Shown: in pieces, positions 1 through 64,000 of the stretch
Layout: every line of letters begins with the position of its first letter
Position numbering within the stretch: position 1 is the stretch's first letter
The notes under the pieces: model-generated
The model's input: only the letters and a program-made list of their open reading frames with translations
Told to the model about the DNA's origin: nothing
Database searches by the model: none
NCBI GenBank assembly: GCA_021234155.1
Contig: JAJEKV010000113.1
Span: 2,028,325 to 2,092,324, forward strand
DNA from: Isoetes taiwanensis
Taxonomy: Eukaryota > Streptophyta > Lycopodiopsida > Isoetales > Isoetaceae
DNA length: 64,000 nucleotides
Direction: 5' to 3'
Translations under genes and position numbers: made by a program

Positions 1-68
1 CAAGGCATGTCTTGGACTGTTTTTATTTGCAAATTTCTTTATTGAGAGCTAACTTAATAACCTTGCAG

Positions 69-2135
69 ACTGTTGCAACTGCTATTTCTTTAGGCGTAAT
101 TCTTCATGCCGTTGCACATCTCAGCTGTGATTTTCCCAGAATAGCAAATGCAAGTCATGATAAGTTTATGCAGACAATTGGAAATCATTTCCATGGTGTC
201 CAGCCTTCGTATTTGCAGATCCTAAGAACTATTGAGGGAGGAACAGGCTTAGCAATGGTGCTGCTGATGGCACTTGCCTTTGTGTTTGCAACTCATTGGT
301 GGAGAAAAGGAAAGCTGAACTTTTGTTGGCCCTTCAACGGATTAACAGGGTTCAATGCTTTTTGGTACTCCCACCATTTATTCGTTATAGTATATGGACT
401 ACTCATAGTTCATTCAATGTTCCTTTTCCTCACCCAGAGTTGGTTAGAGAAGACGGTAAAATGATCTTACATCAGAGCCATTGTTTTTAGTCAATTGAGC
501 ATGAAACTTTAATTGTTTGCTAAAGCATGCAAAGAACTATTTCAGACATGGATGTACATTACAATACCATTTCTACTTTACCTTGGAGAGCGGATGTTGC
601 GATTGATAAGGGCCTGCACATATGATGTCAAAATAGTGAAGGTGATAGCTGTTGCTTCTCTTAGTCTGTATCATTTTCTGCTTCTCATTTTGGGCATTTT
701 CTCCAATAACATAGGTAGAAAAGCATTGTGGGAACGTCTTGGCATTGGAATTTACTAAGCCATGTCGGTTTAGTTATCATAGTGGGATGTATCTCTTTCT
801 TCAATGTCCTTCTATATCACCATTTGAATGGTAGGAAAATAATTTCTCCTCTATGGATGTTTAATGGCGCTAACGTTAAGTTCTTGTCTGATACTATATA
901 CAGGCATCCTTTTTCTATCACCTCAGCACCTGGAGATGAGAATCTCATGATTCATGTCCGTGCTTCGGGTGACTGGACACAGGAGTTGATAAAGGCCTTT
1001 ACTGAGGTTGGTAGAGATAAAATTTAATGTGTTGCTAGATATTTCACATCTGCACAAAATATCCAAGGTGAATGCCAATTTGGCAGGCCATTGAAGATCC
1101 AACCAAAAAAGATCTGGAACAAGATGTCATCAGGTAATTGACTCAAGGTATGCCATGTTGGCTCAGCATTATCTATAATATTTTAGATTCTTCACTAATT
1201 TATACCATGTCTGTTTGTATTGCAGATATCCAAAGCTGTTAATAGACGGGCCTTATGGAGCTGCAGCACATGACTTCAGTAAATATGATATCCTTCTGCT
1301 TATTGGGCTTGGAATTGGTGCAACGCCTTTTATTAGCATCTTGAAAGACATGGTCAATCCTACCGGCCTTTTTAAACACAGCTTGAGGCCCCTTTATGGG
1401 TTGAGTTGTAAATGTGACATGTCTTTTATTTGCTGTTCTGATCTGTTATACATATTGCAACTTTCAGACAATTTGTGCCACTACACCAAGCACGGGACTC
1501 AACAAACACCAAGTCCGTTTCCCTACAAATGCTTATTTTTACTGGGTTACAAGGGAACAGGGATCATTTGATTGGTTCAAAGGAGTTATGAACGAAATCG
1601 CAAAAGCAGACCAGAAAGTAGTACCATACTTGATAGAAGCACAAATATTGAATATAGATTACGAGGAGTTAATTCCCAAACTCTCATGCAGGCCATTATT
1701 GAGATGCACAACTACTTAACTAGTGTGCATGAAGAAGGAGATATACGTTCGATCTTGATTTCTTTGATACAAACACTTTACCATGCGAAGAATGGTGTAG
1801 ATATTGTTTCTGGGACCAAGGTAACCCCTTTTCTATATGAACCTGACTGTAACATGCTAAGGAATGACATAATAGTCTGCAGGTCAGGACCCACTTTGCA
1901 AGACCCAACTGGAACAAAGTATTTTCTAAACTAGCTGAAAATCACCCCCAATCAAAAATAGGTAAAGTTTCAAGTTGTTTTCTAGCCCGATGACGTTGCG
2001 AATTGATCCTTGAAATTCGTAGGGGTTTACTATTGTGGACCACCTTCTTTATACAAAGAACTGAGTGCCTTATGCTGGAGATATACAGATCAGACAAAGA
2101 CAAGGTTTATATTCCACAAGGGGAGCTTCAAGTAG
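69..2135 (+). CDS. RBOH: Respiratory burst NADPH oxidase, 3' exons (partial, one exon not found)
   Basis: RBOH proteins are plasma-membrane flavocytochromes that pass electrons from cytosolic NADPH through FAD and two haems to extracellular oxygen, making superoxide. Exons read from splice sites and frame: 69-455, 546-641, 904-1006, 1087-1133, 1226-about 1352, 1468-1617, 1692-1820, 1883-1961, 2023-2135 (TAG). Visible parts: haem-ligand helices ([27 protein letters not shown]), FAD-contact motif [16 protein letters not shown]-site motifs LLIDGPYGA and [15 protein letters not shown], then [29 protein letters not shown] and YYCGPP. The N-terminal EF-hand exons lie before the window. The exon for the YPGNVL...SGQY block, expected between 641 and 904, is not in any frame there, and exon phases 0 and 2 on either side do not fit each other. 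The C-terminus ends in Phe-Lys rather than the usual final Phe. The family call is firm; functionality is doubtful. Confidence 0.9.
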
Positions 2136-2654
2136 GTACTGAATACTTAACTACAAACATTCCAATACATAAAAGAAAGGTCCTTTTTTTCAATCCTCCT
2201 CCTAGGAGCTGCTTCATCAGCACTTTAATTCTCACAACGACTGAAGTCTCCAAAACCGTAGTTTATTGTAGGAAAAGACTTTCCTTATGACTAGTGCTTT
2301 CCTTATGCTGATCTTAATGCAATTGGAAAAAATGTAAATCAATTTGTGTGGATCTCATACACATTAACAATCACAATTGGACCGCTGCAAATTGGCTCAA
2401 CATGCCTTCTTATAATAATGTTTATTGCGAGGAAAATTTGACATTGTTAAGCTAATTTTTCTGACCCATAATTCTAGGGTCGAATCATATTAATGGTGAA
2501 AAAACTCTAATCTATCGACAAGTGACTTACATTTTTGTTGAAAAGATAGCAAAAGGAAGAGCGGTGAGATAATACATTACATTACACCAATTTCTAGATA
2601 ACATTAAACTAGGGGATGGCATGATTGGTTATTATATAGAATGTGAGTCATAAA
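2136..2654. other. RBOH downstream region, no gene seen
   Basis: AT-rich sequence that would hold the RBOH 3' UTR. No convincing coding frame, RNA gene or repeat was recognised. Confidence 0.4.
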
Positions 2655-2990
2655 CTACCATTGTCTTGGCCAGAAATATCATATGGTATGGCTGGAAATA
2701 CCATTATCTTGCTGGAAAACCATAATATAACAAGATATACAGTTGCATGGCCAGATATACCACTGAATGGCAAGATGTACCAGTGTTCTGGCTAGATAAA
2801 TACCATACTATGGCTGGCAATGCTATTGTCTTGCCCATTGTCTTGCCCAGAAATACTATAGTATACTATAGTTTGCCAGATATGCCATTGTACATACCAC
2901 TGTTTCGGCCAGATTTACCACTGGCCACATATACCACTGTATGGTCGGCCACATATATCATTATTTGGCTAGAAATACCAGGAAGGTTAG
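2655..2990. repeat. Degenerate minisatellite, roughly 20-24 bp unit
   Basis: The phrase 'ATACCACTGTATGGCCAGAT' and close variants recur about fifteen times with small changes in length and sequence (for example around 2750, 2880, 2910 and 2935). The 108-residue frame across it merely translates the repeat and is not taken as a gene. Confidence 0.75.
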
Positions 2991-4957
2991 AAAAAATCCA
3001 TGCGAGTAAAAACAACAAAATTGTGTGTAAGAACGGCAGAATCGCAGGTAAAACACAGCAGAATTGCAGGTGAAACGCATAAAAACAGAGAAGAAACTTT
3101 TGCGCCCACAATTTCGATCAACATTCTTTAAAAGAAATGTCGCCATGTGGCGCATCGTGGTTGGCTTCGTGGCATGGGTTTCTTCTAATTTGCCCTTACG
3201 TATCTTTATCTCTATCAATGGACGATTAAAAAATCATTCTCATTCTCATTCTCATTCTATCTTTTTAGACGTATATAATATATGACAACATATTATGATA
3301 GAAATGTGTTTTTAGAATATTCTTAATTGATGCTTTCTCCAAAAATAACACGTAGGTTTCTAAGGAAAAAGTAGGGCCTTTTTTTTGAAAGGGTATAAAA
3401 AAGGTCATTCTAGTGGTTGTGGGGTCGCCACCTATTTGAAGAAATATGAATGATATGAATTTTGACAAGTTAGACAAGTGTCAGACATTAAACGATTCAA
3501 AGATTGCTTGCTAGAAATTTGTCACCTCATCATTTTTATCAACAATTTTATTTGAAAAAGGTATATACGTGTATGAAATATGTGCACTAGAATTAATGAG
3601 GAAAGGAGTGAGGTGGCATTGCATTTATCACAACATATATAATTGAGTTTGTAATTTTCCATTTTTGTTCCCGAGTAATTTTTCTGCGCCGCATTTTAGA
3701 CTTTCATTTTGTTGCCAGGTTGTAACCGAAACCTCTCGCTCTTCGCCACTGCTTGCCAAAAAATAAGTGAAGCCCTCAAGTATTCTTTCGTTGGTTCGCG
3801 CAGAGGGCAGCAAATCAGAGGCATTCCGTGACATTCCTTCTGCAATCTGGTGCCCAGCAACCGCGGCCATGTTGTAGTTTTGTGATCCAGTTCTCTGAAG
3901 CGTATGGCAGCCGTTTGATTCATGCGAGAAGACGCAGCCCGCAGCGCCCCAACCAAACGTCTGGAAACAAACTCATATCGATTTCTTTGTTTTGCCACCC
4001 AAAAACGGGCTCAACACCCCCCGCAAACCTATACCTGCCTCAAAAGTTTTGCAGCGGGCACGCAACAAACCTCCAGGATTCAGAAAACGGAGAAATATAT
4101 AGAGATTCAGAAACCCAATCTGGCAGGAAGGAGGAAAATGCACGGAAACAGTGAATCGGAAGCAAGGGCAGGAGGCAGGATCCAAGGACGGATTAACAGT
4201 ACCATGAAGAAATGATGAAGAATCTAGGAAGATAGGCTGTTGCTTGAATGGGCAGGAGCTACGAGGACTAGTGCGATAGCAAGAGGGACCAAATCAAGAA
4301 TCTGAGACCGAAATTTAAAATTTTTTTCCTTCAAGTACATTCCAAGCAATTGATTGCAGCTTTAAAGGCATACCCCGCAGCACCAATTTCTTGGCCACTG
4401 CCCCAAACCTACGGATGAAGATAATAAAACAATAAATATCTCTAGACAATTCGTATCCTTTGCTTCCTTTCTTATTAGAGTTGGGGTTATTAGAGTTGGG
4501 GTTAAGTTACAATCAATGGGTCCTTATGCCAAGCTTCAATCATGTCTTCTCAGGAATCCATTTCATGGGGAAGTAATGAATTAATGAATTGTCTAAGATT
4601 TATCGTTCTTTACCGTTTACTACTCTTCATGGAACCTCTCAAACCTCCTAATGTTGAGTGTATGTTTTGGGACCGGGCCACAAAAAAGGAAAAAAAAAGT
4701 GATACACCCCAACATCTACAACCTTCTTTACAGAATTGATAGCATAGAAGAAGCAACTCAAATAGATACAACCGACTTTTTACACTAAGAAAATAGAGAA
4801 TGTTCACATACGCATGGGCCAACAAGGATAAATTTTTCATGATATATACCCTATACGTTTTCTTGTGCCTCTGAATTAAATAAACTATATCTCCTTAAAA
4901 AGGTGCATCACTACAAGGGACATACCATAAATTTCAGATATATAACTTACCTGCTTC
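2991..4957. other. Intergenic, no supported gene
   Basis: Contains four perfect CATTCT hexamers at 3235-3258. From about 3650 to 4200 the DNA is richer in G+C and open in several frames on both strands, but none shows a recognisable domain. A stretch of about 54 bp at 4858-4911 is an extra copy of the first bases of the direct repeat that starts at 4958. Confidence 0.45.
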
Positions 4958-5039
4958 TTTCTTGTGCCTCGAATTAAATAACCATATCTCCTAAAAGGTG
5001 CATCAGTTCAAGGCGGGACCTATGTCCTTGGATTCCTCT

Positions 5040-5575
5040 CATCGAGAGCTTTCTAAGGAATGGTAATTTGCTATCATTTTGTCACCATTGGAGCTAATGT
5101 GATCAAAATGGAGAATCCTTGTGGAATCTTAAGGAACATATTGACTCTTCATAGAATCTTTGGGAATGTTGAGAGAATTTAAGGGAATTTTTGTAGAATC
5201 TCAAGGACTATGAGGAATATTATGAGAATCTGCGGAATCTTTTAAGAGAATCTTTGGAGAATCCTTATAGAATCTTAGAAATCTCTCAAGTAAAAATTCC
5301 TTGGGGACCCAGGAGAACCTTTATAGAAACTCGGGAGAATCAAGAGGAATCTCAAGAGCCCTCGGGGCTCTGAGAGCCTTAGAGAATCTAAAGGAATCTT
5401 TATGAAATCTTAAAGAATCTAGAGAAATCTTAAGAGAACCTGAGGAAATTTTCATAGAATTTTGGAGAACATAAAGGAATCATATGAGAATCTTGGAGAA
5501 TCCTTATAGAATCTTGTGAGAACCTAATCTAAATCTTCTATAGAATTTAAGGGAATCTTTATCACGCTCTGATGC
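5040..5575. repeat. AGAATCTT-rich degenerate array (second copy about 12015-12530)
   Basis: Short phrases such as GAATCTTAAGG, GAGAATCTTGG and TCATAGAATTT recur every 10-30 bp throughout. The same array recurs in the right arm. Reverse-complement arrays (AAGATTCT) lie beside (TA)n tracts at about 31480-31790 and 47520-48030. Confidence 0.7.
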
Positions 5576-6241
5576 TTGTCGTTTCTTTAAGATCATGAAC
5601 CACCCAAACCAGCTTGCCTTGTAGCACATGCCACTACTACTTATCTCAGATCACAATCGACATGTGGCTTTTAAAACTTTTGGACATCTTCATATTCTTC
5701 CTCATTCCTACAAGATTCAAAACGTAATTCCAACCAAAGTAGTTTTGCCGTAAAATATATAATTTGTATTAGGTAGGGTAAGGGGCACTTTAGGTGTCTC
5801 AGATTTTTTATGGAAAAAATTATGATTTAAATTGGACACGCAGGAGCATAAGAAGTTTGGAAGGAGGTAATCTTTTCTCGAAGTTTCAGCATGTAGCTAA
5901 GATATTCTAGAACAATGGGCTTAAAGTTCGGCCCACCTCTCAGAAGTTTCCAAACCTATTCTTCTACATATATAAACGACAAACATCGGCCGCCGCATCA
6001 AATTGCGCAGCTTTAGGCCCTCGAGGCTCCAAGGTGATCAAAGGTATGGAAGTTATGTATGCATCCATGTTAGATTGTAGGGCAGAAACGCATAAAAAAA
6101 CTAAGAGGAGTTCTGGAATTTTGACTAGATCTTCAATTTTGGCGGGGTTCGAGTGCCATAGGACGGATTTGAGGCTGTAAAACGAAAAGACCACGAAGAG
6201 CTTTGATGCTCCTTAACAAGCAAAGGGCAGCCGATTCTTTT

Positions 6242-6511
6242 TTAAGGATAGAGTGAAATCCAGGATCGGTTTTTGTTCTCATGGATGCTTTGATATTTGC
6301 CGCTTTTGTTTTCTGTCCAAGAAATTATTGTATGATTCTTCAATTGGTATTTGTTTACATTAGATCTATCTAATACCAGAAAGACACCATGAAACGATTT
6401 TCCCAATAGTGGCGCCGCAGAATCCTGAATTGTACAACTTTGCTTCTCCTTGCTATGGATCCATTTCCAATGCCTATTTGGAAACAGTGGGCTAGAGTAT
6501 GCTATATTCAT
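6242..6511 (-). pseudogene. Conserved minus-strand open frame in left arm A
   Basis: An 89-codon frame whose middle part (HGVFLVLDRSNVNKYQ and following residues) is identical in the right-arm copy at 13131-13475, although the DNA around it has diverged. I do not recognise the protein. The opposite strand is also open here (6440-6808), so the coding strand is uncertain. The left copy is shorter at its C-terminal end. It may be a remnant of an element-encoded protein. Confidence 0.3.
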
Positions 6512-7136
6512 TTGCGATTCTCTGGATTAGAACGGGATGCTCTAGAAGTTTTCTCCTCTTTTCGCAAAGCAGCTCTGATAGCTATTAGACAATATTTGTG
6601 GCTTTTCCTTATTCATATCTCCAACACTGCAAATTTTGGCAAGCATCTTCCCAACTCTTCTAAAGAACACAATATGGTTCCCAGACCCTTCAAAATTATG
6701 AATTGTTATGTTTGCAGGAAAACCAAAGATATAAATAAATCCGTGACCGCGGTCCATATAGGTGCTTATGGATATAAAGCTTTCATGCATCATTTGGAAT
6801 TAATTTGATCACCTCGAGCCAGCTAGGCATCTCCAAATAAGTATAGGACTTGTCTAAACTTCTCGACATATCATCACTATCACTATATATATAGTTTACA
6901 TTAGGCTCACAAGTGTTTGCTTAATAATAATAATTTATGACCGCTATCGAAAAGCCCAGATTGCCTGGTGGATCGGCTATTGGGGCGCATCTGTCGTGAT
7001 GAGGTGGACGATCTTACGGTCCACATTGATTTCGATCTTGACGCCACGTGGCGCGATCTCGGCCATTGATCGGAATTAAGATCCTATCCACATTGCCTCG
7101 AACTTTGAGGAGAGGCTTTTAAAAGGTTTTATATTA

Positions 7137-7206
7137 CAGGATTTGAAACTTAATCATTGCCTCCTGAAAAAACCCCCATTCTAACCACTACCTTGACCAA
7201 GCATTA
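7137..7206 (-). repeat. tRNA-derived (SINE-head-like) segment, degraded copy
   Basis: Read on the minus strand, this is a damaged version of the better preserved copy at 14091-14155. The A-box region is interrupted and the B-box is altered. It lies inside the left arm of composite A. Confidence 0.4.
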
Positions 7207-7430
7207 CTCTACAAAAATAAAAAATGTTTTATATATAGTTAAGGGTATTCAAACCCTAATGTTTCTAGAATGTTTAAGATTGTTCTAGAATTTAGGGCAT
7301 GCATAGATGCAAAAAAGAGTCTCCTTTACTAATATATAAGGAGGCTATCCACATGAGTATAGGCATTCTGGTTCTTGGCTAGAAAGTTTTAAATGCTCTA
7401 GAAAGTTCTAGGATTTTTAAAAAAATTATA

Positions 7431-7488
7431 GAATGTTCTAGAAAGTTCGGAGGTGTTTTAGAATATTATAGAATATTCAAGAACATTC
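7431..7488. promoter_or_regulatory. Two perfect four-unit heat-shock-element-like blocks
   Basis: 7431-7448 reads GAATGTTCTAGAAAGTTC and 7471-7488 reads GAATATTCAAGAACATTC. Each has four alternating GAA/TTC units at exact 5-nt spacing, the binding pattern of heat-shock transcription factors. They end the left arm of composite A and recur in the right arm at 14382-14399 and 14422-14439. A TATA-like TATATAAGG lies about 100 bp upstream. Function is inferred from the motif only. Confidence 0.5.
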
Positions 7489-7514
7489 TCGATGGATCTA
7501 GATGATGAACATTC

Positions 7515-9508
7515 ATGATGGTACATGTCAAGGTAGTGTCCATAGGCATATCTGAGTACATACATCTATCACTTCCTGAAGAGACGATCCCAGCGGCCGC
7601 ACTGAAGCCGTGCTTAACATCACATGCAGCGGTTGGTTGGGTTGGATCAAATGTGCACGGTTGTGGTCATATGCCGATCTAATTTTAGCTGGCTTTCCTT
7701 GGACCTCATTCCCTACCGCCTCCCAATTGCAACATTGACAAAGCATGTCCTAACAAGTACAACCCCAAACCATCTCGCCTTCGTTTACCCCGCCAGGAAG
7801 GTGCTCCTGTGCCAAGTGAAGCTATAAGTTTGCTCTTTTTCATGGGCAGATGGGTACAAGGTAGGTCTGAGGGCCCCGCTTGAGCATGGGATTTATCTGG
7901 TGATGGTAATATACTTCCTTGACCTGTTGAAAGGCACTGGCATCCCAAAGCTTGTTGAACAAGTGTCAAGGTACTACCTCTAGTTACGATCCTCTCCTAT
8001 TGCACATGTGCTTCGGTGCATCTAATGCATGCATATCACTAATAGACCTTTGATAAAAGAAGATGAAGTTATAATTGGAGTATGGTTTTTTTTCGTCTTT
8101 TTCTATAAATCTAGCTCTTCGTACTTGTATATTCGAGACGATAGAATAGAAAAGGACATATGTTGAGAGTTTAAGAAGAGTCCAGTGTTGGATAAACTTC
8201 ATATGTAGAGCAACATGTCATTGCAAGGTAATTGAGCCCTAAATAATGTCTTCTTTTTTGCAATATGTCCACTAGTAGCTTGAATTATACCTTTATCCTT
8301 TTGTTTACAAGGATCAGCTACTTTTTTCCACAACAAAATGCCTCACAACACATTGTGACAGAGATGTCCATTGTCCCCTACACTATATGGATTGTATAGT
8401 GATCAACTGGAGGAATGGCTTGCTTTGCATAGAGAAGGAGGGGCTCAATTGCCGACATACGCAGATGATGTGGACCTCGCGAATAATATGTTTCGTTGGA
8501 TCGGATCTCACGTCCAAGCCAACTCGCAACTGAACCTACCATAGGTGTGGTCAGGACCTCTAGAACATTTAGGGTGATCAATCCAGGGTAGAAATAGTGA
8601 GACAGAAATGCATTCAAGCAAATTGATATACTTGATCTTCTGCAGTCAGCCAGTAGTCAAAATAGACCAATAAGATAAGAAGAATGGAAGAAGCAAGGTT
8701 CTATGCTTAAGTCTCAATTGCAACGCCTCTGATCCCGACTTTAGATCGATTGCTCATTTTCTAGAAGGCCACAACAAGAGGTCAGCTACTGCAAAGTCCT
8801 TAATAAGATCAACTCCACCTAAATCTTGCAAAGCCATTGCATTACGACTGCTTCCTATATATATGATTATCCGACTGCATCAAGGAGCTTGTATACATGC
8901 TTCTTCGAAATAAAAGAGAGAAAGACTAAGGCAGTAAAAACATATGGTTTCCACAAATTTTTGGTCCCTCCAAAACTTATCTATCCGAGGTAAGTCCGAC
9001 CAATTGAAAAAAATGATAAAATTTATTATTTGAAGATATTGGAGGCAAAGGAACGCTATCCCCATCAATTATTTGGGTAGATTCGGAGTCTCTATGAGGA
9101 AATGTGGTAGGGGATCTTCCTTGGGAAAAGAGAGTCTATCTAAATAAGACATGTGGCTACTAAACAAGGATAGGTTCAATACGCATGTATTTTATACGGT
9201 AATACGTGCGTGATGACCTGTATGATACGCATATATTTGCCAGATAAAACGTAAAAAATAGCCACAAAAAATAATTCCCAAGATCTGGAAGATTTTTAAG
9301 TGCGACGTGGTAACTTCTATTTTATGCGTGACGCTGAACTTTTGATAAGACGCCGTAATCCTTTTAAAAAGATGCCAGTATCATTTAAACCAAATTTTTA
9401 GGTAGGAATTCCCCTAGCACAACACTCTATTCTTTAGAAATATTGAAATGGTAAATTTTTTTGTTTTTCATATGAATTTTTTGTATTCTAAGTTCAAAGA
9501 AATGTGTA
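7515..9508. other. Composite A spacer, first part, no supported gene
   Basis: Short frames are open on both strands (for example 7706-7969 minus and 8378-8617 minus), but none has a recognisable domain or a partner copy elsewhere. No RNA gene was recognised. Confidence 0.4.
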
Positions 9509-11925
9509 ATGTCAAAGGAATTCAATGATTTCTCGGTCATGTCTATCATGGCAACTCATCTTGTCCCTGGGGATCTTAAGAGGTGCCCAGTAGTGGGGCA
9601 AGGCAATTTGAGGTTTATGGTTCTTGTTGAAAATGTGAAGGATGACATAAAAGGAACTCTTAGTCTATCTTCATGGTTAAAATCGTAAAAACTCAGAACA
9701 TTTCTATCTCCATGGCGTACCTCTATGGTGGAATTTCTTCTTTTGAAAGAATGTCAATTCCAGAACTTTGGAGATATTTCTTTTCAGATTTTGTTTGTGC
9801 TGGTCGAGGCCTGAAGAACTTGAAAACAAAAAATTCTATTTTATTTCAAGAAATCACAGTATATTTGCAGCTCAAATTTTTATTCCCTCATGGTAGTGTC
9901 AACAACTGAATTTGCTAAAGTGTACGCCGTAAGAAGAACACGCAGCTCAATGGAAACCTCATTCAAATGGGAATACATTCAATTATCTAACCAAAGGTAA
10001 TGATATAATTGGGTTTAAACTTTGCATTTTGTACAAAAGAACCACTTGTGAGAAGCTTTCAACACCAAATCAGCATATATTTCGTTGCCCTCCATAAGGG
10101 CCCATTGTGCACAACAAGAACTTATAATGCGGAAGGTATACCTTCTTGTATTTTGCTGAAGGCATCATGATCACGCATCCTAACTAGCCTTTTCTTTTCG
10201 TGATTTTGTTGAAGCGGGGCTACCACTTTACATTAAAAGTAAAGGAGTTTCCAAGGACGGTAGCGCTTTTATGCACGTAAGAGCCTGCCCAAGTTCATGG
10301 ATGCTGTAAATAAGGGCGTGATCTAAAACTCAAGTAGACGCATCATGGGGAACTACCCATTGCCATCCAAAGATTTTTTTCAACAAAACATTCTCATATA
10401 CCTCGTGTCCGCCTAACTTATGAATGAGATTTTGAGGGCAAAAGTTTTTGAAGGTGCAACTGATATAACATCGCCATGACATCAAGCGTAGGGCCTTAGA
10501 CCCTATCACCGATATTGATGCAATGCGCAGGTGCTTTCTATATGCCAACCGCTTGTTAGAAAAGAATACTCGTGAATACGGGAGGAGCTTGTGACACATT
10601 TTTGAGCTCAATGAACAGAGGTCGCCGATATATCGTATGGATTTTGGATTACATTAAGGCCAACTATAACAAGGATCATGTCCAAGGAAATCTTCTCAGT
10701 GTTTTTGGATGCTATTCTCGCTATATTGAAGCCGTGAGAAGCAAAAGAAATTGAAAGAAAAGAGGAACATCATGCAAGCAAATAATAAATCAGTATACCT
10801 CAGACGGGACAAAATTTTAAAATGCAATGGTTTTATCGACATTCGCAACTTTAACATCGTATGGGAAGTTAAGAAATATATCGACTGTTTCGACAAGATC
10901 AGTATGATAACCTAGCATGTATCACATCATCATGTTTCGGTGATCCGGCCCACTCACGCATTGCTTGTACAACCTAAGTCGTTCGGGGAGTTCTCATGTA
11001 TCCTGGGGGCTTAAGTGAAGAAATCGTGGCTGGGTTAGCAAGAAAATGATTAAGGAATTCCAACGATATGTCACCCATACTTCTATCAATAGAAGTGAGG
11101 CTGTGATTTTGCCTTTCAGGCAGCCCAAGTTGGAGCCACGCCTAACTTAGTCGCATCAATGCACCTAAAGGCACCTCTCCCAAAATATCTCGATTGGCTG
11201 TGTAAGGAGGAGGTGGACATGAAACCCAAAAAAAAGATATCAGAATATTGTGTAAGCCCAAGTTCACTTGGCAATCCGATGGAAGGGACTTTATCCTTAA
11301 AGTCAATCAAAACGCCATATATACCTATGTTAAAGAGTTGGTCTCCTCAAGACTCCATTGTGTTCGACTTCTTTCCTCAAATGGTGACAACTTCTACTGC
11401 GGGCTCGGATGCAAGGGAAACATAGCGCTGTTTTGGAGTATGACACTCTAATAAGTACAAAGCGGCATGTTTCTTAATATCTTCTTCGAGACATTAGGAG
11501 AAAAAAAATGCGCGCCCAGGCGCGAAAGAGGAAGAAGAAATTTCTAAGGACGATGAGCCTATCAATGCAGACTTGCCGAACATTAAAATAACTCAGGGGA
11601 CGGATTTTAGTAAAATGGAAGAGATCCTAGATAAGTTAGATGAGAAGGGGTTTAAATAGAGGCTACAGGAAACCCGAGCAAGCTCGAAGTACTTAACAAG
11701 AAATTTGAAAGTGCCTTGCCGCTGATAACTGGGATGCTCTCTAAACAAACTCCTACTTTTGAGTACTTGGGTACGTCTGATGCCATCAAAAAATCTGAAA
11801 ACCCAAAAACCAGGTATGGAAGGAAGCAATAAAACTTGTCACCGATACAGAGTTTTCTATGGCTTTGGAAGATGAATTGCTGGGTACAGAATGCTCAAAT
11901 CGTGCACAACACTTAACTGTGGCAA
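9509..11925 (+). pseudogene. Degenerate coding remnants of unknown protein(s), composite A spacer
   Basis: Several consecutive plus-strand pieces look like one or more coding regions broken by frameshifts. 9509-9688 starts at an ATG (MSKEFNDFSVMSIMATHLVP). It is followed in another frame by a piece containing YGGISSFERMSIPELWRYFF (to 9909). Further pieces are IKEFQRYVTHTSINRSEAV near 11045, FTWQSDGRDFILKVNQNAIY near 11260, an acidic lysine-rich piece (EEEISKDDEPINADLPNIK) near 11530, and LEVLNKKFESALPLITGML near 11680. No reverse-transcriptase motif was seen and I do not recognise the family. Flanking 2.5 kb direct repeats suggest a mobile-element interior. Part of the breakage may be consensus error. 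Confidence 0.4.
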
Positions 11926-13130
11926 TGGATGTTTCTTGTGCCTCGAATTCAAATAACCACATCTCCTAAAAGGTGCATCAGTTCAAGGCGGGACCTATGT
12001 CCTTGGATTCCTCTCATCGAGAGCTTTCTAAGGAATGGTAATTTGCTATCATTTTGTCACCATTGGAGCTAATGTGATCAAAATGGAGAATCTTTGTGGA
12101 ATCTTAAGGAACATATTGACTCTTCATAGAATCTTTGGGAATGTTGAGAGAATTTAAGGGAATTTTTGTAGAATCTCAAGGACTATGAGGAATATTATGA
12201 GAATCTAGTGGAATCTTAAGAGAATCTTGGAGAATCCTTATAGAATCTTAGGAAATCTTCATAAAATCTTTGGGAATCTAGGAGAACCTTTATAGAAACT
12301 TGGAGAATCAAGAGGAATCTCAAGAGCCTCAGGGGGTCTTCGTAGAGCCTTAGAGAATCTAAAAGAAATCTTTATGAAAACTTAAAGAATCTAGAGAAAT
12401 CTTAAGAGAACCTGAGGAAATTTTCATAGAATTTTGGAGAACATAAAGGAATCATATGGGAATCTTGGAGAATCCTTATAGAATCTTAGAGAACCTAACG
12501 AAATCTTCATAGAATTTAAGGGAATCTTTATCACGCTCTGATGCTTGTCGTTTCTTTAAGATCATGAACCACCCAAACCAGCTTGCCTTGTAGCACATGC
12601 CACTACTACGATCTCGAGATTGCCGACCGATGTGGCTTTTAAAACTTTGGACATCTTCATTCTGCTTTTCCGTCCCTTGGCAAGATTCAAACAGTAATTC
12701 CAAACTGCATGGTCATTGCAACATATACTTGCATTGTAGGGTAAGGGGCAGCTTAGGTGTCTGTATTTTTTATGGAAAAATTATGATTTAAATTGGACAC
12801 GTGTGAGCATACAAGAAGTTTGGAAGGAGGTAGTCTTTTCTGGAAGTTTCGAGCATGTGCCATAAGATATTCCCAGGAACACCACGTAAAGTTCAGTTCA
12901 CCTAAGTTTCACCTCTATTCTTCTACCATATATAAACGCATAAACATCTGGGTCAGCCGATCAAATTGCGCTTTAGGCGCCCGAGGTCGAAGGTGATCAA
13001 AAGGTATGGAAGTTAAGGGCGCATCCATGTTAGGATTGTAGGCTTAAACGACAAAAAAAACTAAGAGGAGTTCGAATTTTGACTAGATTCACTCTAAGGT
13101 CTTCGAAAGCTATAGGATCTGGGATTGAGG

Positions 13131-13475
13131 TCAGAAACTAAAAAGACCACTTAAGAGCTTTACGCTCCTTAACAAGCAAAGGGCAGCCGATTCTTTTTTA
13201 AGGATAGAGTGAAATCGAGACTGTGGTTTTTTTGTTCTGCGGATGCTTTGATATTTGCCGCTTTTGTTTTCTGTCCAAGAAATTATTGTATGATTCTTCA
13301 ATTGGTATTTGTTTACATTAGATCTATCTAATACCAGAAAGACACCATGAACGTATTTTCTCCCAATAGCTGGCTCGCTAGAATCCTCGAATTGCATAAA
13401 CTTTTGCTTCTCCTTGCTATGGATCCATTTCCAATGCCTATTTGGAAACAGTGGGCTAGAGTATGCTATATTCAT
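13131..13475 (-). pseudogene. Conserved minus-strand open frame in right arm A
   Basis: A 114-codon frame, the longer counterpart of 6242-6511. The block containing VFLVLDRSNVNKYQLKNH is unchanged, while the residues before it differ through small indels. No family was recognised. It is open in both copies despite the surrounding divergence, a modest argument that it once encoded protein. Confidence 0.3.
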
Positions 13476-14090
13476 TTGCGATTCTCTGGATTAGAACGGG
13501 ATGCTCTAGAAGTTTTTCCTTTTTGCAACAGCTTGATAGCTATTAGACAATATTTGGTGGCCTTTATTCATATATCGGCTCTCCAGTTCACTGCAAATTT
13601 TTGGCAAGCATCTTCCTTAAATCCTTCTTAAAGAACAATAACATGGTCTGCACCCTTCAAAATTATGAATTGTTATGTTTGCAGGAAACCAGCATGCAGT
13701 TGGAATCCAGACTGTGTCCATAGGTGCTTATGGATATAAAGCTTTCATGCATCATTTGGAATTAATTTGATCAGCCTGGAGCTAGTTGTCAAGGCATTCA
13801 AATAAGATAGGACTTGTCTAAACTTCTGATATCACTATCACTATATATATGTTTACATTAAAGCTCAAAGGTTGTTTACACACCTATGCATCCTCAAGCA
13901 TCTAAAAGCCCAGATACCGGTGGAGATCGACATATATTTTGGGGCGACGGTTGAGATGAGGGACGATCTTACTTGGCCCACATTGATTTCATCTTGATGC
14001 CATCGGGTGGCTTATCTCGCCATATTGATCGGAATTAAGATCCTACATTGCCTCGAACTTTGAGGAGAGGCTTTTAAAAGGTTTTATATT

Positions 14091-14155
14091 GTTAAGGGGA
14101 TTTGAACCCTAATCATTGCCTCCCAAAACCCCATTCTAACCACTAGACCAAGCAT
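14091..14155 (-). repeat. tRNA-derived (SINE-head-like) segment
   Basis: The minus strand reads GCTTGGTCTAGTGGTTAGAA, then a G-rich stretch, then AGGGTTCAAATCCCC. These match polymerase III A-box (TGGTCTAGTGG) and B-box (GGTTCAAATCC) patterns at tRNA-like spacing, but the 5' acceptor strand cannot pair with the 3' side. It is therefore a tRNA-derived repeat head or pseudo-tRNA rather than a tRNA gene. Confidence 0.55.
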
Positions 14156-14381
14156 TATTTCATTAAAAATAAAAATGTTTTATATATAGTTAAGGGTATT
14201 CAAACCCTAATGTTTCTAGAATGTTTAAGATTGTTCTAGAATTTAGGGCATGCATAGATGCAAAAAAGAGTCTCCTTTACTAGTATATAAGGAGGCTATC
14301 CACATGATTATAGGCATTCTGGTTCTTGGCTAGAAAGTTTTAAATGCTCTAGAAAGTTCTAGGATTTTGAAAAAAATTATA

Positions 14382-14501
14382 GAATGTTCTAGAAAGTTCG
14401 GAGGTGTTTTAGAATATTATAGAATATTCAAGAACATTCTCGATGGATCTAGATGATGAACATTCTAGAATGTTCTAGATAGTTCTAGAAAGTTCTAGAA
14501 T
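14382..14501. promoter_or_regulatory. Extended heat-shock-element-like array
   Basis: Four-unit perfect blocks at 14382-14399 and 14422-14439 are followed at 14458-14500 by GAA, TTC, GAA, TTC, one GAT, then TTC, GAA, TTC, GAA at unbroken 5-nt spacing. This satisfies nTTCnnGAAnnTTCn several times over. Binding is not shown. Confidence 0.5.
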
Positions 14502-15297
14502 GAACTTTGACTGGTCAACAAGCATGGATAATCACCCCATTTTAAAATAGAAGTTGCCAAGAATAGTAAATTTGCCTAAAAATAGAAAGTTTTATTGAAA
14601 CTTGCAAAAATTCAAAATAGAACATTATACATAATTCTAGAAAGTTCTAAAATGTTCTAGATGCTCATGGATAAGCACCCCCAGTTAAAAATAGAAAGTT
14701 TTTTTTCGAAAATTGCAAGAACTTAGAATAGGATATTGTAGATAGTTCTAGAATGTTCTAGATACTAATAGATAAGCACCTCAGACAAAAAATGTTTTTT
14801 TAAAAGAATGCAAAAAGGCAAAGTAGGATGTTCCAGATACTCAGATACTCACGAGCAAGTAGCTCAGTCTAAAAATAGAAAGTTCGTAAAATTTTACAAA
14901 CAACGAAAATAGAATGTTTTGGGATGTTCTAGATTCTCATGGGTAGGCATCTCAACCTAATGCGAAGAACAGTAAATTAGTCTAAAAATAGAAAGTTTTA
15001 TTGAACTTGCAAAAGCTCGAAATAGGATGTTCTAGATAGTTCTAGAATGTTCTAGATGCTCATGGATAAGCACCCTAGTTTGAAAATAGATTTCTAAAAA
15101 ATTGCAAGAATTCAAAATAGAATATTCTAGATAGTTCTGGATAGTTCTAGAATGTTCTAGATAGTTCTAGAATGTTCTAAGTGCTCGTGGATAAGGACCC
15201 TAGTAAAAAAATAGAAAGTTTTTTGAAAGAATGCAAAAAGACAAAGTAGAATGTTCTACATACTCAGATGCTTATGAGCAAGCAGCTCAATTCAAAA
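14466..15297. repeat. Satellite of about seven 85-120 bp units rich in TTCTAGAA
   Basis: Units begin near 14576, 14687, 14786, 14870, 14982, 15081 and 15204. Each starts 'TAAAAATAGAAAGTTTT', passes through 'TTGCAAAAATTCAAAATAG' and ends 'GTTCTAGATGCTCATGGATA' followed by AGCACC, with variation. Most units carry one or more copies of TTCTAGAATGTTCTAGA. Confidence 0.75.
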
Positions 15298-15809
15298 ATA
15301 GAGCAACCCTCTGGATCGAGCGTGTGGTCACTAATATTGTAAACATTAACCAGGTTGAAAAGAAGGTGATGAGGAAAACTCATTGACATAGATGGGACTA
15401 AAGGAGACCTGAGAGTAGGCCATGCCATATTGCGATGAAGTGGGTTGGGAGGGAACACGCATTGGCATAGGTGGAATATGACATAAGTGCTTTCTGGAGT
15501 TTGAAAGTATGGCGGATTCTGATGAACAAGCATTTGTCGAGGCGAATGGGATTGAGAACAATTTCGACAATGCATGGGGGACCATGGACTTGAAGATGTC
15601 CGAGGGGTGGGTGGTGTCGAATGGGCGCAGGAATGTGGGCGACCACCTTCAATATCATAATCTCCATAATAAGAGTCATGAGTAGCATCATGTCGGCCAC
15701 AAGGCAAAGCGAAAGCAAAGCAATCAGCCTCGAGGAGCTCTTCTCTTGGAGTAAAAGTTTGAAAAATATTATCCTGCGGACGCTCCAAAGACAAAGATAA
15801 TGGCCCCAA
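15264..15809 (-). CDS. Hypothetical open frame, unrecognised
   Basis: 181 codons starting with ATG and rich in Ser, Pro, His and Cys, with no family signature or membrane segment that I recognise. Its last 12 or so codons run into the satellite, so the natural end is lost or the frame is fortuitous. A second minus-strand frame (15398-15922) overlaps it throughout, which lowers confidence that either is real. Confidence 0.2.
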   Translation of the reverse strand: MGPLSLSLERPQDNIFQTFTPREELLEADCFAFALPCGRHDATHDSYYGDYDIEGGRPHSCAHSTPPTPRTSSSPWSPMHCRNCSQSHSPRQMLVHQNPPYFQTPESTYVIFHLCQCVFPPNPLHRNMAWPTLRSPLVPSMSMSFPHHLLFNLVNVYNISDHTLDPEGCSIFELSCLLISI

Positions 15810-15909
15810 GATGTAATACTATAATGCCACGCTGCATACTCCCATTCCGATTGATGTGTACGCCGACGTAGTAGCCAAGCAAGTAACACCCTAGGGGCAA
15901 CTTGCAAGG

Positions 15910-17404
15910 TGTGTGTGTACATTTATTCATGTGCACATTTGTTCATGTACACATTTATTCATGTGCATTACTATCCATGTGTACACATTTATCCATGTGT
16001 ACACTTTAGGCCACTTAACTAATAAAGGCAAGTGGGCCACACCCATTTATCCCACATGCTAAGGGGTTAATGGAAGCCTCTAGCCCTAACCTCTTAGTCT
16101 GCAGGTATAGGAAACCCTAATCTTTCCATTTTCGGCCCACAAAATTTTCTAGAACTCTCATTGCTTTTGCTTGCTCCAAGAGCCAATCTCAGCCCCCATA
16201 GTCCTGCCCGGAAAGCGCTTTAGCCTCTCTTTCTCAGCTTCTTTATCTTCGCGCTCAAGTAAAGATGGATGCCTGCAGGGAGGAGCTGCAGGCCAGATCA
16301 GTATTTTTGGTTAGATCCAATACCTAAACCGCTTCCCGCATATAGAGTAAGTAGGTTTAGCCTATTGATTTGGCTCCATAGCAGCCCATCTAGATCTCTA
16401 GATACTAAGCCATAACTAAAGAACCTAACTCGTGGATTAGATTAAATCTATTCTCTCTTAGTTCTTCTATGATATGTAGGTGATGATGATCTCGTGGGAC
16501 TTCATTGTAGTTGGGGAAGGGGGGGTAGAGGCCTTAAAGCCTAGTAGTAGTATGATGTCTCTAGCCAACCCTCTTTAATGCACTATTAAATCTACTGCGG
16601 TACAAGAACCAAAACCTCGCTGGGTGAAGGCCAAACTGGGCTTATAAGGAGGTTCATGTCCCACCGCGATCATTCCTCCGTAGTACCATCGTGGGACTAT
16701 TGTGCACCAGACCCACGCTGCTCGCTTAACGCTGCGGGAGGGCTTTGCATGGGTTCATTAATTCTTGGGGTGTGTTGACACGACTGAGTTCGGGCCGAAA
16801 ATGCCAAAGGGCCCTCTAGTCACCTTGAGTCACATGCCACCGTGGGAAGCATCCTACCCCCATCGGAACTCGGGAGATGAAATCCAGAGTAGCCCTTCGC
16901 TTATGCATCCTAAGCAAATGTGTCCCAATACTTTTCAACCACTCGCGAAAGTGTGTACTGTGAGGGGTGGATGGAGTGGACTAACACCCTAAACCATGTT
17001 CTTATGCCGCCCAACCATTGCCATGAATTCTCGGCCTCCCGCAATGACCGGAGGCCCAAGCCGCCGGGCCATCCCCTGAGTGTGAACCTTGGGTAGGACT
17101 CCATATGTAATGTAATCGATCTTTGTCGATGCGTATATATGTGGTGAGCCATCCTTCGTGATGGTCATGATAGTGATGTATGTATATCGACATATGTTTA
17201 CGCCTGTACTTAGGATATAGGCCCCCGGGGAGACAGGGTGAAAAATGACCCTTCATTCTTCCCACCTGAACTCATCAAGGCTAAAAGGATACATGGGAGG
17301 GCCTTGTATCGCGATGGAGTCGTATGTGGGATGAATCCTTATACTTGTATACCTGTGAGTGCAATCAGATATGAGTATAGGGACGTGCCACAAGGTATCA
17401 GAGC
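15910..17404 (+). mobile_element. LTR retrotransposon 5' LTR and primer-binding site
   Basis: At 17393-17404 the sequence AGGTATCAGAGC matches 11 of 12 bases of the initiator-tRNA-Met primer-binding site common in plant Ty1/copia and Ty3 elements. Immediately before it the DNA ends in ...GCCACA, a canonical LTR 3' end. A TGTGTG start near 15910 gives an LTR of about 1.48 kb. Five to six units of a 16-18 bp repeat (like TGTGTACATTTATTCA) occupy 15911-16010. No second LTR, target duplication or pol domains were seen downstream, so the element is truncated or highly decayed. Confidence 0.6.
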
Positions 17405-17990
17405 AATGTTCTTTTGGTGACCAAGAGCAAAGTAATCAATTATGCTCCCAGTATTAACTTAGTAGGATTCCTCAAACCTCTAAAAGTGAGAATTTTTTTT
17501 TTTCTCATTTCCTCGTAGTATATGCTAAGCTAGTAATAGTTAGAAGAATTGAAAACCAAGGAAACTAAAAGTTGAGTTAAATTTGACCAAATGTAATGTT
17601 CAAGGGTATGTGCTGCAGCACCAAACCTAAAATTAGGTTGAGCTCCCTAGCTTATCAATCGTATGAAATACCGCCATAATCACCTTGAAACTGGATGAAT
17701 TTTAACAATGTAAATATACTAGATCGTGAGTTTTAAGGTAAGAATTAGTTAGATTTTGTATGTTACACCTCTAGGATTATGCCTAGGAAATCATATAATT
17801 TAGTCTAAAATGCAAATGCTTCACGGTATGCTGCAGAGCATTGATCTAAATATTAGGATCGTGCCTCCAAATAAGACACCATGAGTCAAATTGCTTAGAA
17901 ACTCAAGTAAGTACATGTTTTTGTGTTAAGGTGTGCTTTGACATGAAAAACAAAGTAACTTGTGAATTTGACCTAAAATTTGGCCCAAAC
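17405..17990. other. Non-coding stretch after the primer-binding site
   Basis: AT-rich leader-like DNA with no open frame of note. It may be the untranslated leader of the LTR element or unrelated sequence upstream of the TATA block at 17991. Confidence 0.35.
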
Positions 17991-18002
17991 TATAAATAGA
18001 CC
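17991..18002 (+). promoter_or_regulatory. TATA-box block TATAAATAGACC
   Basis: A TATA box about 105 bp upstream of an ATG at 18096. The same 12 bases recur at 19959-19970 upstream of another degenerate coding region, followed in both cases by a CTC-rich, initiator-like stretch. Confidence 0.45.
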
Positions 18003-18095
18003 TAAAACTCCCTCTCTCATTTGTAGACTTCGCTCTGTAGAAGCTAGCTCCCCGCGATTGAGGCAATTTTGCCGCATCCATCGACGGACGAAGAC

Positions 18096-19056
18096 ATGGC
18101 GCCAAGACCAAAACGCACTTCTCGTTCCTCGACGAGGTGAAATGTACCACTAACTACAAAGCAGTATGCTTCGAGTGACTCCTCACAGAGGAGGCCATCC
18201 TTCATCAGGCTAGGGGAGCACTGCAGGAGCAACAGAGTCGAGGCAAGAATCATCGGAGAGTCGGCTAACACCATCGACTAGAAGTTGTGGACCTAAGGGA
18301 GCAGAGAGGGAATCAGAGGGCTCAATAGATGAGGAAACTCAAGACGCATATAGATGAGGAAACTCAAGACGCATACGAGGAAATTGAAGAGGAGATACGA
18401 GAACAAGAGAGGGCAGAACAGGAGGCCAAGGCACCGGAGGAGTAGAGGGGGCCCACCCCCAGCCAATTAAAGAAGAGCAGCGCCTCGAGGCCCCTGATTC
18501 AAGGCACTGGTGCCAAGGAACGGGCCGGTGAGAAGAAAAAGGATGAGAAGAAGAGGAAAGGAAGAAAAGGAGGCAAAAAGAGGCTGAAGCAAAGAAGAAG
18601 CCTGGCAAAAACGGAGGGTTTCCAAGAGGAAGACGAAGAAGATCCCGAAGGACAAAGATCGCCATCGTGCAGGAACTACCACCGACAAGCCCCCCATCCT
18701 CGTGACGGCATCAGATGATGAGGATTACAATCCTCATCCGTATGAGAGAGCTCTTCCAAGCCACCAGATGAAGATCGACGTGGAGCACCAGTGCGTAGCC
18801 CCCGCCTACCCGACATGGGAGAGAAAGATAGTGACCAAGAAGCTTCCACCGCTGTAGGAATCGTAGACGCGGGTAGACCATCTAGGTCTACTAGAAGAAG
18901 TTGAAGGCATACCAGAGTACCAAGAAGTGGGAGGCCTACAACTCCTACTACCAGCCAACAAGGTAGACCTATGTCGCAGTGGATCTGGCCAAGCCAAAGA
19001 AGCGTACTTCACCGCTCGAGAAGTCCATCAAGAAGCCAAAGGCAAGGAAGGGCTAA
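18096..19056 (+). pseudogene. Degenerate Lys/Glu-rich coding region, gag-like or chromatin-protein-like
   Basis: It opens with ATG (MAPRPKRTSRSSTR) and then a stop. Open segments continue in shifting frames: an acidic-basic heptad-like stretch (EIEEEIREQERAEQEAKAPE, about 18378-18440), a very basic run (EKKKDEKKRKGRKGGKKR, about 18533-18585), and a terminal piece rich in KPKKRTSPLEKSIKKPKARK before TAA at 19054. Composition fits a nucleic-acid-binding protein such as a retroelement gag, but no specific domain is visible. Long minus-strand frames over the same place are antisense shadows. Confidence 0.35.
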
Positions 19057-19958
19057 TTCAAATCGGCTAATGAGCAATCCGAGATTCGTACATTTTCAGC
19101 CGGGTTAAGTGGCTTTCTAATTCCCCGCGTAACCGCTCGGCCAAAGCTTCGTGAAGGAAGTCGCAAGAATTCGACCCCAAGATGAGAGTAACAGCGAGAT
19201 GTCGCTTAGCCTACAAGAAGCAAATGCAGCGTGTCAGGCAAAGATTTTGAGGACTCAACGCATGCACGTATTAACGCCAAGAGGGTAACCCTTTGATGAA
19301 GAAAGACATGCACCGCCAAATACATTAAAGGGGACCTCTATTAATTTTGTAAATAATAAATTTTGTGAATACAGTTGTTTTGAGTAAATTATATGTATAA
19401 TTGTTGTTAATTAGGTTGAATTAGCAATAATTGCCTTTTGTTTTAGTCAAATCACATTTTAAGGTCAAGTAGTGGAGATTGTTCACTTTTATGTGCCGTG
19501 ACCCCAACTCAAAACCTTTAGGCCTGGGCCCCAAAGACACACCGCGGAGTCTTCACACCCAAACTAGTCCCAAAACATCTCCAAATCAGCCAAGTAAGGG
19601 GTCAATCTTGGCTATCTCTCAAGAGATCATCATGTTTTGACCCTTAGTTCATCTTGTTTGGATAAGTTTTGACCACTAGTTACTGTCTCACTCAGAGGCC
19701 AGACCTCTAATTCCAAATTTTAGGTCTGGCCCAAAGACACAATCGTGAGTCCTTTCACCCATTTCTAGCATGCTACATCCAATTGACCTCAAGTCTGCTG
19801 CAACAGGGATCATTAGATAGTCTTATTCATGCTCAAACCTCAAATTAGCTTTCTAATCCCCATTTTTGACCTCAAAAATAGGTGAGAGAATTGGTCCAAC
19901 CTCAAGATTTTTCTCGAAGCCATCCAAAAATTAGTGGTTTTCCCCTTTCTTTGCCTCT
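19057..19958. other. Non-coding, with an internal duplicated phrase
   Basis: The phrase TTTAGGCCTGGGCCCCAAAG plus the following 30 bp (about 19517-19569) recurs in altered form about 205 bp later (about 19720-19766), suggesting a two-copy tandem repeat. The sequence leads up to a second TATA block and may be an LTR or promoter region. Confidence 0.4.
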
Positions 19959-19970
19959 TATAAATAGACC
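19959..19970 (+). promoter_or_regulatory. TATA-box block TATAAATAGACC, second copy
   Basis: Identical in 12 bases to 17991-18002. It precedes a possible start codon at 20180 by about 210 bp. Confidence 0.45.
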
Positions 19971-20179
19971 CCCCATTTCTCACTCTAGCATCCTACGATT
20001 TGTTCCCCGACTTTAGGCTGATCTTTCGCCTCTTAGGCGCCAACAAATGCTTGTTAGTCCGGGGCTTCACGCAAGATCAATTGGTAACCGCCGACTTCAG
20101 CGCATGGTATAAATAGCCAAAGGCCTATGTAGCCGAGGTACGATGTCAATTCCATTTTCCAAGTTTTCCGTATGAGATA

Positions 20180-21560
20180 GATGTCCAAGCCACTCAAGCA
20201 GCAACCCCAGCCTCTATATGGAAGTCATGACGGAGTTCCAAGCTAGGGTAGGACCGGCCCCAAGACAGCCCCCCTTGTACAGATATTTTGTTCCCGTGCA
20301 ATCTCCAAGCAAAATTTCTAAATGTATGTCCCCTAACATCGCTAAATACATGACCAACAAAGTTGTTAGGGTTGCCGACATATGGTCAGCGGACCGCCAT
20401 TAGGGATCTAAGTATTTCTCCTCTACACCGCTAGTTCTAGCCATCTTTCTTTCCCACCTTGCCCATAATCCAATAGGGAAACCCTATCCTCGCCTCGGAT
20501 CGACCCCTTAGCCTCTTCAAATAGAGGGTCAGCCCTATTGCAAAAGATCGCTTTACAAGAAGGAAGAACCAAGAGGAAGGACACGATGACTAAGATCACG
20601 CCGAAAGCCTCACCCCTAACAAGAGCTACAACTAGCAGAGCAGATATCTGCTGAACAGATCGGCACCCTCGTGATCGCTTCCCGCCGCTAGGTATCACAA
20701 GCCTAGCCCCCATCATCATCAACGCCAGAATACTTGTTCTCGAGTGACATCCTAACCTCCTCAATGCGCAGAGCCGTGGAGTGCCGACTTGACGAAGTCA
20801 GTTGTACCTTCAAGAACAACCGCACTCCAGACTTACTCATCAACTTCCCACTTCCCACCATGTAAGAGAAGGCTAATTCCACACCGGGGAGTCGACCGAT
20901 ATCTCAGCGCATGCCGGAAAGATCCGCAAATGATGGAAGCTCGATCCGGGCCGCCCGAAGAAGAATTCTTACGCCATCCGTGAACGGATGGGGGATCCGT
21001 GGCAAGACCATCGACATTTTGATGCCGAAGTTCTTCGCGACCAGCCCCCGTGAGAGAAAGGAGGCTTAAATCAATTGGTGCGCTTAATCACATCGACAAA
21101 TGTGACTACGGATCTCTGCCAGAGATCGACGCCGACGAATATGCTGAAGACATAGAGTTTCTGCGTCTCACCGACGACATGAATCAACAAAGAAGAGGCG
21201 TGACAAATGTGTCGCTAAGGTATTATCTTCCTTCTGTCGATGGATTCAAGGATACGGCCATACACCGTGTCTGCCCCAAGGGGCAAAGAAGGAGGTGTTC
21301 ATGCTCATTGCACTCTCGTGCTTCAGAGGCATGCCCGACCGCTTCCCAACAAATTGACCATGTCATCCTAGTCAAGAGAACGATGGCACTTGACATCTTC
21401 GACTTCTACTGCACTTGTGGGAAGACTAGCAAAGGACCGCTGCGATACACTTCCACCTTGTGGTAGAAGACTTGGTGGCAAATTTTGGCAGGCGGGTCAT
21501 CAACCTAATATCCTCAGGAACTTGGGACGCCGGTAGGAACGCCTGCTAAGAAGTTTCTTC
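20180..21560 (+). pseudogene. Degenerate coding region, unrecognised
   Basis: A possible start MSKPLKQQPQPLYGSHDG at 20180 soon meets a stop. The longest intact piece, 21050-21466 (138 codons), contains an acidic block (LPEIDADEYAEDIEFLRLTD). A continuing frame then switches to KEVFMLIALSCFRGMPDRF. No domain was recognised. The preceding TATA block and the mobile-element surroundings suggest a retroelement or captured gene with frameshifts. Confidence 0.3.
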
Positions 21561-21639
21561 AGCTAGAACCCATCCTACCTACATTTCAAGAATAGTTAGA
21601 CTCTTGATCCCTAGAGGCATCAAAAGATTAAAGCTATTA

Positions 21640-24363
21640 TATATATATATATATATATCTACATATACATATATATTCACTGTCCACTGTTTAGTTTTCC
21701 TTTACCATCTCTGTAATAGGATTACTTCTAAGATTTAAGGGTATGACCTGCACTAGAACTATGTTTAACAAACTTGCTAGAGCATTTTTTGCAGGATTGT
21801 TATCTTTGCCTCATAACTAGCGTTTAAACATTAAGTTTAATAGCACATGGTTGAAGCCGCCACTGCTGATTACCCAGTAAAATTTAGCTGGGTAAAGTCC
21901 CACTTTAAGCCTAAAGATATAGCCAAGATGGAATATAGAGGAACTGTTTTCCTTGAAGTGGGGAACCAGTATGGTGCCTTATCTTCTATACCTATTTCTA
22001 AGTATGGTATAAATGTCTAAAGGTAGATATTACCTAACCTTTATATTGGGATGCTTACAATAGAAAAATGGTCTATTTTGGTAAGACACTTAAGCAATAG
22101 AAAGTCTTTTTACCAAATAAGAACTTGACACCTAAGGGGTAAACTAGCCCCAAGGTACAACCTAGGGTAGCACTACGAGGAGGTCTTCCTTATGACAGAG
22201 CGTAAGTGTGCATAGCAGGGTAATATGGAATGGTAAGGTTTGATAATTAACACTAATGATGTGAAAAATGGAAGATAGTGTATTCGCACATATATGCAGA
22301 AGAAATTATATCTACGTACACGCATGCCCTACCTAAAGGACATGGCATTTAAGGAGCTTTGCATGAGTCGGATTGCGCCAAACGGATATAAGCATACCAT
22401 TTTAGGTTTTTTGACCTAAAAAAAGTGATCTAGAGTTCCAGAACTAGTATTCGCCTGCGGATCTACGCAACCTTGCCGCGGCCGAAAATGGATCTCAAGG
22501 ACGATTTTGATCAGTTGAAACATGAGAAGGACCTCGCCGTCGTGAGACTTGGTGGACTTGGAATCAAGGATCGATTCATACTACGCCATATACCGTAAGT
22601 TTCTATTTTTGTTTTACTCAATTTTGAAAATGTGGATAGAAAGAGATCTGAATGTGGTTGCCCTAGAATCGATGAGCCGAGTCGTAAGAACAAGATTTCT
22701 CCGTAAGAAGAGGAAATCAACATCTTCCTAGAAAATCTTCAAGCATTGAGTATCAATCCTGAAGCGCCAAGTCTTGATAGGTCTGAGCGCCAAAAAATTG
22801 ATTTGCATTTCGCCAGCAATTATCTAGCTCAAGGGCACTCCTATCAACCAGATTGTGGATGTGAAAAATGCCTACTACTTGAGGATTTTGCAAGGCAAAG
22901 ACCCTCGGATAATTTAATTCTCAAAAAGGAGCATTTTGGGTCCTGGGCTTCACATTTCTCGACTCCACAAGTTAAACTTTGGAAAGTGATTTTTCTATTG
23001 CTCTTCCTCGATTCAGACATGCCTGTGCCCAAAGGTTCTCCTCTAACAATGGGCCACAAAGGCTTTAACTAGTCTCAATTCTCACAAAAAGTAGTCTATC
23101 AATGACACAATATGGCAAGCGTATGGAATCACATAAAGCGACATTTCTAGAGCTACTCTCAACTAAATGGTTATCGTGAGCTGGTCCGAAGCCGGGCGGC
23201 AAAACTGGCTAAGCAAGAAAGAATGGTGGAATACAGAGATACATCCCCAACATAAACGCCGCTGATATTTCCGACACAGTTAACTTGACTGATTCTACTC
23301 CAAATATACTTAATCAGGAATACAATGAAGTTGATGAAGACTTCTCGGATTCTGATGGCGTGCAACCTAATCAGGTTTTTTATAGCAATAATAGTCTGGA
23401 CCTATAATGAGTGTCTACTATACATAAGGGTCGCTACCTACCCATATGTTCATCTACTGTTGTAAATTTCTATTCTGCTATTTTCTTGTTACATATGTTT
23501 CTGCACTATTGTTCTTACATTGAAGATCTTTTCTTTTGCTTGGGCAAAGGGCGAAAAGCCATGATGCTCCACTGCTTACCTGTCGTCCCTTACCTATTTA
23601 CCTTTTTCAGCTTCAACTTAGGTGGTATTGGTTGATGCGTGTAACCTGAAAGCTTCTTTTTTTCCCAAAGCTTTGGATTTGGTCTAGAAGATTCTTATGT
23701 TTTTGCAGCTCAAAAAGATACATTATATTTGGTTTTCAGATTCTCTAGTTTACCGCTTATATAATTTTCTCAAGAAGTGCCAAATGGTAAGATCCTATCT
23801 CAAAATCCTAGTCTGGCTTTACAAGTCCCATCTTTTCGTAAAACAATATATGTCGACAGGTTTAAAACTCGCACGCCTATGCATACCGGGATAGTTTTCT
23901 ATAATGGCCTCTTAAATTTTTGAAAAATGAAGAATCTTCTTCAACTCATGGTCTATAGCTGTTTGTTTTTTGCTGCCTGTGTACTTGACTAAATGTTTCT
24001 ATAGGCTTTTCTGTAATGAAATGATTTTTTCTGATAGCACAATACATGAATAGTTGGCAATTAAAAAACAACAAAGGTTAATGGATCTTTTCAGATAACA
24101 TGACAAGGCCAAAATACATGCCTAAACCCATCTAATACTGCATAACTTCTGAGATCTCAGCATAAGGCTTAAATATATCTGTAATAGCGCATGTGAAAAT
24201 TAAAAGTTTTCCTAGGCTACATTGTCTTTAACAAAGGCTTCCACTTAGAATAAGGTTTGAATTATTACTGGCCAAGTCCAATAGTTCTCACGGGGCCCCC
24301 ATGGCTTGACCATGGGCCTGATAAGCTTAGGCCTCTGGGAGGCTAAGCAAAACTGTTTTATAT
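21640..24363 (+). repeat. Composite B, left direct repeat (pseudo-LTR)
   Basis: Colinear with 28623-31324 over its full length. The first 900 bp are nearly identical between copies. Later parts differ by small changes that cluster at CAG and CTG. This copy is followed by the RT unit. Confidence 0.88.
22630..23407 (+). pseudogene. Broken copy of the element's partner ORF
   Basis: It corresponds to the intact 255-codon frame at 29606-30373 but is interrupted by many small indels. Examples against the right copy are CTGCAG lost near 22705, TCAG read as TCGT, and CTGG read as CCG. Recognisable fragments include DLHFASNYLAQGHSYQPDC, the CGCEKC motif, and the C-terminal region ending in SNNSLDL with the same TAA. 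It is either a decayed copy or one damaged by consensus error. Confidence 0.7.
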
Positions 24364-25434
24364 ATTCCGTGACTTCAGGGAACTAGTTGTACTGGTTCTG
24401 GCCTCTGTGAGAACATTCCTAAATTAACTCTGCACTACATCTTTAGATATATTTTGAAACTAATTGATCAAAGTTTTTCGATACTAACTAGTATTATATG
24501 TAGGCTGCTGACCACAATGACACTGAGGAAAATTTTCAGCCAAGGAGCAGCAGATAAGGATTATCAGATGAACTGGGGACTTGATACGTACTGACAAAGA
24601 TTATGATTTACTAAACAAAGTAAAGGTAATTGATTCTGTCAAAGATTAGAAAACTCGGACCGCACTCAAAGATTCTTCATCCTTCAAGGAAAGCAACTGG
24701 CCAAGGTGATATCTCAAATAGCTATGTTTTTGGGCACTAACAATATCCTTTGCTTTTAGCATCAAAGTTCAATGAGGTCAAATATGACCTTGAAAACCTC
24801 GCGACCGCTTCTAATAGGACGCACACTTGCGTTGTAATTCCTACGCCTATATTTAGTTGGTTAAAACCGACAAAGGAAGAATGTCCTCACCTTCATTCAA
24901 GGCTTTTCTAACGTACCTTTAGAAAAGCAAATGGGCGTAAAAATCACTAATCCTCCGCCGCTAAATAAAAATATCATAGACCAGCCCCAAGCTACGTACT
25001 AATATATATATGATAATTGCCTTTGATCTACGTACCTAACCGGGATGAGAGAACGAGAAGTTCGGCAGCATTGACCAGATGTCGCTGACTCCAATAAATG
25101 AATGTACCTATGATCCCTTGGATGACTATAAACTTAAAATGTTTGAATCAAGCACTGTCGGGCCGCTTTCCCTATCATTTCTCCAAGACTCAGGAGTCAT
25201 TATTGTTAGGACAGTACTTAATCATGCCCTATGGAAATCAAAACTGGGAATTATCAAGACCCTCAAATGAAGAAACTTGGATAAAAGCTTAGTCGAATCA
25301 CACCCTCAAGAAGTGAGGGGGGCATACTATGATGCCTTTAATAATCCTTACAAGAAAAGTGATAAAATGGAGGTGGATCTCGCCATTTACCACCTGTGAT
25401 TCTTTGGAAAAAGAGTGTGAAAAGGTGATGGCTG
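24364..25434 (+). other. Composite B, upstream part of the RT unit
   Basis: Coding-like plus-strand fragments occur in changing frames, such as AADHNDTEENFQPRSSR near 24504 and KDYDLLNKVKVIDSVKD near 24595. At 25079-25292 two overlapping frames are open. There may be exons of the RT protein or of a separate ORF here, but the boundaries cannot be set. Confidence 0.35.
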
Positions 25435-25857
25435 ATGGGACAAAAGATCACATGGCAAAAAACGGGTAAGAGAAAAAGAAATGATTTCTATATTAAAAAG
25501 ATATGGAGAACTCACTGTCCCTACATAAAATGTAACTGCCAAAAATACACTAGGAGGAAGAATGACTGCATGGATGGTGGTATTAAATGGTTTGACCATG
25601 CCATCTGGTACTTACTGAATAATCTTGAATTCGTTTGGCCCACTTTACCTGCTACTGCCAGATTCGTGCGCTTTAATGCACTACTTCGAACTGAGGCCAT
25701 GCACACTGCTATAATAGCCTACATTGGTTTTCTGAGGGTCAGAAAGCTTTTATTTGATATGACCAAAAGATATGCTGAAGATCAAACTGCAGACCTTAAC
25801 ATGGAATTTGGTAACACCAAGTCACCTGATGTCCCGAAAACCATCCTAATCTATTAA
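25435..25857 (+). CDS. Element ORF upstream of the RT, unrecognised
   Basis: 140 codons from ATG to TAA. The N-terminal 45 residues are very basic with a CPYIKCNC cysteine pattern. The rest is hydrophobic and helical-looking (WYLLNNLEFVWPTLPATARF, then AIIAYIGFLRVRKLLFDMTK). No GIY-YIG nuclease motif is present. It lies 0.5 kb before the RT frame and in a different phase, so it may be a separate small protein or an N-terminal exon of the RT polyprotein. Function unknown. Confidence 0.45.
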   Translation: MGQKITWQKTGKRKRNDFYIKKIWRTHCPYIKCNCQKYTRRKNDCMDGGIKWFDHAIWYLLNNLEFVWPTLPATARFVRFNALLRTEAMHTAIIAYIGFLRVRKLLFDMTKRYAEDQTADLNMEFGNTKSPDVPKTILIY

Positions 25858-25874
25858 ATTCTCCGATCAAGTAA

Positions 25875-26137
25875 GACACCCACTACAACAACCGTTTTGA
25901 AGCTTCCACATCCAAAAGGAAGCAACCCGTGCTTGCTGAGAGCAATGACATACTCCTTCCACCTTCTGTCTACAAAAAACCTGTTTTACTGCGCACTCCT
26001 AACAGCAATAGCATTATTGATATCAGCGAAAATTCCAATCATAGTGGAGGTGCTGAAAATTCTGTTACTAAAGTCAACATGGCTGGTCCTTCACGCACGG
26101 ACGGGATACAAGGAAACAAGATAGTATTCTGATCTAT
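25875..26137 (+). CDS. Probable exon just upstream of the RT exon
   Basis: An open frame between TAA at 25872 and TGA at 26130, with no ATG at its start. It encodes a low-complexity, Ser/Asn-rich linker-like stretch (DILLPPSVYKKPVLLRTPNS and following). A consensus 5' splice site GTAAGT lies at 26138, eight bases after the stop. The frame does not join the RT exon directly. A one- or two-base error in the CTG-containing TTCTGATCT at 26127-26135 could account for that. Confidence 0.4.
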
Positions 26138-26404
26138 GTAAGTTTTACTCACAAATAGGGATCTCTTGTATTTCTCAAAGTTCTAAAATGTTACTTTTAC
26201 ATTCATGTCTTTATTTCCTGGTGATTGTCGTATGCCTGTATGTATGAATACTACACGGATTTACTTATACTATTTCCACTTGATCACAAGGGAGTGTTCC
26301 CAAAAAAAGTACTAAGCATAACCCTGTCATATGAAACAGGGTCATAAGCTTCATACCTTATACCCTCACAGCCACTCTTTTAATAACTGCAAACCTACTT
26401 GCAG
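26138..26404 (+). other. Putative intron in the Penelope-like element
   Basis: 267 bp from GTAAGTTTTA to CCTACTTGCAG, AT-rich and with stops in all frames. It would join the upstream linker-like frame to the RT frame, which has no ATG at its beginning. Retained introns are documented in Penelope-like elements. Confidence 0.45.
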
Positions 26405-28507
26405 ATTAAGAGAAGAATACTCAAAAAGAATGCTGAAGGAAGATGGATACTTAGTACTATAAAGGATGCACAAGATATTAAGTACGTGCATTTCACTTTC
26501 TTTTCTAAATCCATGGATAAGATCAGATTTGACTTAGCCTTCAAAGAGGCCCTCTGCCAGTTTGAACCAGAAAAAGGGCAAGAAATTATTAACAAAACAA
26601 GATTTGGATGGAGATTTGTTAAGAATCTGAAGGGAATATTATACAAACCAAAAGCGGTTTTTGCTGGCACAGAACCAATGACATGCCCCTGCAAAAACCC
26701 TAATCTCAGCCAATTTATTGATGAGAAAATAGGGCATGTGAGAACTACTGATCTCAGGATAGTACATGATAAAACCTTAAGGAAGTGGCTTGCAATAGGA
26801 CTGAATCATATACCAGACCACCCGTTCACTATGAATACATTCAAATGTGAATTGGAAAAAACTATCGAGCAGTTTTTTATGGTACACAGGTACAACATGC
26901 TCGACTGGACACAAGGAAATGTCCAAAATGTCAAAGATTTGATCTTTACCACTGCTGAAAAAATGGCTAAAGATTACGTTGATAAAGAAAAATTACACCA
27001 GAAGAAGTTTATGATTAATGACTCTAAGGTGCAGAAGAATATAGAATGGTTAAACAATAACCTTTATATTGCAGGTATTGACAAGGCTAGCAATAATCCA
27101 TCATTTATTTGTCCTGCTCATATCAGAGATGAAGCTTATAAAAGACTTGATAGCCATGATTTCTGCAAAATGGAAATGAATGCAGAAGAAATCAAAGTAA
27201 AAACAGCATGGGAGATCCAAGAATTCATAGGTATGCGGCCTCCCTTTAGTGATGTCTTACCATACATGCTCAGTATTTTTAAAGCACACAAAAACGAATA
27301 TCGTTGGATAACTAATGCACACAATACAATATTCTCCTTGCCTGCTAAAATCATAGCAGCAGGCTTAAACTCAATGATTGATTTATGGCCACTGGTCTGT
27401 CAGGAAGAATGTGCTAAGTATAATATGTTCTACAAAGAAAAAGTGAAAGCATCATGGGTAATCAATTCAGTTTATGATTTGATCTGTAATTTACCCAGCA
27501 GTATCCATGAAGTATTCGTGGCAGACATCACCAAATGCTACGAGAACATACCGATTGAAGGGGAGCTGGGAATTTGTTCCATAATCAGTTCTTTCATCAG
27601 CATGGTCTGGCATAGCCAAAGAAAGAAACAGAATAATCAGCAGCTATGGTATAGTATTAAAAACAATGAGGAAATTGAGATAAAATGGCTGCATAAGAAA
27701 CCAACTGGAACTAAGTGGAATAAACTTGATCAGGAGCTATTTACAAAACTGAACTGTTGGCTGCTTAGGAGCTGCTACCTACAGATGGGAAACAATATAT
27801 GGAAGCAAACAAGAGGAATAGCTATGGGATTCGCATGTAGTCCTGGTTGGTGCAACGCTTATTTAGCATGGTTTGAATGTGCTTTTATATTACAGTTACT
27901 AAAATCTGGAAAAAGAGAGGAAGCTTTGACCTTTGGCCACATTAGCAGATATATGGATGATTTGCTTGGAATAAATTGCAAATATCTCAGACAATATTTA
28001 GGGCTAGATGAAACAACACATAGTAAGCTTTGCATATATGATCTCAGGCATCTTAAAATCAAAGATGAAACATGCTATTGGGAGAACAACAGGTTGTGGC
28101 AGAAGAAAGGCAAAAAAGTGGATTTTCTCAACGTAACAATTGAGATAATCAACCCAATTCACGGTACTTTTGAAATATACAGGTATGATAAGAGGTTGAA
28201 GTTGCCCTTTCCCACATCCAAGTTCATACATGCAGATGGATGTAGGCCTTATCACCAAGCATGCAGCGTGATAGTCTCACAAATTATGCCATACCTCTAC
28301 GTTCATAGTAATCCAGTAAAAGCAGCACAGGATATTCTGGGTTTAATACAAGCTTTCATCCGAAAAGGATTTCACTCCAAGGACGTATGGAGAATCACTA
28401 TCAAAGCATTAAATGAGGGGAATTTTCCTGGTCTGCATTTCGAATTGGCAAACATGACTACTATTCTACTATCCTACAGGTATTTCATATTCTCACAAAT
28501 GCTTTAA
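26405..28507 (+). CDS. Penelope-like reverse transcriptase
   Basis: About 700 codons, uninterrupted. Numbering from the TTG at 26399: CPC (96-98) and GHVRTTDLRI (112-121), an N-terminal signature of some Penelope-like RTs; DKASNNPSF (229-236) and FKAHKNEYRWIT (294-305), the pre-catalytic fingers motifs; catalytic motif A FVADITKCYENIP with Asp376; motif B QTRGIAMGFACSPGW (470-484); motif C YMDD (518-521); VDFLNVTIEI (574-583); and the thumb region PYHQACSVIVSQIMPYL (617-632). It copies element RNA into DNA, probably at a nicked target or DNA end. No GIY-YIG endonuclease follows. The frame begins at a splice-acceptor-like TTGCAG; upstream stop TAA at 26384. Open length and motifs suggest recent activity. 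Another donor-like site, CAG|GTATTT, lies at about 28480. Confidence 0.93.
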   Translation: MKRRILKKNAEGRWILSTIKDAQDIKYVHFTFFSKSMDKIRFDLAFKEALCQFEPEKGQEIINKTRFGWRFVKNLKGILYKPKAVFAGTEPMTCPCKNPNLSQFIDEKIGHVRTTDLRIVHDKTLRKWLAIGLNHIPDHPFTMNTFKCELEKTIEQFFMVHRYNMLDWTQGNVQNVKDLIFTTAEKMAKDYVDKEKLHQKKFMINDSKVQKNIEWLNNNLYIAGIDKASNNPSFICPAHIRDEAYKRLDSHDFCKMEMNAEEIKVKTAWEIQEFIGMRPPFSDVLPYMLSIFKAHKNEYRWITNAHNTIFSLPAKIIAAGLNSMIDLWPLVCQEECAKYNMFYKEKVKASWVINSVYDLICNLPSSIHEVFVADITKCYENIPIEGELGICSIISSFISMVWHSQRKKQNNQQLWYSIKNNEEIEIKWLHKKPTGTKWNKLDQELFTKLNCWLLRSCYLQMGNNIWKQTRGIAMGFACSPGWCNAYLAWFECAFILQLLKSGKREEALTFGHISRYMDDLLGINCKYLRQYLGLDETTHSKLCIYDLRHLKIKDETCYWENNRLWQKKGKKVDFLNVTIEIINPIHGTFEIYRYDKRLKLPFPTSKFIHADGCRPYHQACSVIVSQIMPYLYVHSNPVKAAQDILGLIQAFIRKGFHSKDVWRITIKALNEGNFPGLHFELANMTTILLSYRYFIFSQML

Positions 28508-28523
28508 CTTGTATAGATGACTA

Positions 28524-28573
28524 GAAGGGTCCCTATGGTAGTATAGGGACCCTTCAAACCCTTTAGTACTACC
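28524..28573 (+). promoter_or_regulatory. Hairpin with potential pseudoknot after the RT stop
   Basis: GAAGGGTCCCTAT (28524-28536) pairs perfectly with ATAGGGACCCTTC (28543-28555), leaving a six-base loop GGTAGT. That loop is fully complementary to ACTACC at 28568-28573, allowing an H-type pseudoknot. It begins 17 bases after the RT stop and lies between the RT and the right direct repeat. It could be an RNA signal for RT binding or 3' end formation; function is inferred. Confidence 0.6.
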
Positions 28574-28622
28574 ATTAGTGGACCTTTTTCTGTCATCCGG
28601 AAGGAGGTAGGGAATTTTTTGT

Positions 28623-31324
28623 TATATATATATCTACATATACATATATATTCACTGTCCACTGTTTAGTTTTCCTTTACCATCTCTGTAATAGGATTAC
28701 TTCTAAGATTTAAGGGTATGACCTGCACTAGAACTATGTTTAACAAACTTGCTAGAGCATTTTTTGCAGGATTGTTATCTTTGCCTCATAACTAGCGTTT
28801 AAACATTAAGTTTAATAGCACATGGTTGAAGCCGCCACTGCTGATTACCCAGTAAAATTTAGCTGGGTAAAGTCCCACTTTAAGCCTAAAGATATAGCCA
28901 AGATGGAATATAGAGGAACTGTTTTCCTTGAAGTGGGGAACCAGTATGGTGCCTTATCTTCTATACCTATTTCTAAGTATGGTATAAATGTCTAAAGGTA
29001 GATATTACCTAACCTTTATATTGGGATGCTTACAATAGAAAAATGGTCTATTATTTTGGTAAGACACTTAAGCAATAGAAAGTCTTTTTACCAAATAAGA
29101 ACTTGACACCTAAGGGGTAAACTAGCCCCAAGGTACAACCTAGGGTAGCACTACGAGGAGGTCTTCCTTATGACAGAGCGTAAGTGTGCATAGCAGGGTA
29201 ATATGGAATGGTAAGGTTTGATAATTAACACTAATGATGTGAAAAATGGAAGATAGTGTATTCGCACATATATGCAGAAGAAATTATATCTACGCACGCA
29301 TGCCCTACCTAAAGGACATGGCATTTAAGGAGCTTTGCATGAGTCGGATTGCGCCAAACGGATATAAGCATACCATTTTAGGTTTTTTGACCTAAAAAAA
29401 GTGATCTAGAGTTCCAGAACTAGTATTCGCCTGCGGATCTACGCAACCTTGCCGCGGCCGAAAATGGATCTCAAGGACGATTTTGATCAGTTGAAACATG
29501 AGAAGGACCTGCTTCAAGTCAGTAGACTTGACTTGGAATCATGATCGCATTCATACTACGCTATATACTGGTAAGTTTCTATTTTTGTTTTACTCAATTT
29601 TGAAAATGTGGATAGAAAGAGACGGTGAATGTGAGTTCTTAGAATCAGATGAGCGCTCAGAGTCAGAAGAACAAGATTTCCCTTCTGCAGAAGAAGAGGA
29701 AATCAACATCTTCCTAGAAAATCTTCAAGCATTGAGTATCAATCCTGAAGCGCCAAGTCTTGATAGGTCTGAGCGCCAAAAAATTGATTTGCATTTCGCA
29801 AGCAATTATCTAGCTCAAGGGCACTCCTATCAACCAGATTGTGGATGTGAAAAATGCCTACTACTTGAGGATTTTGCAAGGCAGCACCCGGATACGACTC
29901 AAAAGGAGTATTTTGGGTCTGCTCACATTTCTGATCTCCACAAGTTAAACTTTGAAAGTGATTTTTTCTATTGCTCTTCTGATTCAGACATGCCCAGGCC
30001 CAAAGGTTCTCCTAACAATGGGGCCACAAAGGCGGAACTAGTCTCAATTCTCAAAAAAGTAGGTCTACTGAATGAATATGGCAAGGCAGATGGAACTGCC
30101 ATAAAGGACATTTCTAGAGCTACTCTCAACGAAATGGTTATCAGAGCTGGTCTGGAAGCCGAAGTGGCAAAAACTGTTGCCAAAAGAAAGAATGGTGGAA
30201 TACAGAGATACATCCCCAACATAAACGCTGATATTTCCGACACAGTTAACTTGACTGATTCTACTCCAAATATACTTAATCAGGAATACAATGAAGTTGA
30301 TGAAGACTTCTCGGATTCTGATGGCGTGCAACCTAATCAGGTTTTTTATAGCAATAATAGTCTGGACCTATAATGAGTGTCTACTATACATATGGCTGCT
30401 TTTTACTGATCTATATGTTCATCTACTGTTGTAAATTTCTATTCTGCTATTTTCTTGTTACATATGTTTCTGCACTATTGTTCTTACATTGAAGATCTTT
30501 TCTTTTGCTTGGGCAAAGGGCGAAAAGCCATGATGCTCCACTGCTTACCTGTCGTCCCTTACCTATTTACCTTTTTCAAGCTAACTTAGGTATTGGTTGG
30601 ATGCAGGTAACCGGAGCTTCTTTTCCCAAAAGCTTTTGATTTGGTCTAGAAGATTCCATGCTTTGCAGTTCTCAAAGATACATTATATTTGGTTTTCGTA
30701 TTCTCTAGTTTACTGTTTATAGTAATTTTCTGCAAGTACAAATGGTAAGATCCTATCTCAAAAACTTATTCAGTTTTACAAGTCTGATCTTTTTTCAGAA
30801 AACAATATATGGTCAGATTGTGTTTTGAAACTTCAGAACAGCTATGCATACTCGGATAAGCCATAATGGCCTCTTAAATTTTTGAAAAATGAAGAATCTT
30901 CTTCAACTCATGGTCTATAGTCAGTTGTTTTTTGTCACTGTACTGACTAAATAAGCTCTATAGGCTTTTCTGTAATGAAATGATTTTTTCTGATAGCACA
31001 ATACATGAATAGTTGGCAATTAAAAAACAACAAAGGTTAATGGATCTTTTCAGATAACATGACAAGGCCAAAATACATGCCTAAACCCATCTAATACTGC
31101 ATAACTTCTGAGATCTCAGCATAAGGCTTAAATATATCTGTAATAGCGCATGTGAAAATTAAAAGTTTTCCTAGGCTACATTGTCTTTAACAAAGGCTTC
31201 CACTTAGAATAAGGTTTGAATTATTACTGGCCAAGTCCAATAGTTCTCACGGGGCCCCCATGGCTTGACCATAGTCTGAGTAAGCTTAGGGCCTCGAAGG
31301 CTAAGCAAAACCTGCTTATATATA
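28623..31324 (+). repeat. Composite B, right direct repeat (pseudo-LTR)
   Basis: Full-length partner of 21640-24363. This copy retains an intact ORF and ends in a (TA)n tract that runs into ACAAGCATTTGTACTATG and an AAGATTCT array. Confidence 0.88.
29606..30373 (+). CDS. Penelope-like element partner protein (ORF1-like), unrecognised
   Basis: 255 codons, ATG to TAA. Residues 1-40 are strongly acidic. At 79-84 there is CGCEKC (three cysteines, possibly metal-binding). Residues 141-158 (TKAELVSILKKVGLLNEY) weakly recall a SAP-type DNA-binding helix pair. Residues 189-201 are basic, and the C-terminus is acidic and Asn/Ser-rich. An upstream ATG at 29464 opens a short frame (MDLKDDFDQLKHEKDLLQ...) that ends near a GTAAGTTT site at about 29571, so the true protein may have a spliced, coiled-coil-like N-terminus. 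Presence in both direct repeats suggests it belongs to the element. It may act as a nucleic-acid-binding structural protein, but this is inference. Confidence 0.6.
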   Translation: MWIERDGECEFLESDERSESEEQDFPSAEEEEINIFLENLQALSINPEAPSLDRSERQKIDLHFASNYLAQGHSYQPDCGCEKCLLLEDFARQHPDTTQKEYFGSAHISDLHKLNFESDFFYCSSDSDMPRPKGSPNNGATKAELVSILKKVGLLNEYGKADGTAIKDISRATLNEMVIRAGLEAEVAKTVAKRKNGGIQRYIPNINADISDTVNLTDSTPNILNQEYNEVDEDFSDSDGVQPNQVFYSNNSLDL

Positions 31325-31790
31325 TACTATATATATATATATATATACAAGCATTTGTACTATGAGGGAAGTGTACTTGAGTCAAATGTAATGTATCGCT
31401 AAAATATAGATTTGCTAAGTTTCTAAGAGTTCTAAGTATACTAACATCTGAATTAAGACTTCAATATCTCCAAAAAGATTCTATAAGATTCTTCGGTTTT
31501 CCTGAATCTATCAAGATTCCCCAAGATATGCAGTATTCCCTTAAGATCATACAAAGATTCATTGCAAGCCACACCCAATGTGAATGATATACCAAGATTT
31601 CCTCTTTAAGATCCCCAACAAAACAATGCTAGAATATGCTCTCCACTTTTAAGATCCCTCGCAATGCTTCTCGAAGTTTAAGATTCCTTTGAAGGCACAT
31701 GATGTATATGGTGTCTATTCCATAAACTCCAGATTTCATGAAGATTTTCCTAGGTTCCTTAAGACTCTACAAAGACTCGCTATTCAAGCA
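31325..31790. repeat. (TA)n junction plus AAGATTCT-rich array
   Basis: (TA)n to about 31347 is followed by ACAAGCATTTGTACTATG, then from about 31480 AGATTCT/AGATTCC phrases every 10-25 bp. The same order, (TA)n, ACAAGTCTTTGTACTATG and an AGATTCT array, occurs at 47355-48030. Confidence 0.6.
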
Positions 31791-34700
31791 GGTAAATCAA
31801 GTATGCCCAAAATCCTCGGGATCTGGCTACCCCGCAAAGTTCTTAGTCAACGCCTCAATGACACATTGACTAGAAACATCGAAAAGTGAAAAATTATGGT
31901 TCTGCATAATTTGAACGTACCGAATTTGTTGTTTTGTGAAGTTTAAACCAAGAAAAACACCGGATTTGGAGCACTATTTGAACTAATTGGCAAATGGAGG
32001 GATATGAAGAATCTTAGAGTCTAATCAAAGGTTATTTGAAGTGTTTTGCCAAAGCTAGAACTATACCAGCTTAATAGATTTGGAGTAATCGCATGTACCT
32101 AATCTAGAGATAATTAACAATTTCTTTCTTTGCAATCCAACAATTTCTAATGTGACAAGCAGTAGTCCTGGGTGCTAATGTGATGTTAAAACTGGGTCTC
32201 CACAACCTTTATCAATGATTATGCTAGCTCCTATAAGGTAAGGTTATCTGCCTAGCTAAGGTCGATAAACTGCAAATACGCGGGCTTCCAGGTCAGACGT
32301 CCGAGGCCGCATTTGGCACGTGAAGGCCTATGGTCTCACTAAGGGGTCGGCGTCAGGCCGATGACGAGGCCCGTTAGCCGAAGTTCAGACGTGTTTGATA
32401 ATCGCCGAGTCTTAGGGCCGCAGGCGTTATCAAAGGTGACATCGTAGTTTATCACCCGGAGCAACCGCCTTTATCTAAGCACTAAGTAATCATAATTAGC
32501 TATCAAGATCGAGGAGTATCGAGCAATTAGCTATCGCGATCGATAATTATCGAGGAGGTTTCGATATTGTTATCAAGATCGGAGAGTAATCGGGATAATT
32601 AATTATCAAGATTCTCCAAAGATCATAACTATTTATCAGGCATCGTTTCAGTAATGATAAGCAAAAAGCACCACCTCCCTTTCCATACAAGAGTCCGATA
32701 AGGAATGTACTCGCAAGGCACCTTGTTTGCATAGTGTGCACTTCTTTTTTAAGCTTTACCACGTTCTTTAAAATTAGATTGTTGTCTTTTGGTGAAAGTA
32801 AGTATACAATGATATTGATGTGACAAAAATTTCATTAGTACAATGATACGGATGCTAGTGCATTAAAACAAAAGCAAAGACGCTTAAATGTTACGATTTT
32901 GGAGTCTTAGATAGTGCCCTCATAACCACCATTGCTGTGAGTTGCTCCATCAATATTTGATGCATGGGTTTGTTGAATATATTAAGTTGAAAGAAATCAT
33001 TGCTTTGTGTTCACAGATATAAATCATTGGTGGTCAACTTGTTTTCAGGATTTGTTTGTTCGATTAGTCAAAGACAACGCGAGCTTGGTGCAAGGCAAGA
33101 CATATGCTATACATTATAATTCCCAAAGTCAAATTTATGTAAGTCATCCGCCTATTTACCATTTGCGTAAAATCTATCGATCATTGTGCTACTTGCCACG
33201 TAAAATGCCATCATTTTAAAAATATCTATCGATGCATCCTACCGTTGTATAAGTATACACTAAAAGTACAAATGTGAATCGTATTTTCAAACTACATTAT
33301 TACTGGTTGGGTTGGGTTGCTATGCAAAACAACTAGTCATGCATTCCTTTAAGACGATCAAAAACGGTATAAATTAGATACGTAAAGAAAAAAGATAGAA
33401 ATGTTTCTACATGGCAACACACAATACGCTTTTGACTTACGTGATTGCCACAATGAGATTAGTTGGTAATACAAACATATGTTGAATGCTCAAGATTGTA
33501 GCCTATTACCCAATTGAAAATGATGATATTTCTGAAAAATGTTTACTAGGAAGGCATTCAAGGTAACAATATGGGCAATCTATACTCAGTTTTGTCATGC
33601 ATCCCAACAATATACCTTGTGCCCTATATCCTTCCCAATGTGCAAAGAAGAAAGAAATTGGACTTCAATGGAACATTGGAAGCATTTGAGAGTGCCTCGT
33701 GTATTTGGGATAAATACTAAGGACTTTAATAAAGGAATACTTGGTATTTGAATACCAAACTATGTGCACATAGGCAATTAGATGGCGACGCATTAAACTA
33801 ATAATATACTTAAGCCGCACCTAACATACCAAAGTGGCTTACTCAAATATGGAATCGGGGCCAAGGAAACAAACATTCATACCTTTGATTTTGCTATGAT
33901 CCAAATTCTAGGCTACATCGCCTTGGTATAAAGTGCTTCAAGTGTGTAACCTTTCCAAAGGATGATGTGTAACCTTTCCAGCGGGATGAATACTAATTAA
34001 TCGAATTCACCGGCACAAGTAGCCTTTGATCGGCCTCAGCTTACAAATTGATAACTCAAATTGGGGAATATATATAAACAGCAACAACTTTCTTTCATAT
34101 ATTATTGTTGTTTTCGCATGCATGCAAAGTAAGAACTCATGTGTCAAAAGCCTTATCTTGCTTTCATAATAGAGCCGTAGTATCAAATCTATAAGTCATG
34201 GAGCTCGTACGTGATCTCCGTAGCTTCAATGTGGAATTGAACTATCTCAGCCTTTATTAATTTCATGGTATTCACTGGCAAAAGTGGTCGCCACCAAATT
34301 GCTAAAGCAAACACTTGAAGTTGCCTAGTATCAAATCCAGGATTAGCCTCAAAATTCTGTATGCCGGCGAATGGGAATAATCAAGAATGCATTATACCGC
34401 CAGTGCTTCTTTTTGGTGGTCCGGGACATTATTAATCCCACAGCTCGACCGCTATTTCGCCGCTTGTCACGCCAAACTAGTCAAGAAAGAGAAACCGCGA
34501 CTGAGATGTGACTGCGGGTGCAAGAAAGCCAAAGATTTGTAAAGGAGGAAAGTGCTACGTGAAATAGATCTGTCGATCCTAAAAAATCAAATGTTTTAAA
34601 TAAAAAAAAAGAGGGACTTAATAGCCGAATTACGTAGAGAAAGTTTACAGAAAGTACGGAAGCGTAAAAGCAAAAGCATTGTACTGTTGTTTATGATAAT

Positions 34701-34849
34701 AAAACAAATACGTACCTCACTGAATAAACAACAAAATTTAATGTATCTAGTGGAGCATTGCTATTCCCACTCAATAAAGCACAGGTATCACTTCACAATA
34801 TAAGATTCTAAAGAGCATAAACAACATCGTTGGATAACATGCGTGATCA
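31791..34849. other. Intergenic, no supported gene
   Basis: Contains a G+C-rich island at about 32280-32470, unlike its AT-rich surroundings. A short array of degenerate ATCAAGATCGAGGAG phrases follows at about 32495-32610. Remaining open frames are short and without recognisable domains. Confidence 0.4.
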
Positions 34850-37800
34850 ACGACTACGATGGCTTATCTACATCAAGACCGAGCAAAAACACGTAAAAAT
34901 AATAGCACTTTGTGGATCTCAGGGTGCAACTTGGCTTAATCTTAAAGAAGAGGCCAAGGTGGCATAAGATTCTATTCCATGAAATAAAACAATGCACCTT
35001 TGCTCGACGAAAGTTCGCGGTGCATCTCCTCAAAACATTCAATAGCTCGCCAAGACCACCATTATTTATGCGATGCCACAATAATGAGATTCTCAGGTTT
35101 GCACTTGTTGGCAGAGCAAAGCTTTAAAGAATCCCATCTAAGATCCAATATTTGCTCAAGTTAAAGATATTTTTCTCAATAGATTGCCCAACAAAAACCA
35201 AATAATCTTTAGTTCCCACGGATCTTGGACATCCCACAAATCTAATGTTCCAATCTTCACCGATGAAAATAGCATATGCAAATAATTATTTAGTGTTCCG
35301 GGACAGCCGCTAAAGAACTGACCGCACTCCATGCCATTAGAGCCCCATGAAGAGCCTCGGCCGATGGGGGTGCTTTTGAAGTAAACCGTGCAATAAACCA
35401 CAGTTCCGTGACTATATCTAGCACATTTCAAAGAAGTCATACCATAGCTAGAAAGCTTCAACGCGGATGTACATATATTCACTCTTACTTGCTTCCATGC
35501 CAAATATTTATGCGTACCAGATTAAAGAGTCCTCATGCATGCATCCGAAAAGTAAAACACAGCTCGTGATGACTTTTCACATAATTAAATTCGAATTTGA
35601 CATTATACTTAACACAAAAGGGGCAATTTTGACTACCTTCCACAAGACTTCTTATTGTAAGCATAAGGTCCATAGCAATCCGCATGTCGAGAAAAAGTAA
35701 CGCCTTAATCACCGCGATGTCTAATAAGCTTCCCACGCATTGACCTTCGTGGAAGAATAATAATAGCATCATATAAATGCCTCACATTCCAAAGACATCC
35801 AAGCTCTTGTTTCGAAACTCTCCAAATCTTGCATGCTCTAGGTCCCAATAACAACCCATGCTGCAATAATGTATCCGGTGAGTCTCAGCCGCCAGAGATA
35901 TTTAGAGGTGTAGAAATAAGCAAAAGCCTTTTATGGCAATAACAACCAAATGAGACAAATACCCATTATTTTCGCATGATCATAGATTCAAACCGAGCAC
36001 AAGAGCCGAGATGTATCCCGTGTATGGAATAGCCATTATATCTTCTTTGCATACAACGGCCTTCGAGATTGATAGACACATATCGACGCATCTACACAAA
36101 TTTCACGCGATTATGCATGTGTCACAAGATGATCCCTTCCTCGCTTCATGCCGTGATTGATTACACCTGAATTTCATGGCCTCGCCATTTATATTGACAC
36201 CTGTGCACAAACAACTGGATATTGTTCTTAATATTGTACAAATTTTGGTGCTATATCAGTAATACCAAGTCACCCCGAAAGTACGAATCATATCTCTGGG
36301 TAATCAACAACTTGTTGATTCTATAAAACAACTACTTACCACTCTAAAGGGCTTATGTCTCGAAAGATTCACTCTTCCTCTAACATAAAATCCATCCACC
36401 TCGCAAAATAAGCACGCTATTGGTCTATCACTTGGGTAAAAAGGAGATATGTTGCTTGTCATCAGATCCCCGTAAATGTTATACATAATGTCCAAGTTGA
36501 ATATAGGCTCTCTTTCACAAAGAAGAACATACAAACAATTACCAATTCTAATCGACCGACACAATCTCAACATGACCGCCCCTAATCTCTCTTTGGCCCG
36601 CTATGTCAACTAAATACACCGACGATAACTCAATCGATGCATTTACTTACAAGGATCTACGCTTATAACAAACTTTCCAATATCTTTATCTCATGTACCT
36701 CCTCAGAGAGAGTTTGTACATTTTAATCTTTAGGGTAAATTTGAAGCCACTCATATTTCAAATATAGTGAGAGGACTACGCCCTGACGATATATCGAGAA
36801 AATGTTAGCCAACCGCCATCTAAAGAATGCCTCAGAAAGTAGAATTTGTAAAAGTAAACGATGGTCCATGCCTAGAATGGTGACAGAAAAAATTGCAAAA
36901 AGGATTAAGAAGATGAAAATTATGTAACACAACTAGACCTGTGAGAAAAATTTAGAAACATGTGTTGTCTCATCAAAAAACAAAATTTGCCAGAACCGTG
37001 ATGATTCATTGCAAACCTAGTATTGAATATTATAAAACCAGTAACTCCATACGTACCACATTCATGTCATGGAACATTTTGTAGCTAAAATATCGTGGTC
37101 AAACTCTCACCTCTTCAAATAGAGTTCAAAATGATTTCAGACAAAATAAAAAGGTAATAAATAAAACACACATTCTTACAAAGGGTGAAGGACGCTGACG
37201 AGGTTCATCCCACTTTGCAGAGTATCTGTGGGCCTCATGCTCAATACCTTGTTATCCTCAGATCCAGACTTCATGAAGATCTCAGGTAACTGCAGGGCGA
37301 AGCGACATTTGCAAATATCCCAAACTATTAGATAACAGAGGAATTCCAGATATACTCCGAACATCGAATTGTACCTCAAAGCACAAGAAATGCCCTCTTT
37401 TCCTACTAGCTTCCGACGCCGTGAGGCTCATATAAGGCTCAATCATTTGGCTCACAGGAGAGGTTGGCTACACAAACATAACAAAAAAGATAAACTTACA
37501 AAAAGATCAACTTTACAATGACATGGAAAAAATTGTAATACCACGATCATGCCACATGTCTTTATGTCGATATAAAATACGCAGAGGAAAGGACACAAAG
37601 AGAAGATACAAACGTTTAATGATCATTACTCCTCAAGGGATTCGTGTAGTATGTTCTTGCTCCATTAGGAACAAATCCTATCGCTTTAAACAACAAAAGA
37701 AGATTCTCGCCAATTCCTCCTGCAAGGTCCAAAGATTCGCTCACAATCAAGCCCCTTTTGTCACAAACAGCTGTATATTAGAAGAAAAAGGAACTATAAT

Positions 37801-39060
37801 TTAACCGTAACGATTAGAAACAAATAAATCAATTGACATCCAAGAGTTATCTCAGCATTGTAGACCTCGCTAAAACCGAAAGCCCAAGAATCCATAACTA
37901 CATGAGGCAAAGGAAGTAACGCAGGCCGCTCGTGATGGTGAAGGACGCCATCCAATACCTTGGCGCGACAAGTTTGAGCCATAAGGAATGGACGTTTAGG
38001 GTTTAGGCCCATTCCCTGATCTTCCTATTCTTAACCAATCCAAAAATCCTTCCCGGGGTTCTCGGGAACATAATCCCCCAAAGCTACCGCAATAGATCAC
38101 TTCCCCAGCCGCAAAAATACTCCTTCAAGAATTGCCTGAAGTTTCCCGCATAAATCAATTCCCAAAGATCAATACCGTGGCAAAACTCATTATATTATCC
38201 AACACTTAAATGCTTGGATATGTTACCCTAATGACACTTGAAATAAAAATATCCAAAGATATCAAACAAAACTCCTCAAACCAAGAATCTTAATAGGAAC
38301 CGTGACTAATTTACTACGCAGAGGATTATTGAAATGGATATAAGACCTAAGGTCACATGCTCTTATAATTCATATTTCAGTCACACTAACAAGAACCTAG
38401 GAAGCTTACGCCTCTATGTGACATAGGATAATTTTCTACAACAACAAGGGGTTTAAGGCTCGATTTTTCATTAATCCGCCATTACTCCAAAGGTAGAAGA
38501 CCTCAGTTCCTTGGTCGAATGCAAGGGTTTATGATGGAAAATTAAGTATTATCATCGCATGAATGGCTAAAATCTCAAATCATTTTGAGCCATGCTATGA
38601 TGATCGAAAAACATATTACTAAAGATCCGATTCCATGAATATCAAAATATAAATCATGGAAGATATGAGAGAAAGATTCATCATATACAATCGATCAAGG
38701 CTTTGCACAAGGGAAAGAGATTGAGAATTGAACCCCTAAGCACTGTAATATTATATGCTTTTCCTCATTCCGGGATGCTTCAAGAAGCATTGCCATGCGC
38801 TCTTGCATATGGGCAGCGTGAGAATGCATGATTAAACGGCCATGAATCAACAAATGAGGCAAAACAAATAAGTAAAACTCTGAAGAGAGAAGAAAGATAA
38901 GCGAGACTCCCACCGCTTCACTGAAGAGAAATATTTGCTCCACCAAGTGAAATCAAACCCATCACGCGATCTCGTGATCCGATCTTCCACCGACCTTCCA
39001 CTACCGCAGCTAGCAAAAACGCCAAAACCGAAAAACGCCACACCTAATTGCAAAATACTA
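34850..39060 (-). other. Region with several coding-like minus-strand frames, possible decayed multi-exon gene
   Basis: From high to low coordinates the minus strand has open frames at 39053-38847 (MQLGVAFFGFGVFASCGSGR), 38012-37794 (LDGVLHHHERPALLPLPHVV), 37379-37176, 36573-36304 and 35503-35156. Compositions resemble real protein, but the frames are short, often lack ATG, and I could not link them with consistent splice sites or name a family. They may be exons of one gene broken by sequence error, or coincidental. Confidence 0.25.
35156..35503 (-). CDS. Hypothetical open frame, minus strand
   Basis: 115 codons with no ATG at its upstream end. Contains GRGSSWGSNGMECGQFFSGC, a Gly/Cys-rich stretch, and ends KIIWFLLGNLLRKISLT. 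No family recognised. It is the longest minus-strand frame of the cluster at 34.8-39 kb and could be an exon. Confidence 0.25.
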   Translation of the reverse strand: MAWKQVRVNICTSALKLSSYGMTSLKCARYSHGTVVYCTVYFKSTPIGRGSSWGSNGMECGQFFSGCPGTLNNYLHMLFSSVKIGTLDLWDVQDPWELKIIWFLLGNLLRKISLT

Positions 39061-40254
39061 TGTTAAATGTCCGAGCACCAGACCCTCGTGATCATGATGA
39101 TGTACCGGGCTGATTCCTCACAAATAGGGAGCTTAATGCCCTCGATTTTCGCCAGTTTGATTATTTGAATTTCATATGGTGGCCGCAATTAGTGGAATCA
39201 AGTACTCCCACGCATGTAATCTCAAGTATCGTGAACTTGACTATCCGTAAAAAGACGCATAATCGCGTGTACACCGTATCAGCCTACATTTGGGGCCGTG
39301 CATGTATGGGCTTTTGTCTTTAGATAAAAAAAATAACAAGAGGAAATGAAATTGAAATCAGGTAAAGTACACACGCTTTTATCGGGCCACCAAAGAATGT
39401 ACAAGAAGCGCAAGTAAAAGAGCCGAACGCTTCCAGCTTCGATGTAAGCACCCAGAGCTTCCATATCTTTCCACCTTTGCCGGCATGTCGCATTGACCTA
39501 CACATTTGCAACCTGACAAAAAACTTGCCTAAAAATTGACTCGCTGATGCATGAGGGATTCGCTTAGTCCAAAGAAATATCGGTTGTTCATCTATGATTG
39601 AAGCTCAAAATCGAAAGTTATTCCGCCAGAGACGCCGAAAAGCCTCTTACATTACGTGTAAGAAACTCAAGCAGTATGAGCTCCCCGCCCACTTTGCCCG
39701 ACCTACGCATATAAGCAATGGTGAAAGAAAACGGATTTTTTCTAAGCCGGATTCTATCTCACCGCTCGGATTAAAAAGACTATTACTTCAAAATTAAATG
39801 CAACATTAAATATAATGTGCCACACCCGCTTACTTAGTGGTTCGACTTTACCTAAAGGTAAATTGCAAACAAGAGTTAGACTAGGGCCACCTTGCTGTTG
39901 ACACTCAAATGCCTTGCACCTCATTATTACTGGACATTAATATATGCACCTTCCCTAAATAAAACCACCTTTTATACAAACGGCTACGATTGAATCCAGA
40001 CCTAACTGGCCCACATCAAAAGCCTCCCAAATAAAGGTTCCTCGTGATTCTGGCCGCTGATTCAAGACATCTGACCGCCGTAATGATCCGGATTAAAAGC
40101 CCCAATTCTATCACCTTACCTTCCCTCAACTTCCTACTTCAAAAATTGACTACCAAGATTTGACTCTCTTTCCCTTTAACCGAATGCCCATATGAAAAGC
40201 CCTGGGCCAATTTTAATCGACGGGCCTGTATTAAAATGCTCCCAATTTCAGGGC
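39061..40254. other. Intergenic, no supported gene
   Basis: Short frames on both strands only; no RNA gene or clear repeat was recognised. The last 250 bp, rich in GGCCCA and AAAAGCCCC, blend into the repeat module that follows. Confidence 0.4.
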
Positions 40255-40437
40255 CTGCATTAAAAGCCCCAAATAAGGGGATGCTTGGGTGTTACTGTAG
40301 GTGAAAGACTGCTCGGGCCAGCTCCATCTCGTAGATGGACTGAGACTTCAATCTCTACCAAAAATTTGTGGCATCAATCTCTACACCATTTGAGACCTAC
40401 ATCATTTGTGGCACCCAATATAATTGTATATATATAA

Positions 40438-40472
<35 letters not shown>
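40255..40472 (+). repeat. Left half of a dispersed repeat ending in (TA)n
   Basis: The stretch from AAAAGCCCCAAATAAGGGGA through AATCTCTACC to AATATAATTGTATATAT and (TA)n matches 52014-52420 in reverse complement. In that copy AAAAGCCCCAAATAGGGG, GTTCTACC and AATATAATTGTATATATG keep the same order. The (TA)n tract at 40421-40472 leads directly into composite C. Confidence 0.65.
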
Positions 40473-40473
<1 letters not shown>

Positions 40474-40964
40474 TAGCTATTTACTAGGATCTAATCTAGC
40501 AAAACACTATTACTCCAAACACTAGCACCTCGCCAGAGCTTGGAGAAGGTCCGTCTCATGCTACCTGTGCCCATCCCACGTGATCCTCGTACTATTTTTA
40601 ATTTTTAGTTGTTATAAATTGTGAACATAAATAACTAACCACATGGGCTACCTAGTAGAGGACCGTGATTTCTCAAGCCCCAAAACCATGTATCTTAATG
40701 AAAAGTAGCTGCAAAATAATTCAAGAATTCAAAGTAATCTTACTTGTCATAAATTAATCTAACCACTTAACACTAAAGTCACACTCAGAGAAGACCTGGG
40801 ATTTCAAGTCCCAAAACCACGCTTCCTCAACAATGCAAAGTAGTAGCGACAAAAGTTTCAAGAAGTATCATAAAACTAAGCAATTAAATGCAAAGTAGAA
40901 TACTTAATGAATTAATTGTGTATACCAAAAACAATAACTTGTGAAAGTGTAGACGCATAAAGCA

Positions 40965-41156
40965 TTACCGCCATAAATTGTTCTTGGTTATTCCATGTGA
41001 CTTCCATGCGTTAACCGCAACCATGCTAGCAAAAGAAGAGACAATTGGAGGAGAGATCCGCACTGTACCAATCATGCAAACGCTAGCAAGTAAGAATCCC
41101 AGAACGATGTAAGGGCCAAAGGTACATGGGTCTCTCGCTTTATCACCGATCACCAA
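40965..41156 (-). CDS. Exon-like frame with a membrane segment (composite C, left arm)
   Basis: 63 codons on the minus strand with no ATG at the start. FGPYIVLGFLLASVCMIGTV is a good single transmembrane helix, and a second hydrophobic stretch (PPIVSSFASMVAVNAW) follows. The corresponding stretch at about 44820-45010 in the right arm is broken by indels. No family recognised. It would be the last of three minus-strand exon candidates in the arm. Confidence 0.35.
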   Translation of the reverse strand: MVIGDKARDPCTFGPYIVLGFLLASVCMIGTVRISPPIVSSFASMVAVNAWKSHGITKNNLWR

Positions 41157-41979
41157 TTGTATCCTTTTGCCCTCGCAGCTACATTTAACAGAGAAAAGAA
41201 AGAATCGAATAGTAGTTCTAATGAACTATGTTCATGTAAACCTATACAAAATTAATTCATGGAGCATTCACAATCACAAAATTGTAGTTAAATGCACGTG
41301 GCAGCTTTTTCAAGGCATGTACAACCAAGAAATCTATACCATGCATGCCCATATGGTCTGGCATTTGTCGGATTGCCATAATAATATATAGCCAAAGATC
41401 ATGATCTTAGAAACAAAGCATAAAAATATTTAAGCATTTTCCAAGTTCACAATCGATAATAATTCCAATTTCAGGGTCATAAGGTAACATAGTCATAGAA
41501 AGATCATACCCATATAATCATAGAAAGATCATATCATTCACATAGAATATGTCAAACCCTAATGATAATTGCTTGATCTATCATGCATTTCTAACTCCGA
41601 TATTCGCAGACCGAAAAGCTCCAAATCCATAACTGTAATATCAGGAATCGATAGAGTAGGGCCATCGATTTGTGTCATAAAATTTCCTATGCATGGTGGA
41701 ACTTCCTTGCAAAACCATGGTGCTGCATAGAAGTGGCACCAATAAACAATTCATTCCAAATATTCGCCATGATTGCTGTAAAACCGATTTGCCTAGCTCC
41801 ACTTTGATCCATTCCTTGGCGCTTCTTTCCATTTTCTGAGTACAACCCAGCATTTATACCGTGAAAAATATGAGAGCCTCAATGAACAACATTTATTTGG
41901 GTCTCCGCTTACCGAGCACCCTATCATCAAGTAATCATTAACAAGGTAATGACAAATTATATATAACAATGCAAAATAC

Positions 41980-42177
41980 CTGCCCTATGTTTATATAATC
42001 ACATCGCAGATCCATCATCAGATGCAGAGATCTCTGTGTTTGCCAAAGGTACCCGGGTTGATCCGCAAAGCCGTATTCTAGCAGGCACGCATCATCAACA
42101 AAATTTTGAGTCGCTTCTTTCAGCATTTTACACATGCTTCTAAATGCGTGCCCAGCGGTTTTCACGCTGTGCTTCAT
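41980..42177 (-). CDS. Exon-like frame beginning with ATG (composite C, left arm)
   Basis: Minus strand: ATG at 42177 and 66 codons (MKHSVKTAGHAFRSMCKMLK, then EATQNFVDDACLLEYGFADQ) ending exactly at a CAG|GTATTT donor at 41980/41979. The composition is clearly protein-like. The right-arm copy at about 45857-46050 is recognisable but frameshifted. Family not recognised. Confidence 0.4.
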
Positions 42178-43496
42178 GGACGGCTTTGCTATCCGGGTTA
42201 CATCCGCCGGAAACCTTTAACTGGAGACTGGCCACCCATCAACGACCGTTTTGCCCTGGCGTGGGCGCTACATATTTTACGCCATCGTAATCAATGCATA
42301 TTGGCCCTAATCTTTGTAGGTACACGCCCATTTCTCAGTAAAATCCAATTCTGTATTTTACCAAAATACAAAATACATTACTTTTCACGCACAATTGCCA
42401 TGGTATTATATTGGTCCATTATAAGGAAACGGGCTAAAAAGACCCCATGTAGATAAGAAACATTTTCTTTTCTTTTTACTTTTACAAAAAGTGACAGACA
42501 GATGCATTGCATGCACTTGCATGCATGCAAAGAAAACCCAAGTGGCTCATTTCAAAACAAAATATTTATTTGAAATCCACATCTGTTTCAACTTCCCATG
42601 GAGTTTTGGGCCATGCTCCCATGTAAAGGTAGCACGTATGTTAGAGTAAAAACATCCAGTAAAAACAAAACAATGGTTGCCAAACCATCCTCCTATAATT
42701 TCAAGAATGGGGAACAAATTTAGCAACACTCCCATCCAACATGTTTTTTCTTGCTATACAAAATCGGTGACTACAATATTTTTTTCTCCATGAAAATGTC
42801 TTACCCAAGATAGAATGTTATTGAGTGTATTTTCCATATTATGGTATTACCCATATTGCCACAACATGATATTCTTGGTGCTTACAAGCAAGGCAGTTAC
42901 ATACCCAACATGTGACTGCCTTTGTTGAAAATCAAATCCTAACTGAAGCTTATTATGTATCAACAACACTACCCACCTTTGTATAAGTAATATGTGTGAG
43001 GCAAATGTAGACTTCATTTAGCAAGGGCACATCCTCTGTTAATGCCAGGCCATCTTTTGGCTCCACATAAGTGAATAATCAAGCCCTCAAATAACAAATC
43101 CATAGTTTGCTCCACCCATATTCAAGTATTAAATTTGCTTAAGGGAAAATTTTGACCTCATGGGTCACCCCTCAGCTCACTATAACAATACAATTGATAT
43201 TACATCCGCTTGTTACCATATGCCATTTGGCAAACTAAGTGCAAAACCACAAAATATCATGGCATTTGTACAACAAAGACAAATTTTTTTAGGGTCAGGA
43301 AAACTTTGAGCCCTCGGGCTTTTTTAGAATAAAGCAACCTGCATAGTTGGCTTATAAAGCTTAGGCAAGGCAAGGCTAATCAAGTAACTAGCATAAGGAG
43401 CTTCCCACCCATATCGTAAGTGGAGTCGTAGGAACTTCCCACTATTCTAGGCTATGAAAGTACACCGAGATAAAATTTCCAATTTATATATATATA

Positions 43497-44312
43497 TGTA
43501 TATATATATATATAGAAACCTACCTCCAACCTGTAGAACAATTTATGTGTTAACAATCAAAGATAATTATTATTTCGTATAGTAGCGCTAAGGTACCTAA
43601 ATTTTATGTCAGCTAGGACTCGCTCTCACCAGATTTTGCCCAGATGATAGTGAGGCACAAATCAAGATATTTAGTATAGCCTCAGGAGGGACCTCTTCAA
43701 GAAAGATCCTTCACTATGAATTTTTGTATGTGCATGCCTTATGTTTTAGGTAAGTAGCAACAAAAATATGATACAAATGTATGGCTTCCATGCTTGAAGT
43801 GGCGGCGTATCATACAACCAGATTAAAGTAGTATCCAGAATCCTTTGAATTAAAAAACAAAAACTACCAATGTAGCATGCGATACAATGTCTCGGGTTTC
43901 CATGTTTGAAGCGATAGATCATACAATCCGTGATAAAAGTAGTATCCGTGAATTTCAACTTAAAAAATCCAAAACTCACAATGTAGCATGGTTTGGAAAC
44001 ATTTTTGATTCCCAGAATAGATGAACTCTTGTTAGTTCAAAGAGTGACTAGCAAAATAACATCAAGCATAATTCACTAGATTATAAGTGTACATTCTTTA
44101 TGGATACTTAAAGTCCTTCACCCACCCCCTTAATGAGAGCCAAGCTATTGACCCTAAACCAAGCTGCAGCAAGAATTGAGGACTATAAGTTATATTAAAT
44201 TACCGCGGTTCCAGAGAAAATGTTATTGTAAAGCAGGCTGCAGCTTAGTAAGGTATTAGTATTACTGTAAGGTTATCCGGCCCTAGAACAGAAAAAAATG
44301 TAAGTTTCAAAG
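43497..44312. other. Spacer between the two arms of composite C
   Basis: About 0.8 kb starting in a (TA)n tract. A 77-codon minus-strand frame (43746-43979) contains an imperfect internal duplication, with two similar stretches about 130 bp apart around CATGCTTGAAG/CATGTTTGAAG and CATACAA. No gene was recognised. Confidence 0.4.
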
Positions 44313-47300
44313 ATATATACTAGCTATTTACTAGGATCTAATCTAGCAAAACATCATTACTCCAAACACTAGCACCTCGCTAGAGTTTCGGAGAAGGTTC
44401 TGCCCCGGCGCTACCCGTGCCCATCCCACGATCCTCGTACTATTTTAATTTAGTTGTTATAAACTAGAACATATCAACTAAATCCGCCATATACCTAGTA
44501 GAGGACTCTGATTTCTCAAGCCCCAAAACCATGTATTCTAATGAAAAGTAGTTGCAAAATAATTCAAGAATTCAAAGTAATCTTACTCTTGTCATAAAAT
44601 TAATCTAAATCCACTTAACACTTAAAGTCACACCTGCGAGAAGACCTGATTTCAAGTCCCAAAACCACGCTTTCCTCAATTTAAAGTAGTAGCGACAAAG
44701 TTTTAAGAAGTATCATAAAACTAAGTAAATTAAAATGCAAAGTAGAATAATTTAATGAATTAATCAGGTATACCAAAACAATAATCAGAAGTGTAGACGC
44801 ATTACATAATGCTATAATTGTTCTTGGTTATTCCATAGACTTCCATGTTAATCAAGAACCATGCTAGCAAAAAGAAGAGACAATTGATGAGAGACCCGCA
44901 TCATGCAGCCCAATCATGCAAACGCTAGTAAAGAATCCCTGTGAACGATAGTAAGGGCCAAAAGGTACATTGGGTCTCCTCACTTATCACCCATCACCAA
45001 TTGTATCCTTTGCCCCTAGCTACATTTAACAGAAAGAAAGAAAGAACCTGAATAGTAGTTCTAATGAACTATGTTCATGTAAACCTATAAATGTGTACCC
45101 GCTAATTCATGTGAGCATTCACAATCATCACAAAATTGTAGTTAAAATGCATGGCAGTTTTTCAAGGCATGTACAACCAAGAAATCTATACCAAGCATGC
45201 CCATATGGTCTACATTTGCCGGATTGCCATAATAATATATAGCCAAAGATCATGATCTGTAAAACAAAGCATAAAATATTTAAGCATTTTCCAAGTTCAC
45301 AACGATAATAATTCCACTTCAGGCTAATATAAGCGTAACATAGTCATAGAAAGATCATACCATAATATAGAAAGACTTCGCGGTCATTCACATAGAAGGC
45401 AAGTCAAAACCCTAATGATATCAATGTTTGATCTATCATGCATTTCTAACCCGGAGCATTCATAATTCGAAAAAGCTCCAAATCCATAACTAAAGCCATT
45501 GTGAATCGAATAGAGTAGGCCATCGATTTGTGTCATAAAAATTTCCTTGTATGCATGGTGGAACTTCCTTTGCAAAACTATGGTGTCAGATGAAGTGGGC
45601 AACTTCAATAAACAATCATTCCAAATATTCAAAGAAGATTACAAAACCGACGGCCTAGCTCCAATTTCGGATCCATTCTTTATACTCTTTCCATTTTCAG
45701 TAGCACAAACTCGAAAGCATTTATAATGTAAAAATATGAGAGCCGCCTCAATGAACAACATTTATTTGGGTCCGCTTAATCGAGCACCCTATCATCATCA
45801 AGTAATCATTAAATAAGGTAATGACAAATATACATAACAATGCAAAATACCTTTTTGTTCCATGTTTATATAACCGCACAGATCCATATATCATTGTATG
45901 CAGATTCCAGTTTAAGCAAAGGGGTAACTCCCAAGTTGATCTCGGCAAAGCCAGATTCGAAAGTAGGCACGTATCATCAACAAAATTTTGAGTCAGCTTC
46001 TTTCAGCTACTACACATGCCGAATGCGTGCCCAGCATGGCTTTCTACCAAAGCAGGCGGTGTCATGGATCTAAGCCATATCCGCTATGTTACATCCGGAA
46101 ACCCTAATCCGAGCATTCCACACCCATCAACTATCCGTTTTTCCTTTATGGGCTGCCACTGGCGCTTAATGTAACCGCCAATGATATTGGCCCCAAATCT
46201 TTGTAGGAAAAATGTGAGACGCCCATTTCTTAAAATCCAATTTTGCATTTTACCAAAATACAAAAATACATTACTTTTCATACATACCTTGCCATGGCAT
46301 TATATTGGTCCATTATAAGGAAACGTGGGCTAAAAAGACCCCATGTAGATAAGCAAGAAACATTTTTCTTTTCTTTACTTTTACAAAAGTATTGCACGCA
46401 TGCATTGCATGCACTTGCATGCATGCAAAGAAACCGCTTGCCCATTTCAAAACAAAAATATTATTTGAAATCCACATCTAGCCTAACTTCCCATATTTTA
46501 ACATATGCTCCCATGTAAAGGTAGCACGTATGTTAGAGTAAAAACATCCAAAACAAAACAATGGTTGCTTCCAAAACCATCCTCCATAATTTCAAGAATG
46601 GGAACAAATTTAGCAACACTCCCATCCAACATGTTTTTTCATATAGTGTACCGTGATTACAATATTTTTCTCCATGAAAATGTCTTACCCAAGATAGAAT
46701 GTTATTGAGGTATTTTCCATATGGTATTACCTATATTGCCACAACATGATATTCTCTTGTTACAAGCAAGGCAAAGGCTTATACAATCTAACATGTGACT
46801 CCGCCTTTGTTGAAAATCAAACTCAACTGAAGCTTATTATGAACAACAACACTACCCACCTTGTAAGGCAGCAATATGTGTGAGGCAAATGTAGACAAAT
46901 TTCATTTAGCAAGGGCACATCCTCGCTAATGCTGGGCCATCTTTATTCCACATAAGTGAATAATCAAGCCCTAAATAACAAACTATAGTTTGCCCACCTA
47001 TATTCAAGTATTAAATTTGCTTTTGTTGAAAATTTGACCTCATGGGTCACCCCCGAGCTCACTATAACAATACAATTGATATTACATCCGCTTGTTACCA
47101 TATGCTACGGCAAACCAAGTGCAAAACCACAAAATATTGGGCGCAGACATTTGTACAACAAAGACAAATTTTTTAGGTCGGGAAAAACTGAGCCCGCTTT
47201 TTAGAATAAAGCAACCCGTATAGTGGGCTTATGCTTTGTGGGCAAAGGCCACCGGGTAACTGTGCATAAGGAGCTTCCTACCCATAATGTATGGAGTCAG

Positions 47301-47362
47301 GGGAACTTCCCACTATTCTAAAGCAGGAAAGTACGTTCTAGACAGCCTAATTTATATATATA
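44313..47362 (+). repeat. Composite C, right direct-repeat arm
   Basis: About 3.05 kb, partner of 40466-43496. It ends in a (TA)n tract of about 90 bp followed by the ACAAG...AAGATTCT module. Confidence 0.87.
45384..45632 (-). CDS. Exon-like frame (composite C, right arm)
   Basis: 82 codons on the minus strand (MNIWNDCLLKLPTSSDTIVL, then RKFHHAYKEIFMTQIDGLLY). The left arm has the same sequence at about 41640-41790 but broken by indels, which is the reverse of the situation for the ATG exon. The two copies together suggest one multi-exon gene per arm, read on the minus strand. Family not recognised. Confidence 0.35.
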   Translation of the reverse strand: MNIWNDCLLKLPTSSDTIVLQRKFHHAYKEIFMTQIDGLLYSIHNGFSYGFGAFSNYECSGLEMHDRSNIDIIRVLTCLLCE

Positions 47363-47364
47363 GA

Positions 47365-47429
<65 letters not shown>

Positions 47430-48040
47430 TATATATATATATATACAAGTCTTTGTACTATGTAGGCCCGCATTTGTTAGGGACTCCATAAATCCAACTA
47501 GAAGCCAAATACAAAGACATATCTCTTATATATATCCTTTAGATTCTCCAAGAATCTATATATAAGTTCCCATAGATTCTTTTAGATTTACAGATCTTCA
47601 AGATCCCTTAACATTCTCAGATTTCCAAAGATTATCCCATGATTCCTCTATAGGTTCCCCCAAGATTCTATAGATATCCTAGATTCCCCTAAGATTCTAT
47701 GAAGATTCTCTAGATTCTTCTAAGATTCCATTGAGATTCACTTAGATTCTCAAAAAATTTTAGGGAAGATTCCCCCTAGATTCCCAAACATTTTCATATG
47801 AGACTCTGCCAGATTCTTTTGAGATTCTCCTCGGTGATTTCTCTTAGATTCTAAAGTTCTACAAAGATTCTTCTAGATCTTAAGATTCTAAGTGAAGATT
47901 CCCCTAAATTTACTAAGATTCCCCTAGATTCTCCAAGATTCCATCTATTCCTATGATTCTTAAATATTTATGAAGATTGCTTAGATTCTCTTTCATTCTC
48001 TAAAAATTCCCCTAGATTCCAAAAAGAATACCTCAAGGCA
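47355..48040. repeat. (TA)n tract and AAGATTCT-rich array
   Basis: (TA)n to about 47446, then ACAAGTCTTTGTACTATG, then from 47520 dense AGATTCT/AGATTCCCC phrases to about 48030. The 92-codon frame across the (TA)n reads mostly as alternating Tyr-Ile and is not a gene. Confidence 0.7.
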
Positions 48041-49046
48041 TGAGGAAAATATAAAGATAAGGAATATGGGTTTCAGAGTACTGCCCAAATTTCTAAATCT
48101 ATCTGGGACATTATACCATGTATAACCTATTTAATTTGATGTCTATTCTCCAAGCCTTGAAGCAACCGCTTCTATGAAATGGATAAAATGAACTGATTGT
48201 AAAAGTAAAAGATTCAAAACTCCATTATTGTGAGAACTATATTTTTATGCGATAAACCATTATTGAGTATTTTTTAAAGGTATAATGCTCCTAATTATTT
48301 CCCGCTTTGCATTGGGGAAGGTACTTCACGATGGTTTTGGGTTTCAGATTTTGGGGTGTATTGTATGCAAACAAGAGGTTCATCGATTTTTTAAGTGATT
48401 TGAGTCAGCTTCTTAAAGTAAATAATGCAATGTATGAAGATCGCTCGATGTGTTTTTTTTTCCTCGTCTCTATGCCCTGGTCTCGGAGAATGGAAGGATA
48501 AGTAAATGATAGCCCTTCTCTTAAGCAATGCCTGTGCAAGGGGGTTCCTACCGAGGCTCATTGAGTTCCCGGCCAAGGAAGATGAAAAGAGTTCATGGTG
48601 AAGCGTAGGATGGAAAGGGTTCCCTGGCCGATGCAAAGCTCTCTCGCCGCAGCCTTCTAATTTCTCGAAATTATAAGAACATATCGTGGGCTGCTTTCCC
48701 TTAGCAAGGAGTACATGGAATTTAGATTTGGCTTAAGAGAGGGTTCATGAGAATCTGAGAGCATGAGAAGCTGGATGAGTAGTTTGCCAGTGAGCAACAA
48801 GCAGAGCATGAGCTGCCAGAAAGCATGAGAAGCATGAGCTAAGATGCTCCCTGGAGGTGGGCTACCTCGCCCAAGACATGAAGACCCTCGCAGACCGCCC
48901 AAGACATGAGGCATGGAGGCTTAGCGCTTTATTTCGGGTTTCTAATCAGCCAGAAGCCGCTAGTGATGGGTTTGAGAGTCACAAAGTGTATGGCCTGGGA
49001 TTGAGGCCTCGCCAACAGGTTCGCTGGCTAATTTGCAAGATTGTTT
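48041..49046. other. Intergenic, weak frames only
   Basis: Short open frames at 48307-48501 and 48857-49078 (plus), and 48391-48914 (minus), none with a domain. The stretch 48770-48910 repeats AGCATGAG/GACATGAG phrases. Confidence 0.35.
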
Positions 49047-49186
49047 ATGCCATTCAAACTCACGCTTCCCCAGGCTAGGATTGAGAAACAGGCACAAAAT
49101 GATAGTGTGGTGATGGTGCCTAAGCCTTTGGGAGAGCAAGCAAAGGAGCTATGGTTTGAGAAAAGCCATGGTTTATATTCGGCCAG
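49047..49186 (+). CDS. Candidate first exon, unrecognised
   Basis: ATG followed by a polar helical stretch (MPFKLTLPQARIEKQAQNDS, then MVPKPLGEQAKELWFEK) that ends at a GCCAG|GTGTTT donor. The next acceptor-like site is TATGGCAG at about 49240. No family was identified and no promoter was seen. The assignment is tentative. Confidence 0.25.
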
Positions 49187-49499
49187 GTGTTTTTTATTGG
49201 GACCATGGTAATTTGTCATGTGTTTTGTGTTTCTTATGGCAGAAGGTTCATATCCTGTGGATCTAGAACAATCCTCGCTGTAATATTACCCGCCAGAATC
49301 CACTACCGACAATCAACCTTATCAAAACCGACAAAGAAAGATGTCAATGAATTAACTCTTCTTCCAACAGACTCAATATCGCCGCCTTTGAATTTGCCGG
49401 GACTCGACAATTGCAAAGCCTATAAATGCACTCTCAGGTACCATTTTTTCTCCCTTAGGTCCTTCACTGAAAACATTTGCATCCATTCATAATGATTTG

Positions 49500-52013
49500 G
49501 TTCATTCTATAGAGCAATACACTTCAAGGACAAAACGTTTTAGTATTGAATAAAAGATGCCAATAGAATGTTGAGCACAAATGTTGCACCACTACTTATA
49601 AAACATTTGCTTTTGACATAAAAAGGGCCTCAGGATTTTGAATCCTCCCAAATTTGCGTTTTAATCCATATTAATAACGTACAAATAACAATAACAAGAA
49701 CGCGATTTAGTGACATTCGTGTACACTTGTTAACAAAACTAAATTAACAAAAGAGTTAAAATGATCCTTTTACCATATAAAACCTCGTAAAAATAAACTG
49801 GATAATAGAAAGACTTCTTTCCATCGATAAAACGAGTGGAAAGTGCCCCTGTAATAGCCCTGCATAATATCATCAACAATTATGATAACAGTAGTAAATT
49901 CTAAGCGTCACCCACAATCATTGAGTTATGATTCAAACATGCAACCTTGTCAGAAAACTCCGCTTGCATGCAGCTGATATTGGGGCTAAATTCTAAATGG
50001 TGTTTCTGCAAGTGCTGTGTACTTTAAGCTCCATCTTGTCAGTTGAAAGGATTTGCAAATCTCCTCCTCCTATTCCACGCCGGTGCCATTAAGCATTACC
50101 ACGCATCTCCTCGCAGACACCCTAAATGGGTCAGAGAGAAAGAAAGGATTTGTATTACGATTGATTTAACTGCATAAGAATATGCCGATAATTTAATCAA
50201 TCCCAAAGCCCGAAATCGACCGGTTGCCTGAGAGGGTCATCCTGATCTATATCATCAACAAAGCAAGTTTCAAAGAAGCCGGGTAGTAAATAGTGTGACC
50301 TCGCCACTCCAATCTATAGATTAGCGTAAATACCTTTCTTATATATTCAATCGCTTCATCTAACACAAGGCTGTGCTTAGATCATAGCCTTTAAAACCCT
50401 CAAGGACGAAAATAACATAATTTAGTAGCCATTCATCATATTCCAAATGTAACTCAGAGGGAAATGTTCATGCATTGTCTAGGCATAAGAGATTGGGAAG
50501 ACAGCTCTCATTACTATCCTCCAATAGTGTATGAGATCGCTACCATCCCACAAAATGGTATTGAAGGAATTGTACATGAGAAAGATGACTCAATATTCTA
50601 CCATGAAATTCTATAGCAAATAATTCTATATGCCAAGTGGATTATATAGTTCTCAAAGCAGAACATCCAATGTTACTTCGCCAGCGAGCCCTTCCACCTA
50701 TGCCAGCCTATTTCCTCTGGGGGCCATTGACTCACAAATTGATGCTCCTAGCTACATTTGGGCTCTTATCGACCTTTCGCCATCCAGAGTCAGCTTTGAG
50801 AAGCGTTGGGAAAAACCGCATAAACGCCAGATTCTATAGCAAAGACACATCTCTATATAAATCCCACCAAGAAACAGAAAGCTCGGAATCCTTTAGCAAA
50901 TTTCTCCTAGAAGAAATACGCACTACATGATGATTTATAACATAGAAGAAATACGTAAGAAATGTGTAGTGGATGATTTATGCAAAAGAAGGGTGTAAGA
51001 AATATTCTCAGAATCACCTCCTAATCCAATAAATGTGATCTGACATCCTAAGCCAAATCGTTTTGCAAAATGGATGGTCAAGGGTAAAGTAAATCGATCT
51101 ACATACCTGGACTTGAGAGCTCGGTTTGTGAGAAGAAAACACCATTCTCAAGTCTCCAGAACCTTGAACCAATCGCGGGGATCAACCCCCTACTACTAAG
51201 CAAACCAAAGCTAATAAGGGAGATTATATCTCTCGGCAAATGCCAAAAAATATATAACTTGCCCAAAGGATCACGCAGCCAGAGAATTCTCAATCGGCAT
51301 GCAAGACTAACAAGTGGACCCAATGGGACCTATGATGTAAGGGATATTGAGTTGAAAGAATCGATAATGAGAAATTAATCTTTCCGAGCCGGATCGAAGA
51401 AATTGGAATCGTACCGTTAGGCCGCTAGGATATGAATATGGACAACTTCAATAAACTATTTGAGCCGAAAGTGAATTTTCGCAAAATATGCAAATGAGAT
51501 GAAGAAAGAATAATCCACAGAGGGCGCAAAGACCCAAGTAAATCACGCGCTGTGCAATACCCACAATCCTTGAATGCAAGTAATCTAACAAGGTATTCCC
51601 CGATCCAAACCGAAGCCATCAAGGGCATCCCAACACCGGCGGGGTTAAGAATGAGAAACCAAGCTTATGGCTGGCTTCAAGGAAGTCGGCCCTAATGATA
51701 CTCTGCCGCGGTTCTTAATTTGTGAATTGATTTTTTTTGGCTAATAAAAAATAAACCGCCATGTCATTAGAAAAACGCTCGCATTAATTCTATCATTTGC
51801 ATATTACGATAACACCTTCGCTGTATCTTCACAGTAACCAACCCATTAGATTTCAGCCTCTTTCTTGATCCAAACTGCAGAATATGGGCATGCCCCACGC
51901 GCCCCCATGGAGATCCGGCTAGCAAATTTGCCACCGTTGCCAAACAAAATTCTAGATTCATTTGGAGTATATGTATTGCATATGATGGGTACATCCGAGT
52001 AATTTTATATATA
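49500..52013. other. Intergenic, no supported gene
   Basis: The longest frames (50637-50930 plus and 51099-51323 minus) have no clear signature. The minus one contains LRILWLRDPLGKLYIFWHLP, faintly like a leucine-rich repeat, but too short to call. Confidence 0.35.
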
Positions 52014-52016
52014 TTA

Positions 52017-52093
<77 letters not shown>

Positions 52094-52420
52094 CATATAT
52101 ACAATTATATTATGGGTCCTATATGGGGGGTGAAAGTAGGTAGAGATTATTCCCGTCACATTTTTGAGAGGTGTCGCCACAATAGCCGGGGCTGATTTGA
52201 TGGGGGCATGCATGGGGCATGCATGGGCATGCACCCCATCCCCTGGCTGCCGACGGCACGTGAGAAATCGTGGCCCTTGATTTTAAGGTTAAGGAAGGTG
52301 CAAGGAAGTTGCCGGTAGAACTTGATCTCTACTGGCCCATCTCTCAGATGACTGGCCCGCATCTGCGACACTTCAATTAACCCCAAGCAGCCCCTATTTG
52401 GGGCTTTTGATGTGGCCCGT
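52014..52420 (-). repeat. Inverted copy of the (TA)n-ended dispersed repeat
   Basis: (TA)n occupies about 52014-52091. Read on the minus strand, the rest matches 40255-40472 in order, with an additional block of about 150 bp that includes GGGGCATGCATGGGGCATGC tandem phrases near 52205. Confidence 0.65.
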
Positions 52421-52450
52421 TAGGATCTAGGGATTCAATTGGGGCATTTT

Positions 52451-55400
52451 ATGTAGACCGCCCATCCTTGAACTAGGCCATTTTCCTTCAACAAGAAAAA
52501 AAAGGGCATTTTATAGTTACGTTTATTAAATATTGATGTTTATTAAATATTGATTACGCCTTGTTATAAGTTGGCAAAGAAAAATTAATGACACAAATAC
52601 AAAGTTTTCCAATAAACCTCTACGAAGTACATCCATTAGGATTCAAATTAAGGTGTTGAGGCAAGGTCCGCTCTTTCTGGACATGCCAGATATGGCTCTT
52701 CCTTCCCATGTACCCTTTGCATAATGGGAGGCCTTTAACCGCTAGCTTCTCGGATCGTGAAAGTGCTGCTCCTTCTTTTTGCCTCGCTTTTCTCCGAAGT
52801 TTGCCTTCCGCTGAATTTTTCTTCGCCGCCTTCCCGACGAGCAAAGGTTGCTGAGGGGTGCAGTCGCTTGTCGGATTTTCCTTTTGCTCTATATCCCGCT
52901 ATGAATGCATCTCAAGGCATGATTGATTGTTGCTTCGCGAAGGCATGATTCAGACTCGCTCAAAGCTTATATTAGGACACAAAGCACAAAGATCTTGTTG
53001 ATAAAATAAGATGATTAAGTAGGCAAAGGACCAGTGTGATGCCGAAATCAGGCTCGGGCAGAAATAGGCTTTTCTTCTCGCCAGAAATCGCAGGAAGCGT
53101 AAATGGGCCCGCATATAATGATATAAATTCGTACTAGGGTTCTAATATGCTCGGCCCCTAAATAGTTTGAGTCGATAGTCTCTCGAGATACCCGGTGCTC
53201 TCGATGTATCTTAGCAAAACATCGCGTACTTCCCCGACAGCATGCCGCGCTTCCTTTTGCTTATACTCATATGATTTAGAAAATGATATTCTTCACCACC
53301 ATTCCTCCTATGCAGCCACGCTGGTATGGCCGTAGCCCCCGCTGACTTTGATCTTCACCGTAGGGGCTTTTTGATGGTGGGCCCCGCAGATCAGAAGATC
53401 ACTCACCGCAGAATCCTGGTTGCTCTAAAATGGGTTCAAAAAAAATTATCTAGCTTCTTGCCCTTTTGGCGCTTAACAAAGTGTGGTTAGTGCCGCCACG
53501 AACCGCTCAAAACGTAATCGTTGGCCGTGATTTAGATTTGAAATGCGTATAAGGGGCTTCTTCTTATCAAATCTTTACAATGTGAGCTCGCCTTAGTAGG
53601 GGCGTATAGATCGCCACGTGAGATAAGAGAGGGCGTGATACCGCCATTAATATTTGGAGCTTCACAGCCCTTCATGCTTCAGTCATGTGGAGTCAGATTA
53701 TACCGCCTTTTGAGCTTCTATTGTCTCTCGACAAGGGAGTCGCTTCTCAGGTCCGCACTCAAAGATAAGGGTGTCCTGCCTCTCAAGATAAAGGTAAAGT
53801 ACGTAGGTCTACCATCATCAAGAATATGCCTAGCCTTTATGTCATTTCTCGAGGTTTCCATGTAGATGTATTTCATGTCTTATTCTTCCTTCAATGCTTC
53901 AATGTATTTTGACATGTGAGTAAAGGTACCAATGCCAAATTGCATCGTGACATCTAGATATCCCGTAGCCCGGGTGATATTTGTACATTATCGTGGAGCT
54001 TGAGTCGTATGAATTATTGAGGAATGTACAGTAATCCAACATGCTGACTTATACCAAGCAATCCATCCAGGTTTGAGCCAATATCATATTTTCTACCAGT
54101 TCTTTGAAGCTACAAATTTTCTTATTTCTATTTTTCTAGTCTATTGTTCTGCTATTAAGCTATCAGTCGGGTCACATGTCACTTCTGTTTTAGTAGCATT
54201 TGACATCTATATTAGAGTTATGGTGCTATTCTGGTTAACCTGGGTTTACGTAAAGAGGGTCAACAAGGTAAGATATTAGCTTATCCTTTAGCTTAAAAAT
54301 AAGTTGCATCCGGGATTCAACCATCTGATTGCATACTCAACAAGCAACGTGATATTACGTGGCTTCTACCTTGAAAAGGATTGATATTTTGCAACGATTT
54401 ATATTTTGTAGGATAGTTAATCCCTTGAATGTTGAAGCCAGGTACATTTATGCACATGCACATGCACATGCACATGCACATGCAACTAGAAGCTAGCCAA
54501 TTATGTACAACTAATGCAAAGTGGCACCTGGTGTGGGTTTTACATTCTACGAAAGGAATTGAGAATTGACAGTATTTTCAATATATGCAAGTACTTGATT
54601 ACATATTGAGAAAAGGTCATATGGCTCTTTTCTGTCGGGCAGAGTTCACAAGACACTGGTCACTTTCCATGAGAAGGAGGTATGCTCATGTCTTTAGTAT
54701 CATTACTGGCATCACGCGCTCGCGGTAGCCAGTAAGAGGTTTGAAAATACCCAATCGCATCGGTAGTGTCCAAAAGATAATCGCTTAATTAAGAGGAGTG
54801 CGATGTCGCTGTCATTCGAGGGACCCAACAACTTTCATGCATCTTTTGACTTTCTGTAATTTAAATGGCTTGCTTTTTATATATACCACACCTTCATAAG
54901 AATGCGCCCAAGCCGGTTTATTCGGGTTTCATGTAATTCTATGGGTCTCCTCGTGAGACATTATTAAACCTCTTTTCTTTCGCTTCAAATTTCTGTGTAC
55001 ACCTCTTCGCTACGATTGAACAAAAGTCGCCTCACATGCCAATGATGAAGCATCACTTTATCGAATGAGAATGATATCCAAAGGTACGATTGCGACTCAG
55101 AGGGTTTAGTTTTTGCTAGATTTTATTTCCCTTTCGCGATACCCGATAACCATCCATTCAAAACCCCCGGCAAAGCAGTGGCCTCAGACAAGGAAGACGA
55201 TCATTTTGGGTTTCTCAAGAGAAAATTTATCTTATATAAAGTGTTTATGTCAGATGACTCAAAAATGAGAGGCTTAAGTATGAATGGTGATGTACCGCAG
55301 CTCACTTTGCATTGTCTTTTATTATGCTAAGTCATTTTTCTTTAAGCACGCAGGTTGGCTTCATTGCTTTTTCTCAATCACTGGCCGATATAACATGAGA

Positions 55401-58400
55401 ATATCTTGCCGATGTTCTTTTGGTTAATCGCTTCCTTTAAAATGACTCGGGGCCATTTCATACATTTATTCCGAATTACTCTATAAGCTCTAAATCTATG
55501 CCATTGTACCTCAGAGAAGAAATTTCAGAAATAGCGTGTTTCGAAGTTTGCATCCGTGACCGCAATGTATGGTGATGCCTTTAAAAATTGAAATATATAG
55601 CTGATTGCCATGCATCTAAGAGGTATGCTTCCTCATATCCCTTCTCCTTTGGAGCTTCCGTGACGGCATAGCTCTATCCCATTCAAAACATCCTAAGTGA
55701 TCACCGCTAGTGATGCTTTTGCTCCATGGGTCCTGGGATGAAAACTCCCAGGCTTTTGGCTTCAGAATCAAAATTTTGCTTTACTCTTCCGCTGGCTTCC
55801 ATGTGTGGAACATCTAAATGGCAAAATATTATGGACATAAAATCTTTATCCCCGATGAGTCTCCCTCTTCACTTGCCGATAATTCCAATCCAAGTCTTAG
55901 AAAAGCATTTCACAAGTGCGTAAAACTTTGTGGCTGCATGGGTTATCTCTCGTCTCCGGGCGGTGTTCCCCGGTTGTGGTATGGAGAACAGGACCTTGGA
56001 GTGGTATAATGCCAGGATCATTTAGAAGAGTCCGTCTCAACTTCTGTATGTAACACGCGTAATTATATGATGAAGGCCCATGCTATCTTGACACCCAAAA
56101 CGCTCTAATAATGGGCAATCCAAGATAGTCACATGTGCCGATTTCACTTTGTAATTGCCGGAGACCATCCGGGTTTCGCTTGTACCAAATATCAGCATAT
56201 TTGATTTTGCTGGAAAAGACCCCATATGAGTTCGATTTATGGTCGCATTGTGGTCTGGCGGTCGTTTCACGTAAAAATAAATGCTCTTCTATTGGCGCAC
56301 AGCCGCAGTTTCCCGACAACATGATTCCGCGTGGTAAGGATATCGTGCAAGTACCTCTCACCTCAAGACTCAAAATTGAAGCTTTGTGTCGTGGAAACAC
56401 CGCATCGAGCCATCCAACGCTGACCAAGTAAGAGGATAAGTCAAGAAATGCAAATGTCCTTGTTATGGCTTCTAACAAAGAAGCCCCATAATTGGCTCCT
56501 CAAGAAGCATGTTAATCTTAATGATACAACCTAAGTACATGTATAATAGAGGATCCAGCTTTATAGCACATGTGTCGCTACTCGGCAAAGGTAAGATATG
56601 TCCAAGACTCCTTCTTAGGTCAGCTTTTTATCTCTATATTTTAACTTAGAGGTCCTAAGTCTTATTTTCAGCCTATCTTACTAATGCATATGTACAATCT
56701 ATTTTGATGTTACATTTGTGCATGTGGGTACCCATCCGTAGATGAAGCCGAGAGGAAATATCTCATTGGCAGCTTCTCAAGAGATGGCAATACTTTATGT
56801 GGTCTAGGAACCACAGATGAATAGCTGCAAAAGTTATGTTCAAAACATTTTATGCATCTAGTTGGCGATCGCTAAGTAGGAGGATTCCTACAAGTTATTG
56901 TTATGGTTTTCTTCATAAGCAAAGGGTTTGAGTCGTCTCGAGAAGCGCAGTGGTAACCGCTTCAAAGTGTGTGATATGCCGCAATTGGTATCTCATCAAA
57001 ACCATGTGCATTGTTTTTATATTATATTTGCTGGTAACGTACTTATTATTCTCGCTTGCCACTAATGCAGAGCATTTGGCATTCTTTGAATATAAAGAGG
57101 AGATGCACCAGGAGGTCAGTATTGTGGTCAAGCCTAGTCTTGCAAGTTGCAATTAAAAGGAAGTTACCTAATCGCTATTTTGACTGTAAGTGTGGTGAGC
57201 CAACTTTTTTCTTTATGCTTATTTCTTTTGTAAAATCTACGTAACTCCTTGTGAGATCTCAATTCGTAAGCTTGGTGTGGGTATCTTGATCACTAGATAT
57301 AAACATAGGTTAAAATCAATCATAAGTAACCGGGATAAAGTATATGAGATAGATGAGATGAAATAGAGATACACTGAAATGATTTTGTCTTTGTCTCTAA
57401 TCATTGAATTTAGGAAACAAATCTCTAGTCATCAAGTGTATTGCTATTTCATGATATGTTAAATTAAAGCTATTTTATAATATAAATTATAATGATATAT
57501 ATTTGAAGAACATATGCCAAGGTTAAAAAAAACATCCTCAATAGGTTAAAATATAAAAGCATAAAGGAAAAATCCATCGTTGTTCTTTGGATAACTACAT
57601 GTGATAATCTTCATTGACTCTTAATAAGAAGCATTTTGGGTACATCATCACGACTTTTTAAGTCAAGAAGCATTTAATGATATAGTGCGTGCTTTTGCAA
57701 TGTTGTAGTGATAGTAGTTGCCAACTCTTAAGAAAGCCAACCATCCCCACGCCCCAAAAAGGAGGGGTTCAAAAATACAAAGGAAAAGTACCAAGATTTC
57801 CTATAAGTTTTTTAAATTATTAGAATACTTCCTGTAGACAAAGAGCACCTTGGCAAATGTAATAATATGAACATTATGGCTCATTGAATTCAAACTTATT
57901 TTGACAAACATTGTGGGTTCAAATATGGAATAAGAGGTGCATTTGTGGGGATGACAAGACCATTAGGATATAAGTATACAGTAGTTTATTATCTGAGGAC
58001 CAGTACATACCAAAATCGCAGATATGAATTCAAGACCCTTGTACCTGGCTTCCTCTAACACCTGGGTTAAGTTTTACACCGCAGGAAATGACACATTATA
58101 AGAGATCAACCATCTTTTCTTTCTTTTTGTAAAATTTTAACTATCAACTGACTGAGAAATCTAGGGTGAACATTGAGGAATCTTAAGGAACTTGATCTAG
58201 AATTCGACTTGATCTAGAATTTCACTAAATGCACCTAACCCCCTCATGTTTGAGCCCCAATAAATATTGTCAATTTTCTTAACATGCCTCTAATTGATCA
58301 TTGATATTCAACATTTAAGCATGACAAGAGTATATGTAAATACTTTTGATTTAAATAACGCAGCTCTATCAACACATTAGGCACTTTCCAAATTTGTAAT

Positions 58401-58575
58401 TGTGGAGCAAAGGCCTCGATATTGTAGGAAAGTCCCTGATTATAGCTTATAGTTTGGGCCCACTTCGCATACTGGAAGGCTTTCCCTCATTGATTCAAGA
58501 GTCAGATGGCATTAACACTTTAGCCCATGTAGTTGGCCATTCCCGCTCAAACCTAAATCAAGTACATTAACAAAG
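52451..58575. other. Intergenic, few weak exon candidates
   Basis: It holds five to six TGCACA units at 54451-54484. An exon-like piece at 57071-57114, between AATGCAG and GAGGTCAGT, reads EHLAFFEYKEEMHQE. The frame at 55818-56009 contains SLRKAFHKCVKLCGCMGYLS. None could be joined into a gene or named. Confidence 0.35.
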
Positions 58576-58579
58576 GAGT

Positions 58580-58965
58580 CATTCAATTAGGAATCTAAAC
58601 TATACTCTTAGAGGATCTAGGGGAATCTAAGGAATGAGAATTTAAGAGTGTGTTTTATGTGAATGACTTGACACACTCTTTCATAATATGAACATAATCC
58701 TAGGGAACTCTATAAATTGCAATCTTCTAACTAGTCTTGTAAAAGTTCCTCATACATAAATTTTGATAAAGAAATGACCCTCAAATGACTTTATACACTC
58801 CATCTAGGTAAGTATATCATTCACATTCATGTGCTTTGGAATGAATCTTTGTATTATCTTAAGGAGTACTCGTATTATCCTAGAGAATCTTGTATAGATT
58901 CTTGAAAAAACCTATGTGTATGTATATTCATTTCCTAGATACTCCCTTATAGTAATAAATACTTG

Positions 58966-58997
<32 letters not shown>

Positions 58998-59060
58998 GCC
59001 ACCATATGAGACCCCTTTTCTAGAGAAAGTTCTGATTTCTAGAGATTTTGTTTGTTTTCC
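58580..59060 (-). repeat. AGAATCT stretch and (TA)n, probable inverted copy of the dispersed repeat
   Basis: Scattered GAATCT/AGAATCTTG phrases (58610-58905) precede ACTTGTATATAT and (TA)n at about 58966-58997. After it comes TGCCACCATATGAGACC, the reverse complement of GGTCTCATATGGTGGCA, which resembles the GAGACC...GTGGCACCC at 40402-40424. The order is the reverse complement of left half, (TA)n, AAGATTCT half. Confidence 0.4.
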
Positions 59061-59300
59061 TGACCGGCCCCATCCTAACTGACTCCGGCCCACAAGAAAA
59101 GCCCCAATTTGACCATATTGGAATGACATTGGAATCCCGGCCGCCCATCTCTGACTGGAGGGCCCACGCTGAGCCCCCAATTAAGCCCATGCCTTCTGTC
59201 CAGGGGCTCTGGCATCGCCCGTCCCCGCCGCAAGCGCTTGTGCCTCATGGGGTCGAATTCTGCTTTGGTAATTTCATCGCCTCCTACGAACGCTTACCGG

Positions 59301-59310
59301 GCTATAAAAG
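59301..59310 (+). promoter_or_regulatory. Possible plant promoter (GCTATAAAAG)
   Basis: A TATA box preceded by several GGCCCA/GGGCCC motifs between 59060 and 59220 and followed by TTTAGGGTTT about 20 bp on, a combination common in plant promoters. The frames downstream (for example 59435-59635) are short and unrecognised, so no gene is assigned. Confidence 0.25.
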
Positions 59311-60895
59311 CTTGGTATGTTGTTTAGGGTTTTCATCCTTTTTTTATTGAATCTAAGATGTAGCTAGTGACAAAGCCCCTGGGCCGCTTCTCCCCGTTGA
59401 TTTAGAGCCGATTCCTTCCAATTCCTCCATCAGATTGTGCCGCAGCCTATGGCGTTCGTCCCTTCCATTGTTCTGTTTACCATTGTCCGGCTTGGCTGGT
59501 TTACACCAGATTTTGCAACTTAATGGTTTCTTGTGTGCTTTTGCCTCTCAACGAGCCTCTAAGGTTTGGCAAGTCTTCTCCAACCGATTTGAGAAGCAAC
59601 ATGCCGTTTATCATTTGATTTGTGGTTGCAAATAAACCGCAGCCATGATGAGGGCCCTTTGTTTGAGCATGGTTGATGCCATTTTTTTCTAATGGCCTAA
59701 ATGGAGCCTACATCCATGGATCTTCGTGAAGGTCTTCTTTCCTCGTGATTTCATGGTATAATGCCTTTAAGTGCTTCCATACTCTATAAATGTTCTCCAG
59801 GACGTACTGGGTCATCCGCTAAAACTTCCTAGTTATTGAAGACTAACCTTGAGTTCAAGCTTCTAGCATGGCGTCAAGATGTAAATCTACTCAAACTATC
59901 ACTTTCATTTGAAGCTTTAAGGTGAAATTATATCTATGTCTTCTTTCTACAACTATGGAGCTACCGAATGAAGATGTTAGGCCATCATATAGGGCAATTG
60001 TGCACTGCAGGGTCTCTCACCCATACCTCACATGGCAGAGCTAATAATACCTATTACAACCGCGGGTTATCCGGCCAGAGCTCTCGCTAATATATCGATA
60101 CAACACATTAGTATACAATAACGATTAAAAATCTATTTTGTGTGTATATAAAACATTGGCAATCTATTAAAACATATGCTTAAGCATATTGGCCATCAAG
60201 CTTTGATCTAAATTACTTTAATGTCGCTCTCAATCAATTCTTCCTTATGGCACATATCCTAAGCATATCGAGTTATTGTTTCTTGATGTAAGTTCGTGCT
60301 CTTTAATGTTGTCTCACAATCAATTTTCTCCCTCTCATTGAAAATGCCGCTTTGCTTTTATTGCGTGGAGGCATTTTTTGAGTAATTTAAGGCACTGATT
60401 GTTCAGGTGCTCTTATTCGAAAGTGGAGGACCACTTTTGTATTCAATTTAAAGTAGTTCTCTGATGAATACTCTACATCCGAAGTTGATTATTTTATTTT
60501 GTATATACAACTTTTAAAGCCTCATACACACAATATGATTCATATAAAGTTTTTGTCGTGTGCGTAGTGAAATTCACCGTTATGCTTATGTATGCCTTTT
60601 CTGCTAAACAGAGTCGGATGTTCGTGATTTCAAACTATAATTTCTCAAGATTTTTATTAACTAACTCCATCCATCTCATGATATGTTCAATATCCGCAGA
60701 TGATTCAAGCCGAAAAGTGGACACTTGCTTGTGCGGCCTTTAATTGATGGACAAGATAGTTGGGCACGACTCCAAAACTTTTTTCTATAAGAAAGTTATA
60801 TGCTTGCTGGTCTTATCTCTAAAAGTCTTCTAAATTATGTATCCATCTCTAGTCGAGCTTGCTTGACTCTTCCTCAACTTCTCAACTAGAACGCG

Positions 60896-61400
60896 GGCCA
60901 TAACTCCCAAATTGGTGCTCTCCTGCTTTATGCACAAGAACATCCGCTGGAAACGTCAATCGGAAGGTTCACAATTGACGTTTTTCTAGCGCCCATTTTC
61001 CAAATTCCTATAGTAAATGGGCCAAAACAAGGCCAAATCGTGCAATGTCTTTGCTGCCACAGCTTTTACAAATGGGTAGAAATATGGCCATAACCCAAAA
61101 TGAAAGCTCTATTTTCTGCACAGAACATCCGCGAAGGGGTCACCGGAAGATCCTTACAATTGATGCTAGGCATCCATTTTCCAAATTCTTAACATAAATG
61201 TATAAAACAAAGGCCAAATGATCTAATGTCTTGCCGTCACGCTTTTATAGCTTGAGTAAAAATATGGCCATAACTCCTAAATGAAAGCTCTATCATTCAA
61301 AGTAAGTAAGAAACATGTATTGAGATCATTGGTCACTCCACAATGTTATTGGCATACATTTTTCAAATGTTTAGCATGAATGAGTCAAACCACTGCATGC
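60896..61400. repeat. Three-copy tandem repeat, 180-190 bp unit
   Basis: Units start at about 60897, 61086 and 61265, each with GGCCATAACTCC(C)AAAT. They continue through AGAACATCCGC, CATTTTCCAAATTC and AGGCCAAAT...CAATGTCT to CTTTTA. The third unit is more diverged and shorter. Confidence 0.7.
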
Positions 61401-64000
61401 ACTCTTGAACTTGGTTTTACAGATGCAACAAATTTTGTTAATTTCGCTGAATGCTTTGCTTTCTAGATATCATAACATCATCTTAAAATACTCCTATTAC
61501 AATTCAAGCACATGTTTTCTCAAGGAACATGGAAACAAATATGTCCCTGAATATGGCTTGTTACCTTCAAGAGCTGCTATAACTTAGCTTTGTAAGGGGT
61601 ATATTTCATCGCGGGTTTATGTTGCGCTAAATCTGCGATTCCGCCATTTCTTCATAGTTTTGAGATTTTTATTTTGTATGATTGATCAAGTATCATTTGC
61701 TTAGTTAGACTCTGCTCTATGGTATCTAATAAATCCAAAATTTCTAGTTTCTTTGGTTTACTTATCTTGCTCGATTTTAATTGACTCCATGTTCTTTTAT
61801 TTGTCCGGTAACTTCAGATTTTTATGCGCTCGTAAGGCAAATTCCCCGGATTTACATCAAGGTGCACTTGCAAGAAAGCTTGCTTTTGATCAGCATGTGT
61901 GTAACTTGAAAGCTGTTAAATTGGCTACTAATTTGCTTTATGCTTTCATAAGCATGCGAAGCTATCACTAAAGCTATGAAGATCATACCGACACCCACGC
62001 CCGTGATTTCTTTCTAAAGGATTTTCCAAGTGATGGGAAGGGAGTAAGTTGTCTTACATATTTATATATAAAAGTCTCAAAACATAGTTTTGTATCATCA
62101 CGATTATGTCCAAACTTCCTTATATTTTGCCATATAATGCAGAAATGTGCATTATATTAAAGGGTAAGGAACATTTATCAAGGGAGTCATTATATTTGTT
62201 TTGCTAGGTCCATTTTAAATGCAACCTAGTGCTTTGTCTTCAACTCGAAGTCCTTCCATGTTGATAAACTAGGGTGAGGCGCAACATCCAAAGGTGTTTT
62301 TGTTCTAATGGCATAACTAGTTCCCCTCGTCATTTTTCATTTCAAAAACCCCCGCTTATACTCCAATAACATGCAGATTTTCTTTGAGCTATTGTTCCAT
62401 TATAGCAAGATATTTATCAAAGAATATCTCAAGACATCTTGTGCATTTTATTTGACTATTGTAGGATTTGCTTTGCAAATGCGAGATCTCGCTACAATCT
62501 ATAGGTGAAAGAAAATTAGATTCTATTGATAATGTTCTAGGATGAGTATGCGATTCTATATAATGTGCAATCGTATGGTATCATTAGAATGGGCCCAATC
62601 GCTATTGTTTATCCGGACCGTTGTTCCCACTCCAGGAAATTGAGGCAAAGAAAGTTTGGCACTCATGCTTATTTGATGCTTTGGAGTAGATTCTAAAGTG
62701 GGATTTTTTGTATCCCGTAGATAATCAATTGTATTTCCTTAGTACATATAATTCAATAAAAGGGAGGTACATTTTAAACGCTTATGGTGCTTCAGTATAT
62801 AGCTACCTAATGTGTTCTTCAAACTAATGCTTGCAAGTGCTATGATGCCTATCAAAGGTTGTATTTGGAGTTGATGTATCTACAAGAGGTTGCCGTAAAT
62901 AAATTTCAAGCTAGATAAACTTTTTCTTAACTGAGTCAATCATTTCACAAAACTTTTCCAAACGCTGTGCATCTTCTATTTTGTTTCATCTTAGTATGTG
63001 CTATGTCAAGTTTGCAATTTTTGTCGACTTCAGTGGCTTCATTTCCAACGAATGTGTTCGTGGTTTTCTATGCTAGTTTCACAACGCCTTGCTTCATATC
63101 GTGGAGCTCGCTTGGACCTTCAAATTTTGAGTGAATGGGCATGTGATGAAGCTCGTTGACCTTCTAAATTTTTGAGGAATAAGTATGTAGCATATGCCGA
63201 TGCTTAGACATATGAATAGAATAATAGAATAGATTTTTAACATATATAATTGAAATTGACAATGAATGTCATGGACATCTCTTAGCTCGCGGATTTGTAG
63301 TGCACATTATGATGCTCAAGTATTTGTCTTTAAATGCCAATCACTTTTGGTATGTCTTCAAATGGTTTTCCAATCGGAGATTAAGGCGTTTACATGCCCA
63401 TTTCATAAATAATATATACTAGAGATTGATAGGAAAAGTGGTTGTGCATGTTTCTATCGTTCTTATTTTATTGCTTTCTATTTTGTGCCTTATGTATTTT
63501 GCGAAAGGCATATCAATTTAGTGAGATGATTATTGATCATTGTACATTTAATACTTATGTTTTTTCTAGTCATGCTGTATCCTTAATTAGGAGATATATC
63601 AGGCCACCCACCTAGGAGTTGTTGAAGACATGCCTGGCATTTAAGACACATGAGAATCTTTTCGATCGCTTGGAGATGATGGCAATCTTTTGTTGAAGAC
63701 GCCACTTCTGCAATAAGGTATGAGAATGTTTTCTGGACGTTTGGAGATGATATAATCTAGTCATTTGGGAAAGTTGGGACAGTAAGACCTAAAAGCCACA
63801 CACAAATCTAGCGTATGATGCTATTGTTACTAGTAGTATCCTTTTATTCCATATGTTTTCGCTTGTGAGTCACATTTCTTTTGTCATTAATCGCAGCAAT
63901 TGGCTTGGCCTTCAATTGTATTAATGATTTTGGCGCTTTGGGTAATCGCGGAGCGCAAAATGGTTGCCCTATTTGACTCATGCATAACTTTGACAAGTTG
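61401..64000. other. Intergenic, no supported gene
   Basis: AT-rich. A 72-codon plus-strand frame (61753-61971) has a protein-like end (SPDLHQGALARKLAFDQHVC), possibly an exon after the CTTCAG at about 61818, but no family or partner exons were recognised. Confidence 0.35.

What the first reader, a model, noticed from the sequence alone, without database searches (positions are those of the whole stretch)
21638..31324. Penelope-like retroelement in a plant window, with pseudo-LTRs and an open RT
Seen: an uninterrupted RT frame of about 700 codons with DKASNN, HKNEYRW, Asp376 in motif A, motif B and YMDD, flanked by 2.7 kb direct repeats that start and end in TA tracts. Known: Penelope-like elements form tandem or partial copies with direct repeats and are patchily distributed in plants. 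Inference: a young, possibly active member of a poorly described plant lineage, with two or more proteins and a large (2.7 kb) repeat.
Basis: partly seen in the sequence, partly recalled or inferred. Interest (0 to 1): 0.85.

Follow-up and report, generated by a model that had tools for sequence, protein, structure and literature searches.

The report
Three-part Penelope-like retroelement in quillwort genome
A plant genome, probably that of a quillwort, holds at least hundreds of copies of an unusual jumping gene whose copying enzyme is related to Penelope-like elements and telomerase but which lacks their usual DNA-cutting part and carries extra, unidentified proteins and very long end repeats.

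Summary
In detail: 21,648-31,325 is R-I-R, two direct repeats of about 2.7 kb around an intact reverse-transcriptase (RT) frame of about 700 codons. In the window's own genome (1.66 Gb; by assembly size probably Isoetes taiwanensis) 63 related RTs were scored (50-100% identity, 48 without a stop) and a 9-residue RT motif occurs 401 times. Relatives share one plan: a first exon inside R, a 540-residue exon ('N', no known family), an RT exon, a covarying RNA structure with a GGAGGTAGG motif, then R, mostly at (TA)n. All three proteins look selected. All 18 aligned RTs match a fetched element (L010) with a GIY-YIG endonuclease before its RT and 904-bp direct repeats, that is, a Penelope-like element (PLE) of the permuted kind; host telomerase comes next, LINE and Copia RTs do not match. 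Copies form head-to-tail arrays. No endonuclease was found with the family, no hammerhead, no telomeric repeat. Exon phases suggest exon 1 is spliced either to N or to RT (inferred; no RNA data). So: an endonuclease-less variant of permuted PLEs with an extra protein. In the window the left repeat and N exon are broken, probably partly assembly noise; that this copy is active is not shown.

The parts
21648..24365 (+). Left direct repeat (R); starts in a TA-rich stretch, holds a broken copy of exon 1 (exon end 23,374, AATCAG|GT) and the first part of putative intron 1
21638..21676 (.). TA tract at the left edge (target microsatellite plus R start; exact border not resolvable)
24504..26137 (+). 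N exon (484-562 codons in 14 relatives, no known family); acceptor ATGTAG|GCTGCT; frame broken here, pieces 25,067-25,396, 25,429-25,854, 25,875-26,129
26138..26404 (+). Putative intron 2, GTAAGT ... CTTGCAG
26405..28507 (+). RT exon: C-x-C / GHVRTTDLRIV N-terminal part, RT core, stop 28,505-28,507
28519..28604 (+). Conserved RNA structure after the RT stop: outer 7-bp stem, inner 8-bp hairpin, CCGG..GG
   Evidence: window coordinates mapped by hand from the alignment
28597..28611 (+). CCGGAAGGAGGTAGG motif directly before the right repeat
   Evidence: window and 18 of 19 loci
28623..31325 (+). Right direct repeat (R)
29597..30340 (+). Exon 1 (intact here): acidic N-terminal part, MPRPKG...KAELVSILKK domain, ends ...QPNQ|GT; open frame runs on to 30,373
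31317..31347 (.). TA tract at the right edge

Best explanation
This is a Penelope-like retroelement related to the permuted PLEs (endonuclease before the RT), but without the GIY-YIG endonuclease and with a conserved 540-residue protein (N) and a further first exon. Shown: R-I-R architecture with a first coding exon inside R; N and RT exons in I; a covarying RNA structure and GGAGGTAGG motif before R; setting mostly at (TA)n; head-to-tail arrays; low dN/dS for exon 1, N and RT; RT and its C-x-C part alignable to a permuted PLE. Inferred: transcription starts in the left R. Exon 1 is joined in frame either to N, which has its own stop, or to RT, giving two proteins with a shared N-terminus, loosely like gag and pol. 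The RNP binds the structured 3' RNA, the RT copies the RNA at nicked or broken (TA)n, and multi-unit or R-to-R copying gives repeats and tandems. The step that opens the target is unknown: N, a host nick, or an enzyme in trans.
For: All 18 aligned RTs match L010 (E 3e-10 to 7e-22); the family profile scores L010 75.1 bits, host TERT 14.4, LINE and Copia at most -2.5; 200 shuffles of the L010 RT reach at most 4.6. L010 has GIY-YIG before RT (Pfam E=0.0075, below its cut-off) and 904-bp direct repeats, 99.4%. RT core against host TERT 16.2 bits, reversed controls negative or unreported; hhalign 37.9 against at most 24.9 in 60 shuffles of TERT. 401 exact RT-motif sites, reversed control 0; 30 of the 100 listed have a neighbour within 12 kb, all 17 pairs on one strand. 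N piece found before the RT in 19 of 20 fetched loci; the other stretch starts at the RT. dN/dS 0.04-0.10 (N, 4 of 5 pairs, one saturated), 0.07-0.11 (RT, 6 of 8 pairs, two saturated), 0.13 (exon 1, 1 pair); dS is above 1 in several pairs. RT-exon CAG in phase 0 in 20 of 20 (19 loci and the window); exon-1 NQ|GT end in 15 of the same 20. Structure: 96.3% paired cells, covariation 0.361 against 0.210 shuffled, 0 of 500 as high; slid controls 0.111-0.186.
Against: One PLE only (L010, filed under a bacterial MAG; eukaryotic contamination is my inference), no tree. The TERT match is one region around motif B. Splicing rests on motifs and phases; after removing intron 2 the N and RT frames are not in a constant relation (offset 2 in 10 of 15 loci with a readable donor, 0 in 3, 1 in 2). 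8 of 11 left repeat edges start at the same point, more like a true LTR than random 5' truncation, and GGAGGTAGG sits where an LTR element has its polypurine tract. GIY-YIG absence near RTs rests on scored lists, not on all copies.
Confidence: 0.75

Rival explanations
1. A full permuted PLE (Chlamys/Naiad type) whose endonuclease is present but too diverged to see, for example inside N or exon 1.
For: RT and C-x-C part match L010; a GIY-YIG model from host sequences gives its best N score 5.0 bits, E 0.019 for 14 sequences (L048).
Against: No Pfam GIY-YIG in 14 N exons, 18 RTs (77) or window pieces; hhalign of N against host GIY-YIG 15.3, probability 0.24%; N profile does not match L010; 45 scored host matches of L010 all lie in its RT half, query 523-1019.
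Confidence: 0.12
2. An endonuclease-less PLE of the Athena/Coprina kind, as reported for Selaginella and conifers, moved from telomeres to internal (TA)n.
For: No endonuclease found; EN(-) PLEs are listed for Selaginella, Pinus and Picea (passages of PMC9033089).
Against: No doubled telomeric repeat in the window or the 20 loci; C-x-C part shared with a permuted PLE. No Athena or Coprina sequence was compared.
Confidence: 0.07
3. A true LTR-type element: R are LTRs with fixed ends, GGAGGTAGG is a polypurine tract, N is a gag, tandems come from recombination between LTRs.
For: Fixed left edge in 8 of 11; motif before R in the window and 18 of 19 loci; order exon1-N-RT.
Against: No protease, RNase H or integrase matched by Pfam in the tested frames; R starts and ends in TA; RT matches a PLE, not Copia (Gypsy not compared).
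Confidence: 0.05
4. Single-copy, domesticated RT gene with a chance repeat.
For: One intact frame in the window.
Against: 401 motif sites, 63 scored relatives, shared architecture at the fetched loci.
Confidence: 0.01

Closest known systems
L010, a permuted PLE in a contig filed as a Planctomycetota MAG (NYSS01000008.1); by recalled traits a Naiad
   Same: RT alignable from residue 30 to 504 and at the YxDD motif, C-x-C stretch, DKA motif, direct repeats around the coding part
   Different: L010 has one frame with GIY-YIG before the RT, 0.9-kb repeats, motif A-B spacing 74 (here 85); no N match
Chlamys / Naiad PLEs (Craig et al. 2021; recalled, paper not held)
   Same: C-x-C stretch, long A-B spacing, microsatellite setting, pseudo-LTRs, no hammerhead (traits recalled)
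   Different: No GIY-YIG found; N exon; first exon inside a 1.6-2.8 kb repeat; multi-exon plan
Canonical EN+ PLEs (Penelope/Poseidon, Pen_Av; PMC3846280 abstract and Results part 1, PMC11167929 parts 1 and 2 of 4 read)
   Same: TERT-related RT, pLTR-ORF-pLTR, partial tandems, AT-rich target, introns tolerated, pLTR includes the ORF start
   Different: Those have one ORF with C-terminal GIY-YIG, pLTRs of about 200 bp (A. vaga) and, in the Anolis element, a hammerhead
EN(-) PLEs (passages in PMC9033089 and PMC12477314)
   Same: No endonuclease found
   Different: Those described are telomere-associated; here (TA)n and no telomeric repeat in the window or 20 loci
LTR retrotransposons
   Same: Long terminal repeats with a mostly fixed left edge, purine-rich motif before the 3' repeat, possible two-protein plan
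   Different: No RNase H, integrase or protease found; PLE-like RT; TA ends

Membership tests
Penelope-like elements | RT closer to PLE RTs than to other RTs | tested here: met
   Against one PLE (L010): 75.1 bits; TERT 14.4; LINE2 -2.5, Copia -2.9, LINE1 not reported. Scores, not a tree; Gypsy not compared
Penelope-like elements | RT related to telomerase RT | tested here: met
   TERT 16.2 bits against LINE -2.6/-1.7, Copia unreported; hhalign 37.9 against shuffles at most 24.9. One region; TERT exons joined by guess
Penelope-like elements | Tandem or partial-tandem copies giving pseudo-LTRs | tested here: met
   5 RT neighbour pairs within 9 kb among 63; 17 same-strand pairs among 100 listed sites
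Penelope-like elements | Groups with a named PLE clade in an RT tree | not testable with these tools
   No set of named PLE sequences held; only L010 was found
Penelope-like elements | Can retain introns | tested here: inconclusive
   Splice signals and phases; no RNA data
Chlamys/Naiad (permuted EN+ PLEs) | N-terminal GIY-YIG endonuclease | tested here: not met
   none within 796 kb between 63 scored RTs and 121 GIY-YIG matches
Chlamys/Naiad (permuted EN+ PLEs) | C-x-C stretch before the RT | tested here: met
   Invariant in 18 of 18 and aligned to the C-x-C of L010; that it defines the clade is recalled
Chlamys/Naiad (permuted EN+ PLEs) | Insertion in fingers domain | tested here: inconclusive
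   Motif A-B spacing 85; L010 74, TERT about 100, LINEs 43; no usable structure model
Chlamys/Naiad (permuted EN+ PLEs) | Microsatellite insertion bias | tested here: met
   (TA)n outside 5 of 6 visible right edges; among the 8 regular left edges 4 long and 3 short TA tracts, L039 none. Exact junctions not resolvable
EN(-) Athena/Coprina | Telomeric repeats at junctions | tested here: not met
   No doubled TTTAGGG/TTAGGG in the window or in L034-L053
PLEs | Hammerhead ribozyme (common, not universal) | tested here: not met
   Rfam: window and 20 loci, no match at gathering score, none at E up to 10 in the element (23); pattern: none inside the element (22)
LTR retrotransposons | RNase H, integrase, protease | tested here: not met
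   No such Pfam match in window frames, 18 RTs or 14 N exons

The most novel reading that the evidence does not exclude
A permuted-PLE lineage that lost its endonuclease and independently took on an LTR-retroelement-like plan: long terminal repeats with a fixed left edge that contain the first exon, a purine-rich primer-like site before the 3' repeat, and a gag-like (exon 1-N) and pol-like (exon 1-RT) protein made by alternative splicing, with N replacing the endonuclease either as a new nuclease or as an RNA-packaging protein.
Probability: 0.3. Interest if true: 0.9.

Novelty: new variant of a known kind. Interest (0 to 1): 0.7.

Why it matters
PLEs are the third class of eukaryotic retroelements and close mobile relatives of telomerase, yet in plants they are known only patchily. 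A family with intact proteins, some copies with repeats about 99% identical, a covarying RNA element and a narrow target type gives a testable system for how a telomerase-like RT moves without a recognised endonuclease. N is a conserved protein with no known family.

Tried and rejected
Homologues elsewhere: phmmer and profile searches of the PDB for RT, tblastn of phages and plasmids (11, 19), scans of viral and prokaryotic contigs with the window RT or the alignments (12, 18, 81, 82) gave no relative. Patterns from recalled motifs: the 5 viral hits have no credible RT match (best E 2.6) and look like phage or bacterial sequence by their long frames (32, 33, 36). A further scan with L010 and a plasmid search found nothing.

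Weak matches not pursued: N to an uncharacterised PDB protein, E=0.0081 over 80 columns (80); RT core to a PADLOC REase_II model, E=0.0055, and to a CRISPR-associated RT model, E=0.001-0.0015 (55); exon 1 to RPA32, E=0.22 (61); N piece to Baculo_p48, E=0.095 (4). AlphaFold2 on the RT alone was useless (pLDDT 34.8).

GIY-YIG in trans: 121 matches among 150 scored of 263 candidates; three stretches looked at carry the domain without an RT by the family profile. Hammerhead by pattern: 6 in the window against 5.6 expected. Fixed frameshift N to RT: rejected, offsets vary. Gene conversion as cause of the patchy repeat differences: L035 agrees with the right copy at 213, with the left at 46, with neither at 46 differing columns, so the left copy holds most changes. 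Assembly noise is likely (nanopore-based assembly if the host inference holds), but the 17 other loci tested also show more identical windows than shuffles, so it is not proved. Clean empty site for L035: failed; its right flank is the end of another repeat, which lies at (TA)n in 3 of 5 copies fetched.

Full report
Observation. The window holds an RT frame of 706 codons (26,387-28,504) between direct repeats 21,648-24,365 and 28,623-31,325. The longest open frame in 300 order-1 shuffles of the element was 187 codons. Pfam RVT_1 is found only weakly (isolated core E=7e-4), but in 16 of 18 aligned family RTs, so it is an RT.

Host. The genome behind the window has 1,658,258,908 bases in 1,110 contigs. 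The Isoetes taiwanensis paper gives 1658.30 Mb, 204 scaffolds and 909 contigs, with nanopore reads, racon, pilon and gap filling (passages read). I infer that host; the tool names none. Pieces of a ferric-reductase/NADPH-oxidase type gene at 3-1,568 do not contradict a plant.

Copy number. 63 RT places were scored (of 4,727 first-look candidates); 48 have no stop. Nearest to this RT are copies at 82% and 80% identity; the rest go down to 50%. A pattern for EYRWITNAH finds 401 exact sites, control 0; this is a lower bound, since some subfamilies vary there. N: 86 places scored of 3,429 candidates, 75 without a stop.

Architecture. I fetched 20 of the 63 scored RT neighbourhoods. A 142-residue piece of the window's N exon matches before the RT in 19 of 20; the other stretch (L053) starts at the RT. 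Intact N exons of 484-562 codons were aligned from 14 loci (A1). N has an invariant Cys cluster (C333, C338, C340, C350) and no family in Pfam. A first exon lies within R; in the window's right repeat it is 258 codons and intact, and it matches on both sides of the RT in seven fetched loci (L034, L035, L038-L041, L045). Its end ...(L/P)NQ|GT is found in 15 of 20 (19 loci and the window, L036 left out). Repeat lengths by BLAST were 1.6-2.8 kb, many cut by the fetched stretch, with 92-99% identity; spacing 5.6-8.3 kb; L043, L044 and L053 gave no long pair.

Splicing (inferred). The 14 N frames begin at an AG in phase 0: an in-frame TAG directly before 11, an in-frame CAG in L045, L047 and L052. 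N ends in a stop; a donor lies 4-15 nt beyond it in 14 of 18 loci, overlaps it in L046, and none was listed for L034, L050 and L051; in the window it is 16 nt beyond a stop of a broken frame. RT exons begin at CAG in phase 0 in 20 of 20. Exon 1 ends in phase 0. So exon 1 can be joined in frame to N or to RT. In the window conserved RT residues (H31, F35, S36, K37) precede the first ATG codon, which asks for an upstream exon; first Met in N frames lies at residue 8-86. The offset between N and RT frames after removing intron 2 is 2 in 10 of 15 loci, 0 in 3, 1 in 2.

Selection. dN/dS 0.04-0.10 for N (4 pairs; a fifth saturated), 0.07-0.11 for RT (6 pairs; two more saturated), 0.13 for exon 1 (one pair); dS exceeds 1 in several.

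3' signal. Between the RT stop and R, the window and 18 of 19 loci have CCGGNNGG(A/T)GGTAGG, 71-129 nt after the stop (306 in one), just before the TA-rich start of R; L043 lacks it. Eighteen of these 19 stretches were aligned (the 306-nt one left out). The structure I counted keeps 17 of 20 predicted pairs: 96.3% of cells paired, 30 cells changed on both sides against 9.2 shuffled, covariation 0.361 against 0.210, 0 of 500 shuffles as high, slid controls 0.111-0.186; the count of further pair types does not exceed shuffles (20 against 19.9) and pairs with a two-sided change are 8 against 5.6 (18 of 500).

Ends and target. Of 11 left edges inside the fetched DNA, 8 start at the same TA-rich point after GGAGGTAGG (window, L035, L039, L046, L049, L050, L051, L052); L034, L045 and L047 do not by this BLAST. 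Of 6 right edges, 5 run into (TA)n; L042 does not. Target duplications cannot be read in (TA)n.

Tandems. Among 63 scored RTs, 5 neighbour pairs lie 6.4-7.4 kb apart. Among the first 100 listed of 401 motif sites, 30 have a neighbour within 12 kb; all 17 pairs are on one strand.

RT relationship. A pattern from a recalled animal PLE motif had brought 16 stretches from prokaryote-labelled contigs. One, L010 (5.9 kb, filed as a Planctomycetota MAG), holds a 1,019-codon frame with GIY-YIG (residue 303-334, Pfam E=0.0075, below cut-off), then a C-x-C stretch, then RT, with the YxDD part in the next frame, all between 904-bp direct repeats, 99.4% identical. That is a permuted PLE, probably eukaryotic contamination (my inference). 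All 18 aligned family RTs match it, E 3e-10 to 7e-22. The family profile gives it 75.1 bits; host TERT 14.4; LINE2 -2.5; Copia -2.9; LINE1 not reported. Shuffles of it reach 4.6 at most in 200. The alignment joins the C-x-C stretches, the DKA motifs, the HK motifs, motif A and motif B. Searching the host with the L010 frame scored 45 places (of 1,983 candidates), all in its RT half (query 523-1019), none over its GIY-YIG.

Telomerase. The RT core profile hits host telomerase RT (found by PF12009) with 16.2 bits; two host LINE RTs score -2.6 and -1.7, Copia is not reported. hhalign: TERT 37.9, LINEs 19.2 and 17.3, Copia 17.8; shuffles reach 24.9 (TERT), 25.1 and 30.6 (LINEs). The match is around motif B. 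Motif A-B spacing is 85; L010 74, TERT about 100 (exon junction guessed), LINEs 43. TERT itself does not match L010 well (E 0.30).

What is missing. No GIY-YIG by Pfam in window pieces, RTs or N exons; a model from host GIY-YIG sequences gives at most 5.0 bits on N. 121 GIY-YIG matches elsewhere, none within 796 kb of the 63 RTs; both lists are the scored ones only. No hammerhead at Rfam's gathering score in the window or the 20 loci. No doubled telomere repeat in the window or the 20 loci.

This copy. Left-right repeat differences lie in bursts and fall mostly on the left copy; exon 1 is broken only there. The N exon is split over three frames here but intact in L035. I think much of this is assembly noise, but other loci too show clustered differences, so decay is not excluded.

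Known or new. Reviews list EN(-) PLEs in Selaginella, Pinus and Picea and EN+ Dryad in conifers (passages). Chlamys is reported in a brown alga (passages). The paper defining Chlamys and Naiad is not held; what I say of it is recalled. Searches joining Penelope with fern, lycophyte or Isoetes terms listed no paper that by its title is about such an element; they cover open-licence papers only, and I opened few of those listed. I file it as a new variant of PLE, related to the permuted clade.

Noticed in passing
window 3-1931: Exons of a ferric-reductase/NADPH-oxidase (RBOH-like, label partly recalled) gene, with frame breaks that may be decay or assembly noise.
   Followed up: partly
window 40466-43514 and 44313-47381: Another pair of 3-kb direct repeats (82% identity) in the same orientation, next to TA tracts; the family's proteins have no match there.
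   Followed up: partly
window 4958-7514 and 11932-14465: Pair of 2.5-kb direct repeats (87%) whose differences are also strongly clustered (31 of 104 windows perfect against 0.8 shuffled).
   Followed up: partly
L010 (NYSS01000008.1): A contig filed as a Planctomycetota MAG carries a complete-looking permuted Penelope-like element with 0.9-kb direct repeats, so the record is probably contaminated by a eukaryote.
   Followed up: partly
L054, L055, L056: Multicopy genes with a GIY-YIG domain but no RT by the family profile; L056 also holds a 474-codon helicase-like frame (label from reading the sequence, not from a search).
   Followed up: partly
L063-L067 and L035 right flank: A different repeat whose end (CCGAAGCC...) lies directly after (TA)n in 3 of 5 copies looked at, so TA microsatellites seem to be shared landing sites.
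   Followed up: partly
L066: Long TATATG-type array next to a TA tract.
   Followed up: no
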